Of a stretch of 64,000 bases of DNA, positions 1 through 64,000 are shown in pieces (the stretch's first letter is position 1; the number at the start of each line of letters is the position of its first letter). The position numbers and the translations under genes are program-made. Source of the stretch: Zingiber officinale (taxonomy: Eukaryota; Streptophyta; Magnoliopsida; Zingiberales; Zingiberaceae). The stretch is from positions 33,367,202-33,431,201 of the forward strand of contig NC_055987.1 of NCBI RefSeq assembly GCF_018446385.1, read 5' to 3'. A model generated the notes under the pieces. It did no database searches, was not told where the DNA came from, and saw nothing but the letters and a program-made list of their open reading frames with translations.

Positions 1-4637
<4,637 letters not shown>

Positions 4638-5242
4638 ATATATATGCTACATTGTTTTCTGAATCGCCCTGCTGTATGCAAAATAATCAACAAACTTTGT
4701 GAATATTGATTGTCTTCTGTTAATCAATTGATATTCAAGTGGATGAGCTTTCATTTATTTCTTTAATGTTTTGGTGATGTTGCACTATTGTAAGCCTCTA
4801 CTAGCTAAAGATCCACAGCTCTTTTATTGCAAACTAAGATAAGAGTAATGCTGAAACACTTATTCCAAATTTCATCAGTAGAATTTTTGATCTTTCATGC
4901 AGAGTGATCCAGTCAGTTAAAATGTTGTTATTAGAGAACATTTGAAGCTTCACCTTTCCAAATTTTGGCCAAATAAACTAAGAAACATGGGGAAAATTTT
5001 GCCATTTTTTTACATCACTCCTTCACTCGTATATAATCATAAAATTGAAACAGGCATCGACTTTCACACGGGCAAGAAGACCTCCCTGCACTTTCAACTT
5101 TTTTCGATCTTAAAGACATTACCAATCTCAGCTGAAGGCTACACACAAATGTCGGCCCATGAACAAAACAATCTCTTTGTATCAAACTCTGTAAAGAACT
5201 GAACATCCTGTTGCAGATTAAGGTTTCGATTGTTTACTGAAT
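4638..5242. other. Intergenic spacer between convergent genes
   Basis: Contains the 3' untranslated sequence of the deaminase (+) and that of the polygalacturonase-like gene (-). It is AT-rich, with no further gene or repeat that I can support. Overlapping short open frames at 4942-5206 on both strands lack family features. Confidence 0.5.
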
Positions 5243-7733
5243 TCAAAGAATTTGCACCAGATTGCAATGCTCTAAATGCTCAGTTGTGTAACAAAGTGAT
5301 GCTTGATAGGGATTTTTGAGTGCTTCGCATGATTCTGGAGAAACCGAGTTAGAAAAGCCTTCAATGTAAGAACAGTTCCATGGAGATTTTGAGTTGACAG
5401 AGAGGTCCACATTCGATAAGCAAATGTTGCTAAAGTTAGCCCCTTGAATACCCTGCAAGAAGCCAGCGACATTAATATCTGTCCCTACAATGTCTTCTAT
5501 GGTGATCATGTCGATAGTTGGAAGAGTGTTTGGATCATAATTGTCATCCGGGTGCTCTCCATATTGTCCCGTTATACCGATGGCCGTCTTAACGCTGCTC
5601 ATGACGACGTTGGAGATGTGAATGTACTTGACATATCCTCCGCGCCCAGGGGATGTTTTTATTCTGATACCATACAGGGAGTCAAAGAGAGAGATGCCAT
5701 CTACCTGCACATTTGAAATGCCACCTGACATCTCACTGCCAATAGCAATCCCAGCACCAGAATGAGCTGCGCCAACGATGTGTCGAATGCTGATGTTGGA
5801 ACTTGGGTGAGCAAAGGCAATGCCATACTCATCCCATCCACTTTTGATGACGATCAGATCATCGCCGGTGTTGATGTAGCAGTCCTCGATGCAGACATTA
5901 TTAGATGAATCTGAATTATTAAATATAGTAAGTAGCTGAAATTGATTATAATCAGCAATATACTTCAAACTGATACCCAAATCAAACTTTCAAGTCATAG
6001 GCTTTTCAGTTTACCTGGATCTATCCCATCAGTGTTTGGTGAATCTGATGGCGCAAGGATTGTGACATTTTGGATGAGAACTTGGCTGTTAATCCAGTAA
6101 AAAGTCTCAAGTCTTCCCAACGATGTAAACCTCCACTCGTGCATCGACCGAAAGATGCTAACAAGAGAAGCAATTCAAATCATAGGAGAGACATACCTGC
6201 AATACACAGGGTGGATGGCCCAAAATGGCGAATCAGTGAAAGTAAGATTTGAGATGACCACTCCAGTTGAATACATCAGTTCTATCAGATGCGGCCGCGT
6301 GTAGTCGAGAGTGTTATTCCTGAACCAGTCCCACCAAACACTGCCTTGGCCATTAACAGTCCCATTGCCACCTGCAGCAAGTTCATGCTTAAATCAGCTC
6401 AATTTTTTCGAACAATGGTGACATTTCGGTAAACTATGCAATGTAGTAGTTTGTAACAGTATAGTAAACAACAAGAATAGATGGAAGCTCAGCTATACAT
6501 AAAACTCTCATTGATACTAAGTCGAGGGACAAACTTCATTCGTAAAGTATGCTCGCCTGTTATAATCACATCAGTCAAGTTAGATCCATGAATGAGGCTC
6601 TGATGCCTCGCACCTGGTAACTCCCTACCGCGGCCATACGATGGCAATGGATCAATGATCGGCCAATCAGCAGGGTCCTGTCGAAAGGCAATTTGGGTTA
6701 ATTAATTCCAAAACAGAATGCACAATGTCACACCAAGGGAATCCGACTTTGCATCAGAATTTGGCTGATTACACTACTGATTTCTGTAAACGCATCTTTG
6801 TAGAAGGTTTAGCTCACCTTGGACCCGATTATTACAGCATCCTCATCCAGTGAGAGAGTCAGATGGCTGATGAGACTAAAACTCCCCGTCAGCCACTTCC
6901 CAGCAGGCACAAATAGCTGCGCCCCACCCTTATCGGCAAATGAATGGAGGTAGAAGATAGCATTCTGAAATGCTTTTGTGTTTAGTGTGACACCATCGCC
7001 TACGGCACCGAACTCCGTCACGGTGACACTGTGAGGCCTATAAGTGCTCGATCCCATCTCCTTGCAGTATGAACTGGCCATTGCAGTCCATAAGAACTGG
7101 CCAACAGTTGCAAGAACCAGAAGAATTCTTAATACCTGAATGAAAATTTCATAGGTCACTTGGATGCAATTAGTAATACAATAAGGCCTAATGCATGCCA
7201 TTTTTCTATGCTCCAATTAGCTACTAGGAGAATTCAAGAGCTGATTGGGCAAAATCAACTATACAAACCCTAGTCATATTGCGATATACAAGCAGGGCAG
7301 GTTTAATTCGACTTGGATTTTTCATCCTTGAGTTTCCAAAAACAAGAAAATCGATAGTTTGTGATAAAGAAGATAAATTCTTAAATCATATCAAGGAACA
7401 GCAATGGGGATCGGGCAATCCTAAAATAATAAAAAAGTTATCTGATAACTTGGATTTGCAATGAGTTGAACTGTAAAGCTTCAGTTAACATTTTTTGTAT
7501 CGAGAAATCCAGATAAGGGATGGATCTGATCTACATAAAAGAAGAATTATTCCTCGAGAAGATAATATAATTATTTGAAGGTAAGGAGGGGAAAAAAATC
7601 TCATCTTTCAGAACGCAGATCAGGAAGATCTGGCCACTAAGTTGCAGCAAAGGAAATAAAACTCAACAATTGACGAAAAGAGTTCTAAGAGCAAAGCAAG
7701 GGCAAGAGAAGTACTCACAGCACTCGTCTTCAT
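5243..7733 (-). CDS. GH28 polygalacturonase-like secreted protein
   Basis: Complete six-exon gene: 7719-7733, 6818-7135, 6557-6677, 6197-6371, 6015-6085 and 5243-5910, giving 455 residues with every junction in frame. The first exon codes only MKTSA and joins a hydrophobic stretch, so residues 1-26 read as a signal peptide; the product should act in the cell wall. GH28 landmarks are in order: NTD at residues 227-229 (SPNTDGIDP), GDD at 249-251, HSGAGIAIGS at 283-292 in place of the usual GHG, and RIK at 316-318. The missing canonical GHG is common in this plant GH28 clade, so whether it cuts pectin is uncertain. Intron 3 appears to use a GC donor. The start was chosen because it supplies the signal peptide and a perfect GTGAGT donor at phase 0. 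Confidence 0.9.
6372..6556 (-). other. GC-AG intron in the polygalacturonase-like gene
   Basis: Read on the minus strand, exon 3 ends ...ATAACAG at 6557 and the intron opens with GCGAGC. The acceptor TGCAG precedes 6371. Using this GC donor keeps frame and gives the continuous family sequence VIITGGNGTVNGQG; no GT nearby does so. GC-AG introns are a known minority class spliced by the major spliceosome. Confidence 0.7.
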
Positions 7734-8943
7734 AAGGCCAAGGCTCTGATCTCCACAAACACCAAGGGGAAATCAAATAGAAAGCACCTTCAACACTAAA
7801 GGCACAGAAACTGGAAGAAAGAACGAAGGAACAACAAAAAAAATAAAAAATAATGACACACTAAGTCCTCCAAAGAGAACCAGGCAAGTCCTTGTCTTCC
7901 ACCTTTTGTCTTCCTCAGCTCTCTTTCCACTGTGAGTTCGCGCAGACCAGGTTGGTAATAGAGCTAGTCACGGAGGGCGGAAAGCTCCAGGGAATCAACT
8001 CAAATCAATCAATCCACTGACTGCTGGGAAGTTGGTTGGGCATTCTCATACTGTGCGACGCATGCAATGCAGCAGCAGGAGGTGGTGGCATCCGAGTGGA
8101 ACCGCAAAAACTGGGGGAGAGGGCAGCGTGCAGGCAAACAGAAGAGAGGACAGAGAGAGAAAGAGAGTGAGAGGGGTCGAAGGGTCAGCAGCTTGTACAG
8201 GAGTAGTCTTGCTTTGGCTCGTGGGATTCCATTTCCATGGCGGAATACGGAACGCCCGTGAAGAAGAGGGTGGTTGAGAAGACGTCAATGCCCATGTCTC
8301 TGTCAATCCATCAATGTCATGGAAGGGTATCTTTTGTCATCTTGTCAAGAATTTAGCAGCTCGCAAAGGAAGGATTTTTAGAGCTTTAGTTTGTAATTAT
8401 TTCTTTAATTTTATATGTACTTAAATATTTATTTTATTTAAAATTTAATATTTATTTTATTTTATTATATTATGAGGCTTTAATTTATAATTATTTTATA
8501 TAGCAAAGATTGAATTAGAGTCTTTCTTTAAAAAAAAAAAAAAAATCTCATATTTCAAGAGACGATTGAAGGAAGTCAGATCCTCTAATCCAGAAAATTT
8601 TAGACAAAAAGTTCTCTTCATTTATTGGATGGATGAAACTCCATCTATTAAATAGGTGAAATCCAATTTATCCAACTAATGAATAAATAGGGACAGAAAT
8701 AATCCAGAGATCCTGGAATAGAGGATCTCTAGTGTTAATTACTTTTAGATTGAAATAACTAAACTTATTTCATATTAAATCAAATTGTATGTCTTATTTA
8801 CAAACATTATTATTCTCTATTAGTTTAAGAATTTTTAATACAGTCGAGGTATAAAATAACGTTTCACTAGTTTATGTGACTAAGATTCAATATTATTTAC
8901 TCAGTTACCCTCGATATAATATTAGGTTGGTTATTATGAGATA
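7734..8943 (-). promoter_or_regulatory. Upstream region of the polygalacturonase-like gene
   Basis: Gene-free. Read on the minus strand it includes a CT-rich stretch (8096-8170) of the kind often seen near plant transcription starts, and it becomes strongly AT-rich beyond 8390. No clear TATA box was picked. The open frames at 8032-8306 on both strands are simple-sequence shadows. Confidence 0.3.
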
Positions 8944-10119
8944 TGTTGTGCTCGAAAGATGTTCATATATCTCCACAATAATATGATATTGTCCACTTTG
9001 AGCCTAGACCCTCATGATTTTGCTCTTGGGCTCTTCCCAAAAGGCTTCATGTCAATAGAGATAGCATGCATCCTTTTAACCCCATGATCTTTATCAAATC
9101 TTTCAATGTGGGACTTTGATTGAAACACAATAATCCTCCCCTCAAACGAAAGACCACAATTACTCTCATAGTCTGGGCCTCCCCGCAAGCATCCGGTCAT
9201 CCTGACCTGTTCTGGGCCTCCTCGCAAGTATCCACGCCCGGTCACCTTGACCTACTTCAGGCCTACCTGCGAGCATCCGACGACCCTGACCTACTCGCCT
9301 CACCTCAAGTACCCGGTCACCCTGACCTGCTCCAGCCCCCCCTGCCGCGCAAGTACTCGGTCATCCTGACCAGCTCTGGGCCTCCCCCGCCAGCATCCGC
9401 GCTCGGTCACCTTGACCTACTCCGAGCCTACCTGCGAGCATCCGCCCATCCTGACCTACTCGCCTCACCGCAAGTACCCGGTCACCCTGACCTGCTTCAG
9501 GCCTCCCCGTGAGTATCTGGTCACCCTGACCTATTTGCTTCCGCACAAGTATCCGATCACCCTGACCTGCTCCAGGCCCCCCCGCAAAGTACTCGGTCAT
9601 CCTGACCTGCTTCGGGCCTCCCCGTGAACATCTGGTCACCCTGACCTACTCTAGGCCTCCCATGAACATCTGGTCACCCGACCTACTCCGGGCTCACCCT
9701 CAACTTTGTTCAAGGTCATCCCACTTGGCATCTAGTCCGGACCATGCCCCCCCGGCAAGTACTCGGTCATCCTGACCTGCTTCGGGCCTCCCCGTGAGCA
9801 TCTGGTCACCCTGACCTACTCTAGGCTTCCCACGAACATCCGGTCACCCGACCTACTTCGGGCCCACCCTCAATTTCGTTCAAGGCCGCCCCACTTGACA
9901 TATGGTCCGGACCATGGCTCTGATACCATTTGTTGTGCCCGAAGGATGTCCACATATCTCCACAATGACATGATATTGTCCACTTTGGGCCTAGACCCTC
10001 ATGGCTTTGCTCTTGGGCTCTCCCCAAAAGGTCTCATGTCAATGGAGATATCATGCATCCTTTTAACCCCATGATCTTTACCAAATATTTCAATGTGAGA
10101 CTTTGATTGAAATCCAACA
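8944..10119 (-). mobile_element. TRIM-like small LTR retrotransposon
   Basis: Two related LTRs, 8944-9129 and 9931-10119, both TG...CA, flank an 801-bp interior. A 5-bp target duplication AGATA lies at 8939-8943 and 10120-10124. On the minus strand a Met-initiator primer-binding site, TGGTATCAGAGC (9917-9928), sits 2 nt inside the right LTR, and a purine tract TTTGAGGGGAGGATTAT (9130-9146) abuts the left LTR, so the element runs on the minus strand. There is no gag or pol. Short LTRs, size about 1.2 kb and absence of coding fit a TRIM; it must have been moved by another element's enzymes. It shows no 5S-like LTR core that I can see, so it is probably not Cassandra. Confidence 0.88.
9165..9880. 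repeat. Minisatellite filling the TRIM interior
   Basis: The interior is a patchwork of about 40-45-bp units built on CATCCGGTCA-CCTGACCTGCT followed by a C-rich spacer (GGGCCTCCCCGCAAGTA and variants). Units differ by substitutions and small indels. Open frames crossing it (9012-9245, 9120-9512, 9361-9639) are by-products of stop-poor repeats, not genes. Confidence 0.75.
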
Positions 10120-10329
10120 AGATAGAATTTGTTATAATAGATAGAGGTCGATTTTTAATAAAGTCGAATGAATATTCTCCTTCGTAGTGGCCAACTATAT
10201 ATTCTTGATTTACCTCATCACATATGATTGTGGGGTGACCGTATGGGGTCGTTGGAAAGACAGATTTCATCTTACTACAATATTATTTACTATATTGCTT
10301 AGAGTTTGTCGAGCTTACTATACTAGAAG

Positions 10330-10980
10330 CATTTCTTGAGGGATATATGTCCTCGGAAAAAAAAAAAATTCCTCCCACCCCCTAGTTAATTTGGCGGTCA
10401 CCTATAAGTTGACCCCGTGATTTATCTCTCTTCACAAAATTTGGGGATGGACTGTGAGAGGCACTTAGGATGAGCGTAATTACTTTTTACTACATTATTA
10501 TTCTATTCTCAATGGGTGCATGCCCTCAGGAAAAAAACCCTTCACCCCTAACCAACTTGGTGGTTAGCTATAAGCTGATCCCATGATTTACTTCTTTTCC
10601 TATAACCTGGGGGTAGGTTGTGAAAGGCTCTTGGAGCAAGCATAATTACCTTTTGCTACAATATTAGATATCCAGTTGATTAGAGGATGATAAACTTACT
10701 ATAATGGTTATAATGGGATAGAGATCAATTTTCGGTGGTCATGAAAATCCCTCCCACCTTTAGCCAACTTGGTGGTTGGGTATAAATTGACACTATCATT
10801 TATCACTCTTCACATAACATGAGGAGAAACATCTCGGTGAGTGTAAACATCTTTTATTACAATACTACAATATTATTTAAGCAGATCCATAATTTATTTT
10901 TCTTCAGATAATCTGGGGAGAAACTGTGAAAGACGTTTAGAAGGTTTATAATTACTTTTTATTACAATATTATTTATTTT
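10330..10980. repeat. Four diverged copies of a roughly 120-200-bp repeat
   Basis: Copies start near 10345, 10515, 10735 and 10870. Each holds a version of CCCACC-AGT-AA-TTGG-GGT, then TATAA-TTGA-CC, a GATTTAT-TCTTC block, a GTGA-AGGC-CTT block and a TAATTACTTTTTA-TACAATATTA end. They lie head to tail and are well diverged, so the array is old. No coding potential or terminal repeats were seen. Confidence 0.55.
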
Positions 10981-12880
10981 ATGTATTCAAATTTTAAAAA
11001 TTTAAAAACATTAGCTCTTTCTTTTTTTTCCACGTTAGAAATTTTACTTTGTCCCATTAAAAATTTATTGATTTTAATTTACGCCTTCAAATTTAGATAG
11101 GAGATAGGATTTAGATAGGCGAGCATTGAAATTTATAAACGTATATTAAGTTTAATTGAATTTTAAGTGATTTAGAGTTATATAGGTTCATAGCTGAAAT
11201 TAACTAACGGATTAAAAAAAAACTCTGAATCATTTTAAATCAAAACAAATATACTTTTATTATTCTTTTCCAACAGTCACATATGAATTTGAAAGTGTTA
11301 ATTTAGAGTACTGAATTTTTTTAACTTCGAACAGTTTGAAAATTTTATCACAAACTATTTATAAGGATACTCACCGACAGATATCATTAATGAGTTACTA
11401 AAACTTTTCTGATTAATTAAAAACATATTAAATTTTTGAATTTTCTAAAATACGAGACTAGCTTTTATAGTAAGATACTATACCTTAATTGTCTTTTATA
11501 GTAAAATACCAGACCTTCACTTTAACCCACAACTGTTTATGCATGTGAGATTAAATTAGACCAGTTTATATCTAACTTTCTAGCAGCTTATAGGACAACA
11601 AAAACAAAACAAAGAATTCAACTTCCAATTCCATTAATTAAATCCCTCCCAGCATGAGTTTACTTACATCAAATGAGGCTCCAAAGTTCAAAGAAAGCTT
11701 GGGCGTTGGAAAAAGTGAAATTTGAATGTGTTAAAAAAGAATGGAAGGAAGGTCCACAAAGAAGGGGACAAGAACAATTGGGGGAAGAAAATAAAGGACA
11801 ACTTCTCTGCTCTGTTGCAGCAAAGTCCCTCCAGCTTTGGGATCCAATGTCTTATTAACAATTGCCACTTGACTTATTCTCTGCAGTTTACTAGATCGAG
11901 CCCTTCTTTCTACTGGATTAGCCAGTTCGATCGTTAATCCGGTCGAATCGATTTCAGCTCGAGGCGCATTGGAAAAGCGAGCAGTGAGATCAATGATTTG
12001 GTTTCACTTTCATTGTGGGGACGAAAGCTCGGGCATGCTACCGCCAGACGATTCTGAGCTGTTTTTGTGCGGCCTCATAAATGGCTGCCATGTGAAATAG
12101 GTGCCACCGCAAAGGCAGAAAACAGAGAGCTTTAAATGAGGAGGACTTGGCCATGGCCATGGCCGCTACCTGCCAAGGACCTCCATTTCCAGGATCATGC
12201 AGCAGACAGACAGACAGATACCACCCTTCCTGATTCATGCAAAAGAAAGAAACAAGATCTTGCAACAGGACAGTACCGGCAGCCTGCAGATTCCATTAAG
12301 GATTCTTGGTCAATGTTCTTGTCGGCATTGATGGGTCATGAAGAGCATCATGATGGACCATCTCGAAGCATTTGTTGGATAGATTTATCTTGAGCCGTCC
12401 TCGATCATATAATCGAGTGGTACCAACGAGCATGGCGAACACTCATCTCGACGAGATATAAAAACGGTGGCAGGGATTGGAGTAGTTTTTCATCTTTTAG
12501 CAATGTCCAGTAAAAGCTTTGGAGTAGCTTCCACAAAGAGGGACAGGAGGAGTCATGCGCCTTTAGCCTTCTCTCTCAGCAGTAAGCAATGCATGGCATG
12601 CTAATGGAACATGGATGTTTATTAATGATGAATGTTGGTGTAATCATCAAACTTATTGTGTTTATGTCTGTGTCTTGTGGCAAGAACAAATCAAGTAACT
12701 TCCTTTGGTTTTAGCCATTCCATCTTGGTATTGGTATAAACAAGGCAAATAGCCAATGTGTTTATCATTTCAGACATGAATGTGTCATTCAGGACAAACA
12801 ATCCAACAAAACCACCATGTTAACTTTGGTTGATCTCCTTTCAGAATCTGATTAAATAAACTGCATCAAACTGAAAAGTT
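10981..12880. other. Intergenic region without a supported gene
   Basis: AT-rich to about 11640, then more balanced sequence. Short open frames at 11673-11937 and 12038-12393 have ordinary-looking codons but no domain, splice pattern or homology I recognise. A stretch near 12455-12550 is also undistinguished. It may contain promoter sequence for an unseen transcript, but I cannot show it. Confidence 0.35.
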
Positions 12881-15006
12881 TTAGCCTACTTCCAGTGTTG
12901 TACCAGCTTTCCATTGTTTCTGTTGTGATCCTCTACTCTGTGATTCAACCTTCTTCTTCAACTCCTCGATTGTGATCATCACCTCTGACTCGAGCCCTCC
13001 GGCAAACTGCAGTGAAATGGAGAACTAAATAATTGGTAAGATTTGATGTCAGTTGATCCATGGCCATTAGTAGTTTGGATGTATCTACAGTTTACTTGCC
13101 TGGTGAGCCCTATAAGCAAATTTCACCCCCTGAAACAGAAGTGCCTCTTGTGTCGATTGCCTTTCGGAGGGCTGAAACAGTTCGAGCTCCATTGACACTC
13201 TACTCAGGTAGAGTCTTGCAAGCTTCACAGAGATTTGTTTCATCTGCAATTGTAAATGAATAATTTTTTTAGGAAATTGATGATTGTAAGTGAAGAGGAA
13301 AGAAGCTACAATGTAGGCAACTCTCTATCCTTTCTTCGAAAGAAAAAAGATCCGGCCTGTACCTTGTTAACCATGCCACAATCTAGCAACCAATCAGTCG
13401 GAATTTTGCACTCCTTGTATAACATCATATTTGCATTCCTCAACTCGAGCAATCGATTGACGCCGCGCTCCAACCTTGCATCATCATGGACCACAGCATG
13501 AGTACTAGTTGTTAGAAAATAGAAAGAAAATATTGGAAATGAAAGCAGAATGAGAAATTGATCATGAGTTTCTGCTTACTTGTCTAGTAAGTTTGAAATC
13601 TTCTTTAGTGTTGCCTCACATGGTGAGGAGGAATCTTCCTTCAAAGAACAAACTTGAGCTTCAAGTTGTTTTAGATCACGGTACTCAACGGCGGCTTCAC
13701 GCAATGCATCTGCTCTCTTCTCGGGCCAATCGAAATGCTTCAACACAGCTCTCTCATCAACCTGCTCAGTAGGTCATATAGAAACCACAAGAGTAAATAC
13801 AAGAAAGATGTTATGCATGGTCCAAATTCTATGATTCAGGAACATCAACAAATTTGTATCCTGGAGGAAATTAATTGAACACAGAATCTTACCAAGGTGG
13901 AGAGTTCTCCGTCAAGCCAATCAACAAAGGTTAGGACATCTTCCATGCTAGTGAAAGATGACAATTGCACCTTCTCTATAAGCTGCTTGATGAACTGCCC
14001 TTTTGTTTCCACGTCTGCTTTAATCTGCCCATGAACATCAACATTACATGAAGAATAAAACTTTGGTGATTTTTGACAGAAGCAACAGGATCTACCGCTA
14101 CTAGATGAGCTGATCGATGTTGAAGTTCTCCAACAATGCCACTATGTACGATACTGGAGATAGTGTTGGGAGAACCCCCATTGCTTGTCGAACCTTGCTT
14201 TCCCTCTTGCTTTGTCAGTGAATGGTATAGTTGGACTAGAACAGAGGAAGCCTTGTTCACTGTTGCTCTTCCTGAAGCATTGTGAGGTGGAGGAGGAGGA
14301 GGAGGAGGAGGAGGTGGTGGTGGTGGTGGTGGACCATGGGAAGCACGTTTGGAAGGCGTCAAAGTTGGAACAGGCATCTTAATCATTGCGTTTGGTTGAA
14401 ATTCTACTGCTTGGGTAGCAGGTCCCATTGCCAAAGGCTGGTTCTTGCAGATTCTGTTTCCAAATTTAACCTCCATTTCTGTAGGATTGTTCTGCTTTTC
14501 CTGAACAAGTTCCAGCAAACCTCTAAACTTAGATTTGCCATCTAATCAAGTCATTTAGTTTAATCATTCCTTAAATCAAAAGTTCATTCTAATTTGTTCA
14601 TTAAGTTCCATACCTGATCAATCTTCTCCATGCTCTTGATCTTTGCTTCAGCTGCATCGAGATCTTGCTCCAGCTTCCTGTTCTGTGACTCCAACTCAAC
14701 ATTCCTCACCTGCAACTTCTCTATCTCAGTCTTCAATCCTGTCACTTCCTTCTGCAACTCCCTCACCAATCTCTCACTCTCACCATCGACTCTTGGGGCA
14801 CCCAAACCGTCAGTGCCTGGCCTACGCTTGTTGAACTGAGGAGATCTCTCAGCCAATTTTGTGCTGCTTGAATCAAAAGAAGTAGATTTTGGTCTCGCCT
14901 TCAACCCTGTAGAGGTCCCATTAGCTGTATCTGTTCTCGGAGAGTCCTTCACTCTCGAGACTACCCTGGTTCTGGCTGCACGTGGAACTGCGGGCTCTTG
15001 CTTCAT
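12881..15006 (-). CDS. CHUP1/IPGA1-like coiled-coil, proline-rich protein
   Basis: Complete seven-exon gene: 14614-15006, 14096-14527, 13893-14024, 13580-13761, 13363-13504, 13100-13243 and 12881-13006, 516 residues, all junctions in frame. Residues 1-75 are basic and Ser/Thr-rich. About 76-130 is a coiled coil with leucine/glutamate heptads. Residues 197-212 are 16 consecutive prolines. From residue 276 comes the conserved C-terminal domain of the CHUP1 family, with FVDWLDGELSTLVDER, HFDWPEKRADALREAA and, near the end, HQFAGGLESEV. CHUP1 itself links chloroplasts to actin; short relatives such as IPGA1 act on cortical microtubules and cell-shape anisotropy. This protein lacks CHUP1's N-terminal membrane anchor and is about half its length, so the short IPGA1-like group fits better. 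The start at 15006 is the first ATG of the exon. Confidence 0.9.
13007..13099 (-). other. GC-AG intron in the CHUP1-like gene
   Basis: On the minus strand exon 6 ends CACCAG at 13100 and the intron begins GCAAGT, the textbook GC-donor consensus. The acceptor CTGCAG ends at 13007. Splicing here restores the conserved family run HQFAGGLESEV at phase 0. Confidence 0.85.
14285..14332 (-). repeat. Coding CCT/CCA trinucleotide repeat (16 prolines)
   Basis: On the minus strand the codons run as six CCA, then eight CCT, then one CCA and one CCT, giving 16 prolines in exon 2 of the CHUP1-like gene. A pure-run tract like this is likely to vary in length between alleles; polyproline in CHUP1 relatives is a possible profilin/actin contact. 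Confidence 0.8.
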
Positions 15007-16496
15007 AGCTTTGCTTGGACAAAGCAGTACTGCTGCCTCAAACCTGTAGCTGTGGAGTATATATATTCGAGATTATATCTTTATCATCGTGGTAGCTGAG
15101 GAAGGAGGAAGGAGGAAGAGATCACCAGTTGACTAAATTATGAAGCTTACGCGTTCAGGTTCAGTGGCAGCCATAAATATTACTTATTCATGCATGTCAG
15201 TAATTGTCTGTGTGGCTCCATGCTAAGTGAGAAAAAAGCTTAGGACCAGAGGATCTTAATGGTGTGATTTACTAATTGCATGCCTTTTCATTTCTGATCT
15301 CTTGCCTAAGATATATAGAGGGAAATGAGACAAATTATCAGATCAGTTCGCATTGCTGTATGCCTGTCTTAAAAGCCAAGTGCATCCATCTCTGATGCTT
15401 TTCTATGTGGGTGTCAAAGGTGGTTAGGTTAATTAACTAGTGCAACTTAGAAAACATTCGAATCACATAAAATTCTTCTTTCATTTTTCTAGATTTTCTT
15501 GCATTAACGCATGTGACAAACAAGACATATTGAAATCACACATCCAATAAATTGGCTAAGAATGAATGCATATAAACCAAACAAGTTCGGCGCTCACTTA
15601 ATCCAGCAACCATACCTAATACCTTAATTCCAAGTAAATTAAGCAATCACCCGAGCTAGCATGAGTTTATCTCCTCCGTGTTGATCTTTAGACGGATTGA
15701 GGGGAGAGCTGGGGACGAGCATATTCGTCTTTTGCCACAATGAGTATACTCGTGCATTCCCCATGAGAGACGAGTAGCTGAGAGTTGATATTTGATTATT
15801 TGAAATTTTTATATTTTAAATTTGTTTAGTTAATTATTGAATTTGATGATATAAATTTATTTTTTCATATTAAAAATTTATTTGTTTATTTAACACATAA
15901 GAATTTTATCAATGAGTAAATTTAATTGAACGAGATGAGACTTTGCTTGTGAAGGGTGATTTTTTCTGATTGCAACTTCTTAATATCCTCATGATTCTTC
16001 TCCCCTTTCTTTGTCACCAATCGAGTGCATCCAACCCAACTCCACCTTCAAATTGGACATGACTACGAATGTGACCCATCTTCAACTCCAAGAAATGGCT
16101 GGGGTGATGTTGATCTTTTGACCGGACGTTCATGTGACTGACGTCGTTTGAGTGACGCAAATTAAGCTTGAGACAAAAACATCTGCAAAGCCATTTACAT
16201 TATCCATATATCCGAAGTTTTTAGGCTTTTGAGAAGAAAGGTTATGCATGGGTTCCAGTTAATTAGTTAATGCATAGGCCTTGGATTTTGTTGACTTGAA
16301 TTAGAAGATGAACAAAGAAGTAGCTTCTACTCTTCGATATTATTTGTTTTTTGATTGTTGGTTTGTATGTGGTTGTCCAGTGCACTTCAAATGGTATTGA
16401 GTAGTGTGTAGTGTGTTCATAGGTCACATTATTTGAAGTGACATCGCTAGATCATAATAGATAGACAAAGAAGTGTTCTAATTAATTATTAATATT
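15007..16496 (-). promoter_or_regulatory. Upstream region of the CHUP1-like gene
   Basis: Gene-free and AT-rich. A TATATATA run at 15058-15066 (minus strand) lies about 52 bp before the ATG and could be a TATA box with a very short leader; this is a guess. The stretch ends in the ATTAATATT-type sequence into which the gypsy element inserted (target duplication ATATT 16492-16496). Confidence 0.35.
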
Positions 16497-18009
16497 TGAT
16501 CCCGTCCGGAAGTTGAGTCGGATGAAGACGGGCTTTGTTATGTGGAAAGTTGACTGAGAGTCGTAGAATTGTTCTATCTGCCTGATACCCCCCCCCCCCC
16601 CCCCCCCTCTTTGGAAAGGTTCACACGGGCGGTTGACGGCTAGAGATGATCAGGACGATGACGCTGTTGCCCTGCGCACACTCAGACTAATCCACCGGTC
16701 GTTAGAGACCAGAAACTAGGGGAAAAGTCCCCGGGTCAGGCCCTCCGACGCTCAAGTCAGGTACTTTTTCCTCAGAAAATACAGAGAAAAGACGAAAAGT
16801 AGAGACTAGTGAGAAATGACGAGTGAGCGTACCTGTATATAAGGGACAAGGCATCCCTTTTTATACTGCAACGGGAGTTTTTGGATCTGACGGGTGGCAG
16901 GGAATGTCAGCTGTCAGGCTTTGTCTGGCGGTGATTGACACGTGGCTTTTCTTGATAGGCTGGCGGCAAAATCAAAGGTGTATTGAGCTCCATTGATTAT
17001 TCTCTCTGACAAGCAGTTACGATTCATTGGCTGATTTGTCCTGTAGTGTCTGACCGACGAGCCTGCGTTTCAAGATCTGGACTCGCCCTGCTTTTATATA
17101 CTATTACCCTTGACTTGTATGCCCCGATCTGTGCTAAGCTTGTATCCAGATCTGCCTTTGTCACCTGCTGTCTCTGGCCTGCACATCTCGATCTGCACCC
17201 TGGGTTTGTATCCAGACTTCTGCTCCTTGGCTTCAATGTCCCGATCTACACTCTGGGTCTGTAGGTAGACCTCTGATCCTTGGTTTGGATGTCTCGACCT
17301 GTACGCTGGGTCTGTAAGCAGACCTCTAATCCTTGGCTTGGATGCCCCGACCTGCACGCTGGGTCTGTAGGCAAACCTCTGATCCTTGGCTTGAATGTCC
17401 CGACCTGCACGCTGGGTCTGTAAGCAGACCTCTGATCCTTGGCTTGGATGTCCCGATCTGCACGCTGGATCTGTAAGCAGATTTGTGATTCTTGGCTTCA
17501 ATGTCCCGACCTGCACGCTGGGTCTGTACCAGACATGTTTGTTTGTAGTTTCCGTCTTTAGCTATACCTGGCCCGCGAGCTTGTTTATTACTCACTGTCA
17601 GGGCTGGTCTTATAATCCCCTCCTTTGACCACCCTGTCCGCTGAGACTTTGACTTTGGACACGTAAGCTGGACTTTTGACCTCCCTCTTGTCCTTATCAT
17701 CCTGACTGCTAACCGACCACAACGGCCTGACCTCTGACCTTCCTGACCTCCACATCTGCTTGACTGCTGACCGGCCACGGGGGCTTGACTTTTGACCCTC
17801 CTGACCTCCATGTCAGCTTGACTGCTGACCGGCCACGGAGGCTTGACTTTTGACCCTCCTGACCTCCATGTTAGCTTGACTGCTGACCGGCCACGGAGAC
17901 TCGACTTTTGACTTTCCTGTCCTCCAGGTCAGCTTGACTTCTGACCCTCTTGTGGCCTTGACTCATAACCACATCATCCTATCGACCCCACAAAACATGC
18001 ATCGTATCA
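16497..18009 (-). repeat. 3' LTR of the gypsy element
   Basis: 1513 bp, TG...CA, matching 40095-41618 along its length. The first 40 bp differ from the other LTR only by transitions. It has a C-homopolymer of about 20 near 16589-16608 (about nine at the same place in the right LTR) and lacks a ~26-bp segment present at 40572-40600. Internal minisatellites give long minus-strand open frames (17094-17811) that are not genes. Confidence 0.92.
17225..17530. repeat. 53-bp tandem repeat inside the gypsy LTR
   Basis: CCTTGG-type starts occur at 17225, 17278, 17331, 17384 and 17437 with a further degenerate unit near 17490, a regular 53-bp period. Each unit contains CCTTGGCTT-GATGTCCCGA followed by CCTGCACGCTGGGTCTGTA and AGCAGACCTCTGA. 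The same array is at about 40835-41140 in the other LTR, so it predates insertion. Confidence 0.85.
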
Positions 18010-18026
18010 CAAGCCTCCCCCTCAAG
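18010..18026 (-). promoter_or_regulatory. Polypurine tract of the gypsy element
   Basis: On the minus strand TTGAGGGGGAGGCTTG directly precedes the 3' LTR. It primes plus-strand DNA synthesis and confirms the minus orientation. Confidence 0.85.
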
Positions 18027-18209
18027 TCTAGTCGAAGGAGGCTCTAGTCCAACTAACTAGACCCCCGTCCTTGTGTTAGCTGACCTGGCTCCCGCACCCT
18101 TTGCTGCCCTGTCTCCCCTCTACCTCTTGGGGAATATCCGGTACTCCTAGGAGAAGTACTATCTCTTGTGCTCATGCTGACTCCTCAACTTCCGAGCACA
18201 CTTTCCTCC

Positions 18210-18217
18210 TATAAATA
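18210..18217 (+). promoter_or_regulatory. TATA-like box before antisense unit 1
   Basis: TATAAATA, 107 bp before the open frame at 18318. Similar boxes precede the other two antisense units, at distances of about 145-175 bp from their ATGs. Confidence 0.45.
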
Positions 18218-18317
18218 TGACACTGTTTTCTAAGCGTCGCCTCAAGTTTCAAGGAAATCTCTTCACCTTCTCCTTCCTTATAAAAGATCTGAACATCCGC
18301 TGCTTTCAACTATCCTC

Positions 18318-18821
18318 TTGTTAATGCAGTACTCTGTATCTATGGAGCCTACCACAGAACCTAGCGAATTTGCTTCTTTGCTTCGACAAACTTCCCATCT
18401 GCTAGAGCTATCGGCTCAAAAAGAAGAAACTTCGCTCCAGCACATTTCCACTCTGACGGAGTTGTTGGCTCAAAAGGAAAGCATCCTTCAGGAGATGACC
18501 GCGAGCAGAGATCTTCAGGCTTCCCTTACTCATGAGATGGAGAGCCTCTGGCTAGCCGCCAAATCTAGGACCCGAGCCGAAATCGCTCTTAAACATAAAG
18601 CTCAATCGGACTTCCAGAGTCAGGGGTAGTATATTGTTTATTTGAAGAGGAAGCATGAAGATGAGGTGACTCTCTTGAAAGAGGAGGGACGTATCAAAAA
18701 TGAAACCATTGGGCAGTTGAAACGTACCATCGACCTTATTACAGCAGATTTAATTAAGGTCCGAGCTCATCTGACTATAAAGGATCAAGCCTCTGGCTCA
18801 GGAAGCCATGTAAACCCTTAA
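18318..18821 (+). pseudogene. Antisense unit 1: short coiled-coil ORF with one stop
   Basis: A 167-codon frame antisense to the retrotransposon genes, broken by a single TAG at 18627-18629. It runs from MLMQYSVSMEPTTEPSEF through heptad-rich sequence (SHLLELSAQKEETSLQHIS, LTELLAQKESILQEM) and resumes after the stop with KRKHEDEVTLLKEEG before TAA at 18819. It looks like a coiled-coil tail resembling those of antisense units 2 and 3 but has no N-terminal domain. No function can be assigned; it may be a decayed paralogue of the longer units or a separate short protein. Confidence 0.5.
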
Positions 18822-19180
18822 AGAACGTATCTCTAATTTTGATGGAACAACAGTTGTTTTTTGTATTCCCCTCCTATTGTAGCTCCACTCTTTGCTTTGG
18901 ATATCATGATGTTTTTATAGAACACCTGTGTCTGTCTAATATTTCTAACAAAAATAATAGTAATAAAAAAGTAGATTGCTTACCCAATGTTACCTCATAT
19001 CATATGAACTCTTGACCAAAGTTAATGAGTTAGACGAAGATAGGCCTGCAAGACTCCCTATGTAATTAGAACCCTTGAATACTGCTTATTGACCAGTCGG
19101 ACGCGACAACTTAGCTCACGGCTTGGTGTGTCGGCAAATATAAGACATACTGCTCGAGAAAATCATTGCCCGATCGAGAA

Positions 19181-21203
19181 GGTCGTTGGTCGTGAGAGCC
19201 CTGCTCACTTATAACTCGCACTGGGGAGAGAGTCTGGGACAGCCGACCTGAAAGGTCGTTGGGCGTGAGAGCCATGCTCACTTATAACTCACACTGGGAC
19301 GAGAGTCTGGGACAGCCGACCTGGAAGGTCGTTGGGTGTGAGAGTCATGCTCACTTATAACACGCCCTGGGGCGAGAGTCTGGGACAACCGACCTGGAAG
19401 GTCGTTGGATGTGAGAGTCATACTCACTTATAACTCGCACTGGGGCGAGAGTTTGGGACAGCCGACCTGGAAGGTCGTTGGGCGTGAGAGTCATGCTCAC
19501 TTATAACTCGCACTGGGGTGAGAGTCTGGGACAGCCGACCTGGAAGGTCGTTGGGTGTGAGAGTCATGCTCACTTATAACTCGCATTGGGGCGAGAGTCT
19601 GGGACAGCCGACCTGGAAGGTCGTTGGGCGTGAGAGTCATGCTCACTTATAACTCGCATTGGGGCGAGAGTCTGGGACAGCCGACCTGGAAGGTCGTTGG
19701 GCGTGAGAGTCATGCTCACTTATAACTCGCACTGGGGCGAGAGTCTGGGACAACCGACCTGGAATGTCGTTGGGCGTGAGAGTCATGCTCACTTATAACT
19801 TGCACTGGGGCGAGAGTCTGGGACAACCGACCTAGAAGGTCGTTGGGCGTGAGAGCTATGCTCACTTATAACTCGCATTGGGGTGAGAGTCTGGGACAGG
19901 TCCATTGGGCGTGAGAGTCATGCTCACTTATAACTCGCACTGGGACAAGAGTCTGGGACAGGTCCATTGGGCGTGAGAGTCATGCTCACTTATAACTCGC
20001 ACTGGGGCGAGAGTCTGGGACAGCCGACCTGGAGGGTCGTTGGGCGTGAGAGCTATGCTCACTTATAACTCGCACTGGGGCGAGAGTCTGGTACAGCTGA
20101 CCTGGAAGGTCGTTGGACGTGAGAGTCATGCTCACTTATAACTCGCACTGGGGCGAGAGTCTGGGACAACCGACCTAGAAGGTCGTTGGGTGTGAGAGTC
20201 ATACTCACTTATAACTCGCACTGGGGCGGGAGTCTAGGACAACCGACCTGGAAGGTCGTTGGGCATGAGAGTCATGCTCACTTATAACTCGCACTGGGGC
20301 GAGAGTCTGGGACAGCCGACCTGGAAGGTCGTTGGGCGTGAGAGCCATGCTCACTTATAACTCGCACTGGAGCGAGAGTTTGGGACAACCGACCTGGAAG
20401 GTCGTTGGGCGTGAGAGTTATGCTCACTTATAACTCGCACTGGGACGAGAGTCTGGGGCAGCCGACCTGGAAGGTCGTTGGGCGTGAGAGTCATGCTCAC
20501 TTATAACTCAGACTGGGGCGAGAGTTTGGGACAACCGACCTGGAGAGTCGTTGAGCGTGAGAGCTATGCTCACTTATAACTCGCACTGGGGAGAGAGTCT
20601 GGGACAACCGACCTGGAAGGTTGTTGAGCGTGAGAGCCATGCTCACTTATAACTTGCACTGGGGCGAGAGTCTGGGACAGCCGACCTGGAAGGTCGTTGG
20701 GCGTGAGAGTCATGCTCACTTATAACTCGCACTGGGGCGAGAGTCTGGGACAACCGACCTGGAAGGTCGTTGGGCGTGAGAGTCATGCTCACTTATAACT
20801 CGCACTGGGGCGTGAGTCTGGGACAGCCGACCTGGAAGGTCGTTGGGCGTGAGAGTTATGCTCACTTATGACTCGCATTGGGGCGAGAGTCTGGGACAGC
20901 CGACCTGGAAGGTCGTTGGGCGTGAGAGTCATGCTCACTTATGACTCGCATTGGGGCGAGAGTCTGGGACAACCGACCTGGAAGGTCGTTGGGCGTGAGA
21001 GTCATGCTCACTTATAACTCGCACTGGGGCGATAGTCTGGGACAACCGACTTGGAAGGTCGTTGGGCGTGAGAGTCATACTCACTTATAACTCGCACTGG
21101 GGCGAGAGTCTGGGACAGCCGACTTGGAAGGTTGTTGGGCGTGAGAGTCATGCTCACTTATAACTCGGACTGGGGCGAGAGTCTGGGACAACCGACCGGG
21201 AAG
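19181..21203. repeat. 73-bp tandem array, about 28 copies
   Basis: Units begin GGTCGTTGGGCGTGAGAGTC at 19181, 19254, 19327 and so on; the last starts at 21130. Two units (19838 and 19899) lack a 12-bp GCCGACCTGGAA block. Each unit carries three short perfect inverted repeats: GTGAG with CTCAC, CTCGC with GCGAG, and CGACCT with AGGTCG around a GGA loop. Units are near-identical and uninterrupted, so this is a satellite-like array rather than CRISPR. It lies in the 3' region of the gypsy element, upstream of antisense unit 2. Confidence 0.95.
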
Positions 21204-21263
21204 GTACATCCCGACCACAATGTGCGTTGCAAACCTAGAGAGTAACCTCCTGGCTAAGACAGA

Positions 21264-21382
21264 TGTTGCCGACCTAGGGGTCGATCTCTTGACCAGGATA
21301 TATGTTGCCGACCTGGGGGTCGATCTCCCGACCAGGACATATGCCGCCGACCTGGGGGTCGATCTCCCGACCGGGGATTGCT
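21264..21382. repeat. Three-copy 39-bp repeat
   Basis: Three units of GCCGACCTGGGGGTCGATCT followed by CCCGACCAGGACATAT. Each again contains an inverted pair, CGACC with GGTCG. It directly follows the 73-bp array and may be a related degenerate module. Confidence 0.7.
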
Positions 21383-21782
21383 TGAAGAGCTTCGACTTTG
21401 TCTGTCATCAAAAAATATACCATTAGTGGTGCTGTGAGGATAACCATATTAAAATCTTACTCAGCCTTGGCCTCGCTGCATTTGAATTTTTTTCCCGCTT
21501 CTTTTCTTTGACGGTCCCCAAGAAAATCGTGTGGTAAGCGTTTCCGCACTCCCGCTTCATATCATGATTTGCCTTATCACAACCATCATTAATACGACTC
21601 TTAGGGGATCGACGCCTGTCTCATGCCTTTATTGCTTATGCATGATGACGCCGCCCACACCACTCCTTTTGGGTACACGCTTTCCCACAAGAACATGTCT
21701 CTCGGTGATCGAACGGCTTTAGGCGCTTCACCCAAAAAGATACTTGACATCCTTTTTCGATATTCCCGAGGAGAACTTCCTT

Positions 21783-21788
21783 TATAAA
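21783..21788 (+). promoter_or_regulatory. TATA-like box before antisense unit 2
   Basis: TATAAA, about 175 bp before the ATG at 21958, downstream of the 73-bp array. Confidence 0.4.
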
Positions 21789-21957
21789 CCCTAAAGGCAG
21801 TCCATCGTCATTACCTTGCGCATTTTGACTGCCTTCCTCTTTCTGTTGCTTCGACTTCTCCGGCATCTCCACCCTTCCCCTTCTAGGCTCTTCCCGTCTG
21901 GTGCTCTTCTCCCCTCCCCCCTAACTAATCTCTTCTGCAACCTTCTTTGTTTTGATA

Positions 21958-24560
21958 ATGGTTGACGGTAAGGCGACCTTTTGGTATTCGTGTTTCCTTT
22001 CTGACATAGACCAACACGACCTATCCATGATTCGGTCTGACTTGAGGCTCGGCAAAGAATATATACTTCGCATCCCCACACCCACCGAGCATCCTTCATC
22101 CCCTCCTGAAGGCTTTATGACCGTTTTCCGGATCAACTGATGGGGGGCCTCCTTTTTCCTATTCATCATTTTATTTCTGCCCTGAGCGAATATTTTGGCA
22201 TCTGCCTATCTCAATTTGCTCCCAACTTCTTCAGAGCAGTTTGCGGCACCGTCATTTTGTGTCATGTGTATCGACTTCCGCTGACAATCCAACTATTTCA
22301 TCATTTTTACTCTTTTAAATGCTCGGAACCGGGAGTGTTTATGGTATAGGCGAGGCCGGGTTATAAATTTTTCTCGGACATGCCTTCTTCAAATAAGGGG
22401 CGGAAATCTCGTTTCTTTTTTATTAAGTCCCCTGAGCCCCTAGTTGGGCCCGCCCAGTGGTGCTCTGGCATCCCTTCCAACCTCCCTGTACATCAACACC
22501 AACCCTCTTGCAACGCCGCCTCAGAAGCACTACAAGGCGTGAGCGTTAGCCTTTCCATATTACTGTTGGAAGGCTTTCTGTATTTGTTTGGGCTCAGCCC
22601 CGTTCGGGTAGACATCGGGGCACCGTTTGGTAAGACCCCGTTTTCCTCTCCACTACTCTTCGCTAACTGAGGTATCTTTCCTTTTTTATTGCAGAGGCTG
22701 CCATGTTCCGAGCGTACTCCTACGATGTTAAGCGCTGATCTGCCTCCTATTTGAAAACTTTAAGTGAGGAACTTACGCAAGGTTTAGCAGCTTCTTCCCG
22801 ATCTGGCCCTTCTGCTTCACAGTCAGCTCCTTCCGATCCACCACCTATCCCACCGGTGACGGCCCAGGAGGAAGTTTCTTCGGCCATTCCCATGGATGTG
22901 GCTCCAGTGAAAGACCTGGCCGTTGTAGGACAGGTTGATCTGTCCACTGTAGAGCAGATCGAGGAGGCCACTGAAGAACAGGTTAGGGAGACCGCTGAAG
23001 AGCAGGTCGAGGAAAGGCAAGTTGCATCCCCCCGGCCAGCCAAACGCCTGAAACTTCAACGCAAAAGGAAGAAAGCGACTCCAGCTATTAAGGCGTCACC
23101 TCCACCTCTTCCTTCTAGCCGTCACTGTTCTGCTGCCCTTCACTCTTTTGAAACCAAGACTGCTACTCCCACCCAGGAGATTAATATGGGGCCTGAAGTT
23201 CCCGTCGCGTCACCCCACCTATCAGTCTCGGCTCCCGGTCGAGTTATAACTCCCGAGCAGGTTTCTTTTCCCGCTCAGGCTTCTTCTCCCGGTCAGCTAC
23301 CTTTGCCTTTAGTGGATCAGCCCAGGAACTCTGCGACTCAATCTGCCTCCCTCCCTTTAGCTGTTCCCGCATCTACTTCTAGATCCCGGAGGAAAAGTCA
23401 CAAGAAGTATTCCTTTACTGACTATTGGCGCCTGCCTTCCTCCACAGGATCAGATGTCGCCGCCGCCACAGAAACTGCTGAAGGGGCTCCTCCCCGTATT
23501 GCCCAGGTTGAATTAGAGGGAGACTTAGCGGCCTCCTGGCGCTCAGGCCATCGAAAGTTTTGGAAGAATCCCCCGGTGGAAGGGCTAGATCAAGCGGCTT
23601 GCCAAATTGTTTCTGTAAGTCTTCTTCTCTCTATGTTCCCCTGTTGAAATCTTTCATAATTTTTCCTCTGAAATCTTTCATAATTTTTCTTCCTATATCT
23701 AACGCAGGCCTGCTCCGCCAACCTAAGTGTCATTCAGTACGCCTGCAGCTTACAGAGGGAAAATGAAAGTGCTGAAGGCTCGTCTTGAGGAAATAGAGCT
23801 GCCCCTAACTCCCCGCGATCCTCTCAACCTGACTCCTGGAGACCTAGCGCATTATCTTCGCTTGATTGGGGAGTCTGCTGAGTCTGCCCGCAATATTTCT
23901 CATGCGGTTTTTGACAAGATAAGGGCTTTGGAAGCAGCTCTTCAGACAAGCGAATTGAAATTGACTTCTGAAGTGGAGAAGCATCAGGCGCTAGCAGCTA
24001 AGCTAGATAAAAAGGATGCCCAGTTGGCGAGCCTGCAGGAAACCCAGGAGAATCTTCAGAAGACGATAATAGAAGTCCAGGGTCAGTTGGCTTCCAGCGC
24101 CGACCAGGAAAAAACCCTTCAAAGCAAGTGGGAGGTCACCCAAGCGACTCTTAAATCAATGCAAGCTGACCTTCTGAAAGCTCAAGAGGACGTTTCTTAA
24201 AGTCAACAAGCCTTGACTCTGGCCCACGCCGACAAGGAGAAGGTCGAGACTAAGCTGACAGATTATCAGGCAGGTGAAGTAGGTCGTCTGAGAGCCTACA
24301 GGCGAGCCTATGTTACCTCCCCTTTCTTCATGAGGAAAATGGGAGATCTAATGAATTTCCTGGTATGTTGTGGCGCGGGTGGAGGAGCTCGCCAAATGTT
24401 TGAACAGAATTTGTTTCGGGCTGCCCCTTCGGAAGATTTCCTGGATATAGGTCGCATCATGAACGAGATTCCTGATGGGTCATTCCCTTCTTTCAAAGAT
24501 GATGACGACTTCTTCCTTCTTCCCGAGCCTCCGGCTAATTCTACGTCCTGCCCCACTTAG
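21958..24560 (+). pseudogene. Antisense unit 2: Transposase_28-like spliced gene, decayed
   Basis: Antisense to gag-pol. Three parts are visible. The first, 21958-22629, holds the fold typical of 'putative gypsy type transposon' proteins: FPIHHFISALSEYFGICLSQ, then RAVCGTVILC, then PSSNKGRKSRFFFI. It has a frameshift near 22135 and a stop at 22347-22349. After an intron (22630-22694) comes a low-complexity middle rich in Pro, Ser and Glu with a basic patch (PAKRLKLQRKRKKA, a likely nuclear localisation signal) and KKYSFTDYWRLPS. After a second intron (23615-23707) comes a long coiled coil ending GAGGGARQMFEQNLF, EDFLDIGRIMNEIPDGSF; one stop lies near 24200. It is a paralogue of unit 3 with the same three-exon plan. 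Function unknown; proteins of this type ride in Tat-lineage elements. Confidence 0.7.
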
Positions 24561-25288
24561 CACCCTGATGGCCCTGTTGAAGATAATCCCCCTGCTGAAG
24601 ATAATCCCTAAGATGACCCTATGTATTGCACTTTTATGCATTTTTTGATGTACTGATCAACTCTCTTTCAACTTAGTCGTTGATTTTTCTTCATTTTAGT
24701 GTGTTTGTCCTTCTCGTGTTACCACTTGGCCGCAGACTTTCGCTTGTCCCTTAGCATATTGATCTTTTTAATAGTAGGTTTGCTCCATTGTTGATAGTCT
24801 TGTATACTTCCCTCCTAAAATGCCCCAAGATCTTGTGTGTAATTTGGCCACCTATTTTAGGTCTCATTTATCCCTGATCGGGGATTCTTCTATTTCCCTG
24901 ACCTGCTTTCCTTGTCCTTTTCTGTCGATCCCCTTCTTCGGTCTTGCTCCTCGATCTGTCCTTTGCCTCGTATTATAGGTCTGGATAACCGAAGGCCGGG
25001 AAATTAGGAGTTAAGCACAGATCGGGGCCCCTCGTGATCCAGGTCTGTATAGATGAAGGCTGGGGTATTTAAGAGCTAAGTCCAGATCGGGAAAGCGTGG
25101 GCATTTTTCTAAGACAACTTGTTCATATCTTTTCCCGAGATCCGCCTCTTCGTACTTCGCGCCGGTACTTTTCCAAATATGCCCTTGGGTATTATTTCCG
25201 AGGAAGATCCTTCGGCTCTCGTTGTTCCTACCCATTATTTTACTCCGATGGATGATAATATGATGAAATTGCCCCTTTGCTCAGCGAC

Positions 25289-25296
25289 TATAAATA
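25289..25296 (+). promoter_or_regulatory. TATA-like box before antisense unit 3
   Basis: TATAAATA, 138 bp before the ATG at 25434; the box is identical in sequence to that at 18210-18217. Confidence 0.45.
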
Positions 25297-25433
25297 TTCT
25301 CCTCGCTTTCGACTTCAAACGTTTCATGTCCTTTTCTTCTTCCTTTTGCTTGAATCCTTCCTTACTTCTGATCCTCCGGCTTTTGTGTCGATAGCTTTTC
25401 ACTTGATCTTTCTTCTTTTTGTTTCTTTCTCTC

Positions 25434-28098
25434 ATGGCCTCCTCTTCCTTTCTTCCTTCTCTGGCGGCGGTATACTATCCTGGCTCATCCACCTTCGATG
25501 AATTGGACCGAGATGACCTACGCTACACCTACGGGGTTGAGGATGACACGCAAGTGATTATCCCCACTGGGATACATCAGTTCTTCAATCCCCCTAATGG
25601 TTCTAGCACCTTCTTTAAAGAGCAATTTGTGACGGGCCTTCGTCTTCCTATCCACCCTTTCTTTTCCGACATATGCCGCTACTTTCGAATTCCCCTGGGG
25701 CAACTGACACCCAACTCCATCAGGATCCTCTGTGGCTTTGTAATACTATGTGACGTATGTAAATTATCCTGGTCCTCCCACTTATTCCACTGCTTCTTTA
25801 CCCTTCGGCGCCAGGAAGAGGGCACATTCCGTTTTCAGCCCCGTCTGCACACTACCTTTTTCTCATCCCTGCCGCCTTTTGATCCGAGCTGGAGGAACAA
25901 ATTTTTTTTCATTATCTTTCCCTACGAGGTGGAGTGACCCTTGCGATGGAAACAATCACTTCCTCCCTCTCCCGAACTAGGGGAATTTCATCTTGACTCT
26001 TCTTATACAAAAGCCTCGTCTCGCTTGTCCGGCTGGCAGCTGAATTTGACGCGTCTATTATCGTCTGAGGAATTGTTGTCCTATTTTTGCCTGAGTTATT
26101 TGACCCTTGATACGCCTCGCTCCCTGGGTAAGCCTCCCTTTCCTTTCTGATATCACTTCGCGGGCACTTTATTTTTTCTACGGCAACTAATTTCATACTT
26201 TATCTTGTGCAGCTGAAGTCTTAACCCACGCTTCAGAGGTTCAACCCCTTCTTCTGAGCGATATGGAACTAATGAGGTGTGGCCGAGTTATCTTACAGAG
26301 GAGAGCACTCCCCCACTCGTCTTCGACTTCAATCGGTGGGGCTTCACCGGCCAATGCTCCGCCCCGATCTGCTCGGCGAGGGTCTGCTGGTGTCCGACCT
26401 GCTCCCTTGGCTCACCCCTCTCGCCCACGTACTGCGCGTCCACCTCGGCCGACCACCCCTGCTCGCCCCGGGCTGCTCGTCCACCTCGACCGGCCGCCCC
26501 TGCTCGCCCCCGGGCTCCACGTACAGCTCGGCCTACTACCTCAACACCCCTCCAATCGGTTAATCCTCCCAGAGCCACTTATATCCCTGGTCTGGGCCTT
26601 GGTGGAAGATGTATGGGCCTTGGCGGAGGAACAAGCAACGTTTCCTTTGCCAGCCCCGTTTTCAGAGAGGCTTCTCAAGCAACTCGCAGGGCCCGCTCTA
26701 CAAATGACCGCCTGAGCCAGGATGCCCCTTCTCCCTCTAGACACAGGGCTCGGTCACCCTCCGATGATTCTGATTCGGATGACCAGCCGCTGGCTCAGAG
26801 ACGTCGGCGCCGAGCCTCTTGTCCGGTGTCCGACTCAGGCCCGTCGTCTATCCCTTCTCCTCCCCCAACTGCAGCTGCCTCTCCTCCACCTCCCAGTGTG
26901 ACACTGCCTCCAATCCCGAGCCATGTAAATGATCCCCCTATTCCGTCCAATATTCACGTCGAGCCTCCGTTGGCTCAACCTTCCACCCAGCAACCTCAAG
27001 GCGGAGAAGCTGGGCCCTCAGAATGCCCTTCAGTTACCCCACCTGCAGCACATCCTCCGGGGCCTTCTTCAGCTCCCTCTGACTCAACTGCTGATCCCTC
27101 AGCTCCTCCTGGCTTAGCCGTGGGTCCCTCAGAACCATCCCCGCTTACTTATCACTGTTACTATACTAGTATCCCTTCTGAGGGGATGTTATGGTCCCGA
27201 ACAGATGTTCTCACCAGCTCCCTCGAGATAAAAGGTCGTCTAGCCACTTTATGGGAGGAAAGCATACAACACATGGACTCCTTGCCTCCCTTGGCCCAGA
27301 TGGACAAATTTGCAGAGTTGTATATCAAGGTAAACTTTGAAGATTTCCCAACTGTTATTTTTCCCGCTCTTATCAGATATTTCCTGTGTGCCCCAGGCTT
27401 ATGCAGAGTCTCTGGCAGTGAACAATTCATTCCATGCTACTCATCATCAGAATAAGGTGCTGCGGGACCAGGTTGCTGAACTGGAACTGCAATTGAATGA
27501 TCTTGCCCAAGCTAGCCATCCTTTGCGGGCCGAGATAAAAGATTTGACCAAAAAGAATACTAGTCTGGAAGTATCCGTAGCGCTGGCTAACCGTGCACTT
27601 AAAGTTCTCCAGGAAGAACAAAGCCAAGTCAATATTGTGCACCAGCAGAGTATAGATCAACAAACTTTAGAGCATCAACGAGATATGGAACAATTGACTC
27701 AGAAGTTGCGTACTGCCGAGACTCTGGCGCAAGAACAAGACAAGAAGTTGAAATCTCAGGAGGCTCAATTGACCTCCCAAGCAGTAGAGCTGACCACGGC
27801 CCGGAAGGAACTGGCTCAGGCTCGGGCTACCACAGAGGGCGTATCAACAGCTCTGGCTATTTATAGAGATGGAGAGAACGATCGCTGCCTATAAAACCGT
27901 GCTCTGTATCTGCGTTCTCCGGAATTTTGTGTACAGGTGGGACAACGTTTCTCTACTTCTGTTATCTATGGGGCGGGCGGGGCTCTGCGTCAACTTTATG
28001 AGCAAGACTACTTAAAGTTACTTCCGCCTCTTGAATTTTTAGACCATGACCGAATCCTCAAAGAGATCCCGGAAGAAATTTTTGCTCCTTTCAAGTGA
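25434..28098 (+). pseudogene. Antisense unit 3: Transposase_28-like spliced gene, decayed
   Basis: Begins MASSSFLPSLAAVYYPGS. Exon 1 (25434-26127) has the same core as unit 2: LRLPIHPFFSDICRYFRIPL, LTPNSIRILCGFVILCDV, and LFHCFFTLRR. A T-homopolymer near 25903 shifts the frame. Intron 26128-26212. The middle exon, to 27329, is Pro/Ser/Arg-rich with RQ-like spacers and a basic run AQRRRRRASC; several frames are open at its GC-rich start. Intron 27330-27396. The last exon is a coiled coil (AYAESLAVNNSFHATHHQNK onward) with one stop at 27892-27894, then GAGGALRQLYEQDYL and EFLDHDRILKEIPEEIFAPF to TGA at 28096. Exon plan and C-terminal motif match unit 2. No catalytic residues can be named. Confidence 0.7.
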
Positions 28099-28353
28099 CA
28101 TTTCTTGGTTACTTGCATATAATGACTTGAGAATTTCTTGTAAAGTACTTTGCTGTTTCTTCATTTGCATTCTAAGGCTCGCTTTTACTAAAATTTCTCA
28201 GCTTTTGTCATAAAAAGTATTAGGACATACAATTTCTGCTTTCACATCTTCTTCTACTTTCTCTGATCTACTTTTCCCTGGTCTGCTATCTTGGTTTGTT
28301 GGATAAGTAACAGCCCGGCTTATCACCCAGCTTACACTTCTCGGCCTGCTTCT

Positions 28354-31300
28354 TCAAACTCGATAAGGTCGCAGGTAATTAGCACTCCATGGCCGATCTA
28401 GCCTCTTGCCCCGTTCGTCTTGTAAATAATAAGCTCCGGATGCTAACTTTTTAATGACTTTGTAAGGCCCGTCCCATTGAGGTGCTAGCTTAATCACACC
28501 CCCCACTAACTTGATTTACTTCCAGACCAGATCTCCTTCTCCAAAGAATCGAGGAATTACTCTTCTGTTATAATTTTGTCTCATTCTTTGTCGATAGGCC
28601 TCCAACCAAGCCGCCGTTCTGTCCCGAGTTTCACTAATAAGATCCAGCTCAGCTAACCGCCGCTCTGTGTTTCCTTCGTCATATAGTGTCCTCCCGACTG
28701 ATGACACTCCAATTTCTATGGGTACAACTACTTCATTGCCATAAACCAGGTGGAATGGTGTCAGACCTGTACTTTCCCGAGGTGTTGTACGATAGGCCCA
28801 CAGAATGCTTGGCAGCTCTTCCACCCAATTACCTTCAACATGATCTAACTTGACTTTCAGACCCCGTACTATTTCTCTGTTGATTACCTCGGTCTGACCA
28901 TTGCTTTGTGGATATGCTACTGAAGTGAAGACTTGCGTTATGCCAAATCCCTTACACCAGGCCTGGATTCTTTGTCTTTGAAATTGCCTTCCATTGTCAG
29001 ACACCAGCTTGTGAGGAATACCAAATCTACAAAGAATGTTCTTCCACAGGAATTGAATGACGACATCTTCTGTGATCCGGGCCAGGGCTTCTGCTTCTAC
29101 CCACTTAGAAAAATAGTCCACTGCCACCAATAAGAAACGCCTCTGACCAGGCGCCATCGGAAATGGTCCCATGATATCCATGCCCCATTGATCAAAAGGA
29201 CATGAAACTATAGACGTTCTCAAAAGGGTCGTGGATCGATGTGTCAAATTTTGATGTTTCTGGCAGGACAAATATGTATTCACCAACTTGTGAGCATCCC
29301 TCTGTAAAGTAGGCTAGAAATACCCGGCCAGGAGTACCTTGTGAGATAATGTCCGACCGCCAACATGATTGCCACAACATCCCAGGTGTATTTCTCGCAA
29401 GGCCTGGTCAGCTTCCTCTACCCCCAAGCATTTGAGTAAAGGTCGAGAGAAGGACCTCTTGTAGAGCTGATCTCCAATCATTACATAAGCATGCGCTTGC
29501 TTCCTAATCAGTCGTGACTCCTCTAGATCGGTTGGTAAGATACCCTGCCTGAGATAATTGATCATGGGTGCCCGCCAATCAATAGTTGCTTCTATATTAT
29601 TTTACAGATCTATCTGGGCTATCAGAAAAGTTTGTGCCATTGACCGATTCAACACCCAAGTAGTTAAGGAATTGGTCATCTTTGCTAACTCATCTGCCTT
29701 CTCATTTTCTGACCTGGGTATCTTGGTTATAGTGACCTCTGTAAATTCTTCCTTCATCTTCTCATAAGCTTCCCGATACACTTGCAATTTATCAGAAAGT
29801 TGCCTGTCACTTGCTGCGTTACCAACTATGAATATGAATAAATGATTACTCGGGCTGCCCCTACATGCCGGGCTGCTTGTAGTCCTGCCAACAAAGCCTC
29901 GTATTCTGTTTCATTGTTCGTGGCTTGGAAATTCAATCGAACTGCCAGTTGGAGTATATCTCCATGAGGAGATATTACCAAGACACCAACCCCGCTTCCC
30001 TGGTGATTAGCAGACCCATCCACGTATATCTTCTAGGTTTCTTCAGAGTTGGTCTGATGAACTTCTATTAAAAAATCTGCCAAGGCCTGCGCCTTAATGG
30101 CGGTGCGCGGCTGATACTGTATGTCATATTCTCCCAACTCCGTTGCCCATTTAATAAGTCGACCCGCAACTTCTACATTAGTTAGTGCTCTTCCCATGGT
30201 GATATTGGTTAGGACTGTGATAGGATGCGATAGAAAATAGGGTCTCAACCGCCGAGCCATAAGGACTAATCCATAAACCAACTTCTCTAGGGTCGTGCAT
30301 CGAGACTCGGCCCCTTTCAATAAATGGCTGAAGAAATACACTGGCCGTTGTACATTATCATGTTCTTTAATGAGCACGACCCCTACAGCCTCAGGGGTAG
30401 CCGACAAGTAGACCCATAAAGGTTCTCCTACAACTGGCTTAAAGAGAGAAGGGAGAGTCTCCAAATACTTCTTCAGTTCTTCGAAAGCTCTGGTGCATTC
30501 TTCATCCCATTGGAATTTGGAGGTCTTCCTTAGCACCTTAAAGAAAAGAGCAGCTCTGTCTATAGATCGGGAAATAAATCTTGACAGGGCTGTTATTCTA
30601 CCGACCAGCTTCTAGGTTTCTTTTAAATTTTGAGGAGACTGCATATCCTTTAGTACTTGAACTTTTTCAGGATTGGCTTCTATTCTTCGCTCAGTCACCA
30701 GGTAACCCAAGAATTTTTCTCCTTTAGCTCTAAATAAGCATTTCAAGGGATTCAGCTTCAGCCCATATTGCCGGAGAGTACTGCATGTTTCTTCCACATC
30801 TTTGATCAAGTTCCCGACCAACGGGGATTTGATGAGTATATCATCTACATAGATCTCCACATTTCGCCCGATCTGCTCCCGGAAGATTTTTTCCATCATT
30901 CGTTGGTATGTGGCTCCGGCGTTCCTGAGACCAAAGGGCATGACAGTATAACAGAAAGTACCATCAACCGTAATAAAGCTAACCTTTTCTTGATCCTCCC
31001 TTGCTAAAGGTATCTGATGATACCCCTGGTAGGCGTCCAACATACATATCCGCCAGCCGTGGAGTCCACTATTTGATCAATCTGGGGCAGAGGATAGCAG
31101 TCTTTAGGGCTGGCCCGATTAAGGTCCCAGAAGTCTATGCACACTCTCCACTTATTGTTGGGCTTCTTCACCAAGACTACATTGGAGAGCCATGATGGGA
31201 ACTGAACCTCCCGAACATGTCCTGCCTTCCTGAGCTGATCTACCTCGGCTCTTATTATTTTATTCTAGTCTGCTGAAAAATTCCTTTTCTTTTGTTTGAC

Positions 31301-31603
31301 AGGTCTGGAATCTGGTAATAAATGCAGCTTGTGTTTTGCTACTTCCGGCTTGACCCCGGGCAGCTCCTCAGTAGACCAGGCAAAGACATCCCGGTTGCGA
31401 ATCAGACACTGAATTAACTCTTCTTTGAGGGAAGAGGGCAGGTCACTTGTCACCGGGGTCAAACTTTTGGGTCGCTCGGCGTGCAGTTGTACTTCCTCCC
31501 AAGGGATGGGTTCTTTCGCTATAGGTAGAGGCTCCTCTTGAACAGCATGAACACCGCCATCTTGCATCCTTTGATTTTTCCGAGTCTCTACTCGGACCAT
31601 GTC
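28354..31603 (-). pseudogene. Gypsy pol: RT, RNase H, second RNase H, integrase
   Basis: Reading down the minus strand: the region before RT near 31400-31265; reverse transcriptase 31043-30612 with MPFGLRNAGATYQRMM and the active-site YVDD; RNase H with its connection 30536-30033; a second RNase H domain starting MDGSANHQGSGVGVL (30023-29826); the integrase zinc-binding and catalytic core 29565-28516, including FDQWGMDIMGPFP and VSDNGRQF; and the integrase C-terminus WDGPYKVIKKLASGAYYL ending at TGA 28354-28356. Several in-frame stops (for example 31262-31264 and 28513-28515) and frame changes show it is dead. The double RNase H points to the Tat lineage. Its upstream frame meets the protease frame exactly across the nested insertion. 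Confidence 0.92.
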
Positions 31604-31608
31604 AATAT

Positions 31609-33269
31609 TGTTAGGACCTTCGGATGCGGCTAGAGAGGGGGGGTGTGAATAGCCGACCCCAAATTCTCGTTTCTTCCTACAATTTGAGTTAGCGCAGTGG
31701 AAATAAAAAGTAGAAACGAAAATGGAGAATATCAAACCTCAAACGCGACGATATAACGAGGTTCGGAGATGATACTCCTACTCCTCGGCGTGTCCGTAAG
31801 GTGGACGAATCCTATCAATCCGTCAGTGGATGAAACCCCAGAAAACCGGCTAATGAAAACTCCTTCTGGGTGGAGAAACCTCGCCACAATCTCTCTTGCA
31901 ACAGCAAGATCAGAGTACAAGACATACAGCAAGAAGCCAAGAACAATATGAATGTAAAAACACTAGTTTGCTTGCCTTCTCGTCGACTGTTGATGAAGCA
32001 GCAACTTCACGGATGCCAACCACAGCAGCAACTGTTGTTGGAGACCCAGCCGAGGGAATCTCACACGAAGCTTCAGCAGTAGAGAGCTTAACCAAGCTCA
32101 GATCGCAAAGAGGAAGAAGAAGAAGCAGTCCACTTCTCTGCCTTCAACCTCGATTTATAACCAATCTGCGAAGAAGACAAAGAAGACACAGAAATCTAGC
32201 CGTTGTGACTCAACGGCTAGGCCTGGACCGATCAGGCTATGGCCTGATCGGTCCCCAGACCAATCCCAACTCTCACAGAGAGGGGTTGCCGAGCCCTGAT
32301 CGATCTGTGGACCGATCAGGCCATAGGTGGATCGGTCCACAGACCGATCCCCCTATTGATCACCGATCGGTCATCAGACCGATCAGATAACCCACAGAGA
32401 GCTACTGTGTGGTTACTGATCGGTCACGAGACCGATCAGATAACTAAGGTATCACTGGATCGGTCGACAGACCGATCAGACAGCCAAAGTATCACTGGAT
32501 CGGTCAACAGACCGATCTAATGCCTCTGTTGGTTTTAGAGCTTCCCAGCCCTAAATCCTAACGTCTTCCTGGTCCAGAGAACGAGCTACCGAGACCTCTC
32601 CGACTTCCACGTCCGATCCAGAGAACGAGCTACCGAGCCCTCTCCGACTTCCACGTCCGGTCCAGAGAACGAGCTACCGAGCCCTCTCTGACCTAGTCTA
32701 GAGAACGAGCTATCGAGCCCTCTCCTACTTCGTCCGGTCCAGAGAACGAGCTACCGAGCCCTCTCTGACCTAGTCCGGAGAACGAGCTACCAAGCCCTCT
32801 CCGACTCCATCCAGTCCAGAGAACGAGCTACCGAGCCCTCTCTGACCTAGTCCGGAGAACGAGCTACCGAACCCTCTCCGACTCCATCCAGTCCAGAGAA
32901 CGAGCTACCGAGCCCTCTCTGACCTCCCATGCCAAGCTTCCATACTTAGACTTTTCCCGTACCAAGCTCCCTGCTTGGACTTTTCCATGCCAAGTCTCCA
33001 TACTTGGACTTTTCCCGTGCCAAGCTCCCTGCTTGGACCTTTCCGTGCCAAGTCTCCATACTTGGGCTTTTCCCGTGCCAAGTCAACTCAAGTCGGGTCA
33101 ACCAGGTCAACCTTGACCAAAGGTTGCACCCACAATACCCCAAGTTCCTATTCTTGTCAAACATCAAAATATAACTTCTCCATTCTTGTCAAACATCAAA
33201 ATATACCTCCAGTCAGGTCAACTCGAGTCGGGTCACCCAGGTCAACATTGACCTAAGGTTGCACCAACA
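31609..33269 (-). repeat. 3' LTR of the TR-GAG element
   Basis: 1661 bp. Besides the element ends it holds at least five GATCGGTC-N4-GACCGATC palindromes (32330-32517), a minisatellite built on AGAACGAGCTACCGAGCCCT (about 32575-32925) and a third array of CCAAG-CTCC-T-CTTGGAC units (about 32930-33080). The right LTR has the same modules in different copy numbers. Confidence 0.88.
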
Positions 33270-33283
33270 ATCTCCCCCTTTTT

Positions 33284-34984
33284 GATGTTTGACAAAAACC
33301 ATAATCAAGTTAGGTTAACCCGATAACCTAACTTAGGTTTTCCAATAGTTCTCCAATGTTCTTCCTCGAATATTCTCTGAACATTCTCCCCAAACTCCAA
33401 TGTTCTTCCTTGAACATCCTCTGGACATTCTCCCCCTTTTTGACACACATCAAAAGGGGTGAATCAAGGTCAAGAGTTTCTTTCTAATGAAAGTCTCATA
33501 CCTTTCATTGAAACCCTTAATTTCCCCCTTGATACTAAAATCAACAATCAACTTAGTGATAATCCCATATCACTCATCCTCAGAAATCTTGACGAGTAAG
33601 AACTCCCCCTAAAAGTCAACTCCCCCTTGACCAATAGGTAAAACTCCCCCTAAAGGTCAACTCCTCATTGACCATTGCACCAACAATGTCTTGGAGAGTT
33701 TCAACCCTTTAGAAATCTAAAACACCAACTTCCACAGCTGAAATTTCAGACAACAGTCGAAAATCAGCATTTTGGCACGCTCTGATCGGTCACCAGACCG
33801 ATCAAGACTCCACTAGATCGGTCACCAGACCGATCCACACTACCCTGGATCGGTCCAGTGACCGATCCAGACTTCCCTGGACCGATCAGGAGAATTTCTG
33901 ATTTTTCTCCCGAAATTCAGAAACCCCTAAAAAATTACAGAAAATTCCAAAAATTATAAAATTTTGAGGATACATTCCTCATAACATATATTATCATGGA
34001 AAAATAGTTTTCTATGAAAATAACTCCCATTTTTTAATCTTGATACAAAGTTCGAAATACTTTGAAATAACTCAAGGTTAATCCATCTTTGTATCAATTT
34101 GCTCAATGATGAATGCTATCACTAGAAAAGCTTCATCAAGGTTTTTCAAATCAATTTTGAAATGATCTTAAACCATTCAATTTAGGACCACAATCTTAGG
34201 GCTAAATGTACATGCCTTGTATACAAGTTTTCCCTATGATCCTCAAATTCGAATTAGGCTCATCTAGGTACAAGAACTATGCACCTTGATCCTAACTCAT
34301 AATCCTAATATCTCACACACATCTAAGGTGTATCAAACACATCCAAGTCAATTTTGATGTGAGATATGAGTTTAGGTCATCTTAAGCTAAGTTCTCATGC
34401 ATTTTCTAAACAACAATTTGATCTCCATATCAAATTGTGTTTCTATCCTTAAATCACATTAATTGATCATAAATGCAAGAGATGATGACATGGCATAAAA
34501 TAATATCATAAGTGAAAATATGTGCCAATGTCATGATGTCATGGCATAAAGTATGAAACTTAAATAAGACATGACATATAACTAACCTAAGCATTATCAT
34601 GACATTTCAAATGATAATAAATATGATGTCATGACATGACATATGACAAACAATGTATGGCAAATAACATATAAAGATATAGAAAATACCTAATTCTAGC
34701 CTTAGTTGCCATTTTTGATAATTTTGATCATTTTACCATAAATTCTATATTCCTAAGTGTAATAGACCTAAAATCATATACTAAAGATTTTTAGATCACT
34801 ATGTGCCAATTAGATTGACCCTAAAAAACTCCTCAAATGTGGTTGGCACATCCTAATCACCTTAGGAATAATTTTTAATTTCATTTTCAAGGCTTGATTA
34901 CACCTTGAAAATTCCTAAAATGCCACCTTTTGTCATGAGTAGGTTAACTACCTATCCAATTAAGGTTGGCACACCCAAAACCAT
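33284..34984. other. Non-coding 3' half of the TR-GAG interior
   Basis: AT-rich and stop-dense on both strands. The only marked structures are three GATCGGTC-N4-GACCGATC palindromes at 33784-33867, the same motif as in the LTRs. This is where pol would sit in a complete element, but no trace of it is visible. Confidence 0.7.
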
Positions 34985-36460
34985 CTAGCGTGAAGGAATC
35001 ACGCTCCTAGGAACCCAATACCTATTTGAGCTCATTGGGTTCACTAAATATTCACTAGGGATGACTTCCCTAGCAACCCTCCTAATGACCCTCCTAGGCT
35101 TTAAAGCCTTGGTCATTTGGAACTCATCAAGATCAACTCTAGGGGTGACTCCCCTTGTGACCTTGGTGATGGTCTTCTTAGCCCTAGGTCTTGTTCCATA
35201 ATCGAATGGAACATTATGGTAAGCGGGCTTGACCACTTGAGACTTAGGTTTGTGACCCAAACCTCTCATGTCCTTGGGCTTTGATTTTTGACCCTTAGAC
35301 CCTAGAGTTGACTTCTCCAAATTCTTAAGAGCCTTTTCTAAAGTGTCAAGTCTTGACCTCAAGACTTGATTTTTCTTCTTTAATACCTCAAGCTTTAATT
35401 TTCCATTTTTCTTTGAGGTATTCCTAGGCATATGTCTAGTTGTTTTGGGATTCCTATCTAGGTTTTTCTTAACCTTAGATGAGTTAACTCTAGGGTTGGC
35501 ATTTCTAGCATTGTCCTTATCTAGGCTAACATGTTTGGCACCTAAGGACATGTATCGGTTTCTATGGTTATCATGCTTATCATTATTGACAATTGCAATA
35601 AAACTACTAGCATGTGTCTTATTAGAATTGCAAGAATATGACTTAAAGGATACCTTAGGGTTTGCCTTAGCTCCCCCCATAGATGTGCTTGGTCTCTTGT
35701 CCTTGTGAGGTTGCCTCCCCCTTGGACATTGACTCCTATAATGTCCCCTTTGCTTGCATTGGAAGCACACCACGTGCTCCTTGCCCTTGCGTATCGGGAC
35801 TCCGGCTTCCTTGACTTTTGGTGCCGGTGGAGTCTTCCTAATCCTCTTTGGACATTTACTTTTGTAATGCCCATATTCCCTACACTCAAAGCACATTATA
35901 TGTAATTTATTTGAAATTAAGTTGCTTGAGTTACCTAGGGTTGAGGATGGATATAAGCTCTCTCCTTCATCCCTTCCGGAGGTAGAGGCTTCTTCTTCTT
36001 GCTCCAGTCTTGAAGAAGAACTCTCCTCCTCTTCTTCCTTAGATGTTGAGTAGCCCTCAACTTCTAATTCCATACCTCCATGATGTGAGCTACTTGGCTC
36101 ACTTGACTCCTCTTCATGACTTGAATTGGAGCTCTCCTCATGGAACTTAGCCAAGTTGTTCCACAACTCCTTGGCATTGTTGTATCTACCTATCTTACAC
36201 AAGATATCATTAGGTAATGAAAATTCAAAGATTTTCGTTACCTCATCATTGATTATGGATTGGTGGATTTGTTCCTTCGTCCACTTCTTCTTCTCGAGAG
36301 GTTCTCCTTCTTTATCCACCGGAGGAATAAAACCTACTTGTACACAATTCCAATTTACTAGGTTAGTCATAAGAAAATACTTCATTCTTACCTTCCAATA
36401 CGCGAAGTCGTCGCGATCATAGAAGGGTGGAATTGTGACGTCTTCTTCAAGTTGATCCAT
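34985..36460 (-). CDS. Copia-type Gag of the TR-GAG element
   Basis: An intact 491-codon frame starting MDQLEEDVTIPPFYDRDDFA. The N-terminal part (residues about 1-110) has the copia Gag pattern with YWKVRMKYFL and a LWNNL motif. Residues 110-170 are very rich in Ser and Glu. Two CCHC zinc knuckles follow, CFECREYGHYKSKC and CFQCKQRGHYRSQC, which bind nucleic acid, then a long basic tail. It would package the element's RNA into particles. There is no stop or frameshift in nearly 1.5 kb, which suggests recent activity or selection. It is the only long intact transposon protein in the window. Confidence 0.9.
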   Translation of the reverse strand: MDQLEEDVTIPPFYDRDDFAYWKVRMKYFLMTNLVNWNCVQVGFIPPVDKEGEPLEKKKWTKEQIHQSIINDEVTKIFEFSLPNDILCKIGRYNNAKELWNNLAKFHEESSNSSHEEESSEPSSSHHGGMELEVEGYSTSKEEEEESSSSRLEQEEEASTSGRDEGESLYPSSTLGNSSNLISNKLHIMCFECREYGHYKSKCPKRIRKTPPAPKVKEAGVPIRKGKEHVVCFQCKQRGHYRSQCPRGRQPHKDKRPSTSMGGAKANPKVSFKSYSCNSNKTHASSFIAIVNNDKHDNHRNRYMSLGAKHVSLDKDNARNANPRVNSSKVKKNLDRNPKTTRHMPRNTSKKNGKLKLEVLKKKNQVLRSRLDTLEKALKNLEKSTLGSKGQKSKPKDMRGLGHKPKSQVVKPAYHNVPFDYGTRPRAKKTITKVTRGVTPRVDLDEFQMTKALKPRRVIRRVAREVIPSEYLVNPMSSNRYWVPRSVIPSR

Positions 36461-36508
36461 ACTCTAACTCGTGCTCCCCCGGGTGTTAATCCGACGAAGA
36501 GCGACCTC

Positions 36509-36520
36509 GCTCTGATACCA
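36509..36520 (-). promoter_or_regulatory. Primer-binding site (initiator Met tRNA), TR-GAG element
   Basis: Minus-strand TGGTATCAGAGC, complementary to the 3' end of plant initiator tRNA-Met, two bases from the 5' LTR. Confidence 0.9.
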
Positions 36521-36522
36521 CT

Positions 36523-38109
36523 TGTTAGGACCTTCGGATGCGGCTAGAGAGGGGGGGTGTGAATAGCCGACCCCAAATTCTCGTTTCTTCCTTAGCGCAG
36601 CGGAAATAAAAAGTAGAAACGAAAATGGAGAATATCAAACCTCAAACGCGACGATATAACGAGGTTCGGAGATGATACTCCTACTCCTCGGCGTGTCCGT
36701 AAGGTGGATGAATCCTATCAATCCGTCGGTGGAGAAACCTCGCCACAATCTCTCTTGCAACAGCAAGATCAGAGTACAAGAAATACAGCAAGAAGCCAAG
36801 AACAATATGAATGTAAAAACACTAGTTTGCTTGCCTTCTCGTCGACTGTTGATGAAGCAGCAACTTCACGGATGCCAACCACAGCAGCAACTGTTGTTGG
36901 AGACCCAGCCGAGGAAAGCTCACACGAAGCTTCAACAGTAGAGAGCTCAACAAAGCTCAGATCGCAAGGAGGAAGAAGAAGAAGAAGAAGTTCTGTAGAG
37001 GCCCTCAACCTCGATTTATAACTTCAATCTGCGAAGAAGACAGAAATCTAGCCGTTGTGTGGCCTGATCGGTCCCCGCACAATCCCAACTCTCACGAGAG
37101 GGTTGCGAAACCTGATCGATCGTGGACCGATCGGGTGGATCGGTCCGCAGACCATCCCCTATTGATCCCCTATTGTTCTCTTCTTACTGATCGGTCACCG
37201 CAGAAGGTTAAACAGAGATGAGCAAAAAGAAGTGCGAATCAGAAAATATCAGAGACAGCGCATGCACAATGAACTTAACTTTGGATCGGTCAGCAGACCG
37301 ATCCAGCCTCTTGGAGCTTCCCAGCCCTAAATCCTAACGTCTTCCTGGTCCAGAGAACGAGCTACCGAGCCCTCTCTGACCTAGTCCAGAGAACGAGCTA
37401 CCGCGCCCTCTCCGACTTCCACGTCCGGTCCAGAGAACGAGCTACCGAGCCCTCTTTGACCTAGTCCGGAGAACGAGCTACCGAGCCCTCTTTGACTTCC
37501 ACGTCCAGTCCAGAGAACGAGCTACCGAGCCCTCTCTGACCTAGTCTAGAGAACGAGCTATCGAGCCCTCTCCGACTTCGTCCGAGCTAGCGAGCCCTCT
37601 CTCGACCTAGTCCGGAGAACGACCTACCGAGCCCTCTCCGACTTCCACGTCTGGTCCAGAGAACGAGCTACCGAGCCCTCTCTGACCTAGTCCGGAGAAC
37701 GAGCTACCGAGCCCTCTCCGACTCCATCCAGTCCAGAGAACGAGCTACCGAGCCCTCTCTGACCTCCCATGCCAAGCTTCCATACTTGGACTTTTCCCGT
37801 GCCAAGCTCCCTGCTTGGACTTTTCCGTGCCAAGTCTCCATACTTGGACTTTTCCCGTGCCAAGCTCCTTGCTTGGACCTTTCCGTGCCAAGTCTCCATA
37901 CTTGGACTTTTCCCGTGCCAGGTCAACTCAAGTCCGGTCAACCAGGTCAACCTTGACCAAAGGTTGCACCCACAATACCCCAAGTTCCTATTCTTGTCAA
38001 ACATCAAAATATAACTTCTCCATTCTTGTCAAACATCAAAATATACCTCCAGTCAGGTCAACTCGAGTCGGGTCACCCAGGTCAACCTTGACCTAAGGTT
38101 GCACCAACA
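36523..38109 (-). repeat. 5' LTR of the TR-GAG element
   Basis: 1587 bp. It differs from its partner mainly by copy number in the internal arrays: only one full GATCGGTC palindrome remains (37284-37303), while the AGAACGAGCTACCGAGCC array (37345-37760) is longer. Confidence 0.88.
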
Positions 38110-38114
38110 AATAT

Positions 38115-40045
38115 AACACTGGCGAGAAACCCTCTGTTCTCCTTTAACTTCCCCGACCTGCTCGCCCACAGGAAATTTGATTTTTTGATGGAGGTCGAAA
38201 CAGCAGCCCTAAATTCATGCAGGGTGGGCCTTCCTAGAATGACATTATAAGAAGAAGGGGAGTCCACTACTATAAAAGTGCTCCTCCTTATGCGTACCAA
38301 CGGCTCGGTGCCCAAAGATATAGGCAGCTTAATCTGACCCATAGGCTTCACTTCATTGCCTGTAAATCCGTATAGAGATGTGGCCACCAGCTGGAGTTCA
38401 GCAGCATCAATTTGCATCTCTTCAAATGTGGTCTTGAATAGAATGTTGACCGAGCTCCCGGTGTCGACGAAAACCCGAGCCACTCGGCTATTGGCAATGA
38501 TGGTCTTGATGATGAGTGCATTGTCATGAGGCAACTCCAGGCCCTCCAGGTCTGCTGGCCCGAAGCTAATAACAGGACCAGCAGCTTGCTCCTGACTACA
38601 CCCGACGGTATGAACCTCCAAGTGACGGACATGAGACTTGCATGCTCTCCCTGAATCTCCATTAGTGGGCCCTCCGGAGATCATGCCGATCTCTCTGACA
38701 GCAGCATTTCCTCTATTCTCAGCTTCCCGTGATCCTTCTGGCTCCTTTCCCCGACTAGGCTGATGAGTACTGGGTCCTGCGAGGTCGGGGCGAGATTGCC
38801 CGGCCTGTCCAGTCGCCCCCCTTTGCTCCTCCATCATCTTGATCAGTTGAGAGGATAATTCAGGCAGAGGTAAACCCATCTCGGCAGCCCGCTTGGAGTC
38901 TCGAGCGAACTGAAAACAATGATTAGTATCATGCGTACGTGACCGATGATAGGTACAATACCAATTATTCCATGGCCCTGGTCGGGGAACGTGCACAGCG
39001 GCAACTCGAGGCGCGGGTCTGATTTCTGTCCCAGGATGAAATGCAGGTCTGGCCTCCCGGGCTCGTGGCAGAGGTTGAGGAGGTGGTTGAGGTGCCCTTC
39101 TTTCTTGCTTATTGGCGGAGGGAGGTGGTCTTTCAGCTTTCCTCCGAGCTGCTTACGCTTCTTCCACTTTGATGTAGGAAGCAGCTTTTTCCACCATCTC
39201 ATCAAAATTCTGAGCTAGATTTTTGATGAGATCTCTGAAGAATTCTCCCTCTCCCAATCCATGAAAGAAGGCGCTCATCAGAATCTCTGAAGTGGCAGTG
39301 GGGACATCCTGAGCTACTTGATTAAAGCAGTTGATATAACTTCTTAAGGGCCCAGTCGACCCTTGCTTCAGAGCGAAGAGACAATGATCTGTCTTCTGAT
39401 ACTTTTTGCTGCTAGAAAATCGACGCAGAAAAGCCGTTTTGAAGTCCAAAAACCAGGTAATGGACCCTTGAGGTAGCCCATCGAACCACTTTAAGACCGA
39501 GCCAGCTAAAGTGTTCAAGAAAACTCTACATTTAACAGTATCGCTGTATTGGTGCAGCATGGTTGCATTTTTAAATTTTCGCAAGTGCTCTTCCGGGTCC
39601 TTGCTCCCGTCATATTCCCCGATCGACGGGGCTCTGTAACCCTTAGGCAGTCTTTCATTTAAAATCCTAGCCGAGAAAGGTATTTTCTCGTCCGGATCTT
39701 CGGGGAACACCTCAGGTACGATAAGGGCCTTTCCCTTCTTCGAGTCTCGTGGCAAGGAACTCTCAGCTATGGAGGCTGCTCCTTCTTGAGGCTCTGCCAT
39801 TGAGGCTCTGGCTGATAATATCCCCCGTCAGGCTCACGATAAGGAATTTGAGGAAATACCTCAGGTTGCTTTCTTTTAGAACCCCGATCTGAAACAGGGA
39901 GGGGCTCCTTGGAAGCTTCAACAGGAGCTTGTCGTGGTCGTGAAACAGTTGCCTGCCTCTCGGAGGCTGCCAACATTTTGGCCTCCTTGAAGAGCTCATA
40001 CTCTTCGGCGGTCATAGTGACATGAATACGGCCAGACTCCTCCAT
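38115..40045 (-). pseudogene. Gypsy gag and protease
   Basis: Starts MEESGRIHVTMTAEEYELF at 40045, shifts frame near 39790, and continues with the retrotransposon Gag core (GYRAPSIGEYDGSKDPEEHL, VLKWFDGLPQGSI) to a TAA at 39153-39155. The same frame then carries on through a Pro-rich linker, a Cys/His segment YCTYHRSRTHDTNHC, and a retropepsin-type protease with the active-site triad in VARVFVDTGSSVNILF (about 38440-38490). A one-base slip in a homopolymer near 38180 moves the frame. The corrected frame runs into the target duplication at 38110-38114 and matches pol at 31603. Broken by the stop, two frameshifts and the nested element. Confidence 0.88.
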
Positions 40046-40071
40046 CGTCACGTTCCGGAACAGGTTGTTGT

Positions 40072-40090
40072 GTTCCCACAGACGACGCCA
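40072..40090 (-). promoter_or_regulatory. Primer-binding site of the gypsy element
   Basis: On the minus strand TGGCGTCGTCTGTGGGAAC begins 4 nt inside the 5' LTR. The TGG start fits pairing to a tRNA CCA end. The tRNA species was not determined; it is not initiator Met. Confidence 0.7.
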
Positions 40091-40094
40091 AATT

Positions 40095-41618
40095 TGATCC
40101 CGTCCGGAAGCTGAGTCGGGTGAAGGCGGGCCTTGTTGTGCGGAAAGTTGACTGAGAGTCGTAGAACTGTTCTATCTACCTGATACACCCCCCCCCCTTT
40201 GGAAAGGTTCACACAGGCGGTTGGCGACTAGAGATGATCAGGACGATGACGCTGTTGCCCTGCGCACACTCAGACGAATCCACCGGTCGTTAGAGACCAG
40301 AAATCAGGGGAAAAGTCCCCGGGTCAGGCCCTCCGACACTCAAGTCAGGTACTTTTCCCCCAGAAAATACAGAGAAAGGATGAAAAGTAGAGACTAGTGA
40401 GAAATGACGAGTGAGCGTACTTGCATAAGGGACAAGACATCCCTTTTTATACTGCAACGGGAGTTTCTGGGTCTGACGGGTGGCAGGGAATGTCAGCTGT
40501 CAGGCTTTGTCTGGCGGTGATTGACACGTGGCTTTTCTTGATAGGCTGGCGGTAAAACCGAAGGTGTATTGAGCTCCGATTGTTGGCATATTCCCTGACA
40601 CCTTGATTATTCTCTCTGACAAGCAGTTACGATTCATTAGCTGATTTGTCCTGTAGTGTCTGACCGATGAGCCTGCGTTTTGAGATCTGGGCTCGCCCTG
40701 CTTTTATATACTATTACCCTTGACTTGTATGCCTCGATCTGTGCTAAGCTTGTATCCAGATCTGCCTTTGTCATCTGCTGTCTCTGGCCTGCACATCTCG
40801 ATCTGCACCTTGGGTTTGTATCCAGACTTCTGCTCCTTGGCTTCAATGTCCCGATCTGCACTCTGGGTCTGTAGGTAGACCTCTGATCCTTGGCTTGGAT
40901 GTCTCGACCTGTACGCTGGGTCTATAAGCAGACCTCTAATCCTTGGCTTGGATGCCCCGACCTACACGCTGGGTCTGTAGGCAAACCTCTGATCCTTGGC
41001 TTGAATGTCCCGACCTGCACGCTGGGTCTGTAAGCAGACCTCTGATCCTTGGCTTGGATGTCCCGATTTGCACGCTGGATCTGTAAGCAGATCTGTGATT
41101 CTTGGCTTCAATGTCCCGACCTGAACGCTGGGTCTGTACCAAACCTGTTTGTTTGTAGTTTCCGTCTTTAGCTATACCTGGCCTGCGGGCTCGTTTATTA
41201 CTCACTGTCAGGGCTGGTCTTATAATCCCCTCCTTTGACCACCCTGTTCGCTGAGACTTTGACTTTGGCCACGTAAGCTGGACTTTTGACCTCCCTCTTG
41301 TCCTTGTCAGCCTGACTGCTGACGGACCACGACGACCTGACCTCTGACCTCCCTGACTTCCATGTCTGTTTGACTGCTGACCGGCCACGGGGGCTTGACT
41401 TTTGACCCTCCTGACCTCCATGTCAGCTTGACTGCTGACCGACCACGGAGGCTTGACTTTTGACCCTCCTGACCTCATGTTAGCTTGACTGCTGACCGAC
41501 CACGGAAGCTCGACTTTTGACCTTCCTGTCCTCCAGGTCAGCTTGACTTCTGACCCTCTTGTGGCCTTGACTCATAACCACATCATCCTATCAACCCCAC
41601 AAAACACGCATCGTATCA
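40095..41618 (-). repeat. 5' LTR of the gypsy element
   Basis: 1524 bp, partner of 16497-18009, with the same 53-bp array (about 40835-41140) and the same GACC-rich 57-bp repeats near 41290-41540. It has a ~26-bp insertion (40572-40600) relative to the left LTR. Confidence 0.92.
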
Positions 41619-41723
41619 ATATTATTATTTGTTACATTATATATATTTATTTATAGTTTTAGGGTAATTTGGTCATTTTCTCTTTTATGGTTTGAGTTTA
41701 GGGTTTTTTTTAATTAAACTATA

Positions 41724-43027
41724 TGATCCTATCCGAAAGTAAGTGAGTGAAAAATTGGGGAGGTGGTGATTTCGCTAACCGAATGTTGATTCCGCTTTGC
41801 TCTGCAAAACAAACGACATTAGTGCTGAGCCGATGAAGGGGTCCTCGGCGTTATCCCTCCGATGCTCAAGTCAGTTATTGGAATGTGGAGAAGAAGTGAA
41901 GTAATAGTAGAATTATGCACCCAAAAAATAGACCATGCGTACCTCCGTCGGTGATGGACCCCGCTTTATATAGAGTCCTAGTGGGCAAGTATAAGAGTGT
42001 CAATTCGAGTGGGTTGGGTCGGGTTGATTTTTTTTTTAAAACCCAATCCGAACTCGACCCGAACCCGAATTCAACCCGAAATCTCTAAACCCGACCAACC
42101 CGAACCCGACATGGAAAACTCGAAAACCCAATTCAAAATGACTTTTTTTTTACTATTTTTCCTATAATTCTTTATTTTTCTCCCAATACTCCATTATTAT
42201 TATACTAACATTGATCTTAATATACATAAAAATATCTTAATTTTCAAAATAAAATTTGATTTAACCCCAAAAAATTGAATAAACGCTATATTTGGGCTAA
42301 CCCGGGTTAACCCGAACCCGACCCGACCCAACCCGAAAATTTTCAACCTGAAAACCCTCCAACTCGAACCCGACCCGAACACGAAAATGCCCATCCTGAA
42401 CCTGATTTTTTTCGGGTCGACTCGGGTTGGATCATCGGGTCGGGTTCATTTTTGACACCCCCTAGGTGGCGTACACGCTCCTCGTGGGCACGTTCTCCTA
42501 TATGTTTGTAGTCACGTCCTCCAACACGTTCATGACCACCTTCTCCAATATATACGGGGTCACATCCTCCACTATATCCTATGAAAGGATGTCGCGAGGA
42601 CCACCGTCCTGTTGCTTGGATAAGTGGATCAGCCGCTCGCCCAGGACTGCGCTCTACCCATGGTCAGGTCCCACTATTTGGTCGAGCGGGTAGCCGCTCG
42701 GTTGGGAGTCCTCTGCTCTGTCAACTTTAGTTGCCATTTCGTGCGGTGTCTATGTAATAACCTGCCTTCCTCCTTTCGGACAACATGATCCGGTCTCCCT
42801 CAGCATCTCGATAATATGACTTGAGCGCCTGCCTATGGTATTCTCCCGAGCCGGAAGGAGTGTCCGCTCGGACATGCCCCCCGCTAATCGAGCCCTAGTT
42901 ATCCCGACCGACCATTGCATTTATCCTCCGTTTGGCTCTTTGACACTTGGGCATTGACCATCTGATTTTAACCTCCACCCTGGCGATTGATCCCATGCTA
43001 GGTGGGCCTCCTCTTATCGTTGCATCA
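41724..43027. mobile_element. Solo LTR inserted in the copia 5' LTR
   Basis: Starts TGATCCTATCCGAAAG and ends CGTTGCATCA; target duplication CTATA at 41719-41723 and 43028-43032. The copia LTR reads through perfectly when it is removed. The start resembles the gypsy LTR start (TGATCCCGTCCGGAAG), and both share CCTCCGA-GCTCAAGTCAG about 130-250 bp in, so it is probably from a related Tat family. No interior or second LTR is present. Confidence 0.85.
41997..42458. mobile_element. MITE-like insertion with GGGTT-rich ends (hAT-like)
   Basis: Short inverted ends GTGTCAA and TTGACAC enclose a 460-bp sequence with long inverted blocks: GGGTTGGGTCGGGTTG at the left and CCCGACCC/AACCCGAACCCGACC at the right, plus an AT-rich centre. 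Such elements are common in plants and are usually placed with hAT MITEs. The flanks CTAGTGGGC and CTAGGTGGC are similar but not a clean 8-bp duplication, so the ends are approximate. Confidence 0.5.
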
Positions 43028-43117
43028 CTATATAAAGGCCTTATATTCTGTATTTCCAATTATCAATTTTGGATTCAATAATATGCCTAGTTTTTTCTTT
43101 TCTTTTTAATTTCTACA

Positions 43118-43526
43118 TGGTATCAGAGCAAGGTTCTCTTTCTCGGACCTAATTTTTTCTATCGCCCCCTGTTATTGCTTCCTTTTGCAGCTATCGTTTC
43201 CTACTGCTATTGTCGATTTTCGACACCAACGATCTGTCCTGCCGATTTTTGCGCTGACGCTCTTTTTTGTCGATTTAGGCGCCGACGTCCTATGTTGCTA
43301 ATTTCGCTGCCGACACTCTTTTCTATCGATTTTGGTGTCGACTCCCTGTGTTATTGATTTTGGTATTGACGTCCTTTTCTACTAATTTCGACATCGATAC
43401 CCAGTGCTGTTGATTTCTATATTTGACATCCTTTTCTATCTCGAATTCTCTATGTGACCACGGGTCGCCCTAACACCATTTTTTTATGGATTATACAGAT
43501 GTGTATCCTTACAGTTTGGTTATTCT
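43118..43526 (+). pseudogene. Leader and start of copia gag, interrupted
   Basis: Follows the primer site. It includes a TTC/GAC-rich stretch with repeated CGATTT-GGCGCCGAC-type units and no clear Gag domain before the large insertion at 43527. It resumes at 55818. Confidence 0.4.
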
Positions 43527-46206
43527 TGTTGGTTGCTACTCGGAAAACCTAGAGGTTCCACTGTACAAAAATTTTGTACAAAGGTCTGAACCTTTTCCTA
43601 GCTACCATGTGTTCTTTTAAATTAAATTTTGGATCGCCTGCGGAACTTAACACGTTTGATCCAAAACTTAATCTATTCGTTCTTTTAGGTTTTGACTTGG
43701 GTCTCCTGCGGAACTTAACACGTTCAACCCAAATCACCTTAAGTTATTAATTTCATTAAATATTAATTTCCATAATTGGTTCCCAGTACTGACGTGGCGA
43801 GGCACATGACCTTCTTGGATATGGGAGCAACCACCACCGACTAGACAAAACCTTTTATGGAAAGCTAATATTTAATTTCCTAAAATAACTTTAGGTTAAC
43901 TGAAAAGAACAATCAAATCACAAGGGAAAAAAAAATAAAAGAACACAACATCGAAAAACATATTCGAAATACTAGAATCGCATGCCTCTTGTATTTGGTA
44001 TTACTTCCAAAAATAACTAGTATGATGCGGAAAGAAAAATTATTAGTTATACATTTTAGAAAGACCTCTTGATCTTCTACCGTATTCCTTTTCTAACCTC
44101 GGACGTTGTGTGGGCAACGATCTTCCGAGATGAGAAACCACCAAAGCACCTTCTTTTCCTTTCTTCAAATTTCGGCCAAGCACAAAGCTTCCAAAAGATG
44201 AAGATCTTTTCCACCAACCAAGCTCCAAGGGATGTAAGCTTTCTCTCCTTCTTCCTCAAGCTAGATCCAGCCACCAATTAAAACTCCATGAGCATGAAGA
44301 GGTTCGGCCACAAAGAGAAGAAGAAGAGAAGAAGAAAGGGTCGGCCACACCACCAAAGAAAAGAGGGAGAAAAATAGAATAGAGTCCTTAGCCTTGAAGC
44401 CTCCTCTACCCCCTCTTTTATAATTCTTGGTCTTGGCAAATAAGGAAAATTTAATAAAAACTTCCTTAATTCTTTTGGCATTGAAAAGGAAAATTTATTT
44501 AATTAAAAACAATTTTTCTTTTTAATTTTGCAATGGCCGGCCACACCAAGAAATCTCCAAGTAAATAAAATTTTAAACACCAATTAAAACTTCCTTATTT
44601 GCTTCCAGAAATTTATAAAAATTTCTCAATAATTTTTATCCCTTCATGATTGGTTTATAAAAAAGAAATTTAATAAATTAAAATCTTTCTTTTAAACATG
44701 TGGATAAAAAGAAAGTTATCTCTATAAATTAAAATCTCTTTTAATCTACAAATAAGGAAAGATATCAAATCTTTTCTTAATCTTTTGTAGAAACTTATAA
44801 AAGAGAATATTTAATTTTAAACTCTCTTTTAAATCATGAACATGATTAAAAAGGAAAGTTTTCTTAAAATTTAAAATCCTCCTTTAATCAACAAATAAGG
44901 AAAGATTTCAAATTTTAAACTCTCTTTTAAACATGTAGATGATTTACAAATAAGGAAAGTTTTTTACCAAAAATTAAAACCATCCTTTTAAACTACAAAT
45001 AAGGAAAGAGATTAATCTCTTCTCTTAATCTTTTGTAGAAATTTATAAAAGGAAATTTTTAATTTTTAAACTTTCTTTTAAAATCATGATATCCACATAA
45101 GAAATAATTTTAATAAAAATCCTTTTTAATATTCTAGTGGTCGGCTACCTAAGCTTGGGACCCAAACTTTGGCCGGCCACCTACATGGCTCATCCACTTG
45201 GTCTTGGCTGGCCCTAGCTTGGGTTCCAAGCTAGCTTGGCCAGCACCATTGGATGGGTAAGAAGGTGGGTATGCGGTGGGTATAAATCTCTATATACTAG
45301 AGGCTACGATAGGGACCGAGAGGAGGAATTGGTTTTGGTATCCTGATAAAATTAAGCATCCCGTGCTCGCCCCGAACACACAACTTAATTTTATCAATAA
45401 TAATTCATTCCACTAGAGAACTATTATTGATCTACCGCACCAATCCCAAATTACATTTTGGGCTCCTTCTTATTATGAGTGTGTTAGTCTCCCTATGTTT
45501 AAGATAACAAATGTCCACTAATTAAGTAAGTTACTGACAACTCACTTAATTAATATCTAGCTCCAAGAGTAGTACCACTCAACTTCATTGTCATGTCGGA
45601 CTAAGTCCACCTGCAGGGTTTAACATGACAATCCTTATGAGCTCCTCTTGGAGACATTCTCAACCTAGATTACTAGGACACAGTTTCCTTCTATAATCAA
45701 CAACACACACTATAAGTGATATCATTTCCCAACTTATCGGGCTTATTGATTTATCGAACTAAATCTCACCTATTGATAAATTAAAGAAATAAATATCAAA
45801 TATATGTGCTTGTTATTATATTAGGATTAAGAGCACACACTTCCATAATAACTGAGGTCTTTGTTCCTTCATAAAGTCAGTATAAAAGGAACGACCTCAA
45901 ATGGTCCTACTCAATACACTCTAAGTGTACTAGTGTAATTATATAGTTAAGATAAACTAATACTTAATTACACTACGACCTTCCAATGGTTTGTTCCTTT
46001 CCATCTTGGTCGTGAACTACTGTTTATAATTTATAAGGTACTAATAACATGATCTTCTGTGTGTGACACCACACACCATGTTATCTACAATATAAATTAA
46101 TTGAACAACTACATTTATCACAAATGTAGACATTTGACCAATGTGATTCTTATTTCTAGATAAATATTTTATACCAAAAGCTAGGCTTTTAGTATACATT
46201 CCAGCA
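43527..46206 (-). repeat. 3' LTR of the long-LTR copia element
   Basis: Contains a very AT-rich middle (44440-45150) of repeated TAAGGAAAG/TTTAAAATC units and a conserved outer part. It ends TTCCAGCA on the plus strand, where its partner ends TTCTAACA. Short open frames inside it (for example 43549-43737) are preserved in both LTRs simply because the LTRs are copies. Confidence 0.9.
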
Positions 46207-49030
46207 ATCTCCCACTTATACTAAAAGACTAAGCTGTCATATCTGCTGCCATACATCTGATTCCCATGCCTTTCAAAAAGCTCTTGCCTTAAGGACCTTA
46301 GGTTATCATCTAATGCAATCTAGGCGGCAACAACTTCTCCTCGTTATACAATTTCTCGTATTGGGTAGTACTTGCGCTCTATTGTCTTTACTTGCCTTAT
46401 AGACTCATGGTTTCTTCGAGTTTGCTACTGCACCATTATTATTACAATAAATTGTAATAATCTTTGGACAAACTAGAAATCATATCTAAGTCTATCTTGA
46501 GGTTATTAAGTCATTCAGCTTTTATGATTACCTCAGAGGCTTGCCATATACTCAGCTTCTATGGTGGAGTCCATAAAAACACCTATGCTTATCACTCTTC
46601 CATAGTTATGACTTTACCTCCTAAAGTAAACAAAAAAAACCCCGAGGTCGACTTATTATTGTCCCTATTCGATTGGAAGTCAAAATCCGTGCAACCCACA
46701 GGAACCAAATTAACTGCCTTGTAAGCTAGCATATAATCTCTAGTGCCTCTAAGGTACTTTAATATATGCTTTACTGCAGTCCAATGTCCTTGTCTAGGGT
46801 TACTTTGATATCTGCTAACTATGCCCTTGGCAAAATAGATTTCTGATCTCGTGCGTAGCATACATTAGGCTTCCGACAGCCGAAGCATAAAGAACTGCCT
46901 TTATTTCCTTTATCTCCTTTGATGTCTACGGAGACATATCTTTAGATAAAGTTATTCCATGCTAAAAAGGTAAGAAACCTTTCTTAGAATTTTGCATGCT
47001 TAAAACGAGCAAGGATTTTTCCGATGCATGAAGCTTGGGATAAGTAAAATATTTTTTTCTTGCGATCCCTTATTACTTTGATCTCAAGAATATATACATT
47101 CTCCCAAGTCCTTTATATCGAATTGTTTGGACAACCATACCCTTACTTCTGACAACATTTTGATATTATTTCCAACTACCAAAAATGTTATCTACGTATA
47201 GTACAAGAAATACCACCATGTTTCCATCACACCTTTTGTATACACAAGAGTTATCCGGTTACTAAATAAATCCATAGGTCTGGATTACTTTGATAAACCA
47301 GATGTTCCAAGACCTTGAAGCTTTGCCTCAGTCCATAGACTGATTGAGCTTGCATGCAAGATGCTCTTAGCCCTTTGCAATGAACCCTTCTGGTTGCTTT
47401 ATATGGATGCTTTCTTCAAGACTTCCATTAAGGAATGCTATCTTGACATCCACTTGCCAAATAGATAAAAGAATCTGGATAGACTTAAGCATAACTACCA
47501 GTGAAAAAGTTTCCTTTTTCATCTAGCTTTGCTTTTGAAAGTTTCTTCCTTCCTGTCTATCCCTCTTTTCCTATTATAGACCTTTTTACACCCAAAGGCT
47601 TTTACACCATTTGGTGGTTCTACAAGCTTCCAGATTTTATTAGAATACATATATTCTAATTCTGTTATTCATTATTCTTTGCCAAGATGTTGCATCTTTA
47701 TCTTGGAGTGCTTCGTCATATGTCCGGAGATCAAGTTCATGTCCTCCAGGGATCGAGTCCAAAAACTCTCCCAAAACATGAATCCTTTTAGGTTGCCTAA
47801 CAACCCTCCCACTACGACAAGACACTTTCTGCAATTGTGTATCATTTGTGATACGTGTTGCAGTTTCCTTGTGGTATCTCATCTTGTACAGTTGGTACTA
47901 GATTAGACATGTCTTTTATTATTTCCGTAAGAACAAATTTACTTATGGGCACGTGGTTTATTACATAGTCCTTTTCTAAAATCGATCATTGATGCTAACA
48001 ATGACCTTCTGATTTTTAAGACTATAAACTTACTTTCATTTCTCTAGGATAACCCACAAACAAGTGAATTCTTGTCTAACTTATCATTGTCTCTCTTCTG
48101 CATATGTGCTGGACTACCCGAATCCGAATATGCCTCGAAATAGGCTTACGCCTATTCAGCAATTCTATATGAGTAGAGAGTTCTGACTTTAGAAAATACT
48201 ATATTCACTTCCGTTTCCAGAGTATATCCTAAAAATGATTTTGGTAATATTCTAAATAACTCATCAATCTACTTATTTCCATAAGAGTCCTATACCTTCC
48301 TTTTTCTACACCATTCTGTTGGGGTGTACCAGGTGCAGTTAGTTGGGATTGAATCCCTGCTTCTAATAAGTGACTCCTAAATTCTCCCAAGAGTTACTTG
48401 CCACTACGATTTTACCATAGTGACTTTTACTTTAACATTTCTCTGCATCAGCCTTGTACTCTTTGAACTAATCAAAGTACTTAGTCTTGCGGTACATTAA
48501 GTAAATTTATTTGTATCTTGAATAGTTGTCTATAAAATAGACGAAATATTCAATACTACCTCTTGTCTGGATAGTCATAGGATCACACAAATCAGAATGA
48601 ACCAATTTCAACATATCTTTGACTCCATACCCCTTAGACTTAAAAGCTTCTTGGTTATTTTTCCTTCCAAGTAAGACTCGCAGGTTGGAAAGATTTCCAC
48701 TACTAATGAACCCAAAAGTTCATCAGCTACCAATGAATCCTTCTCAAGTTAATATAACCTAGCTTTAGATGCCAAAGATATAATTGGTTCATTTCCGAAG
48801 GTTACTTTCTCTTAAAGTTAGAAGATATGTTACTAATTTCCATTTGTTGCATCATGAGAGTTATTGGATTTATAAATTGTCAACCAACGTACCAGAATAG
48901 ATAACTTCCCTCTTTTTCTTAATAACAACTTTGTTATTAAAAGAGACAGAATATCAAGTTCTTTAAATAGTTTAGAAACTGAAAACTAGTTCTTTCTAAA
49001 CTTGGTGCGTAAAGACAATTACTCAAAAAT
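46207..49030 (-). pseudogene. Remnant of copia pol (integrase, RT, RNase H)
   Basis: Pieces readable on the minus strand: a late RT/RNase H segment at 46861-46592 with HWTAVKHILKYLRGTRDYML and STSGFFLFTLGG; an RT piece near 47370-47290 reading like ...GKASRSWNIWF; the region before RT at 47882-47640 with GRVVRQPKRI; and an integrase piece at 48390-48311 ending LTAPGTPQQNG. Stops and shifts between pieces are numerous, and the order on the minus strand (INT, RT, RH) is the Ty1/copia order. Confidence 0.8.
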
Positions 49031-49735
49031 CACTACAAGAAAATTGGGATTTTACAACACTTAAAAGACAACGCTTTTTAAAAAACGCGTTGTTTTTTTC
49101 TTTTTAACAATGCTTTTAGTGAAAAACGTTGTCTATTTCTTTATTTTCTTACTAATAGACAACGCTTTTTTAAAAACTGTTGTCTATTAGTGATTTTTAT
49201 GGGTCAAACACAACGCTTTTTAAAAAGCGTTGTTTATTATCAAGCCCTCATCTAAATCTAGGAGAATCTAAACCGTTGGATGCAACTAAGGAGTAGAAAA
49301 GACCTAGGTTTCACTTTGGCACCCACCTTTCACCCGAATCTCTCCTACCAACTCACGCATAGTCTTCTCCTCCCTCTCCCCTCTCCGCGAATCTCTCCTT
49401 CGAACTCCTCTCCGTCCAACCTCTCTTCCACAAACCCCTCTCCACGAATCTCTCCTCTGAACACCTTCAAACAGTGAGCTTTTTTAGCACCAGTCGTGCC
49501 TTGCCTTGAAAGCCTTCACTGCCGCTCGAAGTGAGCAGTAATACGATGTCGATCTCAACCTCTACGCGTCTCCACCTTGTCCAGGTGCGGATCGCGGCAG
49601 GAGATCGATACCTTGGTTACTGATCTAATGGAGGAAGGATGACTCTCCACGGAGACCTCCAAGGGGGTTCCCTAATGGCCGATTGATGGCGAGGAGGAGA
49701 GCTAATCGGCGAGCCGATCAGCGGTGGTGTAGAAG

Positions 49736-49879
49736 GTCAAGATTGGATTTTACTTCGCCGTGTGGTGAGCGCTGAACGTGGTGTTCAACATCTACAACAA
49801 GAAGTTTCTTAACGTCTTCCCCTAGCCTTGGCTGACCTCCACACTCCCCCTTGCTGCCGGCTAGCTCCCTCATGTTTTA
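49736..49879 (+). pseudogene. Captured glucose-6-phosphate/phosphate translocator fragment
   Basis: Reads KIGFYFAVW, stop, ALNVVFNIYNKKFLNVFP, stop, PWLTSTLPLAAG, stop. This is the first transmembrane part of plastid GPT-type translocators of the triose-phosphate translocator family. The stops stand where W, Y and S are expected. At least three inactivating changes in about 45 codons show no selection on the protein. Confidence 0.75.
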
Positions 49880-49900
49880 GGTCAAGTTTGATTTAACCTC

Positions 49901-50086
49901 TTCAAAGAACATGTTGAAATGACAAAAAAGATTTGTGGCAATGCAAATGTCCGTTACGCATGGCTTGCTTCCTCCAAGGATGCGGTGGATGAGATGATGT
50001 CTCATGGGGTTCTGAAGCAACCTGTGCAGAAATGACTTTATGGAAATGGACTTCATCTTGCCCTTACAAATTGCTCTGATATCTGG
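49901..50086 (+). pseudogene. Captured RCD1/SRO-type PARP-like fragment
   Basis: Reads FKEHVEMTKKI, GNANVRYAWLASSKDA, VDEMMSHGVL, a TGA, then LYGNGLHLALTNCSDIW. The pattern of a residue run ...YAW-A-SKDA---M--HG followed by YG-G-HL is that of the PARP-like domain of plant RCD1/SRO stress regulators. It lies only about 20 bp from the translocator fragment. One stop codon is visible. Confidence 0.6.
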
Positions 50087-51594
50087 TAATGCTTCAAATA
50101 CGACTACATTCTTCATGTTTTTTTATCTTGAGGATTAACACTAATTTCTCTTTGTAAAAGCTGCCAACCATTTCTTAGTGTATCACCAAGTGCTTCCTCT
50201 ATTTAGATTTTTTCTTTAATAATAGCCCATTGTGAACAATAGCTCACAAAATCAATTTCTTCGAATGCTTGTTCCTCAGCATTGCGTAAGCTTTGTGAAG
50301 ATGCTTCGGCAGTTATGCAGGATCTATAAAATCTTGAAGTTTTGATCTGGATAGGCGAGGTAACAAAATACTATAGATGTAGTTGTAATACATGCAATTT
50401 AAGGTGCAACAAGAAACTGCATGATCTATAGCTTGAAATTTTTGTCTGATGCTGATATCCATCTACAGCCAAAAATGTATTCATGCCACCATACAGTGTT
50501 TTGATAATAAGCAATGAGGATTACCATCCTTGTTCAGAAATGATTGTAAGTTGTAACTGAATTAACATCCGCTATTGCTAGTTCAGGCCATGTTGCCAAG
50601 AAACTTCCAATGTATCTCTAGTATTCACTGTTTTACAGTATGTAGTCTGTTTGAATAGTTTTTTCCACCATTAAGTTTAAGTTCTTTATCAGTATTTGAT
50701 TGTAGATGTTGAATGGCCATCTTGTTCTCTGCTGTGAAAGATTTATTGTTGTTAATTTTATAGCAGTACCATATACTTGGGTTCTGCATGATCTGAATGT
50801 ATCTATGTTATATTCCTTTCACATGAAAATTGGCTACAGTGGCAATGTAAGAATGTGCTATACAGACAGATCCTGTTTTTTTTCCCCTCCTCTAAATGAG
50901 TATGAAATGATGAGATGCTATGCTTTTACTGCAATTTCCTATTAGTTTTAAATCCTTTAAGACACAAAAGCTACACTTTTACTGATCTTCACATAGATTA
51001 GAATATTTCAATGAATCAAAATCGAACTTGATAGCAGGAAACAATTTATTTTGTCAATCCCCAGAACTTGATAGTAGGAAACAATTTATTTTGTCAATTG
51101 TGGCATTATAACTTGATAAAGTTTGTTGGTATCTTCTAGATAGATAGAACCAATTACCCAAAAAGTGAAATTGTGGTTTTCTGTCTTCTAATCCTGTTGT
51201 TATAGGGAAACTGCATGAAAAAATAGATTTCACCGATTACCCAAAAAGTACTATCTTCTAGATAGATAGAACCATTGAAAAATTGTAGGCCTGTAAAAAT
51301 GCTGAAATATCACTTTCATAGTTGTACATGTATTGATGAAACCATCCTCCTAAAGCCTTTATGAATATTTCAGAAGGGGGAGACCATCTGTCTTGTAAGC
51401 TATATGATCATCCAATGCTTATAAGTCCAAGATTATAAGGCATGTAAACAATCAAGAGCGTTTATCTAAAATATTGGAAGATGTTTAGAAGCTTTCTATT
51501 TTTTAAATTTTTATGTATTTGGGCAATCTTGGTGTTTTCTTCAGAAATTGATATTGATTGGTTATTTTTTTGTGTAACTTCTTTTCATATCTAG

Positions 51595-51744
51595 GACTTG
51601 GAGAAATGGAATCTTTCATATGAAGAGGAAGAGGAAATTGTTTGTGCAATAACTCTTACACTCAATACAATTGTTAACAAGGAGCTGAAGAAGAGTTCAC
51701 TGTCTAGATTACTTTCTTCTAGATACAAAGCCATTGAGAAACTT
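51595..51744 (+). pseudogene. Intact-looking captured exon, family unknown
   Basis: Exactly 50 codons between a CTAG acceptor and a GTATGT donor, starting [14 protein letters not shown] and including [20 protein letters not shown]. No stop. I do not recognise the family. Clean splice borders and phase 0 at both ends suggest it came from a host gene and was captured recently, or that it still belongs to a spliced transcript. Confidence 0.4.
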
Positions 51745-52026
51745 GTATGTTATTTAGCTTGCATTTTTAAATTGTAAAGAAAGTGAATCTCATGCTTTCT
51801 AGAATTCTAGTTCATTCGACAGCATTTTTAAATTACATGTACCTCTCAATGATTATGTAGGATGTTTAGTAGAAGATCGATGTTGAGGAATTGTTATACA
51901 TGATCACATGGATAATTACACACTTTATGATATCTATATTATATATAATATTGTCAATATTGGTTACATTGCTGTGACATCCATCGTTTATATATTGTTT
52001 ATACTTTACAGACGCTGCACAGGAAA

Positions 52027-52063
52027 TTTTGTTTTTGTTTTTGTTTTTGTTTTTGTTTTTGTT
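52027..52063. repeat. (GTTTTT)n microsatellite
   Basis: About six perfect GTTTTT units. The short frame across it reading VFVFVFVF is an artefact. Confidence 0.9.
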
Positions 52064-52099
52064 GATCCAAATTCAACATTTGTAAAAGGAGGGTTTTAA

Positions 52100-53107
52100 C
52101 CCATTAATTTTATTATCTTGTCAACCTAACTTTTTGACAAATAAAATTAATAGTTGGTATCATTTGGTCACACAAATAATAGCAGTGACTCCGATGGGGA
52201 GAATACTATTAGATGTGTCTAAGTGTATACCATTACTTGACACTAAGTCCATTAATAAGATTATGCCCTTTCCGTTGGGGAAGATGACATGCTCTTAATT
52301 AACTTCCTATAGTCATCCAAAAATGGAAGTCTGTTCTAGTGATCCACAAACAAACTCATCCGTTATGGAGGAAGTCACTCAGAGCCAACGCGCAAGCTTG
52401 TTTGCATCACTTATAAACCAGTAATGGAGACCATGAGATTTACTTAAAAATCCCTTTCCCACTTAGTTATTTATAAATGAGGAATTTTAACAATACTAGC
52501 CTACTAAATATGTAAACTAACATACACACACAGCACAATATAAAAGCAATAAATAGAAAATCTAATTTTCAACTATTATGGCTTTTATCTCTTGTTGTCC
52601 TCCGTGTGTTGTCATCCCAAGCTGCTGCCATATTTGGCCACTGCCACCGGGTCTAGCTGTCGTATCCATCTTGCTCCTAGTTCCGCTGCGCCTCTGGTCC
52701 TTAGAAGGTTCCACGCTTTGCAAGATTCGATCCGCGACATAAATAGAATTTTATATTTTGATCCTATATTCCTCGAAGGAATGTACATGTAAACTAGATC
52801 GAACATAAAATAAAATTTACATCCATCGATCCTATATTCCATAAAAGAAATGTACATGTAACTAGATCAAAAATAAAATCCTAATAAAACTAAATACAAC
52901 TCCTGCTGTATTTTATAATACAATCATGCACACACAATAAAATGCCCTTGACATGTCCAAGGGTCCAATCACACACATAATAACTATAAGTCATAATAGT
53001 TGGATCCTGCATCCACAAAGTTAGCACATCCTACTATTATCCTGCCTAAATTATGTATGACATGTGCATAATTAAACTAATACCAAATACACAGAGGCAA
53101 AACCCTA
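52100..53107 (-). other. Presumed leader region of the long-LTR copia element
   Basis: Sequence between the CACTA-like segment and the primer site. It has no Gag domain on the minus strand; 52612-52857 is an unremarkable open frame. Two near copies of a CTAGATC-A-ATAAAAT / ATTCC-GAA-GAATGTACATG module lie at 52765-52810 and 52826-52880. Confidence 0.4.
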
Positions 53108-53121
53108 GCTCTGATACCAAT

Positions 53122-55812
53122 TGTTGGTTGCTACTCGGAAAACCTAGAGGTTCCACTGTACAAAAATTTTGTACAAAAGTCTGAACCTTTTCCTAGCTAC
53201 CATGTGTTCTTTTAAATTAAATTTTGGATCGCCTGCGGAACTTAACACGTTTGATCCAAAACTTAATCTATTCGTTCTTTTAGGTTTTGACTTGGGTCTC
53301 CTGCGGAACTTAACACGTTCAACCCAAATCACCTTAAGTTATTAATTCCATTAAATATTAATTTCATTAAATATTAATTTCCATAATTGGTTCCCAGTAT
53401 TGACGTGGCGAGGCACATGACCTTCTTGGATATGGGAGCAACCACCACCGACTAGACAAAACCTTTTATGGAAAGCTAATATTTAATTTCCTAAAATAAC
53501 TTAAGGTTAACCGAAAAGAACAATCAAATCACAAGGGAAAAAAAATAAAAGAACACAATATCGAAAAACATATTCGAAATACTAGAATCGCATGCCTCTT
53601 GTATTTGGTATTATTTCCAAAAATAACTAGTATGATGCGGAAAGAAAAATTATTAGTTATACCTTTTAGAAAGACCTCTTGATCTTCTACCGTATTCCTC
53701 TTCTAACCTCGGACGTTGTGTGGGCAACGATCTTTCGAGATAAGAAACCACCAAAGCATCTTCTTTTCCTTTCTTCAAATTTCGGCCAAGCACAAAGCTT
53801 CCAAAAGATGAAGATCTTTTCCACCAACCAAGCTCCAAGGGATGTAAGCTTTCTCTCCTTCTTCCTCAAGCTAGATCTGACCACCAATTAAAACTCCATG
53901 AGCATGAAGAGGTTCGGCCACAAAGAGAAGAAGAAGAGAAGAAGAAAGGGCCGGCCACACCACCAAGGAAAAGAGGGAGAAAAATAGAATTGAGTCCTTA
54001 GCCTTGAAGCCTCCTCTACCCCCTCTTTTATAATCCTTGGTCTTGGCAAATAAGGAAAATTTAATAAAAACTTTCTTAATTCTTTTGCCATTGAAAAGGA
54101 CAATTTATTTAATTAAAAATAATTTTTCTTTTTAATTTTGCAATGGCCGGCCACACCAAGAAATCTCCAAGCAAATAAAATTTTAAACACCAATTAAAAC
54201 TTCCTTATTTGCTTCCGGAAATTTAAAAAAATTTCTCAATAATTTTTATCCCTTCATGATTGGTTTATAAAAAGGAAATTTAATAAATTAAAATCTTTCT
54301 TTTAAACATGTGGATAAAAAGAAAGTTATCTCTATAAATTAAAATCTCTTTTAATCTACAAATAAGGAAAGATATCAAATCTTTTCTTAATCTTTTGTAG
54401 AAACTTATAAAAGAGAATATTTAATTTTAAACTCTCTTTTAAATCATGAACATGATTAAAAAGGAAAGTTTTCTTAAAATTTAAAATCCTCCTTTAATCA
54501 ACAAATAAGGAAAGATTTCAAATTTTAAACTCTCTTTTAAACATGTAGATGATTTACAAATAAGGAAAGTTTTTACCAAAAATTAAAACCATCCTTTTAA
54601 ACTACAAATAAGGAAAGAGATTGATCTCTTCTCTTAATCTTTTGTAGAAAGCTATAAAAGGAAATTTTTAATTTTTAAACTCTCTTTTAAAATCCTGATA
54701 TCCACATAAGAAATAATTTTAATAAAAATCCTCTTTAATATTCTAGTGGTCGGCCACCTAAGCTTGGGACCCAAGCTTTGGCCGGCCACCTACATGGCTC
54801 ATCCACTTGGTCTTGGCCGGCCCTAGCTTGGGTTCCAAGCTAGCTTGGCCGACCCCATTGGATGGGTAAGAAGGTGGGTATGCGGTCGGTATAAATCTCT
54901 ATATACTAGAGGCTACGATAGGGACCGAGAGGAGGAATTGGTTTTGGTCTCCCGATAAAATTAAGCATCCTGTGCTCGCCCTGAACACATAACTTAATTT
55001 TATCAATAATAATTGATTCCACTAGAGAACTATTATTGATCTACCGCACCAATCCCAAATTACATTTTGGGCTCCTTCTTATTACGAGTGTGTTAGTCTC
55101 CCTGTGTTTAAGATAACAATGTCCACTAATTAAGTAAGTTACCGACAACTCACTTAATTAATATCTAGTCCAAGAGTAGTACCACTCAACTTCATTGTCA
55201 TGCCGGACTAAGTCCACCTGCAGGGTTTAACATGACAACCTTATGAGCTCCTCTTGGGGACATTCTCAACCTAGATTACTAGGACACAGTTTCCTTCTAT
55301 AATCAACAACACACACTATAAGTGATATCATTTCCCAACTTATCGGGCTTATTGATTTATCGAACTAAATCTCACCCATTGATAAATTAAAGAAATAAAT
55401 ATCAAATATATGTGCTTGTTATTATATTAGGATTAAGAGCACACACTTCCATAATAACTGAGGTATTTGTTCCTTCATAAAGTCAGTATAAAAGGAACGA
55501 CCTCAAATGGTCCTACTCAATACACTCTAAGTGTACTAGTGTAATTATATAGTTAAGATAAACTAATACCTAATTACACTACGACCTTCCAATGGTTTGT
55601 TCCTTTCCATCTTGATCGTGAACTACTGTTTATAATTTATAAGGTACTGATAACATGATCTTCTGTGTGTGACACCATACACCATGTTATCTACAATATA
55701 AATTAATTGAACAACTACATTTATCACAAATGTAGACATTTGACCAATGTGATTCTTATTTATAGATAAATGTTTTATACCAAAAGCTAGGTTTTTAGTA
55801 TACATTCTAACA
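53122..55812 (-). repeat. 5' LTR of the long-LTR copia element
   Basis: Partner of 43527-46206; differences are scattered single bases and a few short indels, such as an extra copy of ATTAATTTC-ATTAAATATT near 53345-53375. Confidence 0.9.
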
Positions 55813-55817
55813 ATTCT

Positions 55818-58800
55818 AAGCATTATTCGTTCTGTCATCATGCCTGGTCATGTAGATGCTTCATGGAAATCTAATCTGTATATGTTGGAGTAGTTTCAAC
55901 AGTTCCTTGCTTCACAACCCTCTGCCATGTCAGCTTCCTCTCGTATATGTTTATCATTATTTAGTATTTTATGTATATCTTCATTCTTATGGGATTTGGA
56001 CTCTGGTGCCGCCATCATATGCCATCTAATTATCATCTTTTGTTTCTTTTTATCCCCGTTCATCTATATATATTGTGACGGTTGATGGTACTACTATGTC
56101 ATTAGTAGGTATTGGTTCAATTGTTACATTTTGTTTATCTCTTATTGATGTTTATTATATTTTGACTCTTACTTTAAATCTTGTTTCTGTTAGTCAATTA
56201 TGTGAGTCTAGATACCTAGTCTCTTTTTTTCATCCAATTGTTATGTTCAGGAACCACAATCTCAGAGGTTGATTGGGATAGGTCGTAGGCAAAGAAGACT
56301 CTATGTTTTAGATCAACTCAAAGTACCATAAATTGTAGCTTCAAGTGTGGATTTATCATCTTTTCATGTGAATCATTCATCTTCTGATTTTTATTTGTGA
56401 CACTCTTGTTTAGATAATATTTCAGCATCTCGTTTGCATTTTTTAGCTTCTACAAGAGTATCAGGATCTTTAAAAAGTTCTGATATTTCTGATTATACTA
56501 GTTGTAAACTGGCTAAATTTTCTGTCTTACCATTTTCTGAAAGTCTTTCTTTTTCTTCTGCTTCATTTGATCTTATTCATTCTGATGTGTGGGGATCCTC
56601 TCCTATTTCTACAAAAGGGGGAGGGGTTAAGGTATTATGTTTCGTTTATTGATGATTACACTCGTTATACTTGGGTTTATCTTATAAAACACATGTATGA
56701 TTATCTTACCATTTTCAACAACTTCAGAGCTCTTGTGAAAACTCAACATTCTAGTGTCATAAAGTATTTTCGTTGTGATTTATGGGGTGAATGTACTTCG
56801 AATCATTTTTTACAATTACTTGCTTCTGATTGTACTATTCATCAAACCTTTTGTACAGATACTCCTGAATAGAATGGTGTGGTTGAACGAAAACATAAGC
56901 ATCTTGTTAAAACAACCTGTTCATTTTTATTGTCTCCCAGTGTTCCTAGTACCTTTTGGGGGTAAGCAATCCTTACCGCTTCTTATGTGATTAATAGAAT
57001 TCCAACCTCACACAATTTAGGTTTGTCACGTTTTGAAAAAATTATATGGCCATGCTCCTCTCCATTTATCTTTACGTGTTTTTGGTTGTATTTGCTTTGT
57101 CCTTTATCCACATGTCGAGCGTAATAAATTAGTCTCTCGGTATGCTCTTTATGTCTTTTTGGATTATGATGTTACTCAAAAAGGATATCGTTGCTTTGAT
57201 CCCGTTAGTCAAAAATTGTATGTCTCTTGTCATGTTGTGTTTCTTGAGCATATTCCATTCTTTTCTATTCTAGCTAGTTCACATAATATGACAAAGTCAT
57301 ATCAACTTTGTATTGATCCTTTCAATACCGACATTGAGAAAGTTTTACTCTCAGCTCCTATTGGTAGCTCAACTGAATCTGATACTTTGGTTCCTAAGAT
57401 ATCCGCTCCACATGCTCCTCCTTCTGCCACCACCCAATCATCTCCTGAGGTTGCGGATGATCCTTCTCTCTACCGTCGTCAATCCACTCATGTTCGTAAG
57501 TCTACTAAACTCTCAGATTTTACTTACTCTTGTTATTCTCATTCTTTTGCTTCATTTGTTGTATCTATTCATTGTCTTTCTGAGCCTGCATGTTATAGAT
57601 AAGTTGTTTGTAACCCACTTTGGTAGAGTACTATAGCTGAGGAACTAACTGCTTTGCATCAGACTCATATATGAGATTTGGTTCTGTTGCCACCTGGAAA
57701 ACATACTGGATGTATAGATCAAAACTAAATCTGATGGATCTATCGAGTGATACAAATCTCGTCTTATTTCTAAAGGTTATTCTTAGGTATATGACATGAA
57801 TTAAGAGGAAACATTTGCTCATGTTGTAAAAATGATGACTGTTTGTACTCTGATTGTTGTTGCTTCTGTTCATCAATGGAGAATATCTCAGATGGATGTC
57901 AAGAATGCATTTCTAAATGGTGACCTTCATAAAAAAGTTTATATGTCACCTCCTCTTGGTATTTCACACCAACCTGGTGAAGTTTGCAGGCTTCGTATAG
58001 AGCTTTATGGTCTCAAACAAGCACGTCGTGCTTGTTTGAGAAGTTCTCTACAGTGATTATTTTGCTTGGTTTTCATCCTATTAATCATGATTTGACATTG
58101 TTTGTTAGATATACAAGTACAGGTTGTATTCTTTTATCATTATATGTTGATGATATGATTATTACTGGTGATGATTCTGATGGAATTACTTTCCTGAAGT
58201 CTGAGTTGGCTCATCGTTTTGCTAGTATGCTACGCTACTTTCTGGGTATTGAGGTTGCTTATTCCCCAAAAGGTTATCTTTTATCCCAGTCAAAGTATAT
58301 ATTCGATCTGTTTGAGCGTATTCGTCTTACTGATAATAGAGTCGTTGATACTCCTATTGAGACTAATGCTCGATATTCTTCATCTGATGGCTCACCTTTG
58401 TTGGATCCTAGTTTGTATAGAACTATTGTTGGAAGCTTAGTTTATCTGACTATGACTCATCCAGATATTGCATATGCTATTCATGTGGTTAGTCAATTTG
58501 TCCCTGCAGCAACTACAGTTCATTGGACTGCTATTCTTCGTATTCTCAGGTATCTTTGGGGTACTCAATTTCAAAGACTTTTATTTCCTTTTACTTCATC
58601 TCTTGAACTATGTGCATACTCTAATATAGATTGAGTTGGTGATCTTATGGATTGTAAATCTACCACTGTCTTCTACATTTTTTTTTGGCGATTTTCTCAT
58701 TTCTTGGAAGAGTAAGAAGCAAGATATTATTTCTAGATCTTTCATAGAAGCTGAGTATCGTGTCATGACCTCAACTACTTGTGAGATTGTTTGGTTGCGT

Positions 58801-59085
58801 TGGTTACTTGCAAATATGAGTATTTCTCTTCATCAACCTATTCCGTTATATTGTGATAATCAGAGTGCTATTCAAATTACATGCAATTTAATTTTTCATG
58901 AGCGAATTAAACACATTGAAATTGATTGTCACGTTACTCATCACTATCTTCAGATTGACACAATTACATTACCTTTTGTTCCTTTAAAGTTACAGATTGC
59001 TGATATGTTTACCAAGTCACATTTTACTTCATGCTTTCGTTTCTTATCTGACAAACTCTCAATGCTTCTAGCTGTAGCATCATGA
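55818..59085 (+). pseudogene. Copia polyprotein: protease, integrase, RT, RNase H
   Basis: In order on the plus strand: protease WDLDSGA near 55990-56010; pre-integrase region 56075-56272; integrase with LIHSDVWGS, FIDDYTRYTWVYLIK, FRCDLWGE and NGVVERKHKH (about 56560-56920), giving the D, D, E triad; a connector with VFGCICFVLYPHVERNK (57033-57602); RT with QMDVKNAFLNGDLHKKVY (57832-58056) and [14 protein letters not shown] (57984-58634); RNase H with RSFIEAEYRVMTS, YCDNQSAIQI and the C-terminus LQIADMFTK (58636-59085). At least eight stops or shifts lie between these pieces, so it is an old dead copy. It is the older of the copia elements. Confidence 0.9.
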
Positions 59086-59098
59086 GTTTGAGGGGAGA

Positions 59099-59278
59099 TA
59101 TTAGATTATATATATTTAACTGTTTATAACTTTTAGGGTAATTTGGTCTTTTCCCTTTTTATATTTAGAGTTTAGAGTTTCTTAACTAAACTATATAAAG
59201 ACCTTATACTCTGTATTTCCAATTATAAATTTTGGATTCAATAATATGACTAGTTTTTTCTTTTTCTTAATTTCTACA
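59099..59278 (+). repeat. 3' LTR of the short-LTR copia element
   Basis: 180 bp, same length as the rejoined left LTR. Ends TTTCTACA directly before the ATT-rich microsatellite (59279-59302). Confidence 0.85.
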
Positions 59279-59302
59279 TTATTATTATTATTATTATTAT
59301 TT
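59279..59302. repeat. (TTA)n microsatellite at the insertion locus
   Basis: About eight TTA units following the right LTR; the left side of the transposon block (16485-16496 and 41619-41629) is also TTA/ATT-rich, so the block landed in this simple sequence. Confidence 0.8.
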
Positions 59303-62300
59303 AATTGACTCCAACTTACACCCCACATAAATTTTCATAAATTGAAAATTTTTTACAGTGAACGACCCATAAGTCCAGTGTTCTTAAGTTAATTGTCCAT
59401 TAAGAAAAATTTATCTGTTAATTCGTCGAAGTTAAGATTTGATCCTTAAATATCTAAGAAACTAAGAAAGCACTTGCCGCTCCACCATTGCCCCGGAGGC
59501 ATGAAGTGTTCTAATTATTTGAGTTGGCATGAAGTATTCTAATTTGTTCCCGCACAATGGTTAGATCTCCAATTGTAGATTTCAAGAATTTCAAGATCAA
59601 GCTTCAATTATAGTGAATTATAGGAGATTTTTCCTCCAATGAATAGTCGACTTGAGAAAGTAGACCGTCTAGATAGACCAATATGAGTGCCTCTTAATTT
59701 ATCTTGATGTCTAGTAGAAAATTTATGTGGAAGTAATCTTCAAAATTAATTGATTTGAATTCAGTTCTTAATTAAAAATAATTCAATAATTCGGACTAAT
59801 GTCCTATTGAGGCCTTAGTTTTAATACCAAGTTGCACTTAAGCAAAGTGGGCTCCTGGTTTGGTAAAAATTAGGTAAAAGATGATTAGGCTCGCAATGTC
59901 TCTGTCAGTTCATCCTAACAAGAAAGGTAAATCACAGTAATTAAGAGATAAAACATATCTTCCAAAAAGCTCATTGATTAGCAAAAGATTCAATCGAAAT
60001 TTAAAAATTAGTCCAGTGGATACTTGAAGTTCAGTCTTTTTTTTAATATTGATTATTTCATTATATTGATTCAGTTTCGATTATAAATTTTATCAATTAA
60101 ACTGATTAAGTTTTTTTATTAAATAAAACAATTAAGAAATATTAATGTTTACTTTTTCGATCAGGTTGAAAAAAAAATTATGTTAGTTCAATTTAATTTT
60201 AATGGAACGATCACCCCTATAATACTAGCTGGGCCTAGATACGATTATGGTAAAGACACGTTTTAATCTCAAAATCTCATATAATAATATCTCATATTTT
60301 AATTATCACAGTGGCTGAAGAGGACCTTAATAATTCGATCCTTAAACAATAACTATATTGCTTGATTGAACCTTATCTTGTTCCATCTATACATCCAATT
60401 TATTGCCCTTGGGATAATGGTGTCACTAGAATGATTTCTCAGATTTCCAATCCTCTAAATATTGAGTCCAATTATAGTAAACTAACAAATAAATTTTCTT
60501 TAATAAATGATTAATTTAAAAATATTGGACTGTTGGATCGTCTATTATGAATATTTCTTAATTTATCTTAATTAATAATCGATAGAAAACTTTTATAGTA
60601 TTACATCGATTAGGCCACATAAGTTGAATATACGAAGTTAACTAAAAAAATTAAAAAAAAAAAAAAAAAAACATCTAATTTGTTAGTCACGCTTGGTGTC
60701 CACCCAATTCATCTATTCATCATATTCAGTCTGTTAAGTTACATTATCAAATGAGTGATTTATTGAAATAATTTTTGTAATCTCAAATTATCCATTCAAA
60801 TATTAGAATAAAAGTAAAAGTAGTGAGTGAACCATCTCCACTATATCTACTTCTAAATATACATAAGGTTTTTTGATACGAGTGAGCAAAATAAAATTAA
60901 AAGAATAAAAATCAAATCAAATCACTCTCATTGCACTGATCGAATTGAATGACATGACAAGAGGAATATCACTTTGATTAAAACTAATCAAATATGAAGA
61001 TTAGTTTGTTTCCATACAATTTTACAATTTACGTGAATTTCAAAACAGAATTTGAAAAAAAAAAACATTTCTTAAAAAATATTGGAGATGTTTATTTTTC
61101 TTAAATAAATTTACCTGGAGATAGATGAAAAACTTCCATGAGCTAATTGCCTACGAGATTAGTTGGGTTGACATCTAAATTATCCAAACAATAATAATAA
61201 CAATAAAATAAAAAGGTTTCTAATAAAGCACAAAATAATTTCCGTTTTTAGAATCAGATTTATAAATAGTGTTCTCTAATACTATCAATAATTATATTAT
61301 CTACTACTAATAAGTGAACTAATTCATATAATTTAAAAGAGCATGTAATATTGTAATATGACTAATAGACCACCAACATTCTAGAATTTCACTTGAGATT
61401 GATCTCCTTGCACATTTAAAATCGTTCAATTTGGGGCTACGACAACGCAAAACAGGCGAATATAATCCAACGACAACGCAATCAAGAAAGCGTAGACCAG
61501 AATAGTACAACAAAAAACTTGCAGTACAGTTGATCTCGTTGTACTGATTTGGAATGGAACGCTCATCAAAAATCAATTTGTACTTCCAAATTCCAATTGC
61601 AGTACCAGAGCTTACCAAATCCGCAAGACAATGCAGTACCATAAGTTCTCATAAATACATCCAATTCCTAATCTCTTTCGGAGAGACCAACAACAATATC
61701 ACAGGAGAAGAAGAGGAGGAGGTAAGTTCATGCGAGTGGAGAGAGGGCGAGGAGGGCAAGACGGGGACGAGGCAGAGCATGGGACGGGGTCAACAACAAA
61801 TGCTAGGTTGCTGCTCTTTCCATGCACTGCCTCTTCCCTGGCTCTCCCCTATCTAGCTGGTCTCTTCCTCTCTTCATTCAACTCAGTACAACAGTGTTTA
61901 TAATGAGAGTTTCTTTCGTGTCTATTTCACTATTATTTAACTCCTTTTCGTGATAACTACTACTGAACACAGATTGATTGCTAAGCCTGAAAGTATTCGA
62001 AGTTTATTGTTACAGATAAAAAAGAGGAAGAAGGAAAAGAAGCTCACCGGGAACACTGGCGGCACATGAGACGGCCTAGATTTTCAACAATGATAAAGAC
62101 TGCATGAAGATGTGTTTTAGATTGATCCAAATAGGAAAAGATAGAATCTAGATATGTTCAATGATATATTGAATGTATTGTGCAAAAATATGTCCCAACT
62201 ATCTCATACACTGATGATGATTACTTGATTAGTGTATGTATATTAACATTTTCAAACAACAAATAGTGCAATCATCCTATTATATACCAGACATTATGTC

Positions 62301-62965
62301 TGTTTTTAACAAGATCTTCAAGGTGCTGCATTTATAGACATGCTCTGTTAAGCAGGATAAAACTATACAGATGCTCTTGTGTTGAAAAGACTCACCCATC
62401 ATTTGATCACGCATCCAAAGCTTCTAAACAACAGCCTCATCCTGCAGAGCTTACAAGAGAATTATGATTATGAAGACCATTAAACGAGTAGGGAAAATCT
62501 GCTTAGAATAGAAAATTTGAACCCAAGTCAATCCGGCCATCTTTTACTGAATCTGCAAGAAAAAAAAGAAAAAGAAAGAGAAGATGATAAATTTGACTCT
62601 GAAATCATACAACCCTTCACATAATTTCCTCAATGTACAAGCGGTTCTTCAGCCACATTACTGAAGGAACATTTTGCAAGCAGTCACCAGACTGGATTTA
62701 GAAACAAATCAGTTCCAAATGTTCTAGACGGGTTTCCTTGAAATGAGATAGACACATTCAAGCACAAACCATTTTGCGTGACCTTGCTCCTAGTATTTCC
62801 TTTTTCTGTAAGACAGCTGCTAACTAAGTATATGCATAAGTCATGTGATACAATTCACATACCAAAAAGATATGCTTCTTACGTAAAATCAGAAAGGAAC
62901 TGAACCATGATAATTGAATTTGATTTAATGTGAACAATGGTCAAACATACTATATTTCAAAATTA
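59303..62965. other. Intergenic AT-rich region without a supported gene
   Basis: Contains an A-homopolymer near 60650-60671 and patches of balanced sequence at 61380-61900 and 62000-62800. Open frames at 61319-61642 (-) and 61554-61856 (+) overlap each other and have no family features. If a gene lies here I cannot see its exons. Confidence 0.35.
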
Positions 62966-64000
62966 ATAACAACAATAACAACCAAACTTAATCCTGCTAG
63001 GTGGGATCCACTATATGAATTCTTTTACGCCATTTAGCTCTATCTCGTATTATATCATTATCTATACTTAAATACATTTTATCTTGTTTTATCGTTGCTA
63101 ACCCATTCTTTTTTGGTTTTCGTCATTTGATATGCATATTTGTCATAGTTTCACATCGCCTGAACATTTATTAACCGTCTAAGCGCATGTTCATACCATC
63201 TTAAACGTGTGTCTCGGAGTTTTCCCTAAATAAATACAACTTCGACTCTCTTTTTAATACTTTCATTTCTTATTTTATCCATCTTTGTATATCCACACAT
63301 CCACCTTAGTATCTTCATCTCTGCAGCTCTCATCTTTTGTTTATGTGCTCGAGGTATAGCCAATATTCCATGTCATATAACATAGCAGGTCTAAGTTTTA
63401 GAGGTACTTTACGATCACATAAAACACTCAACGTTGTCCTCTATTTCAACCATCCTACTTGTATTTTATGTAAGATATCTCTCAATCCCTTCATCATTTT
63501 ACAAAAATGATCATAAATACTATAAGCTCTCCGTTTCTCGTCATCTCCTATCTTAACAATTGTCTCATTATGTCTAATATTGCTAAACTTAAATTTTATA
63601 TATTCTGTCTTTACTCTACTAAGCCTAAAACTTTTCACCTCTAATATTTTCCGTCAAGATTTTAGTTTAGTATTTACTCTTTCACGTGTCTCATCTACCA
63701 AAATAATATCATCTACAAACAATATACACCACAGTATTGTATCTTGAATGTGTCCAGAATGCGTCCATGATTAATGTAAAAAGATAGAGAGAGCTGATCG
63801 TTAATGTAACCCTATCTTTATTGGAAATACTTTAGTTAATTCATCTGAAATCTTCACTCTGATCCTTAATTAATTCAATATATATTATGCTAACTCTTCT
63901 CTTTTCTAAAATTTTCTATATAATTTCTCTTAGAATTTTATCATAAGCTTTTTTTAAAGTTACCATGGGTAGATTTTGCTTTTGCTCCGGATACTTTTCA
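62966..64000 (-). mobile_element. RTE-type LINE, 3' part, running off the window
   Basis: On the minus strand from 64000: the RT start motif reads like LKKAYDKILREII (usual form LEKAYDRVPREV), then a segment matching the FADD region, the KTEYI block with RLSRVKTEYIKFKFSNI (63638-63441), and MRAAEMKILRWMCG near 63330. It ends with a GGATCCCACCTAGCAGGATT block and a TTGTTATTGTTGTT tail. Multiple stops show it is dead. The sequence is cut by the window end; endonuclease would lie beyond. Confidence 0.8.

Follow-up and report, generated by a model that had tools for sequence, protein, structure and literature searches.

The window, a stretch of 64,000 nucleotides of Zingiber officinale DNA, contains a member of a diverse Retand-type family. 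Very probably, judged from its sequences, this family carries two spliced accessory genes in a conserved tandem arrangement, antisense, between pol and the 3′ LTR. This reading rests on the anatomy of the element and on the paralogy of the two genes (units 2 and 3). It rests further on purifying selection and on what is kept across copies, namely the two genes side by side in a fixed order, the splice sites tested and the TATA box of unit 3. Where one version of the protein had been regarded as typical, this element seems to employ two.

Structure of the host element

The host element (Table 1) is an LTR retrotransposon of the Ty3/gypsy type, with an LTR pair, a 5-bp TSD, PBS, PPT and the domain order PR-RT-RH-INT. 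A second RNase H-like domain (PF13456, 29605-29910; E = 1.5e-4, just above the cut-off) lies between PF17917 and PF00665; as a second RNase H between RH and INT is the criterion for the Tat clade (PMC6317226), this domain places the element in the Ogre/Retand position of that clade. A Transposase_28 gene placed antisense in the pol-3′ LTR region, as here, is a Retand feature. From the pol stop codon (28354-28356) to the 3′ LTR the distance is 10,344 bp, outside the published 2.9-6.6 kb, which is the size range of recent elements and no defining rule for Retand. A nested LTR element sits between the protease and the RT.

Three plus-strand units lie between pol and the 3′ LTR, opposite to gag-pol, where an earlier reading of the sequence alone (the sequence-only reading) had put them. 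The Tat lineage and the antisense genes of that reading also stand; the nested insertion and the disruption of all three units had gone unmentioned. Five lesions are seen in unit 2 (frameshifts near 22132 and 23770; stops at 22347, 22736 and 24198) and three in unit 3 (stops at 25935 and 27892; a frameshift somewhere in 26217-26577). Such damage might point to an artefact, that is chance ORFs, misassembly or two adjoining elements, to which we give almost no credence: the element has a single LTR pair with a single TSD, and the layout is the same in 20/20 loci. The window copy would rather have decayed after insertion.

Table 1. Positions of the host element, its parts and the three plus-strand units in the window.
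Feature	Position	Strand	Remarks
Retand-type (Tat) Ty3/gypsy element	16497-41618	-	LTR pair, TSD, PBS, PPT, gag to INT
5′ LTR	40095..41618	-	1524 bp; TSD ATATT at 41619-41623
gag	39156-39827	-	PF03732; separate stop-to-stop piece
Protease	38085-39152	-	PF13650; separate stop-to-stop piece
Nested LTR element	31609..38109	-	TSD AATAT; CCHC gag-like ORF 34985-36463
pol remnant, in pieces	28354..31738	-	RT PF00078, RNase H PF17919/PF17917, PF13456, integrase PF00665
3′ LTR	16497..18009	-	1513 bp; TSD ATATT at 16492-16496; polypurine tract adjoins, inside element
TATA-like box of unit 1 (TATAAATA)	18210..18215	+	also in one relative
Unit 1, short ORF	18324..18821	+	single internal stop at 18627
Tandem array	19178..21205	.	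73-bp monomer, 28 copies
TATA-like box of unit 2	21783..21788	+	same place in 5/17 copies
Unit 2 exon 1	21958..22629	+	Transposase_28 at 22134-22346; phase 1 at end
Unit 2 intron 1	22630-22694	+	phase 1; from frames and GT/AG signals
Unit 2 exon 2	22695..23614	+	Pro-rich, basic runs near 23060 and 23381
Unit 2 intron 2	23615-23707	+	phase 0; from frames and GT/AG signals
Unit 2 exon 3	23708..24560	+	helical region, then conserved C-terminal domain 24300-24497
TATA box of unit 3 (TATAAATA)	25289..25296	+	137-145 bp before ATG in 16/20 copies
Unit 3 exon 1	25434..26127	+	carries Transposase_28; phase 1 at end
Unit 3 intron 1	26128-26212	+	phase 1; from frames and GT/AG signals
Unit 3 exon 2	26213..27329	+	Pro-rich, basic run near 26800
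Unit 3 intron 2	27330-27396	+	phase 0; from frames and GT/AG signals
Unit 3 exon 3	27397..28098	+	coiled-coil-like region, then conserved C-terminal domain 27898-28095

Units 2 and 3 are paralogues

Profile search with PF04195 (Transposase_28) matches both unit 2 (E = 2.7e-10, 40.7 bits) and unit 3 (E = 4.7e-15, 56 bits) above the Pfam cut-off of 26.2 bits, in agreement with the Transposase_28-like N-terminus that had been proposed for them. The further likenesses proposed were recovered as well: the intron places and phases (1, then 0) are common to the two units, exon 2 of both is Pro-rich with basic runs, and the C-terminal tail GAGG..RQ..EQ..EIP is homologous (40.9% identity over 66 aa, E = 8.5e-12; 0/1000 shuffles). 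Of the coiled-coil tail claimed for both, a crude heptad test favours that of unit 3 (19/1000 shuffles) and does not support that of unit 2 (248 and 352 of 1000 shuffles).

Identity between the units is 45% in the Transposase_28 domain and 41% in the C-terminal domain, with third codon positions near saturation, and the pair is therefore ancient; judged by this divergence, the duplication is far older than the insertion of the host element. The sequence-only reading had an antisense gene duplicated in tandem inside the element and then diverging. The paralogy holds; a tandem origin in place is one possibility, and uptake from a related element fits equally, with neither origin favoured. Template switching is known for retroelements, and the second gene could have been acquired from a different Retand element, either by template switching between co-packaged RNAs or as a nested insertion with lost ends. 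The low identity is in line with such an acquisition, as is the spacer between the units, which like their flanks shows no trace of a duplicated block; that same spacer holds no pol, LTR or PPT remnant, which speaks against it. We rate acquisition as a serious contender, at a little under an even chance.

Conservation of the pair and selection

Transposase_28 candidates in the genome numbered 24,226 at first look. In the 20 top-scoring of these loci, taken in full and thus no even sample of the genome, a unit-2-type sequence always immediately precedes a unit-3-type gene, on the same strand and in the same order; this count includes two loci that keep the unit 2 tail only (L024, and L026 with 30 residues of it). 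In 14 of the 20 the C-terminal end of the integrase and unit 3 run towards each other, and so they do in L032, the sequence of which was taken from the wrong side of the match and is uninformative on unit 2. L031, outside the 20, was considered as a locus lacking unit 2 and ruled out, its similarity to the window ending at the equivalent of 25557, which means that this sequence is truncated. In a tree without L015 (best piece too short), the unit-2-type and unit-3-type sequences form two separate groups with support 100/100, and distances in unit 2 correlate with those in unit 3 (Mantel r = 0.814; 0/2000 permutations). Searches of viral contigs (by unit 3 exon 1, RT and a two-row alignment) and of genome contigs confirmed no relatives.

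The introns and putative own promoters of units 2 and 3 are gene-like, as would be expected of captured host genes. Their shared place next to the integrase in 14/20 loci and the thousands of Transposase_28 candidates make this origin highly improbable, and in the part of PMC11963269 available nothing similar to Transposase_28 is reported beyond transposable elements.

Copies elsewhere have open frames at the places where the units are broken in the window copy, as the sequence-only reading had anticipated. Its proposed dN/dS test gave median omegas of 0.141 for unit 2 (187/189 pairs) and 0.138 for unit 3 (210/210), compared with 1.1-1.8 in shifted frames; the pairwise values are non-independent and based on dS near 1. 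Splice signals are kept across copies, with GT at 13/13 (unit 2 donors) and 19/20 and AG at 14/15. From these comparisons, both units are under purifying selection as proteins. Retrotransposon antisense RNA can cause silencing or interference (PMC7264820; PMC12786077, both in the parts available), and the transcripts could act as RNA, through dsRNA, siRNA or interference with gag-pol, with the proteins irrelevant. An omega of about 0.14 that is confined to the coding frames, together with conserved starts and splice signals, renders this very unlikely; RNA as the sole role is already contradicted, and both roles together are possible.

Putative promoters and unit 1

TATAAA occurs at 18210, 21783 and 25289, which is 114, 175 and 145 bp before the ATGs of units 1, 2 and 3, so that the box predicted ahead of each unit was located. 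The plus strand without the tandem array has 7 TATAAA, compared with 1.25 expected from a first-order Markov model, and outside the array 13.7% of positions have a TATAAA 30-200 bp upstream, versus 3/3 unit starts. Across copies the box of unit 3 is conserved and that of unit 2 is only weakly kept. Each gene would have its own antisense promoter, and its introns would survive retrotransposition because they are on the strand opposite the genomic RNA.

Unit 1 had been described as a coiled-coil satellite ORF, which the crude heptad test favours for its second half (23/1000 shuffles) and not for its first (622/1000). Of two relatives compared, one (L030) has a homologue, 89% identical and with an open frame, and this single pair has 19, 5 and 31 differences at codon positions 1, 2 and 3 over 165 codons. 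The 131-codon open stretch is unremarkable by length (1.6 such expected in shuffled sequence). Codon usage is the best of the six frames (z = 4.4) in a blunt test, in which controls reach 1.6 to 2.8 and unit 3 exon 1 reaches 2.3. The idea that unit 1 is a remnant of the tail shared by units 2 and 3 was rejected, no significant similarity having been found. Neither unit 1 nor the array was seen in L029 (upstream of L021), where the RT, 27-35% identical to the window RT, probably belongs to another insertion.

Predicted proteins

Both predicted proteins would have Transposase_28 at the N-terminus and the conserved domain at the C-terminus, with a Pro-rich stretch bearing basic NLS-like runs and then a region rich in Lys, Glu and Gln between them. 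In a PDB sequence search the Transposase_28 profile had no match and the C-terminal domain weak matches only (best E = 0.18). AlphaFold2 on a two-row alignment gave a poor model (mean pLDDT 47, best part 70-78), with which Foldseek found no significant fold match (best E = 1.0), and DNA binding is for these reasons unsupported here. The proteins might work in the nucleus, binding DNA and oligomerising, as regulators of the cycle of their own element or as helpers in it, with the roles perhaps divided between the paralogues. It is possible, if doubtful, that the distinct Transposase_28 proteins depend on each other as the two components of an antisense system, either joined in a heteromer or with one activating and the other repressing at different sites of the element, such as the LTR and the tandem array; unit 1 would be their third partner. 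A plant LTR retrotransposon would then possess a divided set of accessory genes like that of retroviruses.

Comparison with known systems

Retand elements with one antisense Transposase_28 gene are already known; a conserved spliced antisense pair was not found in the literature searched, which agrees with the earlier opinion that the layout is non-standard. A paralogue pair conserved under equal constraint implies that it pays to perform the task of the protein in two ways, and comparing the unit 2 group with the unit 3 group, within one element, offers a route to the function of Transposase_28.

Transposase_28 proteins are reported in 97% of recent clusters of the Retand lineage, whose elements resemble ours in a long internal region and in the antisense Transposase_28 and tandem arrays that they have after pol and before the 3′ LTR (Vicient 2025, PMC11963269). 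However, the available part of that text names one Transposase_28 ORF per cluster, with no pair and no introns, and 2.9-6.6 kb between pol and the 3′ LTR compared with 10.3 kb here. The same source also gives Mis12 and mitotic-checkpoint names to antisense ORFs. Unit 2 exon 3 draws the same matches, weak and below cut-off, and some of those ORFs may therefore correspond to the terminal exon of this spliced gene; this suggests that unspliced ORF surveys cut such genes into pieces.

Silene Retand likewise has more than one extra ORF, ORF3 and ORF4, the latter with Transposase_28, but ORF3 is nowhere described as a paralogue of ORF4 in the available parts of PMC3290532 and PMC7264820. The bean ORF2 families, e.g. 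pvRetro13, have an extra ORF2, in some with an SMC-like match (PMC4093653, as available) and antisense according to the accessible part of PMC7264820, whereas the table in the former gives one ORF2 size per element. Maize Grande gene23 is, in the available portion of PMC7264820, an antisense accessory gene with its own promoter and a nuclear protein, as proposed here, but it is a single gene where the element described here has a pair.

Relationship of units 2 and 3

Three plus-strand units lie between pol and the 3' LTR of a minus-strand Retand-type (Tat) Ty3/gypsy element, and two of them, units 2 and 3, are paralogues as judged from their sequences. An HMM search with PF04195 (Transposase_28) matches both, bearing out the common N-terminus proposed in an earlier sequence-only reading. 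Identity is 44.9% across 69 residues of the Transposase_28 domains (E = 2e-13) and 40.9% across 66 residues of the C-terminal domains (E = 9e-12). The alignment score of the second half of exon 1 was reached in 0/1000 shuffles and that of the N-terminus in 1/1000; the Pro-rich exon 2 allows no alignment between the two units. The two shared intron positions noted in that reading are also found here, with agreeing phases. Identity over 217 aligned codons is 0.507, 0.631 and 0.309 at positions one, two and three (third position expected from composition: 0.262). Synonymous sites are thus near saturation, which makes the split of units 2 and 3 much older than the insertion of the element.

Features of the element and its antisense region (window positions)
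Feature	Position	Strand	Remarks
LTR	16497-18009	-	one of LTR pair
Unit 1	18324-18821	+	antisense region
Tandem array	19178-21205		73-bp monomer, 28 copies
Unit 2	21958-24560	+	antisense region
Unit 3	25434-28098	+	converges on pol
Nested LTR element	31609-38109	-	same orientation as host element; TSD AATAT; LTRs ~81% alike, many gaps; one CCHC gag-like ORF
LTR	40095-41618	-	one of LTR pair

Conservation of the pair in other copies

A PF04195 search of the plant's own genome (3.09 Gb) began from 24,226 first-look candidates. Scores were listed for 150 of them, each passing the cut-off, and the best 20 of these 150 (~7.1 kb each) were examined. Unit-2-type pieces lie upstream of unit-3-type pieces in 20/20 of these best loci, with strand and order conserved. 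The Transposase_28 domain of unit 2 itself is present in 16/20 of the same set; in one locus (L026) unit 2 is represented by merely 30 residues of its tail. Beyond unit 3, an opposite-strand integrase C-terminus is found in 14 of the 20 and in a further locus, L032. The sequence-only reading depended on intact antisense frames elsewhere, and most testable copies have an open frame at the four in-frame window-copy stops that separate the query pieces (11/12, 15/17, 12/14 and 14/15); other stops of their own occur in the 20 copies, none of which is designated as working. Unit 2 starts in frame with Transposase_28 in 14 of 16 copies. The donor GT of intron 1 is kept in 13/13 (unit 2) and 19/20 (unit 3) testable copies; for unit 3 intron 2, the acceptor AG persists in 14/15.

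Pairwise dN/dS (Nei-Gojobori) across related copies, a comparison suggested by the same reading, gives a median omega of 0.141 in unit 2, where 187 of the 189 pairs that had enough codons contribute and 2 are saturated, and of 0.138 in unit 3 (210/210 pairs), against 1.24 and 1.70 in the two shifted frames of unit 2 DNA and 1.13 and 1.83 for unit 3; the values are rough (median dS near 1, pairs non-independent) and the contrast between real and shifted frames is large. In an unrooted tree of 37 Transposase_28 rows (77 columns), the 16 unit 2 rows and the 21 unit 3 rows form two groups, a split supported at 100/100. Unit 2 and unit 3 distances are correlated over 14 elements including that of the window (Mantel r = 0.814, 0/2000 permutations), and the pair therefore travels together.

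Putative promoters and unit 1

Of the TATA-like boxes proposed before each unit, that of unit 3 lies 137-145 bp upstream of the start in 16/20 copies. Unit 1 and its box are present in L030, the sole relative readable on that side (frame open, 89% identical); neither was found in L029, a locus upstream of L021 and the other relative tried. The box of unit 2 is weakly conserved: it occurs in 5/17 copies, close to the 2.0 expected (background 0.117), yet at a single fixed position 167-170 bp upstream of the start. Inside the 73-bp array a short inverted repeat, ACTCGC / GCGAGAGT, can be made out by eye; such arrays in retrotransposons are reported to seed satellite DNA (PMC7004042).

The host element, its age and decay

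The element is a single minus-strand insertion (16497-41618) with an identical 5-bp TSD, ATATT, on either side; a PBS-like TTGGCGTCGTCTGTGGGAA follows the 5' LTR and a polypurine tract precedes the 3' LTR. The LTRs differ at 69/1500 aligned sites (K2P 0.048), corresponding to an insertion about 1.8 million years ago if 1.3e-8 substitutions per site per year are assumed. Pfam identifies gag, protease, RT, RNase H, integrase and, between RH and INT, a second RNase H-like domain; this order gives the element an Ogre/Retand position within Tat, of which such a domain is a mark (PMC6317226).

Unit 2 of the window copy has three internal stops and shifts frame twice; unit 3 contains two stops and a single frameshift, and unit 1 contains one stop. 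The gag-pol region is likewise interrupted by stops. LTR divergence predicts 1.57 and 1.63 stops since insertion for units 2 and 3, and ~2.4 frameshifts per gene (from three gap events). Because the observed lesions are of the same order, the element may well have carried intact units 2 and 3 at the time of its insertion.

Elsewhere in the window, 2.7 kb direct repeats (43526-46208 and 53121-55814; 97% identical, 9.6 kb apart) are probably an LTR pair belonging to a further young element, and a plus-strand copia-type pol remnant (SH3_retrovirus, RVT_2) occupies 57021-59085. Minus-strand ORFs at 13845-15072, in which a long run of Pro occurs along with a stretch resembling a coiled coil, have no Pfam match above its cut-off; they are reminiscent of a CHUP1-like host gene.

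Possible origin and comparison with known systems

Introns opposite the genomic RNA strand would escape removal when that RNA is copied, which would account for their persistence in units 2 and 3. Because both units retain introns, the second gene would stem not from a spliced antisense mRNA but from recombination of DNA or from a template switch on unspliced RNA. In both units exon 2 carries basic runs, which fits nuclear proteins, as reported for the Grande gene23 protein (cited in PMC7264820). DNA binding by Transposase_28 is a prediction of PMC11963269; the quality of our structure model is too low for it to lend support.

Neither a tandem paralogous Transposase_28 pair nor conserved introns in such genes turned up in the literature listings searched or in the paper text consulted, and an earlier description may exist. 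Mis12 and MAD are matched weakly by exon 3 of unit 2 in Pfam (23778-24197). PMC11963269 uses these names for antisense ORFs as well; ORFs so named may be the last exon of a spliced Transposase_28 gene. Antisense Transposase_28 genes are there described as a Retand hallmark, occurring in 97% of clusters, and Silene Retand possesses both ORF3 and ORF4 (PMC3290532).
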